This document shows, piece after piece, positions 1-64,000 of a stretch of 64,000 nucleotides of DNA (its first letter is position 1; every line of letters starts with the position of its first letter). Position numbers and translations under genes: made by a program. The stretch spans positions 124,001-188,000 of the forward strand of contig JALLLS010000066.1 of NCBI GenBank assembly GCA_025094145.1, in the 5' to 3' direction. The notes under the pieces were generated by a model, which was not told where the DNA came from, did no database searches, and saw only the letters and a program-made list of their open reading frames with translations. Source of the stretch: Spinellus fusiger (lineage: Eukaryota; Mucoromycota; Mucoromycetes; Mucorales; Phycomycetaceae).

Positions 1-373
1 CCATGGTGAAGCCTCAGTGTTTTTGGATGTCTTTGTGGTGAAGAATCCAGCCCCCCTGCATTGTTTCCTCCACCTTGGTGGAATGTTCACTACCTTAGTG
101 GAAATCTGGGCTAAAGGCCTCCCTCCCTTCTGTTAGTATTGCTGTCAAGAAAGGCATGTGAAGAAGGACTGTCCTTGTTGTCCTGTCTCTGTCCCCTGTT
201 GCCACTGTTGTGGTGTAGCTGGCCACAAGGCCAATGATCAGGAATGCCCCTCTCATCCAGAGACCAGGGCCACTGAGGAAGCCACTGCCAAACAGCATAC
301 CAAGGAGATTGCTGCTGCTGAGGCAGAACGTGCTGCCAAGAAGGCTGCCAAAGAGGTAGCTGCTACCACCAAT

Positions 374-404
<31 letters not shown>

Positions 405-748
405 GGGATTCCATGGACGTGGACATGGACATTGCCCTGACAAAGCAGGTTTTGGGGTCTCTCTCTTAGGAGGAGACTGCCAAATTAAAGGTGTCTATGG
501 AGATAGACAGTGAGATGTACAACGCCTCTAACACCAGCACCAGCAACAGTATGTGGGCTCCCCACAACACTAAGCATTGTCTCCACCTTTGTGAGGCTGT
601 GATTGCCATGCACAAGAATGCCACCACCACTACCAAGACCACCCCCTATGGAATTTGTTCCCAGAAAACTGTGTCTGCCATTCCTTTGCCTGCCTCTTCC
701 TCTTCTTTCACTGCTGACCCCAACAAGGTCAATGCCATGGAATTATGA
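1..748 (+). pseudogene. LINE-1 ORF1 (nucleic-acid-binding protein), partial and frameshifted
   Basis: This is the C-terminal part of a LINE ORF1 protein. About 130-250 encodes two CCHC-like knuckles, with the visible pattern CCPVSVPCCHCCGVAGHKAND. An Ala/Glu/Lys-rich stretch and an Asn/Thr homopolymer follow (about 300-410), then an MDVDMDI acidic segment. A TAG at 467-469 breaks the frame, and coding continues from about 491 to the stop at 746-748. By family knowledge ORF1 packages the LINE RNA. The last codons read NAMEL then TGA, and the ATG of ORF2 overlaps that stop as ATGA (745-748). The equivalent ORF1 of LINE-E is longer and shows the missing N-terminal half. Confidence 0.8.
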
Positions 749-3700
749 GTGTTGGCCCTATCCAATTAGGGACCCTCAATGTGAGAGGGCTCTCCTCACT
801 TGTACATAGTTTTTCTTCTCCCAAGTCACTCCTTATCTGCCATCTTTGTTCCCTCTCCCCTCCTCTGTCACTTCTTGCTTTGCAGGAAACCCACGCTACC
901 CCCAAACACCACTCCTCACTCAACCTTCTCTTCCAAGCCCAGTCTAGTCTATGGACAAAGCACTGTGGCCTTGTCTCTTTTCACACTCATTTACTACTAA
1001 CCCACTTGCACACTTCTGCTGATAATAGGATCCTTGCTGTTCAGGTCTCACACACTGAAAATCGCATTGATCCATTTATTGTAGTTGTAGTCTATGGACC
1101 CACCACATACAGCATCTGCCATACTTTTTTCCTGTCACTTGTTTCAACACTCACCTCTCTTCCAGCCACAACACCAACATTTGTACTAGGTGACTTCAAC
1201 ATCAACCTACACCAATGCACAGCCTTCACCAGTGAATGGCTTGCCTACCAACAACAACACTTTCTGGATACAATTACTGCACCACAAACAACACCCACAC
1301 CCACATACCACAGCAGTTGATACAGAACATGTATTGACTATATTTTCTGGCCCACTGCCATTGTCACCACAGAACCTGAGGTTCTCTTTATCAACCCAAG
1401 TTGGATTGATCACAGCCTTCTTGTGGTTTTGATTCCACTCTTTTGTCCCTCTGGACCTGGTGTCTGGAGATTCAACACAGTTTACTTGAATCACAGTGGC
1501 TTTGATGAGTTGCTGGTGGATCTGTTGGATCATTCTCCTTTTCTTCCTGGGGATGTCTCTGCTGGTTGCTGCTGGGACCTGCTCAAGCAGGCCATGAGGC
1601 ACCTTTCCTTGGCTTATGCCAAGAAGTATCAACGTCACTGTCAATCAGTGGAGTGCCAGCTCAACAGCACCCATACCCAACTTCTCTCTTTGCCACCCTC
1701 CTTGGAGCTCACCAGTGTAGAGGCTGAATTGGCCAACCTCCAGCAAACCCAAACAGCCAACCTTGCCCAGTGTGCTGGTGTCAAGTGGTGTAAGAAAGGC
1801 AAGCAGTCTAATGCCTACTTCTTTAGGACTATCAAAGAACAAAAGACTGCAAAGTCAATTACCTCTCTTAGGGATCCTGTTTCTGGTGACCTTTTCTTGT
1901 CTATGGCAGACATGCTTGGGCATGCTTGCCAATTCTACCAAGACCTATACACAGCAGACCCCATTGACTTTGTCTCTGGTAAGTCCTTGCTCAGCAACAT
2001 CCCTTCTTCTGCTCTTATGTCCACCTCTTCCTCTGCCTCCTTACTCAGCAGGATCACACTGGAGGAGATTTTGTTTATTTTGAAGAATATGCCCAGCAAC
2101 TTGAGCCCTGGTCTGGATGGACTTCCCTATCCCTTGTGGAGAAGGTTGTTTCAACACTCCTTTGTGCAAAAGTTGGCTGAACAGGTGTACCAGGATGCAT
2201 TGTTTGGGGTTTTTCCTCCCTCTTGGTTGGAGATGGTTCTGGTGTTATTACCAAAGGTTGGCAACACTACTCTTCTGAAGAATTGGTGCCCAATCTTGCT
2301 CATCAATTGTGATGCTGTCATGTTCCAACTTTAATCCAAAGATTCTCTATGAATAAGTCAACACAAGTAGTGTGCTGTGACATTCAGAATACTCTATGAA
2401 AGCTTGAGTGCATACAAGTAACATAGTACATCTCTGTATCATCTCACTGATTGGTTGTAACTACAAATCACCTTCTAAAGCTCAGTGTACTATTGGACAC
2501 TTAACAAGAGCCATCTTCATTAATAATCCTAACAGAACAATATTGACCTATCAGAGTCAATTGAGTAAAGACTCATAATAATTAATGGTTTCAATAATGG
2601 AGTGCTTATCCCAGGAACCAACCATAGGGTTGAATATAATAATACTACAACTAAGTAAAACATATGAGCCAACCATAAGGTAGAAATATAGACACTGACC
2701 ATAAGGTAGAATAGATTATCCTACCATAAGGTAGAAGCCACTGAAGGATAAGCACCCACCAAAAGTATAAATAGTGAACCTTTCTTTACTCAATAAAAAT
2801 TATCTTTGTTCAGTCTTGTTAATCTACCTGTCTGAACAATCTCAGATGCTAAGATCTTCACAAAGATTATCACTCTTCAACTTTGGTTCTGCCTGGGCCC
2901 TCTGATTACCCCATTTCAAATGGGATTCATGGCCAACAGATTTATAGCAGACAATGGCTTGCTAATGCACCTTGTCATGCAACATGCCCAATTGGCAAAG
3001 GATCCTGGTGTTACTCTCTTGATCCAGCAAGAGAAGGCATATGATTGGGTACATCCAGGGTACCTTTGTTTGGTGCTCTCTTGCTTTAGTTTTCTGGTGG
3101 TCTTTGTGGACACTGTGTGCTTGCTGTTGTTTTCTACCAAAATTCATGTCAATGTGAATGGTTTTGTGTCCTCCCCCTTCCCCCAGAGTTGTGGGTTGCA
3201 AAAAGGAGATCCTCTCTCTTCTCTCCTCTTTAACCTTGCATTTGAGCCATTGCTTTGCACCATCCTCTCTTCTCCCGCCCTCCAAGGCTTCTGTTTTGGT
3301 GTCTTGTTGTTGCTGTCTCCTGTGGTTCCTCTGGTCTTGCCTCCACCACTGAAGGTGTTGGCTTATGCTGACAATCTTCTGGTGTTCATGTCTGCTCCTG
3401 GTGAGCTTGCTTCTTTTTGTGAGATTCTCTTGGTGTTTGGCCAGGCATCTAATGCTTGAGTCAACCTCAGCAAGACTGTGGCAGTTGCTCTCTCAGAGCA
3501 TTTTGTTTCTGACTGGGGACCTGTGCTGGATGCCTCTGACATTTCATGCTGCCATGATTGTCATGCAGTCCAAGCTGTTTGCTACCTTGGTTTCCCCCTG
3601 TCCTCCCATCCAGCCCAGCTGAATAGTTTCTGTGTGGCCCTGCTGGAGAAGTTGAAGAAGCAGTGTGACACTATGTCACAGTGCCATCTTTCTGTCCAGG

Positions 3701-4151
3701 GAAAGAGCCTTGTGGCTAACTCTGTGCTTCTTAGTACCATTTGGCACGTCCTGTATGTGACTCCTGTTCCTGAGTCTTTCTTCAGGACTGTCTGCCAGCA
3801 TGTTTGCAGATACCTTAACCTTGGTTTTGGTAGTCCTGGGTGGAATCTGCTGTGCCAACCTTGGAGGTGTGGTGGTATTGGCCTTCTTGATTCTGCAAGC
3901 CAGCAAAAGGCTCTCCAGCTATGTTGGATCCTTCCTCTGTTGAAAGGTATTTCTTCTTCCTTTGTACTTGGGTAATTGGATTTTATCCTCCCCTTGTACC
4001 TACAAGCACCCTTGGCCTCTGTTGCTCTTTTGTTTCCTGGCTGCCAGCACAATTGTCTGTCTGCCCTGCACCCAATCCACCATGGTTGCTCCTCTCTGCC
4101 CATGTCTCTTTTGCCACTGCATGTTAGTATGAGTGCTCACACCCTGATAAC
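745..4151 (+). pseudogene. LINE-1 ORF2: endonuclease-reverse transcriptase, broken
   Basis: The endonuclease domain spans about 745-1440. It has an N-terminal LGTLNVRGL motif, the LALQETH catalytic-Glu motif and VLGDFNINL. The fingers and palm begin at about 2050 (NLSPGLDGLPYPLWRRL). After the LTR insertion the palm continues at 2850-3460 with GFMANRFIADNG, LLIQQEKAYDWVHPGYL (first catalytic Asp motif, changed from the LLLDQEKAYD of related copies) and LAYADNLLVF. The last of these has YADN where active enzymes have YADD. Thumb and connection sequence follows to 3975, then frameshifts. The 3' end, including the C-terminal CCHC seen in LINE-E, is missing. Clearly non-functional. Confidence 0.85.
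2316..2844 (+). mobile_element. Solo LTR, family LTR-1, with 5-bp target duplication
   Basis: The 529-bp element starts TGTCATGTTCCAAC and ends AACAATCTCA (TG...CA). It is flanked by direct repeats gatgc (2311-2315 and 2845-2849). Removing it restores the LINE reading frame across the site, as comparison with LINE-E confirms. Inside are a TATA-like AGTATAAATAG near 2763 and an AATAAAA near 2791, in the order expected for an LTR read on the + strand. The family recurs at 4152-8834, 11624-11732, 12139-12720, 14415-15249 and 23333-23858. Confidence 0.9.
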
Positions 4152-4543
4152 TGTGATTATTCAGACAAGTAGAAAATAACAAGACTGAACAAAGATAATT
4201 ATTATTAAGTGAAGAGTGGTTCATTATTTATACTTTTTGTGAGTGCTTATCCTTCAGTGGCATTCTACCTTTTGGCAGTTAATGACTAGTCTGTGGCATA
4301 GCTTATTTATAGATGCAACTGTATGGTGGGTGTAGATGATTTATCCTATGGTAGTTTACATAGGTGTAGCTTTATGGTTGGTGTAGGTGTTCTACCTAAT
4401 GGTAGACTACATGTTGGAGCCTTATGGTTGGTTCATTGAATAAGCACACCATTATAGAGCCATCTATTATGTCTTCACTTTTAATTGCCTTTGATAGGTC
4501 TTATTTAATCAACTAAGGATTTATAGATGAAGGCAGCTCATTA
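4152..4543 (-). mobile_element. LTR-1 copy, 3' portion (split by the TIR element)
   Basis: On the + strand this starts TGTGATTATTCAGAC, the reverse complement of an LTR-1 3' end. It runs to GCAGCTCATTA at 4543. The remainder of the same LTR resumes at 8647 (AAGTGTCTGATAA). The uninterrupted paralogue at 14801 reads CTCATTAAGTGTCTG, so the two halves were contiguous before the element at 4544-8646 inserted. Confidence 0.82.
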
Positions 4544-5292
4544 CACACCCAAAGATTTTTCTGGCTTTTAAGCAATGATATCTTTGCCTTTTAAAACTGA
4601 AAATTTCTTGCTTTTTATGGAACTGCATTTAAAACTAAAGAATTCCTGCCTTTTATAGAACTGTACTTGAAATCAAAGGTTTGCAAGTATCCAAAATTTT
4701 CTTACCTTTTATGGAATACCTCAATATCAAATTGTATTATCAATAAAAATATTGTTTATGAATAATATTGTTTATTGTAATAGTATAGATAATAATACTG
4801 TAGCTAATAATATACTATTATTATAGCTACTGCTGTTCTAGGTATATTCCTTCATAGCAATAGAATCTATACCCTAGAAGCCTTGTGCTTTAATATTGAG
4901 AGATAGATAACTATGCTCAGGAGTATACCCTAGACAGCCTAGACCATATAGAAGGAAGAAGACCACCTTAGACTGACTTGAGAAGAGTCTTAACTTATCT
5001 AATAACAGAAGAGTATATTAGTGATAGTTCAATCAAGAGAGATAGTATGCTTACCTTTTAGTTAATACTTGTCTTGAGAATAATAAGCCATATGCTATCT
5101 ATTAAAAGAAGAGTCAGTACTATGTCTTGTACATTGCAATGAGCTCAAGCCCAGATGATGATACTGCTTACCTTTTTATCTCAAAAATAGCCTTTGGTAG
5201 TGTCTATCACCTCCTTCTATTGTTTTTCTTTATTAATAACCACACATTACCTTGCTTATTTATGCTCATCTTGACAAGTAATCAAGTATCAA

Positions 5293-8200
5293 ATATTATG
5301 GGCAGTGTGAAAAACAACAAAATAACAGACAAAAGAATAAGAAAATATTTTGATTTTGGTGACATATCACTTTAGCCTCTACTTTCCAATAATTTATTAA
5401 GTCAAAATCCTCAAGTCAAACAGCTCACTCTCTTTCTGTTTTTATATTGAAATCTCTTTTACCATGTCCCTCACCACCATCAACTTCAAGAAGAATGAAA
5501 TTCCCACCTGCACTGTCTGCCAAAAGACATTTAAGACCAAGGGAAATATGAAATCATACCTTTCTAATAAAATATAAGGATAATCTCAAGTCTAAAAGTA
5601 ATGTTGCTCATTCTCTACTATGAATAGCTCCATGCCTGAGTCTTCTTCTGGGTATTTATTGTAGAAACAGAAGCATAGAATGATAAGAATCAAGCTCATC
5701 ATGATTTCTTTCTATTGTTTACAGACCTCTCCCTGCCATCACCACAGTCTTCCATGTAGAAGAGGAAGGTGATGATGACCAGGAGATAGTTGTTGAAGAT
5801 GAGGAAGTTCTTGAAGAAGAACCTCTTTGGGTTACTGGGGAAGATGATTTCAACAGCAGCAACAACACCTTTGAGGAGGCTGCCTCTGTAGATAATATCT
5901 TCCCATTCTCAACAAAGCTGGAGATGATCATACATTGTTTCTTTACTGAAAATGAGGAACATATCTTGAAGATTTGCAGGGAAGATCATCACCTTGTGCA
6001 AAGATGTGAGAGAGGCTTGTCTTGCCAATCCTCAGGAGAAAGTTCCTGCTTTAAACAAGGTTTTTAACCTCAAGAAGAGGGTGAGAAGCCATGTCCCCAA
6101 GTTTCCCACCACCATCCACCAGTTCTCTATGAACAAACCCTCTGAGCATCTGAGGCTGCTCACCACTGACCCCCTCAAAACAACAATGCTCTCTGCCTTG
6201 CCAGACAGAACACCTGAACAGAGTGTTTTGCCTCAGCAAGGGGAGAAATGGAAGACACACCTGCTATTCCAGCACCCAATGGTCACTGTCACCATTAACA
6301 ACATTTCTGTGGATCTCTGGGTGGGAGATCTAGTATATGCCTCTCCTGGTGAAAGTGTAACTTCACCATACAAGCTTGCCTTCTTTTTCATGTCAAGCAG
6401 TAGATTGATGGCCAATGCCTATGAAGAAGCATCTGGTTTGTCTTCTGCCAGAAACATTGTCATTCTAGACATTGTGAAAGACATTTGACTTTCCAACAAC
6501 ACCCACACCAACTCTACCACCCACCACCCACTCGAAAAAATTGCTACAAGTACCACCAACCCCAACAGACAGTTCATGCCAGTAAAAACTGTGCCTCTGA
6601 ACTTGTTCTTAGATGATACAAGTGGCAATACAACCAAAAAGTGGAACAAGTTTGAGAGTTGTGTGATGTCTCTTGCAGCAATGCCATTCAAAGAACAGTG
6701 TAAGGTTGAGAATATGTTCTTTGTCTGTACCAGCAACAAGCTGTTGATCATGGAGATGCTCCCAGAGCTTGTGAAGGACCTTGGAGCCTTGGAGAAAGGT
6801 GTGGAGATGTTTGATGTGGAGTATGGCAAACCTGTTCTTGTTGTTGGTGTGGTGCACTTTCTCATGGCAGACAACCCTATGCATACAGCTGTGGCATGCA
6901 GTCTTGGTGCTAAGGCTAGGCTGCCATGTAGAAAGTGTTACTGGGTTATTGGTGGAAATGCAACAGTGGAGCAGGAGGGAGTGGATGGTGACACTCATGC
7001 AAGAAGAAAGGAGGATTTGGTGGAGATGTACCAGCATTGTGCCAGCAACCCCAGCAATGCTAGCCTCAGAAGCAACTCTGACACTGGATACAAGTTGACT
7101 GGTGGCAAAGCCTTTTTGTCCTTGCAGTCATGGGATCCGACCATGGATTGCCTAGTGGAAATACTCTACATCATCCTTCTTGGTGTTGCAAAACATCTTG
7201 TGGTTGGCATGGTACCATTTTATGCCAAGAAAGAAGTGAAGCAGTTGGAAGAAAGATTCTTCAACTACAACTCAAAGGCTTTCACAAGAAAGCACTGTAC
7301 TCCATTTCACCTGCATGGATCTTATCTTGGAAGAGACTACAAGATCATCATCTAGCAGATGCCCACCATCCTGTGTGACCTGGTCCAAAGAAGACTTATA
7401 AGCAACAATGATTCAAAAGCAATCATCCTTGATTGTTTTGTCAAGCTTGGTTTGCTTGTATCTCTTCTCTACATGCAGGATATTGAGGCATGTCTGGACA
7501 TCTATGTGGACAAGGTCAGATCTGCCACAAAAAAGTTGGTTGCTTCTATCATCATGTATAATGATTTGCCAGCTCCAAGTGCATCTGCAAAGAAGACAAT
7601 CATCAGCAACACCTTGAAGCTGCATCTCCTCCACTACCTGTACAAAGATATCTTGCGGTTTGGTTCACCTGTTTAATACAAAACAGAGAGAGGTGAACAA
7701 TACAACAAGTTTATATGAGAACACATACTGCACACCAACAGGCAGTCACCTTCTTGGGATGTTGCTGTGTTTTTTGGAAAGAAGTGTATCTTGACACACA
7801 TCTTTCAGGGTGGGTACTGGTAGGTGTCTGACCATGGTGGTCTCTTTACTGCTGGAGCCAATGTTAAGCTGCTTCAGCAAATATGTCTTCTTGTTCTGTC
7901 TTGTGAGCTTGCAGACAACAACTGCAGCTCCAAAAGAATAGTTGTTGGTCTGGCCAGTCTCTTTTCCTTTTTTTCTGGTGCTTTGCCTGTCTTTGGTAAG
8001 GTTGTTATCATTGACAAAAGGGAGAATATGGCCACCATTCTTCCCTACAACTTCCAACTTGTCTTTGGTGAGAATTCAACCACCCACCCTCAACATCTTG
8101 CCTTGGCTGCAGGTCTTGATTCTTTCTCTCTTTTTTCCTTGGGTTTAAAAGATAGCATTGGAAACAATGTTATCTTCCCATTGAACACCACCATTGAGGT

Positions 8201-8420
8201 AGCCCTCAACAAGATAGTTGTTGAACAAGTCATAGACATTGTGTCAATGAATGAATGCACTGTTCTCAACACAAGTATGTTTGGCTCTCTCTTTTGGACA
8301 ATGACCACTAGAGTTAATTGAGTGTGAGTCCCACAATAAATATTTTTTTAAACATTGTTATGCTGCAAATACTGTGGGCTTAAGGATAACAAATTATGCT
8401 AAGAGAAGAATATCAGTGAC
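5293..8420 (+). mobile_element. Plavaka-like (KDZ superfamily) DNA transposon, decayed
   Basis: This sequence interrupts the left and right arms of the TIR element. It starts after AGTATCAAA at about 5292, where the second copy of the left arm diverges. Its coding region resembles Plavaka transposases of fungi. I could not find a convincing terminal inverted repeat, so both borders are approximate. The left edge near 5300 begins GGGCAGTGTGAAAA. Confidence 0.6.
5464..8321 (+). pseudogene. Plavaka/KDZ-type transposase, frameshifted
   Basis: A first exon (5464-5575) encodes a C2H2-like finger (CTVCQKTF). An acidic exon starts after an AG near 5726 (HVEEEGDDDQEIVVEDEEV). A one-base shift near 5970 moves the frame into the 5994-6488 block. 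The core block 6576-7355 contains VPLNLFLDDTSGNTTKKWNKFES, HFLMADNP and ARLPCRKCYW, which are the hallmark region of the Plavaka transposase (FLDD..GN..K.WNKF, then MADNP and a CRKC zinc-binding motif). A stop follows, then 7359-7676, and a last block at 7824-8321. In fungi this enzyme performs DDE-type cut-and-paste. The stops and shifts make this copy dead. Confidence 0.72.
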
Positions 8421-8646
8421 TGAGTTGTAATTTTGGGGTGATTCTTGTTCTATTTCTTGTCTTTACAGCCAATTTTCTACTTTTCAATTGCAAAGTCAAT
8501 TATCTTTGTTCTGATAGGCAGGCAGAGTTTGAAATCAATCATCTGGACAATAAAAAGGCATTTTCAAACATATTAGCCAATCATAAGAATATTTTGATTT
8601 TATTCTCAGGATATTTCCTTTTATATCCCAAAAGTCTCTGGGTGTG

Positions 8647-8834
8647 TAAGTGTCTGATAATAATTTGAGCTTAGAAGGTTGATTTGTAGTTATGACCAAT
8701 CAGTGGGATGATACAGAGATGTACTATGGTACTTGTGTGCACTCAAGCTTTCATAGAGTATTCTGAATGTCACAGCACACTACTCATGTTGACTTATTCA
8801 TAGAGAATCTTTGGATTGAAGTCAGAACACAACA
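8647..8834 (-). mobile_element. LTR-1 copy, 5' portion (continuation of 4152-4543)
   Basis: It reads AAGTGTCTGATAA at the left and GAACACAACA at the right, which reverse-complements to the LTR-1 start TGTTGTGTTC. Together with 4152-4543 it forms one LTR of about 580 bp. The left flank of the whole LTR is LINE-1 and the right flank is LINE-A, with no matching target duplication visible. Confidence 0.8.
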
Positions 8835-10070
8835 AGTGTATTAAAATATTATGGATCATAGTGTGGTGGAGCCCATTGGCATTCCATAAGCCTAATGAGA
8901 CTCTATTCATAAGGTGATGTCTTGTGAGGGTTCATCCATGTTCATATCTTCATATGGATGCTTGAATGCAGTTTTTGGATCATCCCTGTCTTCATACACT
9001 TTTCTCTTGTGGGGTTTCTCAGGAATCTGGGACTCACTAATCCAACCCATCTCAGCAAAGATGGTGGCTACAGAGTGTGCAGTGTGGGGTCTCATATATT
9101 CAATGGCCTGTAGGCATCTTTTCTGGTGAATGTGCATGGCTTCCAGTGAGAGGTCTTCCTTTGAGAAGTCCTTGTACTTGGGGTCTGCCAAGTGTTTTGG
9201 GTCTCTGGGATCAAAGTCCTTGTAGATAGTAACACTAGCCTTCTCCAAGAGGGCTGTGACATCTGGTACATACTGTAGGTGAACAAGAAGACTAATGACT
9301 GATCTTGCTGGGAAGAAGACATCCAGGATACATCCAGTGTCAAAGCCAAGGGTTCTGAGAAGCTTATGCACTTCTGGATGGTTCATTTGTCTGCTACATG
9401 GAATATACACATAAGTGTATCCTTTTTCACCTTCCTGGATGGTGAAGGCATGTGAAGCAGCTGCAACATGTCTTGCTGATGTCTGGGGGCATTTGGAGGG
9501 TGCTGGGATGTGTTTCTTGGCCACTGTGGCCCAAGAAGAGTCCTTTACTGTTGGCAGAGAATGGTCTGTGTCAATTTCTCTGCATGTTATCACTTTAGAA
9601 GTGACAGTTGCTGATGCTGCTGGTGTTGGTGCCTTGAGTACACTTATCTCAGCCTGTAAGGCTGTGATGGTTGCCTTGAGCCTCATGTTCTCTTCAATGA
9701 TGGCCTCAAATGCCTCCAGTCTTTGTTGCTGCTGTTGCTGCTGTTCATGTTGCTGCTGTTGCTGGAGCTGTTGTTGGTGTTGCTGCTGCTTTAATTGAGC
9801 TAGTTCTGAGCTCAGAGATTGAAGGGCCAAAACGATCTCAGCCTGGGTTGAAGCATTAAGCTGTTGTTCAGCAGAATTGGCAAACATGGTGTATCTACTG
9901 CTATTCAAGTGGTGTTGACCTGAAACTTGGACAGTAGGTGAGAAGGTGGGTGATGTTGATGGATGGATTGTGATTTTTGATGGATGCAGTGTTTTGGTGA
10001 TGGATGGATGATTTTCAAATTTGGATAGATTTACAATTTTGCTTTTAAAAAAAGTGTTGCTTAGAAGAAA
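8835..10070 (-). mobile_element. LINE-A: 5' part of a coiled-coil-ORF1 LINE, 5' end directed at tRNA-Ile
   Basis: A complete ORF1 and the first about 25 codons of ORF2 (MNRVSLGLWNANGL, start about 8923) survive. The rest was lost at the LTR junction at 8834. The 5' untranslated region is 9888-10070, plus the few bases next to tRNA-Ile after two LTR insertions are removed. It matches LINE-B (5' end at 14115) and is the same broad type as LINE-D. Confidence 0.8.
8907..9887 (-). CDS. LINE-A ORF1, coiled-coil nucleic-acid-binding protein
   Basis: This intact reading frame of 326 codons begins MFANSAEQQLNAS. I chose this ATG because LINE-B has the matching MFSSPAGQQ start region, and because upstream codons run into the separate LTR at 10071-10459. 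N-terminal residues about 25-90 form a Gln-rich coiled coil (LKQQQHQQQLQQQ) with leucine heptads (AFEAIIEENMRLKATITALQAEISVLK). The C-terminal half has a compact domain (YTYVYIPCSRQMNHPEV, LLRTLGFDTGCILDVFFPARSVISLLVH) shared with LINE-B and LINE-D, probably the RNA-binding fold of this LINE group. There is no zinc knuckle. The stop overlaps the ORF2 ATG as ATGA. Probably translated only if the 5' promoter still works. Confidence 0.75.
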   Translation of the reverse strand: MFANSAEQQLNASTQAEIVLALQSLSSELAQLKQQQHQQQLQQQQQHEQQQQQQQRLEAFEAIIEENMRLKATITALQAEISVLKAPTPAASATVTSKVITCREIDTDHSLPTVKDSSWATVAKKHIPAPSKCPQTSARHVAAASHAFTIQEGEKGYTYVYIPCSRQMNHPEVHKLLRTLGFDTGCILDVFFPARSVISLLVHLQYVPDVTALLEKASVTIYKDFDPRDPKHLADPKYKDFSKEDLSLEAMHIHQKRCLQAIEYMRPHTAHSVATIFAEMGWISESQIPEKPHKRKVYEDRDDPKTAFKHPYEDMNMDEPSQDITL

Positions 10071-10459
10071 TGTCCATGCTAGACACTGTCCTGTCAAATA
10101 GAGTAATACTATTGGCTGCACATGTCTTCCCTTTTTGGAACACACATTATCCTGTGTGGATACACACAGATAATATAATATAATTAATAAGATAAATGCT
10201 AATGCAATATATTGTCTTGGCTTTATGTTCTCTTCACAGTGAACATGTTAAGCCAAGACATATATGTGCAATTGTACACTGTAGAATTTAGTATAAATAA
10301 TCAAGTGAATTCAATGAATAAAGATTATCTTCTATCTTCTCTTTTATTCTTCTTCTTTGATCTATGTGGGCTTCAGTCCAAACCAAGAACCACTAGCTAT
10401 TCCACTCTGTGCACATACCTCTGGGCTTAGAACTATTCTGTCCAAATTAGGGAACAACA
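10071..10459 (+). mobile_element. Solo LTR, family LTR-2, copy 1 (upstream of tRNA-Ile)
   Basis: The 389-bp element starts TGTCCATGCTAGACACTG and ends TTAGGGAACAACA. It is flanked by gaaa (10067-10070 and 10460-10463). It contains AGTATAAATAATC and AATAAAGATTATC, a TATA-like and a polyadenylation-like signal in + orientation. A second copy at 16475-16863 differs at only a handful of bases. With the later LTR-3 insertion removed, its end lies 11 nt upstream of the mature tRNA-Ile 5' end. Confidence 0.8.
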
Positions 10460-10464
10460 GAAAG

Positions 10465-11439
10465 TGATGCATGTGGTATTTAGTGATATGTGACAGGTGG
10501 ATAAAAAGATAGAAATAAAGGTTAAAATAAAGATTATCACTGATAATGGAGGGAAATGGGTTTGGGGAAAAAGGGGAATAGTCTCTTCAAAAGAATTGAC
10601 TATCTAAAATAAAATGAAATTTACACCCACAAGTGAATGTAAAAGAGAAAGGGATATTGTAGGATACAAATATAAAAGAAAACAGTGAACAACAAGTTCA
10701 CAAGGAAAACAGTACAATCAAGAATATGCAGAGACTGACTTGTACAAAACACAATGGATAATTCACAAGTAGAAATCAACAAAATGATACACTTGTCTCT
10801 GAAAGATCCAATTAAAACAGAAGAATAAGATAACAAAATAAAAGAATAAGAAATATTCAGAAAGAAGTATCAAGATAGAATTTGACAATGTTTATTAGTG
10901 AAAATAACTAGGAGTATTTATACTAATAGACAATAAGGTAAAAATATAATGAAGTCAATTCATATAAGCATTGTAGAGTGTAGTAATAGTGCAATTCTTA
11001 ATGTGATTATACTATTATGTAGCTTACAATAATATCAATGGGATAATAGAATAAAATAAGATGAAATACACCACAAAATAAGGTTAACACTACTGAATTA
11101 CCAAAAGAATGGTAATTAATAAAATGAAAAGTGTGGACTGAAAAAGGGAAAATATAGAAAAGCATGGTGTAGAAGAAGAAAAGTATGGACTGAAAATAGA
11201 AAAATAGAGAAATGTAGTGCAAAAAAAGAAAATGTGGTGTCAAAAAGGAAAAGAAAAGTGCACACTGAAAAAGGGAAAAAGAAGGAGATAGAAAGACAAG
11301 GAAAACTTAGCAATTCTGTCTTTGCCGGACAGAGGAGAGCTGCAACACACATCATGGTTTGGTACCAAACAAAAGAGAAGCATGGCCCATTTCATCTTCT
11401 TGGTGGTTGAAGCCCACAAAACCCACACACACCGTGTCA
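10465..11439 (-). mobile_element. Solo LTR, family LTR-3, copy A (10 nt upstream of tRNA-Ile)
   Basis: The 975-bp element ends, on the + strand, TGATGCATG... and ...ACCGTGTCA, with a 4-bp duplication aaag (10461-10464 and 11440-11443). It is the near-identical inverted counterpart of 15495-16469. Short reading frames in it are conserved only because the DNA copies are almost identical. Exactly 10 nt (11440-11449) separate it from the first base of tRNA-Ile. The LTR reads away from the tRNA. Confidence 0.88.
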
Positions 11440-11449
11440 AAAGAGAGAT

Positions 11450-11523
11450 GCCCGTTTAGCTCAGTTGGTTAGAGCGTGGTGCTAATAACGCCAAGGTCAC
11501 AGGTTCGACCCCTGTAATGGGCA
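11450..11523 (+). tRNA. tRNA-Ile (AAT)
   Basis: A full cloverleaf can be folded. The acceptor GCCCGTT pairs with AATGGGC, the D-arm is GCTCAGTTGGTTAGAGC, the anticodon stem TGGTG pairs with CGCCA around loop CTAATAA (anticodon AAT), and the T-arm is ACAGGTTCGACCCCTGT. A boxes and B boxes are present. The nearest T-run for polymerase III termination is weak and about 30 bp downstream. Upstream it carries three stacked element insertions: LINE-A, LTR-2 and LTR-3. Confidence 0.95.
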
Positions 11524-11623
11524 GTGTGAAAACTATATTTACTTTCATTGAATTTTGCCTTAAGTATAATGATCACTTTTTTTTTGTTAATTCAGAGTGA
11601 TTTGATTGTTTTGAAAAGAGAAT

Positions 11624-11732
11624 AATGAGACTGAACAATGACATTTTTTTAAGTAAAGAAAGGCTCATTATTTATACTTTTTGTAGGTGCTTATCCTTCA
11701 GTGGTATTCTACCTTTTGGTAGTTAATGATTA
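11624..11732 (-). mobile_element. LTR-1 fragment
   Basis: It carries the LTR-1 signature in reverse (GAGACTGAACAA, then ATTTATACTTTTTG, TGCTTATCCTTCAGTGG and AGTTAATGAT). It is interrupted at a TA by the Tc1 remnant that starts CAGTGGCTTTC. Confidence 0.75.
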
Positions 11733-12138
11733 CAGTGGCTTTCAAAATAATGATGGATTTTTTTCATACCCTGGTATAATTCCACAATAGGAAATACTTA
11801 TTCTTTGTAATAAAAACATACATTAAACACACAGTAGAGACTTGAAAATTGGATGAAGTATAAAGAAGGTCAACAGGATAATAAATGCAGATTTATTGGG
11901 TGGAAACCCTTAATATTTTGTGTTTCCACCCTTGGCCTCTATAACAGCCCTACATCTCTGATGCATGCTGGCAATGAGGGTGTCTGTGGTGTCCTTGGGA
12001 ATATTCTCCCATTCTTCCAACAGAAGCACCCCCAAATCCTGAAGGGAGCTTGCTGGGATTATCCTCTTTCTTATTGCTCTGTCAAGCACCTCCCAAAGAT
12101 GCTCTATTGGGTTCAGGTTGGGGCTTTGTGAGGGCCAC
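11733..12138 (-). mobile_element. Tc1-like transposon remnant (transposase C-terminus plus one terminus)
   Basis: The terminus CAGTGGCTTTC lies at a TA inside the LTR-1 sequence. The antisense frame (11910 to about 12138) encodes the Tc1 C-terminal block WPSQSPNLNPIEHLWEVLD, containing the third catalytic residue region (N-P-I-E), and ends in a typical HQRCRAVIEAKGG tail. The N-terminal two thirds are gone, cut by the LTR beginning at 12139. Confidence 0.85.
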
Positions 12139-12720
12139 TGTTGAGTTCCAACTTCAATCCAAAGATTCTCTATGAATATGTCAACACAAGTAGTGTGCTG
12201 TGACATTCAGAATACTCTATGAAAGCTTGAGTGCACACAAGTAACATAGTACATCTCTGTATCATCTCACTGATTGGTTGTAACTACAAATCACCTTCTA
12301 AAGCTCAGTGTACTATTGGACACTTAACAAGAGCCATCTTCATTAATAATCCTAACAGAACAATATTGACCTATCAGAGTCAATTGAGTAAAGACTCATA
12401 ATAATTAATGGTTTCAATAATGGAGTGCTTATCCCAGGAACCAACCATAGGGCTGAATATAATAATACTACAACTAAGTAAAACATATGAGCCAACCATA
12501 AGGTGGCAGTTATTAATACTACTATAAGGTAGTAATATAGACACTGACCATAAGGTCAAAGAGAGTGAATTCTACCATAAGGTAGAATAGATTATCCTAC
12601 CATAAGGTAGAAGCCACTGAAGGATAAGCACCCACTAAAAGTATAAATAGTGAACCTTTCTTTACTCAATAAAAATTAACTTTGTTCAGTCTCATTAATC
12701 TACCTGTCCAAACAATCTCA
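12139..12720 (+). mobile_element. LTR-1, complete copy without target duplication
   Basis: It starts TGTTGAGTTCCAAC and ends AACAATCTCA. It contains AAAGTATAAATAG near 12637 and CAATAAAAATTAAC near 12666. Left of it is the Tc1 remnant (flank gccac), right of it is LINE-B ORF2 (flank gggag). The flanks do not match and belong to two different elements. Confidence 0.85.
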
Positions 12721-14115
12721 GGGAGGGCATAGGGATGTGGGTAACATGGTAGGGACAGGAGGGAGAAACAAGAGCACACATACCAAGTGAGCCACAGTAG
12801 CTGTTCTCAACAGGCTTGCCATAGGTGTGGAACTGTGTCCAGGAAGTAGGGAGGTGGGAGGGAGAGAGGAGCCAGGTTTCTGTGATAAAGAGCATAGTAA
12901 AGGAGTGTGAGTGTGTCATAATGTCATATACCATAGACTGTTGAAGTCCATTGGCATTCCATAGGCCTATAGAGACTCTATTCATATTGGTGTTTGTTGT
13001 TGGAGGACTCAGACATGGCAACAGAGCTTCTTCTGCTCACTTGGAAGGCATTTGCTGGGTCATCTCTGTCAATGTATCCCTTGTTGGTTGGCTTGGGGGG
13101 CATCTGCTCTTCACTGATCCAGCCATTGGCTACAAAAGCAGCAGCAACAGAAAAAGCAATGTGGGGGCGCATGTACTAGATAGCCTGCATGCATCTGTTC
13201 TCTTGGAGTCTGGCTGCCTCAATGCACATCTGCTCAACATTGAAGGTGGCATATTTTGGGTCTGCCAGATGCTTGGGGTCCAGAGGGTCAAAGTTCTTGT
13301 AGATATCTACCTTGGCCTTATTCAAGACTGCAGTAAGAGACTCAAGATACTGGACATGGACCAAAAGACCAAGAACAGAATGGGCAGGGAAACACACATC
13401 CAGGATTCTACCTGTTTCCAGGCCAAGGGTTCTCAGGAGACGTCTTGCCTCTGGGCGGTTCATGCATCTGCCTCTTGGAATGTACACATAAGTGTAACCT
13501 TTAGGGCCTTCTTGGATGGTGAAGGCATGTGCAGCAGATTCCACTCTCCTAGTTGAAGGTGCTGGGCGGGTCTTTTTGGCTACAGTAGCCCATGTGGAGT
13601 CCTTGGCTGTCTTCTCAGCCTGTTGGTGGTTCTTTGGTGCCTGTGTCACCTCTTGTATCACAGGAGTTGCCTTATTAGTCAAGGCAGCAAGCTTTGCCTC
13701 AAGGGCTGCCACAGTCTCTCTCAGCTGCTTGTTTTCTTCCATAATGGCCTCAAAGGCCTCAAGTCTCTGCTTCTGATGGGTGTGCTCAGAAGCCATTTGA
13801 GCAAAGCTCTGTTGGAGTGACGTCACTGCTGAGATAAGTTGAGCTTTGGTGGTGGTGGTGGTGACATTAGCCAAAAGGTGTTGTTGTCCTGCTGGAGAAG
13901 AGAACATGGTGGATCTGGTCAAGTTTGAGAGCTGGAGGTCTGAAACTTTTGTAGAAGATAGTTGGGAGATGGGGGAAGATGGATTGATGATGGATGCAGA
14001 TGGATGCAGATGGATGCAGATGGATGCAGCTTTTTGGAGACGGATGGACGTTTTTGAATTTTTGGATTGAACTTACGAATTTTAAAAAAAAGTGATCTTT
14101 AGCAGAAAGAGAAGT
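12721..14115 (-). mobile_element. LINE-B: 5' part of a coiled-coil-ORF1 LINE abutting tRNA-Asp
   Basis: ORF1 (12978-13922) and the first about 88 codons of ORF2 (start 12985, MNRVSIGLWNANGLQ, with LFITETWLL endonuclease motif) remain. The element is cut at 12720 by an LTR-1. Its 5' untranslated region runs to 14115, the base before tRNA-Asp. It contains GGATG/GATGCA tandem repeats near 13980-14030. The last bases AGCAGAAAGAGAAGT align with the LINE-A end at tRNA-Ile. Confidence 0.82.
12978..13922 (-). pseudogene. LINE-B ORF1 with one nonsense codon
   Basis: This frame is colinear with LINE-A ORF1: an N-terminal coiled coil (QKQRLEAFEAIMEENKQL), a basic linker, and the conserved YTYVYIPRGRCMNRPEARR and LLRTLGLETGRILDVCFPA block. 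A TAG at 13176-13178 falls where LINE-A encodes Glu (AIEYMRPHTAHSV), so a single G-to-T change in GAG explains it. The frame then continues YMRPHIAFSVAAAF to TAG at 12978. The ORF2 ATG (12983-12985) overlaps the end of ORF1. Confidence 0.8.
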
Positions 14116-14187
14116 TCTTCGATAGTATAGTGGTAAGTATCCCCGCCTGTCACGCGGGAGACCCGGGTTCAATTCCCGGTCGAAGAG
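14116..14187 (+). tRNA. tRNA-Asp (GTC)
   Basis: The acceptor TCTTCGA pairs with TCGAAGA, and the discriminator is G. The anticodon arm CCGCCTGTCACGCGG gives anticodon GTC, and the T-arm is CCGGGTTCAATTCCCGG. A TTTTT terminator follows directly at 14188. LINE-B sequence reaches the base immediately 5' of the gene. Confidence 0.95.
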
Positions 14188-14414
14188 TTTTTATATTTTA
14201 GAAACGTTTTAACAGATATAAGACAACTTTATTTTGTTAATCAAACAACTTTAATTCTACTATGGTGATAGGCAGCAATCATAAAGTTGACAAAGTAAAG
14301 GAAGAAGAAGTGGTATAAGCTCTCTGAGCCATGTTTTATTTTCATATAATATATCAAAAAGTATCTTTTCTACTCTAAATCTTTCAAGCCAAGTTTACTT
14401 AGTTGTAATGACTA

Positions 14415-14812
14415 TGTGATTATTCAGACAAGCAGAAAATAACAAGACTGAACAAAGATAATTTTTATTATGTGAAGAGTGGTTCATTATTTATACTTTT
14501 TGTGAGTGCTTATCCTTCAGTAGAATTCTACCTTTTTGTAGTTAATGATTAGTCCATGGCATAGCTTATTGATAGATGCAACTGTATGGTTGGTGTAGAT
14601 GATTTATCCTATGGTAGTTTACATAGGTGTAGCTTTATGGTTGGTGTAGGTGTTCTACCTAATGGTAGACTACATGTTGGAGCCTTATGGTTGGTTCATT
14701 GAATAAGCACACCATTATAGAGCCATCTATTATGTCTTCACTTTTAATTGCCTTTGATAGGTCTTATTTAATCCACTAAGGATTTATAGATGAAGGCAGC
14801 TCATTAAGTGTC
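14415..14812 (-). mobile_element. LTR-1 copy, 3' portion (split by LTR-4)
   Basis: It starts TGTGATTATTCAGAC on the + strand and carries GTTCATTATTTATAC and the repeated TATGGTTGGTGTAG motifs of this subfamily. It is interrupted at AAGTGTC by LTR-4 and resumes at 15067. It supplies the paralogous empty site for the TIR element at 4544-8646. Confidence 0.8.
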
Positions 14813-15066
14813 TGTGTTGTAATTATGAAGACAACGTTAGCAGTCACAGACTGATTAAGTTGTCTCCTTTCTACAACATAATTCATAGTTAAGACACTGC
14901 ATATTAAAGTCTACTGTACAGGCCATTATTATCAAGCATCCTAAAACAGTAATAGATTATTCTCAATAACACAGTCACCTGTCTATTTATACTAAATAGA
15001 CATGTAAAATTGTTTTAATAAAAGTATCTTGTTTTGAGTCTGATTAATTCCCTTTTGAATTTAACA
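14813..15066 (+). mobile_element. Solo LTR, family LTR-4, copy 1
   Basis: The sequence of about 254 bp starts TGTGTTGTAATTATG and ends TTTGAATTTAACA, inside an LTR-1. It has CTATTTATACTAAATAG and TTTAATAAAAGTATC (TATA-like and polyadenylation-like signals). The reverse-orientation counterpart is 22269-22524. Target duplication is at most gtc, so exact ends are uncertain by a few bases. Confidence 0.7.
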
Positions 15067-15249
15067 GTCTGATAGTAAATTGAGCTTAGAAGGTTGATTT
15101 GTAGTTACAACCAATCAGTGAGATGATACAGAGATGTACTATGTTTCTTGTGTGCACTCAAGCTTTCATAGAGTATTCTGAATGTCACAGCATACTACTC
15201 ATGTTGACTAATTCATGAAGAATCTTTGGATTGAAGTTGGAACACAACA
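15067..15249 (-). mobile_element. LTR-1 copy, 5' portion (continuation of 14415-14812)
   Basis: It resumes GTCTGATAGTAAATTGAGC and ends GGAACACAACA, the reverse complement of the LTR-1 start. Its layout equals 8647-8834. Confidence 0.8.
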
Positions 15250-15401
15250 GGGGTCTTAGTGAAGATGATCATTAATTTGAATGGTGTAGACATTAGGAAA
15301 AAAAGAGATAGTGTGTTATTTTCTTGTATAGGAAGAAGCTCAGAAATTTAAAAATTCCAGTCTCTTATGAAGGTCACTATAAATGTGAAAACAACTTAAA
15401 A

Positions 15402-15484
15402 TGGTAACTGTGAGATTCGAACTCACGCCTCTTGCGAGACCGCAACTTGAGTGCGGCGCCTTAGACCAACTCGGCCAAGTTACC
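15402..15484 (-). tRNA. tRNA-Leu (CAA)
   Basis: This is a class II tRNA on the - strand. The acceptor GGTAACT pairs with AGTTACC, the anticodon stem CCGCA pairs with TGCGG around CTCAAGT (anticodon CAA), and the variable arm is long. The T-arm is GTGAGTTCGAATCTCAC. No intron is needed to fold it. TTTT follows directly 3' (TACCATTTTAAG on the - strand). Ten nt upstream of its 5' end begins LTR-3 copy B. Confidence 0.93.
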
Positions 15485-15494
15485 AACTATGGTT

Positions 15495-16469
15495 TGACAC
15501 GGTGTGTGTGGGTTTTGTGGGCTTCAACCACCAAGAAGATGAAATGGGCCATGCTTCTCTTTTGTTTGGTACCAAACCATGATGTGTGTTGCAGCTCTCC
15601 TCTGTCCGGCAAAGACAGAATTGCTAAGTTTTCCTTGTCTTTCTATCTCCTTCTTTTTCCCTTTTTCAGTGTGCACTTTTCTTTTCCTTTTTGACACCAC
15701 ATTTTCTTTTTTTGCACTACATTTCTCTATTTTTCTATTTTCAGTCCATACTTTTCTTCTTCTACACCATGCTTTTCTATATTTTCCCTTTTTCAGTCCA
15801 CACTTTTCATTTTATTAATTACCATTCTTTTGGTAATTCAGTAGTGTTAACCTTATTTTGTGGTGTATTTCATCTTATTTTATTCTATTATCCCATTGAT
15901 ATTATTGTAAGCTACATAATAGTATAATCACATTAAGAATTGCACTATTACTACACTCTACAATGCTTATATGAATTGACTTCATTATATTTTTACCTTA
16001 TTGTCTATTAGTATAAATACTCCTAGTTATTTTCACTAATAAACATTGTCAAATTCTATCTTGATACTTCTTTCTGAATATTTCTTATTCTTTTATTTTG
16101 TTATCTTATTCTTCTGTTTTAATTGGATCTTTCAGAGACAAGTGTATCATTTTGTTGATTTCTACTTGTGAATTATCCATTGTGTTTTGTACAAGTCAGT
16201 CTCTGCATATTCTTGATTGTACTGTTTTCCTTGTGAACTTGTTGTTCACTGTTTTCTTTTATATTTGTATCCTACAATATCCCTTTCTCTTTTACATTCA
16301 CTTGTGGGTGTAAATTTCATTTTATTTTAGATAGTCAATTCTTTTGAAGAGACTATTCCCCTTTTTCCCCAAACCCATTTCCCTCCATTATCAGTGATAA
16401 TCTTTATTTTAACCTTTATTTCTATCTTTTTATCCACCTGTCACATATCACTAAATACCACATGCATCA
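15495..16469 (+). mobile_element. Solo LTR, family LTR-3, copy B (10 nt upstream of tRNA-Leu)
   Basis: The 975-bp element starts TGACACGGTG and ends CATGCATCA, with 4-bp duplication ggtt (15491-15494 and 16470-16473). AGTATAAATACTCC (about 16011) followed by AATAAAC fits an LTR promoter read on the + strand, away from tRNA-Leu. The intervening 15485-15494 is 10 nt, identical to the spacing of copy A at tRNA-Ile. Confidence 0.9.
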
Positions 16470-16474
16470 GGTTT

Positions 16475-16863
16475 TGTCCATGCTAGACACTGTCCTATCA
16501 AATAGAGTAATACTATTGGCTGCACATGTCTTCCCTTTTTGGAACACACATTATCCTGTGTGGATACACACAGATAATATAATATAATTAATAAGATAAA
16601 TGCTAATGCAATATATTGTCTTGGCTTTATGTTCTCTTCACAGTGAACATGTTAAGCCAAGACATATATGTGCAATTGTACACTGTAGAATTTAGTATAA
16701 ATAATCAAGTGAATTCAATAAATAAAGATTATCTTCTATCTTCTCTTTTATTCTTCTTCTTTGATCTATGTGGGCTTCAGTCCAAACCAAGAACCACTAG
16801 CTATTCCACTCTGTGCACATACCTCTGGGCTTAGAACTATTCTATCCAAATTAGGGAACGACC
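16475..16863 (+). mobile_element. Solo LTR, family LTR-2, copy 2 (11 nt upstream of tRNA-Arg)
   Basis: This is the same 389-bp element as 10071-10459, starting TGTCCATGC and ending GGGAACGACC (final A changed to C). No duplication is seen because LTR-3 copy B later inserted at its left edge. Eleven nt (16864-16874, TAAGAGAGATG) separate it from tRNA-Arg. It reads toward the tRNA, as copy 1 does. Confidence 0.78.
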
Positions 16864-16874
16864 TAAGAGAGATG

Positions 16875-16947
16875 GGGACTATGGCCCAATGGACAAGGCG
16901 TCTGACTACGAATCAGGAGATTCCAGGTTCAACCCCTGGTAGTCTCA
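16875..16947 (+). tRNA. tRNA-Arg (ACG)
   Basis: The acceptor GGGACTA pairs with TAGTCTC, the anticodon stem TCTGA pairs with TCAGG around CTACGAA (anticodon ACG), and the T-arm is CCAGGTTCAACCCCTGG. A TTTTTT terminator follows immediately (16948). LINE-C starts a short distance downstream. Confidence 0.94.
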
Positions 16948-17059
16948 TTTTTTGTACACTTTTTACAATTTATATTTTAGGCTTACTCTTACTCAACATT
17001 AGAATTGGTACACCTTTTTTGGAAAGTATTTGCACAATTTTATTAAAGGGTGTTTGTTC

Positions 17060-18354
17060 ATGGCTCTTCCCAAAACAACTCCAGAGACCCCTCCCAAGCA
17101 ACCCCCATTGCCACCCACAAAAACAACACCCACATCACCACTCATAGCTCCCATTTCTTATGCTAGAGCAGCTCAGAAAAGCATCTCTAGTCCTCCTGTG
17201 AACCACTGTGTAGAGGTGGTTATTGGGTCAGAAGACCCTCATGCTTGTCCTCAGGAATGGCAACATGGTACAACAGCTCACTCAATTATGTTTGAGGTTC
17301 CCCTTTCTGAGAGTGCAGTATATGCTGCATTTTGGCCTGCCTTGAGCAAGGTCTATCCCAGAGGCACTTACTATGGCCTCACGTCCAAGAAAAAGGACAA
17401 AATTGAGTATGTTGAACTTCATTTTGGTGACAGAGCCTCTTGTGAGAAGGCCTGCACCTCTCCTATTATTGCCAATGGTGTGTCCATTTTGGCTCATCCT
17501 GTAGTTTCCTCTAAGGATAAACTGCTTAGACTGAATGTCAACCAGCTCCCTCTGCTCCCCTATCATGTTCTTGCTGCTGGTCTTTGTGAGTGCCTTTCTC
17601 CCTTTGGTGTAGTCCAGGAGATTGTTGTATATGAGGACAACCACTTCTACTGAGGCTTGGGTCATATTTATATGACTTGCCCTCCAAATCCAGAGAAGCT
17701 TCTCAAGACACTGAGTCATCAAGTGACTTATGATAGTAAACATGAGTTCCTGGCTACCTGGCTACGCATGGGAGCCCACTGTAAATATTGTAAAGCAATG
17801 GGTCACAACATGGCCAACTGCCCCAGCAAACCCAAGGACCTATACTCTTGCTTCTTATGCCATGCTGTTGGGCATTTGCAGTCCAAGTGTACCAGGATTC
17901 CTCCCTCAGAGGCAGATCCTAGCAAGTGCCAACAGAAGACTGTCTCTACCACCACAGACATCCCCAAGGCTCCCCAGCCTCCAAAAATCCTTTAGCTAGG
18001 CCTATAATCCCTGCTTCAAAGGTAGCTCTTACTCTTTCTCCTAAGAGTACAAAGGAAAAGTTGCTAGGAAGAGAAGATTCCACCCGTAAGACACCTGCTA
18101 TTACAATGGCTGGTGTTCTAGAGGGAAGTTCACTCCCAAACCCACCCAACATTCAGTATACAGTACCAGGCATCCTTGACTCACCTCTGCTGACCAAGCA
18201 AACTGTGTTTGAAGGTTATACACATGTGAATACCTCCAACCAAGAGGAGTTTTATGTAGACCATCATGCTGATAACAATGGAGAAGAGAAAGAAGAGGAC
18301 TCAGACCTTGAGATGGGAGATGAAGAAGAGGAGTTCCCACCACTCTGTTTATGA
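17060..18354 (+). pseudogene. LINE-C ORF1, zinc-knuckle nucleic-acid-binding protein, one stop and one frameshift
   Basis: It starts MALPKTTPETPPKQP at 17060 with a Pro/Thr-rich leader. A middle region (about residues 60-190) resembles the RRM-like part of LINE-E ORF1. A TGA at 17651-17653 interrupts FY-GLGHIYM and the same frame then carries two knuckles, CKYCKAMGHNMANC and CFLCHAVGHLQSKC (17797-17894). Near 17990 the frame shifts by one and the acidic tail (EEKEEDSDLEMGDEEEE) follows. The stop TGA (18352-18354) overlaps the ORF2 start in ATGA. Confidence 0.8.
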
Positions 18355-21300
18355 TTAGAGTGGCCTCTATGAATTGCAGAGGGCTAGTAAAAACTGGCCA
18401 CCTCAACATACGCTCCTTATTTATTTGATACCTATGCTCCATGAAACTTGATATCCTTGCCTTACAAGAAACCCACACCTCCACCCTCTCTATGCAACAC
18501 ACCTTTGACCAACAATTCTGCACTTCCTCATCACTATGGTCACCTCACTGTGGCCTAGTATCCTTATCCTCTGACATCACATTCATTAACCCTCTCTTTA
18601 GCCTCTGTGGCTGCTGCATTACCACTACAGTGATGCATGCCAACATGCTCTTTCCTCCTATCCACATTTGTGTGGTATATGCACCTTCTACTTCACCTAC
18701 CCATTCTTCATTCATTTCTTCTCTCCTTGCCAACCCTCATCTTTTGCCCTCTAACCCCACCAACTTCATCTTGCTTGGAGACCTCAACTATGCACAATAT
18801 GCATATGCCTATTGACCTTGTCTTGCACCTATGCCTTGGCTGCAGTGTGTTCAGGACCAGCTCTTTGACAGTGTGACACCCAAGGGTGAAAAACCACTGC
18901 CCACTTTCCAGAGAGGTACACAATCCTCCACCATTGACTATATCTTTGCTTCAAAAGACATCTCATCCTACCATGTTCAGTCAGAAGTGACTTATATCAA
19001 TCCACAATGGACAGACCATTTTCTTCTTTCTTCTTTCTTCTTCCTTTAATTTTCCTTCTCTTACAGTCACAGGCAAGGGACTATGGCATGCTAACCCACA
19101 GCTGGCCCTGAGGGGTGATTTTTGCCAAGAACTGTCTGAATTTATCACTATGACCATTACAGCCTTTTCAGTACAAGACTCACCACAGGTGCAGTGGGAC
19201 CTGTTGAAGACTGCTGTATGTGGATTTATACAATCCTTTAATAGAAGACCACAGATGAACCTGCAGAAGATAGAGAAATTGCTGCAGAGTAAGAGAGACC
19301 ACCTAGTGAAGAAGTTTGCTTCCAATCCTGGTCAGAATTTTCAACTGCCAGTGATTGAGAGGCAGCTTCATGCCATACAATATGAATGCACCAAACAAAA
19401 AGTCCTTTGTGCAGGTAAACATTGGAGAGAGAATGGTGAGACCTCTGCTGGATACCTGAAGAGAACAGTGGAGAGTTGCCAAACTTGCAAGAACATTGCC
19501 AGCCTTTGTCACCCTACCAATGACACATTGTATACTGATCCTGAGGGGATGAAAGAAGCTGCAGCTTGCTTTTATGAGCAGTTGTATACTCCAGACCCAG
19601 TAGACCCAGCAGCACTAGAAGACCTTCTAAGCAATTTGCCACCCAATCTGGTCTTAAGTGACTCTACCAGAGATGTTGTGAATACTCCTTTTCTTCTCAA
19701 AGAGATTAAGGCTGGTACCTCTTGCTCTCCATGCACAAGTTGTCCTGGACCTGATGGACTGCCCTATGAGATATTACAGCTCATTATCTCCCATCCCTTT
19801 TGCGCCTCTTTCACCAGACAAGTGTACAATCATGCCCTCACCAAAGGTATCTTTCCGGCTTTGTGGCAACTCACTTGCATCAGTCTGCTACCAAAGAGAG
19901 GAGATTTGTCCTCATTGAAGAACTGGCATCCAATTGCCCTGATCAATACAGATGCCAAGGTGTTTACTTGTCTCTTGAGCTCTTGTCTCATCCCTGCTGC
20001 TGGTCCACTCATATTGCCCTATCAAACTGGTTTTGTGAAGGGTTGTTTCATTGCTGACAATGGCATGATGACTAAGATTTTGATGGAACATGCATGCACT
20101 ACAAACTCTACAGCCATTGGGCTTCTACTTGACCAAGAAAAAGCTTATGATTGCATTCATGCAGGATACCTTCAGAGGGTTATACAAAAGTTCAACTTTT
20201 CACCTGCCACTGTCACTTGTATCTGCCAACTCTTCTTCTCTACAACAATACAGATCAACATCAATGGACACTTATCTTGCCCTCTCCCACAGTTAAGAGG
20301 CTTGTGTCAAGGGGATCCATTGTCACCCATTCTTTTCAATCTTGCTTTTGAGCCTCTACTTTGTTGCCAGCTCCACAACACCCAATTCACTGGCATCTGC
20401 CCTTCTTTTCCCTCTTCTGTGCCACAGCCACCACCCATCAAATTTTTAGCCTATGCTGATGATTTGGTAGTATTTTTGCCAGACATGGCACATGGATTGT
20501 TTACAAGCACATCTTAAGACATATGCAGCTGCCTCCAATGCTCAGACCAATATGCACAAGACCCAGGCCTTTTCCTTGAGTGGAGCACCACTGCCATCCT
20601 GGTCATTGATACTTGCACAGTATCAGATCACGGATTGGCAGGATCAATGGTCACCACACCTACTGATATACTTGGGCTTTCCTTTATACTCTTCCACTGC
20701 ACAGCATAATACTTTTCTGGCTTCTCTTCTTGTCTGCATCAAGATGGCATGCAAGGTTCATCTGTCTTGCTCTCTCTCTGTTAGGGGTAAGGCCACTGTG
20801 ATTAACACTTTGATCCTGTCAAAACTCTGGCATGTCTTGAGAGTGATATCTGTGCCCAAAGACTTCCTTTCTCATGTCCAATCTCAGATAGGGCAGTTTA
20901 TGCAACACTATATGTTTCCTCCAGTGAAACTGGGTTTTATGTTTGCTCCTTTAAAGCAAGGTGGACTTGGGTTGCTAGATCCAATGCTCCAGCAATGTGC
21001 TCTTCAACTTGGTGGTTAGGACCTCTCTGTGCCTCTGCAAGGGTGTCTAATGGCCTGGTCACTCCATGGCTATCAGCACTTCTTTCTACACCAGAATCAG
21101 ATCCAAGACTACCTCTCTTGTGCCCTGACCTCTGTCCTACAGCCTTTTGACACATGAACAGTGTCTTCCATAACATTTTTGCAGCCTTTGATCTCTTGCC
21201 TCAAGACTTCAAGTACCTCACTCTGAACACTGCTACCTGTCTTGCCCTACCACTTTCTTCTGCCTGTCTGCCTGTACCTCACTCCCAATCCTTTCCATGT

Positions 21301-22137
21301 TCTTGGCACCAATTGTGTGTGTCTGATGCTTTTATCTTTGACCATAGTATAGACTCCCTTTGATGAAGACTATGGCCAGAGTTGACCCATCACCCCACCA
21401 TCATTAAGAAGTTCTTCTGCTTGCTGGATAGTTCAGACTACTCTTTGCAGTCCTTTATGCTTAGAGCATGTCTGCCCACAACCTTCCTACAAGATGCCTT
21501 CCCCAACCTACCTCCAAGACTTGGCAATTCAGTAGATCCCACTGCTATGCTTAACTCTATGATTCCCAACAGGTTATGGATAAAACTGTCTCCTGGTATC
21601 TACCACACAGTATGCCTGCCCAAATTGCACCCATCTCCTCTCTTCAACCCACCCCTACAACCAACACAATGGCATGCTTTCTGGTCTTTTCCTATCCACC
21701 ATTCAGTTTGTACCATTTGGTATAGGGTCTTGCATAATAAGATCTCTTGTTGCTCTCTCCTCCACCATATTTTACCATTAACTTTCACTTCAGACATTTG
21801 CCTTATATGCAAATCTGCTGTTGATACCCAAGCCCACTTTCTCTATGAATGCTTGTCCAAGTTCAAGGTTTGGTGTGCCTTTTGCATTAAATACTTTAAT
21901 GCTATGCCTACTATTCCTGCTCTTGACCATTTACTCCACTCTTTCCTTTTTCCTCTCCCCTGCCACCCCAATCTTCCCACTGCTCCTCTCTTTAGCTGTG
22001 TTATGCTAGCTATCTGGAGACACCACTGGGCCTTTATTTTTTATTACACTCCTTTTAACCTTGACCATGTTTTGACAATGGCAGATTGCCTGGTCTCCAA
22101 GCTACAGGCCAAGTTGAACTTGGATAACTATATTTAA
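18351..22137 (+). pseudogene. LINE-C ORF2: endonuclease-reverse transcriptase, broken
   Basis: The endonuclease region 18351-19020 shows MNCRGL, LALQETHTS, VVYAPS, LLGDLN and a final DHF, with frame breaks. The reverse transcriptase block 19150-20517 is long and intact: SCPGPDGLPYEIL, GFVKGCFIADNG, LLLDQEKAYDCIHAGYL, LRGLCQGDPLSPILFNLAFEPLL and FLAYADDLVVF (catalytic YADD retained). A shift at about 20500 leads into thumb sequence (20492-21019). The C-terminal 21382-22137 has the zinc-binding CLICKSAVDTQAHFLYEC region typical of L1-like reverse transcriptases. At least three frame breaks make it non-functional. Confidence 0.85.
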
Positions 22138-22268
22138 TCATAAAACACAAAACACCCAAAAAACAACTAGAAAATAGAAAAACACAAAAACAAGAGTTGT
22201 GATACTTCTGTATATAGTGAATTCACAATAAAAACAAGCTATGCTCCTTACAAAAAAAAAGGGTATTT

Positions 22269-22524
22269 GTTAAATTCCAAGAAAGAATATGAGACTCAAG
22301 AACAAGATACTTTTATTAAAACAATTTTACATGTCTATTTATACTAAATAGACATGTGACTGTGTTATTGAGAATAATCTATTACTGTTTTAGAATGCTT
22401 GATAATAATGGCCTGTTCAGTAGACTTTAATATGCAGTGTCTTAACTATGAATTATGTTGTAGAAAGGAGACAACTTAATAATCAGTCTGTGACTGCTAA
22501 CGTTGTCTTTATGATTACAACACA
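22269..22524 (-). mobile_element. Solo LTR, family LTR-4, copy 2
   Basis: It is the reverse complement of 14813-15066, starting TGTTAAATTCCAAG and ending GATTACAACACA. It lies directly after the LINE-C poly(A). No target duplication was found. Confidence 0.7.
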
Positions 22525-22845
22525 GAGACTGAAGAAACTGCTGCAATACAGAACAAAGAGCAGTATAGTGAAGAGGAGGCAGAACTGAAAGAGCCAGATG
22601 AAAGAGAACTGTTGCAAGAAGAAGTGCCAAGGAATGATCCAGAAGTAGAGACACACACTCCCCAAGATCATAACTTGGGCACCAGCAGGTATGGTAGGAA
22701 GAGAAAGGCCACATTAAGGTGGAAAGATTGGAAGGAGCAAAATGATATATCATCAGAAGACAATGACTGTGTTGTGAGCCCAAACCTTAGGCCCTACACA
22801 AGAATGCAACTGCAAGAAGAGAAAGAATACATAGATGATAATTAA
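22525..22845 (+). pseudogene. Acidic/basic 3'-terminal coding fragment next to LTR-5, possible retroelement remnant
   Basis: An open frame without its own start runs from the LTR-4 edge to TAA at 22843-22845. It is Glu-rich (EEEAELKEPDEREL) and then basic (GTSRYGRKRKATLRWKDWKEQ). It ends about 70 bp before an LTR-5 copy at 22917, preceded by the purine-rich GGGAGAAC. That layout fits the 3' end of an LTR-retrotransposon polyprotein. I cannot assign a domain with certainty, and a captured host fragment is an alternative. Confidence 0.35.
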
Positions 22846-22916
22846 CTATGCATAAGCCCTGAAGTATGTTGGAAATGGGTAGACCTGGTCACCTATTTTG
22901 GGAGAACTTATTATAG

Positions 22917-23332
22917 TGTTGAGAATGTTGAGGAATTTGACCTGCACATTCCAAGAGACATTGCTATTGTATAGATTATATTAATATATAATAATCTGAA
23001 AAGTATATAAGTAGTTGTAATTGTTGTAGTATAGAACTTTGAGAAACACAACCTTTTTATTACCAAACACACCTCTTGTTCCTGGTCATTTCTGAACAGT
23101 AGTAATTCTATATATGTAAAAATGTAGAATAGCATAAATAGTGAGAGCAGATGCACACTTTGCATCTTTGAGAAATATACCTTTATTTTTCCAAGCACCC
23201 CTTTTGCCTCTGATTCTTAACAATAGAAAAAATATGTATATAAGTAGACCCAAATTCATACAATGAATCTTTGTGAAATATATCCTTTAATTCAAACAAA
23301 CACACCTCTTGTTTCTTGGGTTTTCCAACAGT
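22917..23332 (+). mobile_element. Tandem cluster of three LTR-5 copies or 3' portions
   Basis: Three successive units end alike: 22917-23099 (TGTTGAGAATG...TTTCTGAACA), 23100-23222 (...GATTCTTAACA) and 23223-23332 (...GTTTTCCAACA). Each has a TATAAGTAG or TAAATAGTG promoter-like element, a GAGAAA/GTGAAA stretch, and CCAAACACACCTCTTG near the end. Reverse copies occur at 23475-23685 and 31197-31411, and a forward copy at 52241-52430. Confidence 0.6.
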
Positions 23333-23858
23333 GGATTAAATAAGACCTATCAAAGGCAATTAAAGTGAAGACACATAATATATGGCTCTATAATGGTGTG
23401 CTTATTCAATAAACCAACCATAAGGCTCCACCTATGTAAACTGCCATTAGGTAGAACACCTACACCAACCATACTGTTCAAAATATAGAAACAAAAGGTG
23501 TGTTTGGTAATATAAGAAGTATATTTTGCAAAGCTTTGATGTTTAATGAATAGCTAGCTTTTATACCTTTTCTATTTATCATAATAGTCTATCTAAAAAT
23601 ACTAAAGCAATTTCTACTGAAACATTTGCCAAGTCTTTCCATCACCTCAGCATATTGGGTGTATGAGGCTTCCTAATTTTTAATAATACAGTTGCATTTA
23701 TCAATAAGCTATGCCATGGACTAATCATTAACTACAAAAAGGTAGAATTCTACTGAAGGATAAGCACCCACAGAAAGTATAAATAATAAACCACTCTTCA
23801 CATAATAAAAATTATCTTTGTTCAGTCTTATTATTTTCTGCTTGTCTGAATAATCACA
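23333..23858 (+). mobile_element. LTR-1 copy, 5'-truncated, split by an LTR-5
   Basis: Left part (23333-23474) TGGATTAAATAAGACC through CCAACCATAC, right part (23686-23858) to TGTCTGAATAATCACA. It has GAAAGTATAAATAATAAACC and AATAAAAATTATC. The reverse LTR-5 (23475-23685) is flanked by atac (23471-23474, 23686-23689). The empty paralogue in the copy at 14415 has a single atac. Confidence 0.75.
23475..23685 (-). mobile_element. LTR-5 copy inside LTR-1
   Basis: It starts TGTTCAAAATATAGAAAC and contains AAAGGTGTGTTTGGTAATAT, the reverse complement of the LTR-5 hallmark. It is flanked by a 4-bp duplication atac, confirmed against the uninterrupted LTR-1 sequence. Confidence 0.7.
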
Positions 23859-25151
23859 GCTGGGACAATTGAAAAAGGTCTTGGCACATTTTAGGAACAG
23901 GCACAAGACAGATGAGTAAAATTTCAAGACTACTTTAAAACTATTTGAGATTCACAGCCAAGACTATTTTTCTTTTCTTTTACTCAATAGTTTTGATTGA
24001 ACAAGCAATTTTGTTTATTCCATACCAACCAAACCAGTAAGAACAGTTTGTAGATTAATAGACTACTTCTGATAAAGAGATGGCAGAGAGAGAAGAAATG
24101 CAAGATATAAATTATGGTCATGCTCAGTAGAGTGTAATGAACATTGCTACTAAAGATAGCATGAATGACAATGAGTTGGAAGAAATACAAGACAACTTAT
24201 AGTTTGATACTTGAGAAGGAAGACTTTCAGCTAGTTCAAATAAAGTACAAAAGCTACTCTCATGCTCAAATTGCTGGCTTCATTCACAGTTTGCAGGAAG
24301 AGGGTTGTCTTGTGCCTGAAGCTGCAAAGAAGGCAAGTATTCCTCATAGCACAGCCAATAGAATGTGAAATGAATTTAACAAGAGTGGTGGTAAAGAGCT
24401 TCCTGGGTTCAAAAGAAGCTCAAAACATGACAATTGTGGAAGACCACCTATCTTGATCAAAGAATATATTCAGTTCTTGACCAAATATATTGATTCAAAT
24501 ACTGTATCAACTGTGGATCTAGCCCATGATGAGTTGTTTAAAGCTTTCCCAGGTTTAGGAATCTTGGTCAATGCAGTTTATAAGCATATGAGAACAAAAT
24601 ATAAAGAGAATAATGTTGATTACCAGAAGAGTTGTGTTTTTATAGATAAAGCAGGTTTCAATCTACCTACCATGCAAAATAGAGCTTGGGCCCCCAAAAA
24701 TAAACCTGCCAAGGTTAAGGTCCCAACTCAAAAGGGCACAAGTATTACTATCATGGGATGTATAGGTAGTGCTGGTATTATTGATATATCCAAGAGAAAT
24801 CTGGGTGTGTATAAGAAAAGAAAAGTTCCTGGAACATCCAAGACTGTAAAAACAGAAAAAGGAACTAATACAGATCATATTCTTATCTTCTTGAAGAGTA
24901 TGTTGGATGCAATGGATAAAGAAGGAATGAAAGGATAGTGTGTTGTGATGGACAATGTAAGAAGTCATGACAACAGCCAAGTACCTGCTTACATTGAAGC
25001 AAGAGGTTATAAACCTTGGTTTTTGCCCCTTTACTCACCATTCCTCAATCCTATTGAAGAGTTTTGGTCCAAGGCAAAACAATGTATTAAAAGACATCCT
25101 CTAGACTCTCATGATACTTTGACCCCTTGAATAATGACTGCTTGTCAGGCA
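23859..25151 (+). mobile_element. DDE (Tc1/mariner-group) transposon, copy 1
   Basis: It starts GCTGGGACAATTG directly after LTR-1. It is nearly identical to the reverse complement of about 39474-40763, and similarity ends near GCTTGTCAGGCA at 25151. The termini past that point differ between the copies, so the right end is not certain. Confidence 0.78.
24165..25130 (+). pseudogene. DDE transposase, copy 1, two in-frame stops
   Basis: One continuous frame carries an N-terminal helix-turn-helix (SYSHAQIAGFIHSLQEEG, AAKKASIPHSTAN) and a GRPP linker. The DDE domain has FIDKAGFN as the first Asp, VVMDNVRSH as the second and LNPIEEFWSKAK as the Glu. The frame is stopped by TGA at 24366-24368 (NRM-stop-NEFNKSGGKELPG) and TAG at 24936-24938 (KGMKG-stop-CVVMDN), then a tandem stop at the end. 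This is the typical arrangement of fungal Tc1/pogo-like elements. The catalytic residues are intact but the protein cannot be made in one piece. Confidence 0.85.
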
Positions 25152-25602
25152 CGGTTTTTCATGACTCAAATGAGTGAATTGATATTGTTTTATTATATGT
25201 CTATTTTAAATAACAATAATTCACAAAGGGCAATGACAGTTGATCTGGGAAAGGGTGAGCAAATAATAATATCTTGTGGTATCAAAATTGAAGAAAATGG
25301 CAACCCTAGAGTTCTTTCTTTAAGGAAAAGTTAATTAGGCAATAGATCTAGCAGTATTATTTTTCCAGTTCAAAGATAACACCAGGTTTTTGCAAATGCA
25401 TCTGATGGCTACTACGCTACTTTTATAATCTTAAGACAGGAGAAACTCATCTCACAGTCAACTATAATTTCACTAAGGATATAGCCAATGGCCACTACCC
25501 TTGATAGCCAATGGTCTAATCAAGCAATTCCTACAATACTGCTGAGTCATTCATTAGAGAAAAATAAATAAATAAATAACAATAATATCTAAGAAATCTT
25601 TG

Positions 25603-25700
25603 GCATAATACTGTGTGCAGCCCGGAAATACACTCCAAAACTTGTTGGGTGACATCAATCAAAATTTGTGCAGTCCAAATTTTTATGTGAAGTCACTATG
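25603..25700 (+). repeat. MULE left terminal inverted repeat
   Basis: 98 bp, ending AAGTCACTATG at the inner edge. Its partner is 36939-37036 with only a few differences (for example GACATCAATC versus GACGTCAATC). Confidence 0.9.
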
Positions 25701-25732
25701 TCCTGTCAAGAGAGATATGATTTTGTTGGCAT

Positions 25733-25820
25733 ATTGGTATTGATTGGTATTGATTGGTATTGATTGGTATTGATTGGTATTGATTGGTATTGCTTGGTAT
25801 TGATTGGTATTGCTTGGTAT
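25733..25820 (+). repeat. Tandem 10-bp repeat (TTGGTATTGA)n
   Basis: About nine units of TTGGTATTGA with two TTGGTATTGC variants, just inside the MULE left inverted repeat and directly before the LINE-F target duplication. Confidence 0.95.
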
Positions 25821-25836
25821 TGAATGACAAAAGAGT

Positions 25837-27474
25837 CAGAAAGCTGTTGGAGTTTTGTCTGACTCCTTCCTTGTCACACTTTGCTCCTGTGCCAGACCTT
25901 GCACAAGGTGGTTTCCATCCTAGAAAAAGTCCCTTGGACCAGGCTATGTGTCTGCATGACCTTATGCATGCTCACTACCTACAACATCATCACTCTCCTG
26001 TTGTGGCTCTTCTGGACATTTCGTCAGCCTATGACAAGGTGGATAGACATGTGGTCTGGCAAGCCCTGTGTTCCTTTGGTACTCCTCCTGCTCTTCTGTC
26101 ATTCATGTCACACTTGTTTGACGAGGTGACACTATCAGTACTAGTCTCTAACCACTCCTCCATTCCTTTTTCCCCGGTGACTGGTGTGCTCCAAGGGTCT
26201 GTCCTGAGCCCAAGCTTGTACTCTTTGTACATCAACTCTCTGACTGTCTTGCTTTGTTGTGCTGCTAGGCCAACAACTCACTCTGTGTCTCTTCCCTCTG
26301 CTTCTGCTCCTGCTCCTGTGGTGGTGAACTCTCTGCTCTTTGCAGATGATATAGCTGTCTTTGGGGACAAACAGTCTGTACAAGACATGCTGGCTTTGGC
26401 AGAGCAGCATTTGTATTCTCTGGGCTATTGTTGGAACCCTACCAAGTGTATAGTGTTGAATCATCCTTCACTAACATCTTCTACCTCTACCAACTTCAGA
26501 TTCAAGCTGTATGGTGTCCCACTCCCATATGCTGAAGAGCTCACCTACCTGGGTCTTCAGTTCTGCAAAAAGGGTCTTTCTGCTTCTGCTCTAGTCTCTT
26601 CTTGGTCCCCTGGTGTGATGAAGGTGATGGCTATTCTCAACTTGATTGGTGTCAATTGTGCTGGCTTCTCTCTACATCTCTGCTCCCACATCTACAAAAC
26701 TTTTGTGAGGCCAAAGTTTGAATATGGCTTGGCCATTTCCTTTTTGAAGGCTGCTGACCTCAAGGCCCTTGAAAAGCTCCAGGACAGGTGTCTCCGTCTC
26801 TTGGTGGGTGGTCACCCAACGTCCTCAACCACAGTCCTCAAGCACATTATCAGCCTGCCATCAATGAGGCATAGGGTGAATGTCCTGGTCACTTGTTCTG
26901 CTTTGCACTTTTGGTCCCTGCCTTCTTCTTGTCTTCTTGTCCTGCTCTCTGCTTCCTTGCCAATGGCCAGAAGGACATCCTACCTGGTGAAGAACCCACT
27001 ATACCTTGCTCTCCCAGACCCTGTTCCTGCAAAGGACAGTCAACTCAAGCTGTTCTTTGAGCAGTACCGCCAGCAAAAGTTTGACCTGTTTCTTACCTCC
27101 ACCAATATGGTGCTGATCAAGCATTGCCATCCCTTGTTAGGAATTAATCCTGTCCTGCTGGTGCCAGCCTCTAGAGCTGAGAGAAGCCATTTGGTCCATT
27201 GGCATCTTGGGTGGCTCCCTGGAAAGCCCAGAGAATGTTCCTGTGGTCTTGACCATACCTCACGCTGTCACCTTGTGGAGTGTCCTCTTGTTCCTGCCTC
27301 CTTGTGGTCTCTGCTGAGGTCTACCCAATTGACTTTTGCCTGAACAGCCTATCAACACGTTGTGGTGCTCCCTGTCCTGTGTGGTGGCCCACTTTGCTTG
27401 CCTTGCTCTGGCACATAGAGACACTATGTTGCCCTGACCGCTTCTTCCCTGAAGACTTGTCTCCTGGTGCTCTT
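25837..27474 (+). pseudogene. LINE-F reverse transcriptase fragment
   Basis: The frame to 27343 carries DLAQGGFHPRKSPLDQAMCL, VALLDISSAYDKVDRHVVW (first catalytic Asp), GVLQGSVLSPSLYSLYIN, LLFADDIAVFG (FADD active site) and thumb sequence GLQFCKKGLSASAL. The C-terminal zinc motif CSCGLDHTSRCHLVEC follows at about 27238-27285. A one-base shift near 27300 moves the remainder (VYPIDFCLNSL) into another frame, ending at 27477. The N-terminal endonuclease and fingers are absent because of 5' truncation during insertion. Confidence 0.87.
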
Positions 27475-27752
27475 TGACTGGCTTTTGGTTCCTCCTCTAA
27501 ACATGGATGAAAGCTGTTCTGTCTGTCTTCTGGTTGCTTGCCCCCACTGCCAAAATTGTTAGTGCATGCTGGGTGGTCTACTTCCAGATCAGTAGTTTAG
27601 TTAGTAGTTTAGTATATCCTATCATTAGTTAGCCTTTTTTTATCATTTTAGTCTTAGATGTTTTTTGTTTCTTGTCATTTCTTTTTCTGTGGAGTCACTG
27701 TACTTTTTAAAGCCTGTGAAATATACTCCTTTAATAAAAATAATGTTTAACC
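25837..27752 (+). mobile_element. LINE-F: 5'-truncated LINE with 16-bp target duplication
   Basis: It is bounded by TGAATGACAAAAGAGT at 25821-25836 and 27753-27768. The element starts in the reverse transcriptase at RKLLE and ends TTTAATAAAAATAATGTTTAACC without a poly(A). It is the same clade as LINE-D. Confidence 0.93.
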
Positions 27753-27917
27753 TGAATGACAAAAGAGTTTATATAATAATAGAAAATAAATAAAAATAAA
27801 AAAATAAAGTCTAAAGATGTTAAAGCAAGTTAAAGTAGTAGAAAAAGAGAAAAAATAAAATATGAAAAAGAGGAGAGAAAGGTAGGGCCAAAAAAGAAAA
27901 AAAAAAGAAAAAAGTAT

Positions 27918-28561
27918 CTAGCTAAAGAAATCAAAAGTAGAGCAAAGAGTAATCTTTGTACATGTTTTCTCTGCAAAATTGAGAGTGGCCAGGAAAAACA
28001 CATGGAATATATTTACCCTATCTAACACCCTTTTTTTTATTTTAAACTTGACCAGATAAAAGTGCATACCTGATAGTTGCAAAATAATAGGTTGTATTTT
28101 TTCTGGTTCATTTAGTACAGGTACATACATCCACTTGTCTTCAGAAGAAAGAACAACAATTGTTCTTTTGAATACTTTATATGCAATTCTTGGGTGCTCA
28201 GGTGCCGTGAAATAAAAGGAAATAGATACTTCTTTGTCTCTACAAACTAAAATATCTCTTGCCTTATTTAATGTTTCTGGGGCCATTAGCTGTTCATATA
28301 AGCTAGAATGCTGGTGGGAGTTGTCAAGCATAAGCAGTTTGACAAGTTTCCATTGACTTTTGTCCCCATATACTTCTTGTGCCAAACAGTGAAAGCCACA
28401 ATTCCCATCTCCTCTTGGGTTATAGACAGATTCTATATGCTTCTTAGGAATACAGTTGTCTACTACATTTATTTCATAGGCAAAACACGTTGTTTTGGTT
28501 GCAGGAATTTTCGAAACTGTTTGGGTTTGCAATGGAAGATAAAGTTTTGGCTGTTGTTCTC

Positions 28562-28592
<31 letters not shown>

Positions 28593-31080
28593 TTAAAAAA
28601 AAAGATCAATCAAAAGGTGTCATAGCACATAAACCACTGTAACATAAACATACAATTGCTGAGGGCTAGTTGACTTTACAGAACTATTATTTTGAAGTTT
28701 TTCTCTTTTTGCGTTTTTGTTTCTACCTTTCAACCCAACTACAACTGATGAGGGTGTGACCTGATCAAGCTGCAAAATGTTTGAGCTGAACAAGGTATTG
28801 AGGGTTTTTATAACATTTTGTTTTTTCTTGAACTGACTGTAACTTGTTGAAATCTGACTGTAATTTGTCAATGTTTAAAAGCAGTTGTTGATCTAAAGAA
28901 TTCAGAGTGTTTGATACAAAGGAGCAATCTTTTCTTTTTTTCTCTTCATTAATTTTCTTGCCAATTTTTGCCAATATATTTTATTATATAATGGTTAGAA
29001 AGTTGATTTAAATTATCTCTTCACCTCATTGTATACTACCTTGGCCACTGTGATGAGCAATGTGACAGCGAGAATGAACAACGTCCAGAGGGATGACTTC
29101 AGAAGCAGCAAGCAATTGGTATTTGCAAGGCAAACAAAAAACATGTCTGTAGTAACAGTTGCATTGTTTGATTTGTATACCATTGCTGGCAAGACTAAGA
29201 CTTTTGATTCATTCACTTTCTATTTTTTCAAGAGTGTACTTGGTAATTCTATTCTTTAACCTCTCTAATCTATAGCTTGGTTTACTCTTTACAACACTCA
29301 ATGACTGCTTAAAGCACTCAACCTCAGCCTGTAAATTGTGGTAGTCAGCCTGTTAAAGAAACAAAATTAATTGACTCAAAGTATTAAAGAATTTAAATGT
29401 TAAACAGATCTTGTGAGAAGAATTACCCTGATACCCCACCACTCAGTGATTTTGGTCATAACCAACTCTAGCTTCCCCAAAGACGTCCCATTGTGGAGCT
29501 TAACATTCTAATGTAACCTCTCTGCTCAATTGATGGAACAATTCCCTGTGTGTGGAAGCTTGTTTGCATGGAATCTGGTCCATTTTTCTATTTCTCCCCT
29601 GTCTTCCATTCCAAAATACTGGATTAATTCATTTGCTTTGCCTTCACAAACATCCTTAGCCATTTGTACATATTTACTTCTGTACTCGTTGTATTCTATG
29701 ATGTTTTTGCTTTTGATTGCCATGCATTGTAGTATTTGCTTAAATGAAGAAACGTAGCTTTGCCTTTGATTGTCTATTAAAAAATCATAAAAGTTAGGCT
29801 TGCTTTTATTATATTACAATCCAATAAACACAAGGCTTACTTGAATATTTGATTGAATCTGCAATACAGCTCAAAAAAATCTTTTCAAAATCATGCTTTA
29901 CATGAACATAGCAAAGCAAAATGCTTGATTCTGGAAATACTTTATCCAAGGAGTTACAGAGTGCTCTTTTGTTGCCAGTTACAAAAACGTTGGGCAGCTC
30001 ATACTTGCTTGAATCACCCCAGACCAGTTCTCTAAATTGCTGCAAGGACCAAGTGTAGTCTTCCTCTTTTTCTTTTGACATCCAACAGCCAGCAACAGGA
30101 ACACTTGATGACTGGTCTCGTTTTTCTTTACCACAGACCATGCCAGCTAAAACAAAGTTCAAAAGAACCATCTTGTGTGAGTTGGTCTTATAAGTAGCAT
30201 CTGAAACTATGCATTCAGGTAGACGCCTAGCCTCTTTGATACCATTGACATGAATGAAAAAGACACAACTAATTTTATTTTGTTTGTCTACCCTATATCT
30301 AACTTTACAGTCCATTCTCTGAAGTTTCAATATAAACGATAGCATTACTTTGGACTCTTGACTACCACAAAATGTCTGCTTGATATTTTCTAAATCTTTT
30401 CTAATTACATTGGTAATCCCAGGTTTATTCAAAATCTGAAATTTTACAACAGACAATTGAGCAAAAAAGAAAAAAGAAATAAAAAAACTGGGAAACATTG
30501 ATGGAGTGCCTTCATTACAGTAGTGGGAGTGTGTTTTTTCAACATTAAGATTGCAATACTCAAATTTTTGGGCTCCATCTTCCTGAAAGCTGCATACGTG
30601 CAAACATCACAGGCAAGGGGATGATTATGCTCACCCAAAGAACGTGTTATAGTAATCATACCATTTTTCTTTCTTCTGGCAACAATATGCATAGGGCAAA
30701 GAGAGCACAAAGTTGATGTAGCTCTCTTTGCTGAACTTTGTGAAATAGCAGTATCACTTGTTGCTTTAGCTGCTCTGTAGACACCACCGTGCTTACATTT
30801 CAAGCTGATCTTTCTCTCTTTAAATGATGAACTGACTGTAGTGATGACCATTATGTTTTTCACTGTATGAGACAGCCAATTCTCAAAGAGCTTCTAAAGA
30901 CACAAACTCTTTGCCTACACTGAATTTGCTATTTAAACCAACAATAAATTACTGGGCACTAATTTTGCTATTGTTTAGAATGGACATTATGTTTGTCTGG
31001 TCTAATGCTAAGTCGAAATTAGCTTGAGGGCTAATGTCATTGTCAACTTTGTGAGCAGTAATGTTATTAAGATCTGACAT
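27918..31080 (-). pseudogene. MULE transposase with FAR1-type DNA-binding domain and C-terminal OTU cysteine-protease domain
   Basis: Blocks on the - strand: 31080-30490, start MSDLNNITAHK, then FSVGKEFVS and a FAR1/WRKY-GCM1-like region (CKHGGVYR, CPMHIVARRKKNG, SLGEHNHPLACD). 30440-29815 is the MULE catalytic region (ECIVSDATYKTNSHKMVLLNFVLAG, PVAGCWMSKEKEEDY, LLCYVHVKHDFEK). 29723-29526 and 28974-28620 are middle exons with a VVVGLKGRNKNAKREK tail. 28532 to about 27950 is an OTU domain, NPRGDGNCGFHCLA with the Asp-Gly-Asn-Cys catalytic motif and GMHFYLVKF with the probable catalytic His. A TAA and a shift near 30950-30890, and Gly in place of the usual second Asp (VTGNKRAL), suggest inactivity. 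Introns are assumed between blocks. Confidence 0.78.
28562..28592 (+). repeat. (ATT)n microsatellite
   Basis: About ten ATT units lying between the OTU exon and the preceding MULE coding block, probably in an intron. Confidence 0.9.
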
Positions 31081-31196
31081 GTGTAGAATAGGTGGAGAGA
31101 CGTCACCTATTCACATGGATGGCTGTGGCAAAGGAGGAAATAGTGAAGTTGCTAAAAAGGCTAGAAGTAAAGAAAGGCTTCAGATAGGAAACATAG

Positions 31197-31411
31197 TGTT
31201 CAGAAAATCAGAAACAAAAGGTGTGTTTGTAATATAAGAAATATATTTTGCAAATCTTTCTTCTATCTAATAGATGGATAGCTTATATACTATTTCTATC
31301 TGCTACATTAGTCTATATAAAATTACAAAAGCAATCTCTTCCAAAAACATAGGAAGGATTTCTAGCATATTAATATGCCAGGGATCCAATACTTCCATAT
31401 TTTTAATAATA
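31197..31411 (-). mobile_element. LTR-5 copy
   Basis: It starts TGTTCAGAAAATCAGAAAC and shares AAAGGTGTGTTTGTAATATA and a TTTTTAATAATA end with 23475-23685. It sits in the 5' region of the MULE gene. Confidence 0.65.
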
Positions 31412-31803
31412 CCATACCACTCCATTACACTACATTATCACACCTGCAAACACATCCCCCACACCCAATCCATTCATCTCCTTGACCATGTCAGTAGCCA
31501 GCCTCCCAAGGCCCTATGTGTCCCCAAACGTGTCCTCAGTGCCTGACTTTACAGTGGTAATGAGTTTAACTTTATTTCTTTTTGGAATGTTATTGATCTG
31601 GTGTGTCTGAGCTCAACATAGTGACTTCACTTTTTTTTTGTATTCTTTATTGACTAGGCCTACACATTATGATGTGTGGCACTTAAATAATAATAAAGGT
31701 CATGTGGACCAAGCAAAAGGAAAGGAAGAAAGAAACTAGTTAAAATAGATAATACATGAGAGAAGAAAGAAAGAAAAAGGAAGGAAGGAAGAAAAAGCAC
31801 ACT

Positions 31804-34800
31804 TCAAGACACCATGGACTGCAGAGCCACCACCAAAGAAGAAGCCTTACTTGCCACAACACCAGGGAGAAAAGGAGCAGAGTCAAAAATAAAAGCCCAG
31901 TGGGCACACCAAATTGCCTGCACTGTAGCAGCCACAACCAGAACACCAAGGTCAGCATCTGGCAGGGAGGGAGGACAGCAAGAAGACATCAAACATTGGA
32001 CATCCTTGAGATGCCAAGAAGGACACCAACAAGAGAGAACAACACTCCACACATGCCTCTTCTCAGAACAGAGAAACAGAAAATGATCCTGGTCTTCCAC
32101 CAAAGCAGAACAGAACAAGCAAAGGGGAGAAGGAAATTAGACAGGCAGGACATGGTGCATTCTGCTGCAAGTGGGCAAACGACCCCAAAGAGCTTTCCAC
32201 TAAACAGTGCAAGTGTTGTGAGGGATCCAAAGATGCCAGAAACACTTTCACACAACTGCAGAAAGAGAATGAGAAGACAAAGGAGGCAGCAAGTGGTGGC
32301 AAAGAGAAGAAGTGTGGGCCTTGACCAGACTTTGCTTGTTAATTTGTATGATCTCCAAAAGAGAAGAAAAGCCAGTGGATGGTGGAGAGGTGGAAGATGC
32401 CAGCACAAAGCCAGACAAGAACCACAGCCAGAGCACAATTTGCCCAGAGTCCAGAGCACAGAAGAAAGAAAGGATGCGATACTTTGCAAAACCCAATTGC
32501 GTGATATGCTTCCAGCATAGATGACCAAAGCTATCCAGTTCGAAAGCATGGAAGACAAACACCTTGGCAAAGTTGAGCTTGGGTGCAATAAAAGGTGGAA
32601 GGAAACCCCAAACAGTGGACAGAGGCAATGTTAGCAGGGTAGGAGCATCCATACTAACATGCATTGGGAGAGAAGACACAGGCAAAGAAGAGCAACCACA
32701 ATAAATTGGGCACAGAGAAGATGGACAGTTACACAGATGGCAAGGAAACAGAAGAGCAACAGAGGCAGAAGGTGCTTGGAAGTACAGAGGTAGAAGAAAA
32801 TCTAAGTAGCTACATACAAAAGAAGTAGTAATAGTAGACAAAGAAGAAAAAGAAGAAGAGTTGGTTAAGAGAGGAAGGATCCAATGTAATTGGAGAGCCT
32901 TTTGCTGACTGGCAGGGTCTAACAAACCAATGCCACCATGCCTACAAGGTTGGCACAACAGATCCCACCCAGGACTACCAAAACCAAGGTTAAGGTATCC
33001 ACAAACAAGTCCACAGACAGCAGCAAAGAAAGAGATGGGAGCAGAGGTCACATATAGGACATGCCAGAGAGTGCTGAGGAGCAAGGAATTGGCCACAAGG
33101 CTCTTACCCTAAACAGAAAGGTGATGCTACAACATGATGTTGCATTGCCTCTCTAACTTCTCCAGAAGAGCCAAACAGAAGTGATCCAACTGGGTTGGGT
33201 GTGATGACAGAGGAAAGCCAAGGTAACAGACAGCATGGACTGCATGACTATCATGGCAACATGATATGTCAGAGGCATCCAGCACAGGACCCCAGTCAGG
33301 AACAAAATGCCCTGAAAGAGCAACTGTGACAGTCTTGCTGAGGTTGACCCAAGCATTAGATGCCAGGCCAAACACTGAGAGAATCTCAAGAAGAGAAGCA
33401 ATCTCACCAGGAGACAAAAGGAAAACCAGAAGGTCATCAGCATAAGCCAATGCCTTCAAGGGAGAAGACAGAACCAGAAGAGCAATGGAGGACAACAATG
33501 GAGGAACACCAAAACAGAAGCCTCAAAGAGAAGAGGAAGCAAGAATGGTGTGGAGCAATGGCTCAAAGGCAAGGTTAAATAAAAGAGGGGAGAGAGGATC
33601 TCCTTGTTGCAACCCACAACCCTGAGGGAACAGGGAGGACACAAAGCCATTCACATTGATGTGAATCTTAGTTGAGAAAAACAACAAGCACACAGTGTTT
33701 ACAAAGACCACAGGAAAACCAAAACAAGAGAGCACCAAACAAAGATACCCTGGATGTACCCAATTGTATGCCTTCTCTTGATCCAGCAAGAGAGCAACAC
33801 TAGGATCCTTTGCCAATTGGGCATGTTGCATAACAAGGCACATTAGCAAACCATTGTCAGCAATAAGACAATTGGCCATGAAACCCGTTTGATAGGGAGT
33901 AATCAGAGGACCAAGACAAAACCAAAGTCAAGAAGTGATGATCTTGGTGAAGATCTTAGCATCACAGTTGATAAGTAAAATGGGACACCAATTCTTCAAA
34001 AGAGAAGGGTCACCAGCCTTTGGTAAAAGTACCAACACCATTTCCAACCAAGAAGAAGGAAAAACACCAAACAATGCATCCTGATACACCTGTTGAGCCA
34101 ACTCTTGCACAAAGGAATGTCTGAACAACCTTCTCCACAAGGGATAGGGAAGTCCATCCAAACCAGGGCTCAAGTTGCTGGGTGCATTGTTCAAAATAAA
34201 CAGGATCTCTTCAAGAGTAATCTTGTCAAGCAGAGAGGCAGAAGATGAAGCAGACAAAAGAGCAGAAGAAGGAATGTTGTTGAGCAAAGACTCACCAGAG
34301 ACAAAGTCAATGGGGTCCGCAGTGTACAGGTCTTGGTAGAATTGGTGTGCATGCCCAAGCATATCTGCCATTGAGAAAAAAAGGTCACCAGAAACAGGAT
34401 CCTGAAGTAAGGTAATGGACTTTGCAGTCATTCTTTGTTTGATAGTCCTAAAAAATAGGAATTGGATTGCTTGCCCTGTTCACACCACTTGACACCAGCA
34501 TGCTGGGCAAGATTGGTGGTTTGGGTCTGCTGTAAATTGGCAAGGTCAGCCTCAACACTAGAAAGATCCAGAGAGGGCAACAAAGAAAGAAGTTGGGTGC
34601 AAGTATGGTTGAGCTGATGCTCCACTGACCAACAGTGACGTTGATACTTCTTGGCATAGGCCAGGGAAAGATGCCTGATGGCTTGCTTGAGCAAATCCCA
34701 GCAACAACCAGCAGAGACATCCACAGGAAGAAGAAAGGAAGCACAATCCAGCAGATCCACTAACAAATCCTCAAACTCATTGTGATCCAGGTACACCATG

Positions 34801-35531
34801 TTGAATCTCCAGACACCAGGTCCAGAGGGGCAAGACAGAGAGATCAAAACTACAAGCAGACTATGGTCAGTCCAACTTGGGTTGACAAAAAGAACTTCTG
34901 GTGCAGAAGTGGCAATAGTGGTGGGTCAAAGAATGTAATCAATGCATGTCCAAGAACAACTGCTGTAGAAGGTGGGTAGTGGTGCTGAGAGTGGTGCTGT
35001 GATGGCATCAAGAAAGTGTTGATGCTGATACACTAGCCATTTACTGGTGAAGGCTGTGCGTTGGTGGAGGTTGGCATTGAAGTTGCCAAGAACAAATGTT
35101 GGGACTGAGGAAGGAAGTGAGGTGAGTGTCAAAACAAGTGACAGGAAAAAAGGATGGCGTTTGCTGTATATTGTGGGTCCATAGACTACCACTACAATAA
35201 ATAGATCAATGCAGTTTTTGGTGTGTGAGACCTGAACAGCAAGGATCCTATTATCAGCAGAAGTGTGCAAGTGGGTTAGTAGTAAATGAGTGTGAAAAGA
35301 GACAAGGCCACAGTGCTTTGTCCATAGACTAGACTGGGCTTAGAAGAGAAGGTTGAGTGAGGAGTGGTGTTTGGGGGTGGCGTGGGTTTCCTGCAAAGCA
35401 AGAAGTGACAGAGGAGGGGAGAGGGAACAAAGATGGCAGATAAGGAGTGACTTGGGAAAAGAATGACTATGTACAAGTGAGGAGAGCCCTCTCACATTGA
35501 GGGTCCCTAATTGGATAGGGCTGACACTCAT
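31804..35531 (-). pseudogene. LINE-E ORF2: endonuclease-reverse transcriptase, frameshifted
   Basis: It starts MSVSPIQLGTLNVRGL at 35531 and carries the endonuclease motifs LALQETHATPKH, VVVYGPT and VLGNFNANL (35531-34930). The reverse transcriptase follows in 34847-33523: SPGLDGLPYPLWRRLF, NWCPILLINCDAKIF, MANCLIADNG, LLLDQEKAYNWVHPGYL and LQQGDPLSPLLFNLAFEPLL. Then LAYADDLLVFL at about 33460 (YADD kept). The thumb and connection run 33096-32248. The zinc-binding tail LVEDQDHFLFLCSEKRHVW lies at 32100-32060. Most domains are present but split among about five frames. By family knowledge the protein nicks target DNA and primes cDNA synthesis there. Confidence 0.85.
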
Positions 35532-35912
35532 AATTCCATGGCATTGGCCTTGGTAGGGTCAGCAGTGAAAGAAGAGGAGGAAGAAGCAGGCAAAAGAATG
35601 GCAGACACAGATTTCTGGGAACAAGTTCCATAGGAAGTGGTCTTGGTGGTGGATTTGGTGTTGGTGGTGGTGGTGGCGTTCCTGTGCATGGCAATCACAG
35701 CCTCACAAAGGCAGAGACAATGCTCAGTGTTGTGGGGAGCCCACATACTGTTGCTGGTGCTGGTGTTAGAGGCATCATATATCTCACTGTCCATCTCCAT
35801 GGACACCTTTAATTTGGCAGTCTCCTCCTGAGAGAGAGACTCCAAAACCTGCTTTGTCAGGGCAATGTCCATGTCCATGTCCATGGCATCCCCATTGTTG
35901 TTGTTATTGTTG

Positions 35913-35944
<32 letters not shown>

Positions 35945-36844
35945 AGCAGCTACCTCTTTGGCAGCCTTCTTGGCAGCACAATCTGCCTCTGCAGCAGCAA
36001 TCTCCTTGGCATGCTGTTCTGCAGTGACCTCTTCAGCAGCCCTGGTCTCTGGGTGAGAGGGGCATTCCAAATCGTTGGCCTTGTGGCCAGCTATACCACA
36101 CATGTGGCAGTGGGGAGCAAGAGCAGAACACACCTCACAGTCTTTTTTCAGGTGCCCTTCCTGGTGGCAGTACCGGCAGTAGGGTGGGATGCCCTTGGCA
36201 CAGATCTTGACAGGGGCACTGATGGAGCCTCCAAGGTGGAGAAAGCAGCAAAGGGGTTAGACATTGTCCACATCAGAGATGTCCAGAAGAACTGAGGCCT
36301 CACCTTGGAAAATCTTGTGCTCATCCACATAAGCACAAAGGTGCACAACCTTGCCATAAGGCTGGAATGCCTCAACAATGGGTGCCTGCAAATCCCTCTT
36401 GGGGTGGCAACTGGGGATCTGGTATAGGTTGACCTTTACCAGGTTGGCATCTGAGTCAAGCCCAGCAGAAGCAACAACCCTCATGTTGTTAAAGGACACA
36501 CCTTCAGAGGTGGCCTTAAGGCGCATCTTGGGGTCCTTGAATATGACCTCTTGTATGAGGTCTTTGGCTCTGGTGTAGCATGTGGTAATTGCAACCACTG
36601 CACCCAGTTGGTGGATCAAGACTGGGGCAATGTCTTGAGACTTGGCCTGTTTGCCAAAGTTGAATACAACATACTCAGGGTGCATTGTGCAAGCCCATGC
36701 AGACATAACAGGGTCCACATGGCAAAGAGACTCACAGCCAGGAGCCATGAAGATATGAAGTGCCTTATTAGGGTAACAAATAAATGGCCTTGGGCCAGTA
36801 ACATTTTTATTAATGCCATTCCATGGCGTTGTTTTCTCAATCAT
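35528..36844 (-). pseudogene. LINE-E ORF1, RRM-like plus zinc-knuckle protein, frameshifted
   Basis: The N-terminal block 36844-36257 starts MIEKTTPWNGINKNVTG. It includes LVKVNLYQIPSCHPKRDLQAPIVEAFQPYGKVVHLCAYVDEHK, which looks like an RNA-recognition fold. After a frame break the knuckle region reads CRYCHQEGHLKKDC, then CHMCGIAGHKANDLEC (about 36180-36060). An Ala-rich helix, an Asn homopolymer (35895-35935) and a Ser/Thr-rich tail follow, with last codons NAMEL. The stop TGA overlaps the ORF2 ATG (35528-35531). Confidence 0.82.
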
Positions 36845-36938
36845 GTCAAAAAAAGTGCTTGTGTGTTTGTCTGTTTATATACTTTTCAAGGATTATGTTG
36901 TTAGGGTCCAAGGCAAATGTTTAGGATATAAAAGGGTG

Positions 36939-37036
36939 CATAGTGACTTCACATAAAAATTTGGACTGCACAAATTTTGATTGACGTCACCCAACAAGTT
37001 TTGGAGTGTATTTCCAGGCTGCATGCAGTATTATCC
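36939..37036 (-). repeat. MULE right terminal inverted repeat
   Basis: 98 bp, reverse complement of 25603-25700. Its inner 14 bp were used by LINE-E as target and therefore occur again at 31617-31630. Confidence 0.9.
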
Positions 37037-37144
37037 AATCTTTGTCCATTTGGTGTTGTCATCAATTGGGTTTTTGAATGTCAGTGTATTGATTTTTTGA
37101 TAGCGCATTTTTTATTCTATCAATATCAACATATCATCTTCCAG

Positions 37145-38826
37145 ATGGATTATTCATAAGAAGAAAAAACTGTCCTTTCATACTTGAAGTATGCTAAAAA
37201 ACTAATCTTTAATCAGTTCTGTAAAAAAAAAGATGATATAGTTAATCAATCAGCAAAGATGCTGGATTCTAAAGCTATAGCTCTGATGCAACACTGGATT
37301 AATGTATACAATTGCGTAACATCTAGCAAAAGATCAACTATAAAACTTATGAAAGCCCCTAAAACTGCCAGTATCATTTTTAAAGAAAATATTTCAGATT
37401 TGCTCAGCGCTTAAAAAGACAAATCATCAATACACTGTCAGCTCAATTATTACTTTGGGAAATTATGCTTATAGTGCTCAGTCAAATCTAAGCAATTTCA
37501 TACACCAGGGTAACAACAATGAATCTGATAGTAAAGAAAATGAGGAGGAAAAGAAAGAAGAGGGAGAAGAAAAAGAAGAGGAAGAGAAGGAAGAGGAGGA
37601 AGAGGAGAGAGAAGAAGATAACAGAGAAGATGGTGAATACAGTAAAAAAGGAGTACAAAGCATCAATAGTTTGGATCCTGATAAAGCATTTATTTTTTAT
37701 AAAAGTATTTTGATAATACATACACAACAAAGATTGCTGAAAAACGAAATCTTTTTATGTATAAATATCCTGCTTTCTAATTATCCAACTCTACCATTCA
37801 TCCTATTGGATAAAGCTACTAGTATAGTTTGTCAAAAAAAATGGATATAGATGAAACTGAACTGTTAAAACTATGTCTTTCTCAGACAGTTAACTTATTG
37901 GATCCTGATCATATAACTTTATATACCCAATTTATCCCAGCATCAATCTACAATGAAATTCTACAAGCGTGTGATCAAATGAAGTCTCTTCAACCATCTT
38001 TGAATCTGTCTGTTATTGATAAAATCTTTGATGAATTATTATAGTTTCAGTTTGATAAGGACGATTTGAGTTTATTGAGCCATTTGGACGAAAAAAATTT
38101 AAGGAAAAAAACAAAAAATCAGAAAATTATAAGTTACTACAAGTAGTTGAAGAAGTTGTGCATAACTTTAAAAGCTGGAAAATAGAGGATGACAAGCACA
38201 ATAATTATGCTGAAATGACGTATCAATGCAAATTTGCAAACATCTTAGACATACTCCTAGAAAATGAAGATGTTACCATGTATGATGGTGAAAAGGTTTC
38301 AAAGAATACTCAATGGATACAAATCTTAAATGAAAGTGAGAACAATGGACGGAAAATTGACTTAATAATAAAAACAAAGTATGGTGATGTTTTTTTTGAG
38401 TTGTGCTCCATAGAATTTAAAGTACAAGGCACAAACAATAATACCTCTAAGAAGCAACAGTCAAAAAATATTAGAACAAACATCAGTATATTAAACAATA
38501 TCAACAACATCAACAAGTAATCAAGTAATATTTTATACATGGATTGGAAAGGAAGAGAAGGTTACTTGGTGCAGGTTTTCCAATTTAAAGACATTATTGT
38601 ATCTTATTTTGTTGAGGATCTTTATATACCCAAAGACCTTATGGAGCTCAATGACTTTAGAAACACCCTCCAATATCTTTGCTTTTGGCAAGATAGTGTA
38701 GTCAAGTTAAGCAACGAAACCAGGTTGGCAGCATATAAAGAAAAAAAAATATATTGTCAGATATCAGCGCACCCTTTAGATCACTTGATAGCCCACCAAG
38801 ATCACCAGCCCAAAGGCCACTCATAA
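37145..38826 (+). pseudogene. Degraded gene of a repeated fungal family with a possible PD-(D/E)XK nuclease core
   Basis: Successive + strand blocks in different frames: 37184-37414 (FKENISDLLSA), a Lys/Glu-rich stretch (37519-37640), 37829-38044, 38158-38520 and 38539-38826. The block 38158-38520 reads FKSWKIEDDKHNNYAEMTY, then GRKIDLIIKTKYGDVFFELC, SIEFK and KKQQSKNIRTN. Asp, then Glu-x-Lys, then Gln in that order is the pattern of PD-(D/E)XK nucleases. A closing MDWKGREGYLVQVFQFKDI block follows. From memory, proteins of this type are abundant and uncharacterised in Mucorales. Several stops show this copy is dead. The MULE inserted just upstream. The nuclease reading is inference. Confidence 0.45.
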
Positions 38827-38889
38827 CACCATTTTTAACACCAACAAATAAAAGGACAAGAAAAGTAATAGAGCAAGAAGGCGCTTAAT

Positions 38890-39470
38890 ATGTGTAAACA
38901 TCTTAATAAAAAAATACACTGTTCAACATCCATATATTGTATAAAAGAAATTTTGTTTACTTTATGTTTTTTTTAGCTATCACCTTTCTTTTTCTGCAAA
39001 AATATATATGACTGTTTTTTAAGTGTTTTCTTACCATTTGGATAGACAAACTAGCCACAAACCACCAATTGCCACAAATAGTACTTTGGCTAGGTAAATA
39101 AGATCTTACTAACTCACTAAATATCAAAAAGTCTACTTTTTTTTATAACATTTGTATTAATGATAAGAACATTTTACTGATCATTCATAAGTTTTACCAA
39201 CAAGAAAATTTATTGAACCAAGATTTATTTTTATTTTTACCTCCTAATTCTTTTATTTTTAAATGCAAAACACTTTATAAGTATGTATTTTTATAAAACA
39301 GTAAGGTCATTTATAAAATTCTCAAATTGGCAGTGGAAGTATGGTTGAGACAAAAAGAAGTGTGAGATAATTAAAAATAATTTATATATTTAAAGGCAAT
39401 GTTCTTTGTTTCAACATCAATCACAAAAGAATTCTGTGTGTTTTATTCATCCAATACAGTCTTTGCAAAA
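38890..39470. other. AT-rich intergenic stretch, nothing recognised
   Basis: No reading frame, tRNA or element end could be supported between the degraded gene and DDE copy 2. Confidence 0.6.
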
Positions 39471-39473
39471 GAC

Positions 39474-40763
39474 TGCCTGACAAGCAGTCATTATTCAAGG
39501 GGTCAAAGTATCATGAGAGTCTAGAGGATGTCTTTTAATACATTGTTTTGCCTTGGACCAAAACTCTTCAATAGGATTGAGGAATGGTGAGTAAAGGGGC
39601 AAAAACCAAGGTTTATAACCTCTTGCTTCAATGTAAGCAGGTACTTGGCTGTTGTCATGACTTCTTACATTGTCCATCACAACACACTATCCTTTCATTC
39701 CTTCTTTATCCATTGCATCCAACATACTCTTCAAGAAGATAAGAATATGATCTGTATTAGTTCCTTTTCCTGTTTTTACAGTCTTGGATGTTCCAGGAAC
39801 TTTTCTTTTCTTATACACACCCAGATTTCTCTTGGATATATCAATAATACCAGCACTACCTATACATCCCATGATAGTAATACTTGTGCCCTTTTGAGTT
39901 GGGACCTTAACCTTGACAGGTTTATTTTTGGGGGCCCAAGCTCTATTTTGCATGGTAGGTAGATTAAAACCTGCTTTATCTATAAAAACACAACTCTTCT
40001 GGTAATCAACATTATTCTCTTTATATTTTGTTCTCATATGCTTATAAACTGCATTGACCAAGATTCCTAAACCTGGGAAAGCTTTAAACAACTCATCATG
40101 GGCTAGATCCACAGTTGATGCAGTATTTGAATCAATATATTTGGTCAAGAACTGAATATATTCTTTGATCAAGATAGGTGGTCTTCCACAATTGTCATGT
40201 TTTGAGCTTCTTTTGAACCCAGGAAGCTCTTTACCACCACTCTTGTTAAATTCATTTCACATTCTATTGGCTGTGCTATGAGGAATACTTGCCTTCTTTG
40301 CAGCTTCAGGCACAAGACAACCCTCTTCCTGCAAACTGTGAATGAAGCCAGCAATTTGAGCATGAGAGTAGCTTTTGTACTTTATTTGAACTAGCTGAAA
40401 GTCTTCCTTCTCAAGTATCAAACTATAAGTTGTCTTGTATTTCTTCCAACTCATTGTCATTCATGCTATCTTTAGTGGCAATGTTCATTACACTCTACTG
40501 AGCATGACCATAATTTATATCTTGCATTTCTTCTCTCTCTGCCATCTCTTTATCAGAAGTAGTCTATTCATCTACAAACTGTTCTTACTGGTTTGGTTGG
40601 TATGGAATAAACAAAATTGCTTGTTCAATCAAAACTATTGAGTGAAAGAAAAGAAAAATAGTCTTGGCTGTGAATCTCAAATAGTTTTAAAGTAGTCTTG
40701 AAATTTTACTCATCTGTCTTGTGCCTGTTCCTAAAACGTGCCAAGATCTTCTTCAATTGTCCC
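39474..40763 (-). mobile_element. DDE transposon, copy 2 (inverted relative to copy 1)
   Basis: Near-identical inverted copy of 23859-25151, about 14.3 kb away. It ends at CAATTGTCCCAGC (40763), the reverse complement of the left terminus of copy 1. Confidence 0.8.
39495..40460 (-). pseudogene. DDE transposase, copy 2, same two in-frame stops as copy 1
   Basis: The protein frame matches copy 1 except for single substitutions (TASTVDL for TVSTVDL, KPVKVKV for KPAKVKV, VKTGKG for VKTEKG). It has the same catalytic motifs and the same TGA and TAG interruptions at equivalent codons. Shared nonsense codons mean both descend from an already defective master, so they must have been moved by a helper transposase or duplicated as DNA. 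Confidence 0.85.
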
Positions 40764-40789
40764 AGCCAAGTCTTTTATTCGTCTCAAAT

Positions 40790-41560
40790 CAATTCAAAAT
40801 CGTCTCATTGAGGTCCTTTTGCAATGTGTGAAACTATAGAAGAAAGTATTTGGCAAGTACATTGGCCTACTTGTCTTGATGAACTGATCCCTCCAAGAGT
40901 ACAAGAGGTCCTACACCTCTACACCAAAAGCAACACCACACCATGACTGAACCCTTGCCATACTTGTATGTTTATTGCGTAGGATGCTCCTCATACCTTC
41001 CACCTTTCTTCCTTATCACTCTAGTCCTATTATCATTGGCCACAACTGCAAAACAGGACTCATCAGACCAGACGACCTTTCTCCCTCTCCACTGGCCAAT
41101 AAGCCTTATTTCCATACCATTCCAATTGTCTTTAATTGTGTGTAAGTGTTATACAAGGTTATTTTGATAGTGAGTATGAGATAATCCCGAGTTTATTCAT
41201 GTATTTCAATAATGTGCTACAGCAAACATTCACGCCTGTATCATTCATATTTCTCAAATGATATGCAATTATTTATATAGGGTTTCTATGAATAGACAAG
41301 ATGATTGCCAGTTTTGAAGTAGATGACACCCTTTTCAGGTCTTCCTGTATGTATTTTGAGTTGAAGTGTGCCTTTATATATATTTATAAATATACAATAG
41401 GACGATCTTGTCTATTGTGCTCTTTGGGATGTCGACATTGTCAGCAATCTCTTAATAAGTAACATGTCTTTTTCCATTGTCCTATGATTTGACCTCTAAT
41501 AAGCATATTATTCTCTCTTCTTTTGGTGGGACTCTCTTCATGTTCTTGGCCAAGAGCTAA
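40790..41560 (-). pseudogene. Second Tc1-like transposase remnant
   Basis: Reading the - strand from 41560: MKRVPPKEERIICLLEVKS, then a helix-turn-helix EIADNVDIPKSTIDK. Further on at 41110-40800 it has WSDESCF-like sequence (LVXSDESCFAVV), RVIRKKGGR, GSVMVWCCFWCRGVGPLV and LLEGSVHQDK, the middle of a Tc1 DDE domain. Several stops are present. It lies beside DDE copy 2 but is a different family and has no partner near copy 1. Confidence 0.7.
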
Positions 41561-43035
41561 CTGATTTCTATTGACTAAAGTCATATTTTGATCAAGTTAT
41601 AAAAGAAAAGAAAAAGACCTTTATTTTTGAAGAATAAAAAATAAAAATTGGTTCGCTGTCTACTCATTTATTGCATAGGGCTGTAGAGTATTGGTAGAAT
41701 TACCAGTGTACTGATCAGATGGGTAATGATTATTCACTATCTTGGTGGTTCCTCTTGATAAATTTCTATTCATTGTTAATTCATTGTTAATTCATTGTAG
41801 GTCTTTATGATAGAGATTGACTCTGTTTTTCTGTTGCATAGAGATATAGAGTTTACATTCTGTGTCGGAGGCTAGAAGTGTGCAGCAAGTAATTTTCTGA
41901 CATTACACTACTGTACACATTCAAAAAGAGACATTGACTCACCCAATAAAAGATAGATAGGTTCCTTACTAGTTAAGCCTACCAGTGCCATTTGTTGTAT
42001 TTTGCTTATTCGACAAAGCCATGCACACACAATAAGTTTTTATTTTTATTTTTATTTTTTAAATAAGATATTTTGTTACTATAGAGATCAATAAAGAATG
42101 TCTTGTAGTCTTTCTCTTTCTCTTTCACATACTATAGCCCAGGCCTTAATAAAAATAAAACTACCAAACCCTCTTGACTGTTTCATAATAGAGTGTTGAA
42201 TATACAATAGACACTACAAAATAATAAATCCAATGATCCACTACTATTTTAATATAGCACAGATACCATTCCATGGAGTGTGGTCTATGGGGTTCTTTTT
42301 AAACAGTACAAGTCTCTTCACAGCTGTTCTTAATAAGAACTCTGACTTATAATCCACTTACTTTGCCCAATGCATCAGTGGAAGCGAGTTGTGTGTGTTC
42401 TATAGAGTATACCAACACATACTCTCTTCATACGAATAATGTCCTTTATCTTAGTCATTTATTCCCCGTCTAGTATGCTTAGTCAATAGCTGAACAAATA
42501 AAGGCTTCTTTTTATATTTATACCTATACGCGTGAGAATCTAAGGCAGAATGAGTCTTGCAAATAAGGTTTTTTTTTATAGATATGTATTTTATATTCAG
42601 TTGGTAAAACAGACATCTCATTGGTACTACTGATCCTATTGTATTTCCAAGCAAAAGTGTATCTCTTTTCAATAGCAAAAAGAAAAAGAAAAAGAAACTA
42701 TGAATCAAGGCAATGTTCTGTGGGGTTTCTCTTTGTTTGTTTCTCTCTTTCAATAGACTATCCATATCCATATCCATATCCATAGATACCTCTTTTTAAA
42801 GATAGATACCATTGAAATTGTTTTACTTATCTCTATGTCTTTCACAGCCATTGTTTTGTTCTGGAGAAAGACAAGATAAAGAAACAAGGCATAGTGTACT
42901 ACTCTCTTTTCTTGTCGGTGTGTAACAAGGAAGAGCACCAGTCCACGTTGGCTTGAGAGTATTTCAACCCACTCGTCTATTTCAAGGCTTTGTTTTATCT
43001 TCTTTTTGTTTTGTTCTCTTCTTATTACTTATACC
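41560..43035. other. Intergenic, upstream of the SDR gene
   Basis: AT-rich with short repeats: (TTTTTA)n around 42037-42058 and (CCATAT)n at 42762-42785. No gene could be supported. The last about 250 bp presumably contain the SDR promoter, but I see no certain TATA box. Confidence 0.6.
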
Positions 43036-44714
43036 ATGACTGGAAGACTCGCTAACAAAGTCGCCATTGTGACAGGTGCTGCCAGGTAAGATGGATACTG
43101 GACAGCAATATATATATATATAGAGAGAGAGAGAAGAAGAGAGTGTCTGTACTTATATCTGCTATAGTGGTATTGGTTTAGAAACCGCTGTTTTGTTTGC
43201 CAAGGAAGGTGCCAAAGTAGTGTGTGCTGATTTGAATGAAGAGGGTGTCAAGAAGACTGCTGAAAGAATCAACGGAATCTATGGAGAGGGTGTTGCTATT
43301 GCTGTACGTGTTGATGTATCCAAGGAGGACCAGGTGAAATCCGCAGTGGATCAGGCAGTGCAGACTTTTGGTAATCTAGTTGTGCCTCTGTGTGTGTGTG
43401 TGTGTGTGCGCCTATTCTGCATGCATCCACTCAGTAGGAGTGTATTGGCTAATATCTTTTTTTGGGGGGAGTATAGGTAAGCTGAGCATCATGTTCAACA
43501 ATGCTGGTATTATGCACCCACAGGATGACAATGCTCTGACGACTGAAGAGCGTGTCTGGTAAGAAGTATCCGTTGTGATGTGACTCATCAGGTAGGGATT
43601 TGACCATGGACATCAATGTCAAGGGTGTGTGGTATGGCTGCAAACACGCCATTGTTGCTATGCGTAAATCGGGTGGTGGCTCCATCATCAACACTGCCAG
43701 TTTCGTAGCATTGATGGGTGCAGCCACTCCCCAGTTGGCCTGTAAGTGTTCTTTCTGCCATCAATAACAACAGAGCTAATGACGCGTCTTCTTTCCCAGA
43801 CACTGCTTCCAAGGGTGCTGTTCTTGCATTGACGTAGGTTATTCAGTAGTATTAGTATTAGTATTAGTATTGGTATTGGTATTGGTATTGGTATCAGTAT
43901 TGGTATTGGTATCAGTATTGGTATTAGTATCAGTATCAGTATTAATATCAGTATCAGTATTAGTATCAGTATCAGTATTAGTATCAGTATCAGTATCAGT
44001 ATCAGTATTAGTATCAGTATCAGTATTAGTATCAGTATCAGTATCAGTATTAGTATTAGTATTAGTATTAGTATTAGTATTAGTATTAGTATTAGTATTA
44101 GTATCAGTATCAGTATCAGTATCAGTATTAGTATTAGTATTAGTATTAGTATTAGTATTAGTATCAGTATCAGTATCAGTATCAGTATCAGTATCAGTAT
44201 CAGTATCAGTATCAGTATTCAGTGGCTCATACCTTAATAACATGGCCGTTGTATTGGGAAAATAGACGAGAGTTGGCCACTGTGCATGCTCGTGAAAACA
44301 TTCGCTTCAATTCGCTATGCCCTGGTCCCATTAGAACCCCTCTCCTGATGGACTTCCTTGATACTGCCGAGAAGAAGAACAGAAGATTGATTCACGTGCC
44401 CCAAGGAAGATTCGGTAGGATGCACCCTAACCCCACCCACACAACAAGAATTATCTCTCGACTGACAAGAGCACTGTGGCTGTTATTTTATTAGGTGAGG
44501 CCATTGAACAGGCCCATGCTGTTGTTTTTCTTGCTTCAGACGAGAGTTCCTTTGTGACTGGCACTGATTTCAGAGTGGATGGTGGTCTTGCCTCTGCTTA
44601 TGTGGTAAGACAGAGAGGCTCTGTTGACAAGAGAAGACATCTTACACTCTTCTTCTTTAGACTCCCGAGGGAGAGCCCACGGGTGTTGTTCCTCAGAACT
44701 TTGCTGACCAATGA
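43036..44714 (+). CDS. Short-chain dehydrogenase/reductase (classical SDR), 8 exons, 275 aa
   Basis: Exons by hand: 43036-43085, 43168-43370, 43477-43558, 43596-43741, 43800-43833, 44266-44414, 44495-44604, 44661-44714 (828 nt, frame kept throughout, all GT-AG). The protein has the N-terminal cofactor motif VTGAASGIG across the first junction, a VCADLN Asp after beta-2 that favours NAD(H), and the NNAG motif. Catalytic Ser lies in INTASFV, and YTASK gives the Tyr-x-x-x-Lys pair, itself split by an intron. CPGPIRTPL follows, then a C-terminal VDGG. This is a typical classical SDR length. The substrate cannot be read from sequence. Intron 5 (432 bp) is inflated by a hexanucleotide array. Confidence 0.93.
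43849..44219 (+). repeat. Intronic (AGTATT/AGTATC)n array in the SDR gene
   Basis: About 370 bp of alternating 6-bp units AGTATT, GGTATT and AGTATC in blocks, lying wholly inside intron 5. Both strands stay open (Thr-Asp/Asn or Val-Ser/Leu repeats), which creates false ORFs. Confidence 0.95.
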
Positions 44715-45166
44715 TATGCATGTCTGTCTGTCTATCTATCTATCTATTCGTTCTGCTATAATAAAAATAAAGAATCAAGAAATTGTCGTCTTTGATCTTA
44801 GATATCAAAGGAATCCGGCCAGTTAACTAGTAGAACTCTGCTCTTTCTTCATTCAATTCAATACTATTCTACTTCTTTTCTCTTACTATTCTACTCCTAT
44901 AAGATATGATGTCAGGTATACATTCTGATGATATGCTGCGAGAGTGTTGATGACATAATGCTTTGTAGTATTCTGTGTTGCTCGCGTATTACTAATACCT
45001 TTTGTCATTTTCCTTTCCTTTCTTTTAGTTGCTCAGGGACACAAATGACCAAACATCCATTTTTGGAAAGTAGTCTTACACCAAAATAAAGAATCAAGAC
45101 CGCAGCCTGATTCTTTCCTTCACTTGACTTATCCACACCTGCCCAACACAAATACACTGTCAGAAT

Positions 45167-46681
45167 ATGCCTGCTCTCATGACAGGCCCACCTTCTACTC
45201 ATGGCAGCCTTGTCGACACAGCAGCCACTGCATACCCTACTGTTGACTCCCTTGCAACCTCACAGGACATTCTCAACTGCTCCTTCTCTTCCTGGTACAC
45301 CAGTTTCAGAACAGTCACCTTCAAAAGCAAGGTGATTCCTCTGTCCAATGAGTTTATAGAGTATCTTAAGCAGGACAGTATCTATTTACCTCATGACGGG
45401 TAAGCCGCCCTATTCTCTACTGTGTGCCAGTCTCTAACAGACAGACTCTGACAGACAGCCCCAGGCCTCTCGTATTGAAGAAGTGGACTCTGACGAAGAG
45501 GACACAGACTACGGTGAAGAAGAGACCGAGGCAAGCAAGCCCACGACAACAACAGTCACTGATGCCTCTTCTCTTCTCCTGCTTAGAATACACCCCACTT
45601 TCCACTTATAGAGCAGGCCATTCGACGTGCCCTGGAGGAGTATGAAGCCGTCTTCCCTAAGCTCAATTGGAGTTCCCCACGAGTAAGTGGTCTTTAGTGT
45701 TATTGTCTTTAGTGTTACTATTATCATTCTTCATGTAGACTCCCCTACACACTGGGCTGATGGGTGATTAACAAGTGGGGTTGTTTATGGGAAGGATGCT
45801 GCCTGGATCTCAGCTACACAGTCACTGCAGTGTACTTCTCCCTTTGATGTGTTTCTTCTCCTCAAGTCCTCTGATTTTATTGACCATGATCTATTCCATG
45901 CCTTTGATGGATGCACAGTGCCAAGTACATTAAAGTACGATCTTATTCTTCGTAAATGGTACGATCTACAGCCCTCCATGGAATTCCGCTGTTTTGTAAA
46001 GAACAACCGCATTATTGGTAGGCTACTAGTAGAAGAGGAAGAGGAAGAGGAAGAATCTGAGGAAGAAGAGTATGCTTATATATCAACACAAAGGCATTTC
46101 TCAGAGGGATGGGTGTTATTATCCCTTCCTAGTGGAGGCCAAGGACGATCTGGAAGAGACAATCCATGACTTTTTTGAAGAGACTGTTCTTGATGTGTTC
46201 CCCAGCACTCACTGTAGGTGTTATGACTGTTAGCATGAGAAGAACGGCCACTAAGACAGTCTCTTTCTTCCGCTGGTAGATGTCTTTGATGTCTACATCA
46301 GAAGATCCCCTCTCAAGGTGTATTTGGTGGATTTCAATCCCTTCTCACCTACTACAGACAGTCTCTTGTATGACTGGGAGTACCTTGAAGACTGTGAGTA
46401 GCTAGTTGATCCTGGAGGGGAATTCCCTAACCAACTCTTCTTCCTCAGTTGATCTCAGCACTCAGGAACCAGAAATACGCATTGTCCCATCTCAAGCACA
46501 GGCCAATGTGCATCAGGGCAGTGCACCCCAGTTCGCAACCAACAGAATCCCAATGGAGGCCGTTGCTCTTTCTAATGGACGCTCCATTGCTGCCTTTGCA
46601 GAGGAATTCGAGCGTGCCATGCTATTGAACCAACAGGCATCTTCTGACAGTGACGATGCCTCTGACCATGGTTTATTCTGA
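45167..46681 (+). CDS. CDC123: CDC123/D123 family protein (eIF2 assembly chaperone), 7 exons, 364 aa
   Basis: Exons: 45167-45399, 45455-45530, 45587-45682, 45795-46017, 46093 or 46094-46213 (46094 keeps frame), 46280-46393, 46449-46681, giving 1095 nt. Features include [22 protein letters not shown] near the start, an acidic [16 protein letters not shown] insert, LNWSSPRDAAWI and [47 protein letters not shown] and [23 protein letters not shown] follow, the ATP-grasp-like core of D123 proteins, and length matches the family (about 360). In yeast and animals Cdc123 helps assemble the eIF2 trimer. Intron 2 appears to use a GC donor (GCAAGC). The stop lies 38 bp from the convergent SPC1 stop. Confidence 0.93.
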
Positions 46682-46719
46682 GTTGTGTCTTATTCTTCTA
46701 GTCTAGCACTTGCACTTTG

Positions 46720-47240
46720 CTATTCTTTTCGCTGTTCTGTTGACTTGTTGAGCCATGGCAGTGGTGTCTGGTTGTACATTGGCCAGGGAGGCAGCACCAG
46801 CTTTATTTATATTTTATATTTTATATTGTATATATATATATATATAAATATACATTCATTAATAAATAGCATCCTTCTCCATTCTTCAACACTACATGCA
46901 AAGACAACTTACCAATAGAGTCATAAGAACACCCACACCCAACATACCAAGCGTCAGTCGAAGGGACTGTGAGGCATATCCAGCAAGGAGAGCCACTCCC
47001 TAGACATACATACAAAAAAAGAGGCACTGTTACTATTTCCATGTTCCTCAGCGTGTCATTGAAAGAGTCCTTACAGAGAATACAGTGAGAGAGGCGTGGG
47101 TCACCGTATCTGCAAGTTGTTGTCCTTTAAAGTCCTGTGTAGAAAGCAGTCAATCCCCTGTCTTCTATCTCCCATCTCTAGGCACTTGTCCTAAGGAAAT
47201 AGCCTACAATAGAACACTCCAAGAACTGGGGGATGGCCAT
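46720..47240 (-). CDS. SPC1: Signal peptidase complex subunit 1 (SPC12-type), 4 exons, 86 aa
   Basis: Exons on the - strand: 47208-47240, 47075-47134, 46913-46999, 46720-46800 (261 nt, all phase 0). The start MAIPQFLECSI leads into DFKGQQLAD, matching the DYxGQKLAE start of SPCS1. A first hydrophobic segment follows, then GYASQSLRLTLGMLGVGVLM as the second membrane helix, and the conserved LPPWPMYNQTPLPWL motif after it. Length is close to the human protein (about 100 aa). The product is a two-pass ER membrane subunit of signal peptidase, with both termini cytosolic by family knowledge. No single exon exceeds 90 bp, so simple ORF finding misses it. Confidence 0.88.
46803..46850 (+). repeat. 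AT-rich (TTTATA/TATATA)n in SPC1 intron 3
   Basis: Short TTTATATTTTATATT and TATATATATA run inside the last intron of the - strand SPC1 gene. Confidence 0.8.
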
Positions 47241-47508
47241 GGTAGGGAGAAAGTTGAGTGGGTGAAGGGGGTTAGGAAGCAACAGCACCACTGTTCAGAG
47301 AGAAGAAAGGAAGAGGACTTTTAAAATGAAATAATAATTGTCACGTCATGTTTCCTGATGATTTTATTAGTTTGATGGCGTTTCTTTTTCTTTTTTTTTA
47401 TTTATATTTATATATAAATATATATGCACAAGAAACAGACAGAATAGACAGAAAGAGGATGATTATTCAAACTGAGAAATGTCAAAGTATCTTGCACGGT
47501 AATCATCA

Positions 47509-49262
47509 CTACAGAATCAATAGGGGTGAGTTGGACCTATGATCACTGCAGAGCATAGGATAAAGAAGAGGGAGAAATACATTACCTGCACGTCAATAGG
47601 CCGTTGTCTGTAGGGGAGGCTGCCACACAGCGCACAAGATTGTTTTGTCCTATGAATACCATTAGCAGTGTGTTTACAATGGATAAAGGGGATTCCTTTT
47701 CTTTCTTTCTACCTTTGATTCTTGATAATAAAACACCTGTTTGAGTGTCATAACAAAGGACATCCGTAGTAGATTCATCTCCAATCAATACAAAGTCCTC
47801 ATTGTATGTGAAGGAGGGCTAATACAGCAGAATAAATAGAATAAGCAGAATAAGCAGAATAAGCAGAATAAGATCAAGACATGTCCCTCTCCCTCTTCTC
47901 AAAGCAGTGCATTTACCTGCAACATTTGTGTGCGCTGTTGATGTCCAGTGTACTCCATCACCATCTTCCCACTTGTAATCTCCCACAACCGCACACTTGA
48001 ATCCAGTCCAGCCGTCAATACAAACTTCTCATTCGCTGTCAGACGCACACTGGAAACAGCAGTGCCACTGTGCACACTCTCCAAGTGACGCACACATCGT
48101 CCTGTCACTCCATCCCAAATACGAGCACTGCCATCTGCCGAGGAAGTAGCAAACAGTCGGCCTGTATGAGAGTATCTGATTTGTGTAATGGAGCCACGGT
48201 GCATGTCTGCTGTGGTGTTGCTGTTGGAGTAGCATTGGAGGGTCTTTACATCGTACACTCTGACAGCAGCATCCCGTGTCCCTGCCAACAGAAAGTCACC
48301 CGAGGGATGGAAGCAGATGGAGTTGACAGGCTGTGCATCCTATTCACAGTCCTGTATCAGTGTCGCCGCCCACTGCCACACCCGTTGAACAAAGAGAAAA
48401 AGGCAGGCTTACCTGTAGGTAACGGAAGGCTCTCTTCACACCTGATTTTGACAGATCAAACAGCTTAATGCTTTCATCATCTGCACAGCTGGCAAGAACA
48501 AGACCATTGGGATGGAAACTCAGGTCATTGACAGGAGCTGCATGGTCATAGAGAGTGCGAATCACTGGCTTATCACTGGCATCCCCACTTCTGTTCTTCA
48601 TTTTATGCACATCCAGTAGCTTAAGAGATGAATCGTGAGATCCTGTGGCTGCAAATCGACCGTCCGAACTGAAGATGGCTGTCTGACAGGGGCCTTTGTG
48701 TTGAGTGTAGTAGAGTTGAGTAAAATCAGGTGCAGGTTTGGGCTCTGTTCTCCAATGAAGAAGAAAAGAAAGAAAAGAAAATATCAGTAGATCGTTCTCT
48801 TATGACTACCTACGGGATGTTTTGACGGCCTCAGCATCAAATCTAGCATTAGGTAGAATGAGGTTTGTCTCGTCCTGGTCACGGTCAGAGTCCTTGTCAG
48901 CAAAATCAGAATCATCCAAGTCTGAAGAGCAAATTATTATTATCATCATCATCATAGTCAGTCCAGTCCAGTCTTCTTTTATCTCTTTCTTTACCTCTCT
49001 CTTTTCCCAGCTGAAGAAGTTCGGACAATCGACTGCTAGGTAACATGTCAACAGTGGCACCCGTGGCATCTGCTACTGTTTGGGCTACAGCAGAGTACCC
49101 ATAGGCCATTAGTTGGCTATACATAACGTATAATTAGTACTGCTGCTGTCACCCTCACTGTGACAAGGGTAGAATTGAGGTGGTGCAGTGTGGTTTTTGG
49201 TGTGAAAGTTACCCGACCATGAGGGAGAGCACCTCATTCTCTGGCATAAGGTCTAAATCCAT
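47509..49262 (-). CDS. CSTF1: Cleavage stimulation factor subunit 1 (CstF-50) homologue, WD40, 8 exons, 413 aa
   Basis: Exons on the - strand: 49213-49262, 48995-49116, 48814-48921, 48413-48744, 47917-48339, 47713-47818, 47586-47649, 47509-47545 (1242 nt, frame kept). The N-terminus (MDLDLMPENEVLSLMVGQLMAYGYSAVAQTVAD) fits the CstF-50 dimerisation domain. A linker follows, then WD repeats: TGSHDSSLKLLDV, FHPNGLVLASCADDESIKLFD, LAGTRDAAVRVYD, ATSSADGSARIWDG, LTAGLDSSVRLWEI, GDESTTDVLCYD and a final NNLVRCVAASPTDNGLLTC. In animals CstF-50 acts in pre-mRNA 3' end cleavage. The C-terminus (SDHRSNSPLLIL) lacks the usual SDD.RARFW ending, so the last exon may be misplaced. Confidence 0.9.
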
Positions 49263-49367
49263 AGCGAAGGATAAAAATGGTGGAGACAGAGCATGGGCTT
49301 AAAGGGGACTGTCTTGAGTGCAAGGATGTGACGGTTGATTATAGAGGGTGGGTTTATAATTTACATA

Positions 49368-50845
49368 CACACCAGGAGATTCTCTGGTCTTTAAGCGGGG
49401 ATATCTACTTCCTGTTAAGTGAATAGCATTACCTTTTATGGAACTGTGTTTAAAATCAAAAGGTTTGTAAGTATCCGATTTATTATTTTCTTTTGAAGAA
49501 TATCTCAATATCAAACTATATTATCAATGGAATATAGTGTTGATGAATGAAAATGTTTATTATAATAGTATAGTATTGGCTATACTATTACAATAGCTAC
49601 TGAATAATTACATTTCCTTCATATTAATAGAACCCACACCCTAAAGGTCTTGTGCTTTATCCTTGGGAGATAGATAGCTATGCTCAGGAGTATACCCTAG
49701 ACACCATTGATAGTATAGAAGAGATAAGACCACCTGGGACTGACTGGAAAACAATCTTAACTTATCTAATAGCAGAAGGGTCTATTAGTAATAATTCAAT
49801 CAAAAGAGATAGTATGCTTACCTTGTACTTAATACCTGTCTTGAGAATAATAGGCCATATATTATCTATTAGTAGAAGAGTCAGTACTATGTCTTGCATA
49901 TTGCAATGAGATCAAGCCCAGATAAAGACACTACTCACCTTTTTTACTTTCAGAATAGCCTCTAGTGGTGTCTATCACTTATTTCTATCGTTTTTCTTTG
50001 TTAATAATAGCACATTACCTTGCTTAATTATGTTCATCTTCACAATTAATTAAGTATCAATTTGTATGAACCAGTGAGAGGTGTTGGAATAAGAAGAATG
50101 TTGAAGAAAGAAGGGTTCAAAGTGTTCCTTATTGATGAGTTCAAAACATCCAATTTCTGTCCTGCCTGCGAGAACAGTGAGCTTGAGAAATTCAAGAAAG
50201 TGCAAAGCCCAAGATCCTTCAGAAGAGAGAAGAACCCCGCAGTGACATGTCATGGTCTTTTAAGGTAAAAGGCTTATATATATGAAAGTCAAAGAAAAGA
50301 CTAGTTAGTTTATTATTTATTTTATTTTGGTGCAAAAACCAACAATGTTTGAAGATCATGACTAAAACTGCTGGAGTTTCTTATGAGATGATTTCTTAAT
50401 ACTTTTGGAATCAGAACATGGCAGCAACATTGAACTTTCCTCATGTTCTTTTTTGGCTAATAGAAGAAGGCAAACGACCCAAATGCTTTTATAGATCCAA
50501 GACAGTACAGTCTATTGGTACCAAAAGAAAGGAGTCGCCCTTAGCTAGTGGTAGCCGACCCACCAAAAAATCAAAAAAAGAATCCGGTGTAGTTATCACT
50601 GCACTAAACTAAGATAACATAAGTCTTTTTTGAATCATACTACATTTCTATACTATTTTATCTCCCAAAGATGCACCAATACTTTATGAAGATAGTGTAG
50701 CTATTGCTAGGATAGGCAGACAGAGTTTAAAATAATTCATTTAGACAGCGAAAATACCCCTTTTAAACACATTAGCCAATCATAAGAATATTGCGATTTT
50801 ATTCTCAGGATATTTTCTTATATATCCTAAAAATCTTTAGGTGTG
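49368..50845 (+). mobile_element. TA-inserting TIR element carrying a Fanzor/TnpB remnant, copy 2
   Basis: Left end CACACCAGGAGATTCTCTGG, right end TCTTTAGGTGTG, each next to TA (49366-49367, 50846-50847). The left arm of about 690 bp matches 4544-5292 base for base with moderate divergence. The right arm matches about 8510-8646. The remaining centre encodes the C-terminus of a TnpB-like protein. At 1.48 kb it looks like an internally deleted derivative. Confidence 0.75.
50062..50612 (+). pseudogene. Fanzor (eukaryotic TnpB/IS605 OrfB homologue) C-terminal remnant
   Basis: The frame starting MYEPVRGVGIRRMLKKEGFK carries LIDEFKTSNFCPACENSELEKF, the DEFKTS region with the first Cys-x-x-Cys pair of the TnpB-type zinc ribbon inserted in RuvC. 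NPAVTCHGLLR follows, then a TAA exactly where the second Cys pair is expected. After about 120 bp of degraded sequence (about 50268-50400) the homology resumes at WNQNMAATLNF, which corresponds to the WNRDxAAxLN RuvC-III motif with the catalytic Asp now Asn. PKCFYRS and a basic tail end it at 50612. Only the last about 150 residues remain, and it is certainly inactive. Fanzors are RNA-guided nucleases by family knowledge. Confidence 0.75.
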
Positions 50846-51170
50846 TAGGCATTGTAAAGTGATCAAAGAAAAATATCCGGATCATTTATCTTTCGAGCTA
50901 TTTCTATACCAAAAATAATATAACATAATATTCACTCTGCTTTCTTCTTCTTCATAAAATTTCTTTTCTTATAATGTATTTGATATCTGTTATGATCTTT
51001 ATTCGAAATCCCAAAGTGTAGAGAGAAGAGACTAGCATTGAGATTGGTTCAGCACCTGGTGCAGAGTGGCTGAATATAAACACTATCAAGGCTGAGGTAC
51101 CTCCTATGTTCAATGTATCTGCTACCTCTGTAGGATACATAGTGAAGCAGTTGATAGAAATAAATTAAAA
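50846..51170. other. Intergenic sequence, nothing recognised
   Basis: No supported gene or element between the Fanzor-type element and the Tc1 fragment. Confidence 0.5.
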
Positions 51171-51199
51171 CAACCCAATAAGAGAGCAGTAAATGGTAT

Positions 51200-51460
51200 A
51201 GCAATGACTCTTTACTGTTTCTTGCAATACTGATCTTAATCCAATGGAGCATCTGTGGGCTTAATTGAATATTATTAGGAAGAACAAAAGGGTATATTTC
51301 ACCAAACATGAGTTGAAGGCTGCTCTGGTGCTAGAATAAGATAAAATATCGAAAGAAGTAACAGATATCTTTGTTACCAGCATAGGACGGAGATGCCAGG
51401 CTGTGATAGATGCCAAAGACCAACAGTGGTTACTAAGCAACCTAGTAATAAAAACCACTA
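51200..51460 (+). pseudogene. Tc1-like transposase C-terminal fragment
   Basis: The + strand reads NTDLNPMEHLWA at about 51229-51264 (third catalytic region of Tc1). KNKRVYFTKHELKAALVLE follows, with a stop, then RRCQAVIDAKDQQWLLSN, the typical Tc1 tail, ending near 51445. Confidence 0.75.
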
Positions 51461-52240
51461 TTATGTATCTTATACACTACTTTATGCATCTATTGAAGGC
51501 TCTATGCTTCTATCTAATGAGTCCATAAAGTGATAACCCTATTAAGATAAAGTATAAATCTATATCTATATATAAAAATGTGTATTTAAAAACAACCAGT
51601 TACTTTTGACAGATCACCTTAATAAAACATGCGCACAAATAGAGATCATTCAGTGGCACAAATAAGCACTTCAACATTAATGTTTATTAAGGTCGAATAA
51701 ATTCTCTCAATGTTTATAATGTTATACTTTTGTAGATTGATCAAAAGAATGTATTCCTCTCAGCAAAGGGTTTACGGAAATCACCGTTCCTGAAAACATT
51801 GATTGGGAAGTTGGTGTGCTTGTACTTATGAGCTTCAGTTTTTCTGATCATAATTTTGGTGCATTTGCTTCTTTGAATGTAACATCCCATTAGTAATTAC
51901 ATCATTTTATATTCAAAATGTTTCTTTATAATGAATGAACATAAACACTTAGTTTTTCTTGCTTATTCTCATCATCTATTATTATTATTATTATTCTTAC
52001 TTTTGTATAAGCACTTGGCTACTTTTGAACCAGAGAAAAGTAGACATAGAAGTGAGGTTATACTTGTTTTTTATTTATGTTCATTTGAATCAGACTTTTA
52101 CTGATAGTAGTTACTGAACATTTTGCAATAAGAATAGTCATTTAGTTATAAAATACATTTCTCTTTATTCATGGAATATTTGAGGCCCATAACTATAGAA
52201 TTCATAGAGTAGTAGTCATAGTAGAGAATAGTATATAGAC
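51460..52240. other. AT-rich intergenic stretch
   Basis: Very AT-rich, with a short (ATT)n at about 51978-51995. No gene could be supported. Confidence 0.5.
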
Positions 52241-52430
52241 TGTTGGAATATGGAATAGAATGGAATGAGTCTGTATCTCCAGAAAATAATGAATAGATAG
52301 ATAGATAGATAGATAGAAATAAAATCTTGGAACTACTCTATTCATCAATTTAAAGATCTCATAACCTGTCTCTTTCATCTACGTTTTATATTACCAAACA
52401 CATACTTTTTGTTTTCTGGTCTATTGAACA
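52241..52430 (+). mobile_element. Solo LTR-5-like element
   Basis: About 190 bp, TGTTGGAATATGG to TCTATTGAACA, with TATTACCAAACACATAC near the end as in other LTR-5 copies and a (GATA)n run at 52294-52315. Flanks do not give a target duplication. Confidence 0.55.
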
Positions 52431-53116
52431 AAATAAAGAAACCCACCTGTCATATAAAAGGATGTCATTTTGGTTAAAATCCATTTTATATGCATTATCT
52501 ATGAGCAGGTAAGCTTGAGCATAGCCTGTTTTCTACTTTTCAATATTTTATGGAAATAGATTGATAAATATTATTTCTCATGAATTATCTAATGACAAAC
52601 TATTGTTATTTATATTATTATGGATAAATACAGGAATATCTCCTATATAGATAATCATATGGTTATCTTTTTCGTTTTCTTCTTCTCATAAGGTATGTGA
52701 TAATAAGTGGTCGTTTTTCTATCTTTTCTATCTTTTCTATCTTTTCTTTCTTTCTGTTCTTGTCTCTGCCGTCATTTCTGTCTTTGTCGCTTGAGGCTGG
52801 CCATGAGTGAGGTGGGACAGTGGTAACGCTAAACCGCTTTCTTACACTATGGACAGAATAAGTAGTCTCGGGGAACACCATGGATACAAGGAAAGAAAGG
52901 GGTGGATGGGTGGGTGGAGGAGGCTTCTCTTAGCACAACAGATGAGTTCATTTAAACTTTTATAGTGAAATAGGTCACCTTCTTATTTAAGGATGTAGCG
53001 ATGTGAGCCATAACAATAGCACCAGCATCAGTAATAATAACAATAACAATAGCAATAGCATTCACACCCTATGTATATTCATCTGTGTGTGTGTGTGTGT
53101 GTGTACGAGAACACCC
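52431..53116. other. Intergenic with simple repeats
   Basis: It contains (TTTTCTATC)n near 52715-52745, (TGGGTGGA) near 52905 and (GT)n at 53083-53103. A - strand frame at 52663-52881 is low-complexity and basic, and I do not support it as a gene. Confidence 0.5.
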
Positions 53117-53192
53117 TTTATTTGTTTATTTGTTTATTTGTTTATTTGTTTATTTGTTTATTTGTTTATTTGTTTATTTGTTTATTTGTTTA
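53117..53192 (+). repeat. (TTTATTTG)n array touching the stop codon of the 53190-55582 gene
   Basis: About nine 8-bp units. The TAA stop of the - strand gene (53190-53192) is the first part of the array, so the array starts the 3' untranslated region. Confidence 0.95.
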
Positions 53193-55582
53193 TTTATCCA
53201 TTGTCTGAATAGAAACAAGGGGAGGTGAGTCAACAGTGCCTGTGGGTGATGGAAACAACAGGGCCAACCACTCTTTTTGCTGCTTAAATTGGCTGTAGGA
53301 TTCTCCTTTCTACAAACGTCCATAAGAGACCACCCGTTAGGACACAATGTAGAAACACAGAAGAATAAGATGATTACTGTGCATATTACCTTTTCCCATT
53401 GATCCACTCTGTCTCCAACCTCATTCAGACGCTCCTCCAATTCATTCTGTAGATGTGTATAGGCCTTTTTCCCCCCAACAATACCCTTTTTTCAGAACAA
53501 AGCACCCAAAGGAGTGGATCTTACCTTTGGCATGGTCACTGCCTCTTCTTCTTTATTTTCCGTGTTTCTGAACAAAGTGTCTGTGAATCTTTCTTCCATC
53601 TCTTCACTAAAGAACAGTCTTAGTGTAAAATAAAGAAGAAGAAAAAAAGAGAAAGCCTACTGCTCTACATACAGTGTGTTTAGGGTGTGGGTGTGGGTCT
53701 GAACATGATGATACCACTGATCCTGCCATTCTTTCCTCTTTTGTAGCAATTCTTTGGTGTTTTCCACAAGTGCTGCTGTGTCCAGTGGTGTCTCGGGTGA
53801 AGCATCGGGTGCCAAGCCAACAAGTGTAGCATAAAGACAGGCAGCCCATTGTGTATCCACCCAAGGACCACTTTTTAATTCTTCTTCATTGTTGACCATG
53901 GACCTGCGATGCTCCACATGTTCCCCCATCAACTCTTCTTCCAATGCCTGGTAAAGAGCGTGGTGTTTCTCCTGCTGCTCTATTTCCATACAATACCTGT
54001 AGGTTAAGAGCTGCTGACATGCCCGCTGTTGAACAAGACTTTGGAATATCTGCCAAAGAAGAGTGAACAGCTGTCAATAGAATACAGGAAATGTCGGGTG
54101 GCACCTTACTCTCTCCAGTGCCAGTAACTGTTTCTCTGCCGCCTGGTGTTCTTGACGGACAAGCAGGTTGGACAAGGAAGCACGAATGCTTGTATGACTG
54201 TAACTTTCTAGCAATGGCTGGAGAGTCACCTTTTTTGTATCTACCAACAAAGCACGACACTGTTTTGTTTCTTGCTGACACATGGCTAGTGTGGATCTAG
54301 AAAGCAAAACCCCCCTCTCTCAGCATAAGAAGATGATGCGATGATAAGATGATACAATGATACAATGATACAATGATACGATGATAAGATGATACGATGA
54401 TAAGATGATACGATGATAAGATGATACGATGATAAGATGATACGATGATAAGATGATACGATGATACGATGATAAGATGATACAATGATATAATGATAAC
54501 TCACCTTAGCCCAGGCAGGAACTGAGGAAGACTATTGAGTTTCTGAATCTCTCTTTCCATTGTTCTGAGTTTTGCCTCGTATCCCTTGCAAGTGGCCTCT
54601 GCCTCACACCAAAGCCATTCGAGTGTAGAGTGACTATAACAAGTAAGTTGGTGAGTGTTCCTCCTCTATTGACAGGTACGATCAAACAAGGGGGAGAGCA
54701 GACTTACGCTTCTACTGCCACTTCAATGTCTGCCCCTGGATTCTTTGGTAGTGTCTGTTCACTTGACTGGTTATCTACTTTTGTCATAAAGGGGGTTGTG
54801 GGAGGACATGCGTTACCTTTGGACAATGCTTTTCCCAGGTATTTATGGCCTTCTCCAATGTATCAGAGAGAGCACTGTCGGCTGCTAGGTACTCTTTCCA
54901 TGCCACAGTATCATTCTTAAAAGAGAATAGGCCTAGTGAACATAGTCAGTACTGAGTGTTGTTGTTGTTGTTGTTGTTTGTACCTGATTCAGACTGTGTA
55001 GACACTTCCAATACTTGTTCTGCTAGTACTACATTACTATGAACAGCCTCATCGTACTAAAGAATACAACACAACACATCACAACAACAACAACAGATGC
55101 CTCTTCTGGTTGAGTTATTTAACACAAGACATATGAATTCCACTCGTCCTTTACTTGTGTACTGAGTTTATCGATCTTTACACACTCTTCTTCCAACTCC
55201 CGGTCCAATTGATCCAATGTCAATTGGGCTTTATGAAGAGTAGATGTCAATGTCTCTTCTGTATGACTAGGGACAGTTTATTATGACTACAGAACCCCAT
55301 GCGTATACATAGAGTGGACTTACACCAATGCCTTATACTGTATTTCTAGAACAGCTGCTTGTTGTGCATAGATAGAAGAGGATCCATAGTGGGTGGTTCT
55401 GTTCAGTACATAAGGAGATTTCTCCAACAGAGAGTATAGAGTATAGAGTATTACCGAGTAGCATGAGCAGCCTTTTCCCAGACGTCATCAGAGTCAGAGT
55501 CAGAATCAGGCACTGCTTCTATAGTATGACTCCCTGAACGACAGCCATAGAAAGAGCGCTTGGTGGGGAGAGAAGAAGTCAT
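53190..55582 (-). CDS. Coiled-coil protein, possible HAUS augmin-like complex subunit 3, 12 exons, 508 aa
   Basis: Exons on the - strand: 55455-55582, 55324-55398, 55155-55266, 54984-55056, 54817-54932, 54708-54766, 54505-54633, 54110-54296, 53673-54049, 53525-53618, 53390-53446, 53190-53309 (1527 nt, frame kept at every junction). The start MTSSLPTKRSFYG leads to an acidic PDSDSDSDD patch. Long heptad-rich helices follow (LTSTLHKAQLTLDQLDREL, CKGYEAKLRTMEREIQKLN, LEERLNEVGDRVDQWEK). The segment LVRQEHQAAEKQLLALERV, then CMEIEQQEKHHALYQALEEEL resembles the corresponding part of animal HAUS3 as I remember it, which would place it in the augmin complex on spindle microtubules. That assignment is weak; the gene model itself is strong. 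Confidence 0.72.
54327..54497 (+). repeat. Intronic (GATGATAAGATGATAC)-type array
   Basis: Repeats built of GATGATAC, GATAAGAT and AATGATAC 8-10-mers inside intron 7 of the coiled-coil gene. Confidence 0.93.
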
Positions 55583-56070
55583 GACTGCTGAACAGGGTAG
55601 GAAGAAGTGGGAGAGAAGAGAACTCTATTGTCATAAGGAATTTGGTATTCCGACTGTCATGGCCTGTCTTTCCTTACCCTTTTCTTTTTCTTTCCTATTA
55701 TCTGTCATTGTCTCCTCTAAGAAGAAGAAATAAACAATAGGTCGGGAGATACACGGAACACACACTGTGTAGTGGGATAGACAGGCAGACAGCATAGTTC
55801 AGTAAGCATAGTGCAGTATAGTACAAAAGGGGACCTGTCATAACCAATGACGTATTCTTGGCTATGTTTGTGACTATAAAAGAACTCTCATTGCCATTTC
55901 CTGGTGTGTGGAAGTGACAATAAAGAAACAGGCATGGACTACACATTCTACTTTATTAGGAAAGAGAGTATTTTACAGTCACTTCCTCTCACCCTCCTAC
56001 TCATCCCACAATGAGAGAGAGAAAGAAGGAAAAAAAAAGACACACCACACACTAGAGTCTTATACTCTTT
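55583..56070. other. Upstream region of the coiled-coil gene
   Basis: It presumably contains the promoter. A - strand frame at 55698-55946 shows no homology I know. No element boundary before the LINE-D duplication at 56071. Confidence 0.5.
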
Positions 56071-56487
56071 TCTCATTTAATACAGTTCAAAGTATTTTTA
56101 TTTTTGGGTGTTGGTTGCTATTCGCGCATTGGGCATGTTAGCCACCCTATGAGATCGTTTGAAAAATAAGAATAAACATTGAAACACTTCAAATACATAA
56201 GTGAAAAAAACAATGCAAAGAGAGAAGAGACGGAAAGAAAAGAGAATATAAAACCTCAATGAGGGAAAAATGATGAAAAATGATGAAAAGTGGGTAATGA
56301 TGGTAAAATGGGAATTATGAATAGACATCCAAAAGGCCATAAAGTCAGCAAGGAAACCAGGACACCAAAAAGATAACCGTCATCCTGTGGCAATTCGAAA
56401 TCCAACAAGGGATACTTAGAGCAACTCGGACAATCCTGAGAATATATGTAGCAATTACATTAGCAGATTATGGCTTTGCTAAACGGG

Positions 56488-59400
56488 TTAAGAATGGGTG
56501 GTAGAGGAGAGATCGGAGGAGAAGTGAGGATACAGCGTCTGTTGCTGCAGGAGTCTTTGCACTCTATGGCGGCGTTGGCGTTCCCGCTCAACACACCCAT
56601 CAGCAGCCTCAATGAGCAGGCTACCAGCTGATGGCTCTACCTTAAAGTCTCGAGTAGACGTGGCTCGATCAATGGCTTGCAGCAGTATTAACAAACTGGG
56701 CCAAAGATCTCGCCATTTAACAAAAGACTTAACCGTGCGCGGCAGAAGATTTAGACAATAGTCAATTGGATGAACATCTTGTGGTGGTGCAGGAACTAGG
56801 AAGAACAAGAACGTGGAGCGTTCATGGTCAACGAATGTGCAAGTGAGAAAGTGGTCCCGATTGGCAGATGGGTGGCCACATTGGCAAGGAACTGAAGGTG
56901 TTGGTGGTAACCAAGCAATCTTCCATTTTAGTAGACGATGTCTTTCTTTGCGCGTGCACGGTAGTAGAAGAATTGGATCCCAAACAGGTCTACATAGTCC
57001 ACGGGCTACCGTCACCAGCGGATTCTTGCCACGTACTAGACTAGTAATTTCACTTTGAAGACGTTCAAGATAAGCTACTTTTAATGGATATTTAGGAGGG
57101 TTGTGAGCCCGTCCTATTCTTTGAGCATTTTGCCAGAGTACATTGCCACGTAGCTTAATCCATCTGGCTTTACTCTGGGGTGCTTCAAGCTGCGGGACAA
57201 GGCACCAGAGGAGGGTGTCTTCAGGAAGGGTAGCTGCGCGCTCAACAAATTTGGCTTGCAGATAAAGAAAACGAGAGTATATGTTAGGGAGGGCAGCTAA
57301 TTGGGCAACCTGGATCGTTCCAAACCTAGCAGTAGCAGATATAGCAAGACAAAGTCTCAGACAAGCAGACTGACAGATTTGTAGCGGGCGGATGCCTAGT
57401 CTATTGACATTACAAATAGCCAACCCATACTCAAGAATAGGCCGAACAAAAACAGTATACGCTCTTAGGGCTGCTGTAATCCCAAAGCCATACATGTTTA
57501 CACCCATTCCTCTCAGCTTTTGCATTACTGCAATTGCCTTGACTTGTGAGTGTGAGAAAAGTGCGTCTTAGTTAATACCTTGACGTGAAAAGGGGATACC
57601 AAGGTACTTGAAAGTATCACAGGTTGGAAGCTCGTTGCCATAGAGGTAAAACGGCACATTGGCCGGGGCATTGAGTACTTCACATTTGGAGGGACTCCAT
57701 TTGTAACCAAGGAGGGTCGAGTGAATTTCGGCAAGTGCCAGCATTCGATGTATATCTTCTGGGCAGCCCATAAGAGCCACATCATCAGCATACAACAAAC
57801 AATTCACAGGAGCCCAAGTAACAGTGACATGAGACGGACTGTAAGAGGAATCTGACAACTCAGAAGAGTCATCCGAAACTGTAGAAGTAGGAAAAGGATT
57901 GTGAAGGGAATTCTGTAACTCGTCAAGCAATGCGTGAACAGTTGCCTGTGGGGAAGCAAAAGAGAAAGGATTTCGAGCACAGAGATTAATGGACCGTCCC
58001 ATGGTAGGTGGGTGCATACCAACCAGTATTGGGGATACCGAAGCAAACCTCAAGAAACGTGGAAGAGTATCAATGAAAATAGAATAAAGAAATGGAGAAA
58101 GAATACTACCCTGTAAGACTCCTCGTTTAGGTGCAATGTCCCGGGATGCTACATTTTTCAGAATCACATTCACCACAATGTCATCAAACAAATTCTGTAG
58201 TAGCAAGAGCAACGGCTGAGACACGAAGGGCATCAGCGACTCCCATATGACAGAGCGTTCCACACTATCATATGCAGCTTTAATATCTAGGAAGACGACG
58301 ACTGGAGGTTTTGGATCTTGCTCTCCTGATCCTTGGGCAGCGTACAACCCCATAAGTTCGTGGAGACAGAGGGCCTGGTCTAGAGTTCCACGACGAGCGC
58401 GAAATCCACCTTGAGCCATGTCCAATGCAGGCATGGTCGAAAGGAGCTCCCCAGCTATACATCTTTCTAAGAGCTTACGAAACACCGATGTCAAGCTAAT
58501 AGGCCGATAGTTACTAGGGTCATCCTGCTCTCCTTTGTTTTTGTAAATAGGTACCACCTGTGCTGTTCTCCAGGCCACAGGCGTCCACGACCATCTCCAA
58601 CACAATGTGAAGATCTGATGTAACAGAGGCACTAGCACTCGAACTAGGGGTTTGAGCATTTCTGCTCTAATATGATCAATGCCTGGTGCTTTTCGATTTG
58701 GCATCTTTCGAATAGCAGAGTGAATAAAGTCTACGTCCCATGGGACTGGATTGTCTTGGAGAGTAAACTCCTGACGCTCCTGTCTTTCCGTAGATCCGCC
58801 AAACACTCTCTCTAGGTGGTCAATCATGCGATTGGCAGCATGCCGAGGGCCCTCTGGAGATGACAGGGAAATTGGCGAACGTCTCCGCAGCCTCATTCCT
58901 TTCACAGCACTTGTCATCTCTGTTAAGCCCTTACGGACTTTATCACAAAATACATGCCAGGTTTGTCGTTGTGCTTGCCTTATAGCCTTTTTCAAAGCTA
59001 AACACGCTTCCTCATACAAGCGGTGGGCTTCAATGCGTTCAATATCATTGCCTACCCGTCGTCTAAAACGATAAAGTTCTTGACGACGGTCAGCTAACTG
59101 TTGTAGATCAGCATTCCAGTAGCTTTTCCAAGCTTTTGGATGGGATTGTGCGCGCCCTACGCTATCATCCAGGGCCTTGTAGATTGACTCATTGAGTCTC
59201 TCAGCAAAGTCCTCCATCTTAACAGAGCACAACGGGGTTTTGTCTTCCAATATTTTTTGGATCTCTCTTTGCAGTTCACCTGTGTTCTCTGCAAAACATC
59301 GCTTGTACTGGTCACAGACTGTTTGTTTGTTTAAACGTTGCAGTCTCCAGAGGCGACGGACAGCTGTTTCTGTCATGAGCGGTGGCATGAGCACCGGCTG

Positions 59401-60081
59401 AAAGGACAGCTCACACAAGTGGTGGTCTGAACCTAACGTCAGATCGTCCCTAATGTGCAAGCACACTTCGGAGAAGTTGTAGCTTCTTGACAGGAACAGG
59501 TCAATAATGCTAGCAAACCGACGACCATCTGCTAGAATTCGCTCATATGTAGGCAAGCCAAATGCCAACTCTGAGTTCCACAAGGTTAGATCCTGACGGC
59601 AGATCCAGTCTTCAAATCCCACATGTCTGTCGTTTATGCCATGATCTCCAGTCAGGCGGCCTAAACGTGTATTCAGGTCACCAAGGACGAGTGTGAAGTC
59701 GTCTATGGGTAGTGAATTCAACCTTTCCGCAGCCTCACTAGACGACAGCCTCGGAGGTAGGTACAGACCATGGAGTGTATATGGGCCAATCCTACAGGAG
59801 ACCACAAAAGGATTAGTAATTGGTAAGGAATGTACATGGTAAGGAAAGTCAGGACGAATAAAGAACGAAACTCCATCAAAACCTCGTCCAGCATCACCAT
59901 GGGCTGTAGCATAGTTGTGTATTTGTATCCAGGGGCACCTCAACATTTGCATGTCTTTGGTCAGGAAAGTCTCTGTCACTAAAAGTATATCAATATCATT
60001 CTGCACACACACATTCAGAACGTTCACCAGTTTGGGCCTGATTCCACAAGCATTCAATAGACCAATCTTCAGTCTATTCAT
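56488..60081 (-). pseudogene. LINE-D ORF2: endonuclease-reverse transcriptase with a single in-frame TAA
   Basis: The frame is open from ATG at 60081 to TAA at 57568-57570 (837 aa) and then continues in the same frame to 56488, about 1,196 residues in all. Endonuclease (residues about 1-230): LLNACGI, LLVTETFLT, LHGLYLPPR, LVLGDLNTRLG, SIIDLFL and GSDHH. Reverse transcriptase (about 450-840): GIDHIRAEML, VVPIYKNKGEQDDPSNYRPI, MAQGGFRARRGTLDQALCL, VVFLDIKAAYDSVERS, RGVLQGSILSPFLYSIFID and LLYADDVALMG. After the stop the thumb continues, with a C-terminal CQCGHPSANRDHFLTC knuckle. No RNase H is apparent. A CAA-to-TAA change could explain the stop. Confidence 0.9.
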
Positions 60082-61022
60082 AATTCTTCTCGGTGGATGT
60101 TTTGGGCGTCTCCCTCATCTTCTTCCATAGCTGAGCCTGATCCAAATGCCTGGATGGCCTCTTCTTCAAGGGTGGCGGGGCGGCTGGCAACTGGGGTCTT
60201 GGCCTTGAGATCCGCCAAGAGCTTCTCAAAGGCAGTGGCAGAGAGGCGGGGAGTGGCATTACCAGAGCCAAAGTGGCGAGCAATGCTGTACCCTAAGTGG
60301 GTGGGGGAACGAAGACAGGTGTTTGACACTCTCTGGTCAAAGAGTTCCTGGGCCTTTGCAGCCTTGGTACTGTTGGTTTCCCCTTGGAGCTTTGGGTCTG
60401 CAATGACTGCAGCGGACACAGGGTTGAAGTCCTTCACTGGACTGATCTTAAGCTTCTCGAGGTGCTCCTCGAGTTCCTTCTTGTAGCTGCTGTGGACCAG
60501 CAGCGCAACTGTTCCCCTTGCCGGGAAGTGGATGTCAATGATCCGTGACTGTTGGATCTTCAACGATCCCAACATCTTGCGGACCTGGCCGTACTTAAGG
60601 TATCGGCGGCAAGGGACGTATACGAATTCGTACACTGAGGGTCCAGTGGGCTCCTGCAAGGCACGTACTGCTTGTGCCTTAAGCACTGCTTTGGCCTTTG
60701 TAGGCTTCTTGGCCTGGGGGTTCTTCTTTGCCATGCTGGCGTAGGTGGTGGGTGTGGGTGTGGGTGTGGAGGTTGGGGCATGCTTTGAAGCAGCAGTCGA
60801 GTTGTCCTGCTTGGCAGGGGTGGCAGGGGTGGCAGTGGTGGTGGTGTTGGTGGTGCTGGTAGTGGCCTGAGCCTGGAGGGATGCAATCATTGCATCCTTG
60901 GCCTTCAATTGGGCCTCCAATTCCTGGATACGGAGTCCAAAGATCTCCATCTGTTTTTGGATTGCCGCCATCATCTGCAGCATTTGTTGGGCGTGGGTGT
61001 CGGCCTTTTCCACCTCGGACAT
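60078..61022 (-). CDS. LINE-D ORF1, coiled-coil nucleic-acid-binding protein, 314 aa, intact
   Basis: It starts MSEVEKADTHAQQMLQMM. A leucine-rich coiled coil (IQKQMEIFGLRIQELEAQLK, residues about 18-50) leads into a Thr/Pro/Ala-rich linker and a basic stretch (KKNPQAKKPTKAKAVLKAQ). A C-terminal domain follows with YEFVYVPCRRYLKYGQVRKMLG, SRIIDIHFPARGTVALLVH and VIADPKLQGE. The last domain is shared with LINE-A and LINE-B ORF1. There is no zinc knuckle. ORF1 proteins of this kind form trimers on LINE RNA by family analogy. Its TGA (60078-60080) overlaps the ORF2 ATG (60079-60081) in ATGA, which suggests coupled reinitiation. Confidence 0.88.
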   Translation of the reverse strand: MSEVEKADTHAQQMLQMMAAIQKQMEIFGLRIQELEAQLKAKDAMIASLQAQATTSTTNTTTTATPATPAKQDNSTAASKHAPTSTPTPTPTTYASMAKKNPQAKKPTKAKAVLKAQAVRALQEPTGPSVYEFVYVPCRRYLKYGQVRKMLGSLKIQQSRIIDIHFPARGTVALLVHSSYKKELEEHLEKLKISPVKDFNPVSAAVIADPKLQGETNSTKAAKAQELFDQRVSNTCLRSPTHLGYSIARHFGSGNATPRLSATAFEKLLADLKAKTPVASRPATLEEEAIQAFGSGSAMEEDEGDAQNIHREEL

Positions 61023-61398
61023 TTTGTTCTCCTCGTTAGTTCTTGCTCGGGTGCGTTTGGCAAGCAGTTTTTCTTTTCTGCTTTTAGGGACGTCGTAGGT
61101 GGTGGGGACGTCGGTAAGGCCAAACTCGAAGGGTTTGGCGGGTGGTGCTGAGGTGGGGTCCGTGGTTAATGGATCCAGTGTGATATAGGTGGCGGGGGGT
61201 GTTGGTGTTGACGGATGGGTGATTGTAATGTTTGCTGTAGATTTTATTATAACTCTTTGGGGTAATATTTATTACGCGAAAGAGCCTCTCTCATTTAATA
61301 CAATGACGCGATAATCTTAGGTAGATTTCAAATCCAGATCATAATTTTGCCCTTGAGATACATTTTGTCAACTATTTCTTAATCACTTTTCCACTCAA

Positions 61399-61551
61399 AT
61401 GTCTACCTCACCCAACAACAACAACAAAAAAAAGACCCCCTTGGAAACAGATAATGGTGAAGACTTTAATCGTTGTCTTATTGCTCACAAGGCCACTGTC
61501 AATGGTACTATCCATGTTGCCATTTCTGCTAGGTTTGAAGTTTGCAAGTAG
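61399..61551 (+). CDS. Small ORF, 50 aa, unassigned
   Basis: It starts MSTSPNNNNKKKTPLETDNG and ends FEVCK at TAG 61549-61551. The sequence SAR|FEV could instead be a splice donor (AG|GTTTGA). It may be the first exon of a host gene or of an element interrupted elsewhere. No family recognised. Confidence 0.25.
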   Translation: MSTSPNNNNKKKTPLETDNGEDFNRCLIAHKATVNGTIHVAISARFEVCK

Positions 61552-61839
61552 TCTATCTCCCGTAGTGTAAAGAGATACAAAGAAAGTGGATGCTCCAAAG
61601 ACAAGAAGATGAGTGCTTGTAAAAGACAGTGTTGACAGCAAAAGACACACTGAGATATTTAAAATAAATAAATAAGAAAAGCCTAATGCTCTGAACTGGC
61701 TCACGTTGATGCATTGAATTCAGAAACAATACCAAGTGCTATAAGATCAAAGAACCCAATAAATATAAATATAAGTATAAAAAAGAAAGAAAGAAAGAAA
61801 GAAAAAAAGAGCAAACGAGGGCTTTGTTGTTATGGAAAT

Positions 61840-61960
61840 GTGGTTTTCTTGTTAGAAGAATGGAGGAATCTCCATGGATACCACATACACTCTCTCATCT
61901 CAAGCATGCATTAGAGATATCAGGCTGTGATGGATGCAAAGAGTAGAATCACCCAATAGT
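61840..61960 (+). pseudogene. Tc1-like transposase C-terminal scrap
   Basis: The + strand reads VFLLEEWRNLHGYHIHSLIS, SMH, stop, RYQAVMDAKS, which aligns with the Tc1 tail LLEEWENIPKDTTDTLIASM / HQRCRAVIEAKGG at 11910-12000. Only about 40 codons remain. Confidence 0.7.
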
Positions 61961-62190
61961 GAGAGTCTTTTACTCAAGGTTGTATTTATTATTCTGTTGA
62001 CCTTTATTTCTTATTCAATTTTTGAAATCTCTACTGAATGTTGAATGTCTACTTTTATGACAAATAAAAAGGATTGCACAAGACAATAAGTAGATCGGAA
62101 TGTAAAGAAAAGCCCCTTTGCTCAAGTATATTTTTTAAAGTGTTCTAATAGCCTCAACCTTACATCAAATCACACCAAGAAAAGTAGTTA

Positions 62191-62628
62191 ATGAAGAGGA
62201 CATGGAAGCAATTAAAAGAGAATGTGAGAGTGAGAGACAAAAGAGGCCGACTTCAGCCACAGCCACAGTGGAAGAAGATAAAGTCCCGTTTTTGCTATCA
62301 ACTCCCAAGACAGCAAACTGGCGATCCACCACTTACTTCACTTCTGGAGCCACTGGGATTATCTGGAGATGAGGATCCACCCTCCAATCCCACACCTGAT
62401 CCTAAAGTAGAAATAACAATAACAATAACAATAGCAGCACCCTTGGAAATACCAGCGATTAAAATAAAGACACCCCTAATAGAGCCACTCCCAAAGCACA
62501 GACCACCCACCACGACCGAGACACTGTCCTGTGGCCTACCCATCAGTGCTAATGAAGAATGCCACGTATTATTATTAGAGCAACAGCAACACTGTTTCCT
62601 TATGGTTTCTATGCTCTTCCTTCCTTAA
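62191..62628 (+). CDS. Unassigned ORF, possible exon of a host gene
   Basis: 145 codons: a basic N-terminus (KRTWKQLKENVRVRDKRGR), a Pro-rich middle and a run of Ile/Thr codons made by an (ACAATA)n microsatellite at 62417-62440. A second frame over 62187-62372 (VVNEEDMEAIKRECESERQKRP) looks at least as protein-like, so this could be part of a spliced gene read in another frame. No family recognised. Confidence 0.25.
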   Translation: MKRTWKQLKENVRVRDKRGRLQPQPQWKKIKSRFCYQLPRQQTGDPPLTSLLEPLGLSGDEDPPSNPTPDPKVEITITITIAAPLEIPAIKIKTPLIEPLPKHRPPTTTETLSCGLPISANEECHVLLLEQQQHCFLMVSMLFLP

Positions 62629-62850
62629 CTACAGATAGACACACTCTGACGGACAGAAGGTGTCCAAGACCATTCCACAGAGATGATGACAGTCGTACGA
62701 GAAAGAGAGTGAGAGTGAGAGATATAAAAGACTAGAGTTGTACAAAACTCGTCAAATAACGGGGATAGAAAAAGAAAGATGTGGTAATCTACCCCTTCTT
62801 CCCTAGTAGTCCAAGATCCTATATGCCTTGGAAGAGTCCACTGGCACTAT

Positions 62851-63052
62851 CTACCTGTGTATATCTGTGTATATCTGTGTATATCTGTGTATATCTGTGT
62901 ATATCTGTGTATATCTGTGTGTGTATGTCTATATGTGTGTATGTATGTATGTCTGTATATGTATGTATGTCTATATCTGTATATGTATGTATATGTATAT
63001 CTGAATATGTATATCTGAATATGTAGGTCTATGTATGTCTATATCTGTGTAA
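62851..63052 (+). repeat. (TGTGTATATC)n and derived TGTATG repeats
   Basis: Perfect 10-bp TGTGTATATC units from about 62856 to 62920 grade into degenerate TGTATG/TATCTG repeats. Confidence 0.95.
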
Positions 63053-63317
63053 TAATAAGACTTGTCTATTGACCTTTTTCAATATTTCTCGAGACAGTAG
63101 AAATCGGTACTGATGGATCCGGTTACTTTTTCTCATTACAACAAGGAAATAAGCCAATGACTCACATCCCATAGTGAATGAGATGGGTGGGTATGGCAAG
63201 GAGAGAGGCACAAGTACACACAAGTACAAAGTGTAAGCTGAGCCTTTATATAGAATAAGGGGGAGACATGAAAACAAAGGGATGAAAAAGAAAGAAGAAA
63301 AGAAACTTTATTTCATA

Positions 63318-63373
63318 TATATATATATATATATATTATTGCTATTGATATGGTTATTTATTTATTTATTTGG
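63318..63373 (+). repeat. (AT)n and (TTTA)n
   Basis: ATATATAT at 63318-63336 and TTTATTTATTTATTT near 63357-63371. Confidence 0.9.
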
Positions 63374-63526
63374 GAATCTTGTGGTTATACTATGGTGATT
63401 GTGGGACGAGTAGATATGTTTCGGAGGCCTGTCCGCTAACCGACTTTATCTCTTCTCGTCACCCTATGAATTGGGTTTTATTGATCTTTGGTGTTACTGG
63501 TGATCTATACTGTCCCACTTGTAACA

Positions 63527-63597
63527 ATGAAGTGAGTGAGTAGGTGAGTGGATGAGTGAGTAGATGAGTGAGTAGATGAGTGGATGAGTGGATTAGC
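63527..63597 (+). repeat. (GAGTGAGTAGAT)-type minisatellite
   Basis: Repeated GTGAGTGAGTAG/GATGAGTG units of 8-12 bp. Confidence 0.9.
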
Positions 63598-63829
63598 ATG
63601 TAAATTAGCATAGCCATGTTGCATAGAAACAGGACCACCATAAAAGAAGAGTGCAGTAAGGATTCTCTCTCTCTTTTCTTTATGTTCTCGCTCATTGTTC
63701 TCGCTTAATGTCTTCATCGCCTTATCCACTCTACATCTGCCACATCTGCCACATCTACACACTCTTATCTGTCTGTACAAACAACAGAAACAGGGAGAAC
63801 AAGTAGTGAGAAATAAGAAAAGGGAGTTG

Positions 63830-63881
63830 CACACACACACATCTACACACACATCCACACACACATCCACACACACACACA
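63830..63881 (+). repeat. (ACACACATCC)n
   Basis: CA-rich repeats with CATCTACACACACATCCACA units. Confidence 0.9.
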
Positions 63882-63904
63882 AAGAAAGAAATGCCGTTTC
63901 ATCT

Positions 63905-64000
63905 GAGCTATAAAAAAGGGGCAAGTCGATGGCAAAGTCGACCTTCTTTTCTCATTTCTCTTTACTATTTCTACTTTATTCTTTCTCTGTTATTATTTTT
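63905..64000 (+). promoter_or_regulatory. Possible core promoter of a + strand gene beyond the window
   Basis: GCTATAAAAAAGG at 63907-63919 is a good TATA box. It is followed after about 30 bp by a pyrimidine-rich tract (TTCTTTTCTCATTTCTC) typical of fungal transcription starts. No coding start is reached before the window ends. Confidence 0.35.

Follow-up and report, generated by a model that had tools for sequence, protein, structure and literature searches.

Analysis of a 64,000-nucleotide stretch of genomic DNA (the window) and of the assembly that contains it points with high confidence to two joint modes of retroelement insertion at tRNA genes, with the long terminal repeat LTR-3 of a polymerase III-directed, Ty3-type retrotransposon placed before the genes and LINE and SINE-like elements joining inside them.

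LTR-3 copies in the window

Two LTR-3 copies were identified in the window, both as solo LTRs. Copy 1 (10465..11439, minus strand) has its U3 start at 11439 and adjoins tRNA-Ile(AAT) (11450..11523, plus strand; 65.3 bits with Rfam and also called by ARAGORN), with aaag target duplications at 10461..10464 on the far side and at 11440..11443 (positions -10 to -7) on the tRNA side. Copy 2 (15495..16469, plus strand; U3 start at 15495) adjoins tRNA-Leu(CAA) (15402..15484, minus strand; Rfam, 58.9 bits) between ggtt duplications at 15491..15494 (tRNA side) and 16470..16473 (far side). With the mature tRNA 5' ends taken from Rfam (11450 on the plus and 15484 on the minus strand), the gap is exactly 10 nt at both genes and both 4-bp duplications are perfect, as the initial annotation had described. 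The ARAGORN calls for the two tRNAs are one base longer than those of Rfam.

The copies had been described as near-identical and were found to carry 0 differences in 975 positions, compared to 29/948 for the next closest of the 136 pairs formed by 17 near-full-length LTR-3 copies (median pairwise difference 6.3%). The further claim that both insertions are recent agrees with this identity, but since all other near-full-length pairs differ by at least 3.1%, identity alone is no proof of recency. For this pair only, gene conversion between the inverted LTRs, about 4 kb apart, would explain the gulf separating 0/975 from all other pairs and has a little under an even chance of being the cause. 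Against conversion, both copies retain perfect duplications and lie nearest their tRNA as expected of young insertions, given that new insertions at a fixed site would displace earlier ones and leave the youngest LTR next to the tRNA; an unassembled source may also have produced a younger burst. On the same reasoning, an LTR-B copy behind LTR-3 copy 1 (10071..10459, plus strand) is read as an older insertion at tRNA-Ile. A second LTR-B copy (16475..16863, plus strand) lies approximately 11 nt upstream of tRNA-Arg(ACG) (16875..16947, plus strand; Rfam).

Genome-wide position of LTR-3

Genome-wide, 40 LTR-3 pieces out of 53 candidates were scored and their flanks inspected. Copies were counted where the match reached within 34 nt of the tRNA-side end, giving 31 and retaining L027 and L038, in which the match begins 34 nt in. 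This count leaves out pieces that did not reach the tRNA-side end (L031, L033, L044, and two head-to-head pieces of L028), the 3' LTR of the C146 element described below (first piece of L043), and pieces with a better match to LTR-3b (L019 2975-3420, L030 7780-8574, L040, and L041). The tabulation of genomic copies that the initial annotation had called for placed 30 of the 31 listed copies at a tRNA gene, a tRNA 5' remnant, or an LTR stack ending at one of these, including one (L046) for which a pattern match had to bridge a stretch that was not read. Fourteen copies directly adjoin an intact tRNA (Ile, Leu, Asn, Ser, Pro, Tyr, Arg, and others) at a gap of 8-11 nt; six adjoin a tRNA 5' remnant followed by a LINE or SINE 3' end, the remnant being recognizable at L014, L024, L025, and L042 and uncertain at L027 and L045; and nine are followed by other LTRs and then by a tRNA or remnant. 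The single reversed copy (L022) lies 11 nt from tRNA-Thr, and neither a tRNA nor another polymerase III gene was found at L039. The identical spacing and orientation claimed for the window pair thus stand for those two copies, while the genome-wide gap varies between 8 and 11 nt and one copy is reversed. The chance of at least 14 of 31 copies falling in a 4-nt, one-orientation window is P ~6e-50 if all 1,446 first-look tRNA candidates are taken as genes and the copies as independent, which duplicate loci (the two tRNA-Met genes of L020; C110:492357 and C110:494842) show not all of them to be. The LTR-3 ends are of the TG..CA type (TGACACGG..CATGCATCA), and the 4-bp duplication was identical in 11 of the 18 testable copies and not identical in seven. 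None of 11 scored 5S genes (47 of 763 first-look candidates were scored) lies near an LTR-3 piece, leaving LTR-3 use of 5S genes without support.

These data support the proposed position-specific, polymerase III-directed integration as in Ty3. Untargeted insertion, with selection or recombination having cleared LTR-3 from everywhere except before tRNA genes, would suit a compact host genome and the recognition of tRNA upstream regions as harmless sites (PMC5911963 and PMC5006619, in excerpt). It is nevertheless extremely unlikely, as a safe zone would span hundreds of bases rather than impose a base-level precision of 8-11 nt, 13 of 14 orientations of the direct-neighbor type point one way, and mariner-like, LINE, and other repeats survive elsewhere in the window. 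Multiplication of LTR-tRNA units by segmental duplication, with the spacing inherited from a few ancestral insertions, draws on the same LTR-3b junction at both tRNA-Met genes of L020, the mirrored loci C110:492357/494842, and the window itself, where the LTR-3 pair is identical and the LTR-B neighbors differ at 5/389 columns. This origin is very improbable for the pattern as a whole, given that tRNA isoacceptors and flanks differ among loci, the relative order of LTR-3 and LTR-B differs between the two window loci, and the 4-bp duplications are diverse (AAAG, AACC, CAAC, ACAC, AAGT, CCTA, TCAT, TTCT, and AAAC). Such varied duplications agree with targeting by TFIIIB and not by DNA sequence. 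Little credence is likewise given to an LTR-3 integrase reading a DNA motif in the flank instead of polymerase III factors: the sequence gaaagagagat, equivalent to the LINE 5' end, is common to several loci and LTRs land in it, but many landing sites lack it and still keep the tRNA distance.

Under polymerase III-directed integration, the LTR-3 integrase would likely dock on TFIIIB complexes at tRNA genes, a contact extrapolated from Ty3, and this docking is the likely explanation, on present analysis, of the 8-11-base spacing. Cleavage with a 4-bp stagger, at the predicted transcription start or close to it, would then place the element 8-11 bases ahead of the mature tRNA, and the internal part would presumably be lost by recombination between the LTRs, leaving LTR-3 as a solo LTR, probably of a Ty3/Metaviridae retrotransposon.

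The parent element

A search for the integrase-bearing parent suggested in the initial annotation identified a broken element on C146. It carries a primer-binding-site-like sequence followed in order by gag, protease, reverse transcriptase, RNase H, and integrase, with profile matches to Retrotrans_gag (1.8e-6), protease (4.1e-9), RVT_1 (1e-15), RNase H (4.9e-27), Integrase_H2C2 (6.8e-11), and rve (5.4e-12). The element was read as pieces between stops, is broken by stops and frame changes, and has a partial 5' LTR. It also bears out the claim that LTR-3 reads away from the tRNA, as the primer-binding-site-like sequence, gag, and pol come after the far LTR end, and an LTR end of the tRNA-adjoining kind is preceded by a purine-rich tract (GTGTGAGGGGG). 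The best PDB match of the RNase H piece was Ty3 (8e-12), and the integrase-core piece matched retroviral integrases (2e-6) better than Ty3 (1.7e-4). The chromodomain is the part that docks Ty3. Six C-terminal pieces gave no Chromo match at E 0.1, and no chromodomain was seen in the LTR-3 pieces; that of Ty3 itself was found only by structure (PMC8632968, in excerpt). Relatives of the LTR-3 pol occur in Mucor, Syncephalastrum, Rhizopus, Absidia, and Circinella (9 of 21 matches carried names).

The assembly holds only two copies of the C146-type integrase, both broken, so a single degenerate element carries the link between integrase and LTR. The assembly yielded no full-length LTR-3 element flanked by two intact LTRs, and no same-strand pairs at 5-7 kb from an LTR-start pattern search held up. 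At up to one mismatch, this pattern gave 71+66 matches, no higher than the reversed control (83+55), and exact matches alone were therefore used as leads. The C88 candidate for a full element turned out to be a mixed stack, and no primer tRNA was identified for the primer-binding-site-like sequence.

Other retroelements at tRNA genes

At least two further LTR families use the tRNA site of LTR-3; no parent element was found for LTR-B or LTR-C. The RVT_2 (Ty1/copia) profile gave no match and was silent in control genomes too. In a survey of 63 tRNA genes, chosen by Rfam score alone from the 1,446 first-look candidates, 56 carried a retroelement end: an LTR in 40, a SINE-like element in 11, and a LINE 5' end in five (four of these 16 LINE/SINE calls were sources of query sequences). 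The remaining seven had no retroelement end within 60 nt.

LINE and SINE-like elements probably join tRNA base 15, at the end of the A-box CTCAG, with a duplication starting from base 1 that rebuilds the complete gene. Of 20 LINE tail sites, 18 are joined to CTCAG when one mismatch is allowed (8/8 for exact tail sites), and 16 of 20 fetched junctions carry the opening 15 nt of a tRNA seen here (up to two mismatches) compared to 0/20 in a control with the frame shifted by 5 nt. Among the others, L108 and L110 resemble a tRNA-Ala start although no such gene was seen here, and L106 and L107 are not tRNA. The inserts of L014, L025, L026, and L027 match LINE ORF2 in antisense. The SINE-like elements have a tail in common with the LINE and, judged by eye, a putative tRNA-like head.

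In the window, LINE ORF1 with the 5' end lies beyond LTR-B at the tRNA-Ile locus (8907..10070, minus strand; defined by the ORF and the 5' end sequence); across 243 aa, its ORF1 is 95% identical to a part of L025 located beyond a tRNA remnant. Another LINE ORF1 with the 5' end abuts tRNA-Asp(GTC) (14116..14187, plus strand; Rfam) at 13176..14115 (minus strand). A further LINE copy (25784..27750, plus strand) ends in a tail (27728-27750) of the type joined to tRNA base 15 elsewhere; here it is joined to ..CATTCAG, where no tRNA was recognized. RVT_1 was detected in ORFs of the window and Exo_endo_phos in one of them.

The proposed insertion would join the LINE 3' end to tRNA base 15 (A box, ..CTCAG) and duplicate tRNA bases 1-15, with the nick order and target-primed reverse transcription both presumed. 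A complete tRNA gene would thereby stand behind the 5' end of the element and a 15-nt tRNA remnant would stay upstream of the LINE or SINE-like element; the gene behind the insertion likely works. We are also fairly confident of the joint consequence, in which Ty3-type landing at about -10 before the rebuilt gene permits repeated insertion and a dated stack with the gene kept.

Comparison with known systems

A close likeness is to the TFIIIB-directed Ty3 of Saccharomyces cerevisiae, a Metaviridae gag-pol element with base-precise insertion just upstream of tRNA genes, which joins at -6/-2 relative to the transcription start (PMC8632968, in excerpt). LTR-3 differs in its 4-bp duplication compared to the 5 bp of Ty3, a strong orientation bias, an LTR of ~970 bp, and a very distant host. 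Related systems, as given in part of PMC4600332, include Tj1 (Schizosaccharomyces japonicus), Beta/Tca8 (Candida albicans), Ylt1, Tyl3, and Tyl6 (Yarrowia), and DGLT-A (Dictyostelium). All of these have ascomycete or amoeba hosts, whereas LTR-3 has a likely Mucorales host, in which, unlike the Tj1/Tca8/Ylt1/DGLT-A group, several LTR families are stacked on one gene. For Rhizopus oryzae, Ty3-like LTR elements with strong insertion-site preference and frequent co-localization with tRNA genes were reported in 2009 (PMC2699053, in excerpt), so a Ty3-tRNA association of this kind was already known; that text, in the portion available, states co-localization of the Ty3/gypsy elements, whereas position, orientation, and duplication were measured for LTR-3.

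The dictyostelid TRE5, TRE3, and NLTR-A are also LINE-type elements aimed at tRNA genes but lie outside the gene, whereas the present LINE enters the gene itself, at base 15, and bases 1-15 are regenerated by the duplication. Insertion inside tRNA genes also occurs with Dada DNA transposons, in Perkinsus at the A-box TAGCTC (PMC3706591, in excerpt), but these have a DDE transposase and a 6-7 bp duplication and leave the tRNA gene cut and not restored. Literature searches returned no report of a LINE or SINE joining tRNA base 15 with bases 1-15 duplicated.

Biological implications

With LTR-3, Ty3-type targeting measured to the base would reach a fungal lineage remote from yeasts, and the order of insertion could be read at each tRNA gene from its stack. 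Bacterial genomic islands restore the tRNA genes that they enter. Should the LINE/SINE reading hold, a retrotransposon enters a tRNA gene and leaves a whole gene through the length and place of the duplication alone, which would make the base-15 elements a eukaryotic counterpart of these islands. Both the way in which such duplications are set and the tolerance of tRNA genes for repeated insertion would then become testable.

Insertion of LTR-3 at tRNA genes

The two copies of the 975-bp LTR-3 family in the window (10465-11439 at tRNA-Ile and 15495-16469 at tRNA-Leu) were each separated by 10 nt from the mature 5' end of the tRNA, placed by Rfam at 11450 and 15484 (ARAGORN calls in the window were one base longer), and both carried the perfect 4-bp duplications described in the initial annotation. 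Their proposed near identity was confirmed as complete identity across 975 bases, and the next closest of the 136 pairs among 17 near-full-length copies differed at 29 of 948 positions; the LTR-B neighbours of the pair differed in 5 of 389 columns. The zero differences fit the recency claimed for the pair, and recent insertion from an unassembled source is compatible with the data, but gene conversion fits the identity too. At the tRNA-Ile locus, LTR-3 was followed by an LTR-B and then by a LINE 5' end.

Other repeats in the window included a 1,303-nt inverted repeat, 99% complementary, with arms 14 kb apart (23859-25161 and 39464-40766), and an array of 12- and 18-base units (43776-44290). 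A series of inverted-repeat arms at 1-3941 and 32867-36308, 76-90% complementary, looks as if one long element were present twice in opposite directions.

The assembly (38.08 Mb, 197 contigs) contained at least 49 LTR-3 pieces (40 of 53 candidates scored). Among the 31 copies whose match stopped no more than 34 nt short of the tRNA-side end, 30 were at a tRNA, a tRNA remnant, or an LTR stack ending there. Fourteen lay directly upstream of an intact tRNA in a single orientation (the two window copies, L013, L015, L016, L018, L019, L021, L029, L034, L037, L038, the second piece of L043, and L047), and the exact 10-nt spacing claimed earlier held for both window copies but widened to 8-11 nt across these fourteen. 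One further copy (L022) was reversed, 11 nt upstream of tRNA-Thr, such that U3, the tRNA-side LTR end, faced the tRNA in 14 of 15. Six copies adjoined a tRNA 5' fragment followed by a LINE or SINE-like 3' end, the fragment being recognizable in L014, L024, L025, and L042 (0-3 mismatches to a tRNA start from this genome) and uncertain in L027 and L045. Nine reached the tRNA or remnant via other LTRs (L017, L020, L023, L026, L030, L032, L035, L036, and L046, the last linked from its LTR-C to junction C126:239185 by pattern match alone), and for L039 no tRNA was seen and an Rfam scan of the locus gave no match. Both sides of the target duplication agreed in 11 of the 18 copies that could be tested, and nine or more distinct duplicated sequences occurred. 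Random insertion would give 14 of 31 with a probability of ~6e-50, assuming independent copies, which is untrue for a few.

Retroelement stacks upstream of tRNA genes

The LTR-3, LTR-3b (48 pieces in the assembly), LTR-B (at least 79; 40 of 125 candidates scored), and LTR-C families all used the same site. In a sample of 63 tRNA genes chosen by Rfam score alone (63 of 1,446 candidates scored), BLAST of the upstream sequence identified an LTR end at 40 (LTR-B 22, LTR-C 7, LTR-3 6, and LTR-3b 5), a SINE-like end at 11, and a LINE 5' end at five, four of these 16 LINE/SINE matches being the sources of the queries themselves. Seven had no element match within 60 nt upstream; in two of these (L014 and L026) LINE sequence stood between the tRNA and a matching remnant farther upstream, and in a third (C120:380616) a remnant identical over 15 nt was located 2.7 kb upstream, so that at least 58 of the 63 were associated with a retroelement. 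Three or four had none.

The adjusted gap to the tRNA was 7-12 nt for the 33 ends of LTR-3, LTR-3b, and LTR-B, and values were higher in plus copies of LTR-C because its query was a few bases short. U3 faced the tRNA in five of the six LTR-3 copies in this sample, with LTR-B mostly opposite (17 of 22). One locus (L035) displayed the series LTR-3, LTR-C, LTR-B, and tRNA-Lys. Head-to-head LTR-3 and LTR-3b copies were also observed (L028 4477-5756; C10:82657-83640 and 85984-86967).

Classification of LTR-3

The search for an integrase-bearing parent led to a broken copy in contig C146, which is interrupted by stops and has a partial 5' LTR. Its order was partial LTR-3, a sequence resembling a primer-binding site, gag (Retrotrans_gag 1.8e-6; Ty3_capsid 6.2e-5, under its cut-off), protease, RT, RNase H, integrase zinc domain, and integrase core (rve 5.4e-12), after which a tract rich in purines led into a second LTR, of which the beginning was present. 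This integrase was present only in C146 (100%) and C88 (75%), with three additional matches at 30-33% identity. Contigs C88 (1-14) and C79 (1-650) end within LTR-3 sequence, and intact elements may therefore be absent from the assembly.

The closest PDB match of the RNase H piece was Ty3 (8e-12), retroviral integrases (1.9e-6) outscored Ty3 (1.7e-4) for the integrase-core piece, and a scan of six pieces of the element gave no chromodomain match. As judged from the C146 domain content and PDB matches, LTR-3 is a Ty3/Metaviridae element. It differs from Ty3 in its duplication (4 bp compared to 5 bp) and in its targets, as Ty3 uses 5S genes whereas LTR-3 was at 0 of 11 scored.

All nine named among 21 matches to the LTR-3 pol piece were from Mucor, Syncephalastrum, Rhizopus, Absidia, or Circinella. 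The best 12 of 35 matches to the window LINE protein included five named species, all Circinella, Phycomyces, Apophysomyces, or Absidia, and lower-ranked named matches were from animals, Leishmania, and others. The genera named for the pol piece and among the best 12 LINE matches belong to the Mucorales, which makes the host a likely member of this order. Ty3-type elements upstream of tRNA genes are tabulated for yeasts and Dictyostelium (Table 1, PMC5911963), and Ty3-like LTR elements of Rhizopus oryzae are described as often co-localizing with tRNA genes (PMC2699053).

LINE and SINE-like junctions at tRNA base 15

The junction CTCAG followed by NTTAAAGATT had 39 exact occurrences (N was G or T in all) and, at up to one mismatch, 58 compared to 13 in the reversed control. 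The 23-base LINE tail occurred at 20 sites with up to three mismatches (control 2), of which 18, including all eight exact tails, were in the CTCAG list; the other two were C161:151728, within the window, and C132:200103. Twenty of the 39 exact junctions were fetched: 16 matched bases 1-15 of a tRNA from this genome (up to two mismatches), two more resembled a tRNA-Ala start, and two were unlike tRNA, while a 5-nt frame shift left 0 of 20 matching. Inserts at L014, L025, L026, and L027 matched LINE ORF2 in antisense.

Where the downstream gene was known, the remnant was exactly its first 15 nt at C58, C61, C120, and C30; one or two differences occurred at C20, C74, C110 (twice), C125, and C114, several being CpG-type transitions, and the C59 remnant mismatched the neighboring gene. 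Remnants at L091, L095, L098, L104, L105, and others showed mainly CpG to TpG or CpA changes relative to the living gene. Such changes would fit decay through cytosine methylation.

The nearest LINE case found lies 2-6 bp upstream (PMC5006619), and Dada DNA transposons are described in the A box (PMC3706591), where base 15 also falls. No report of a LINE or SINE joining base 15 and restoring the tRNA gene was found in a search of mainly open-access journal literature. On the simplest reading, the sense strand would be cut after base 15 to prime reverse transcription and the other strand at the first base of the tRNA gene, with the cutting order inferred. Gap filling would then copy bases 1-15, leaving a full tRNA at the 5' end of the LINE or SINE element.
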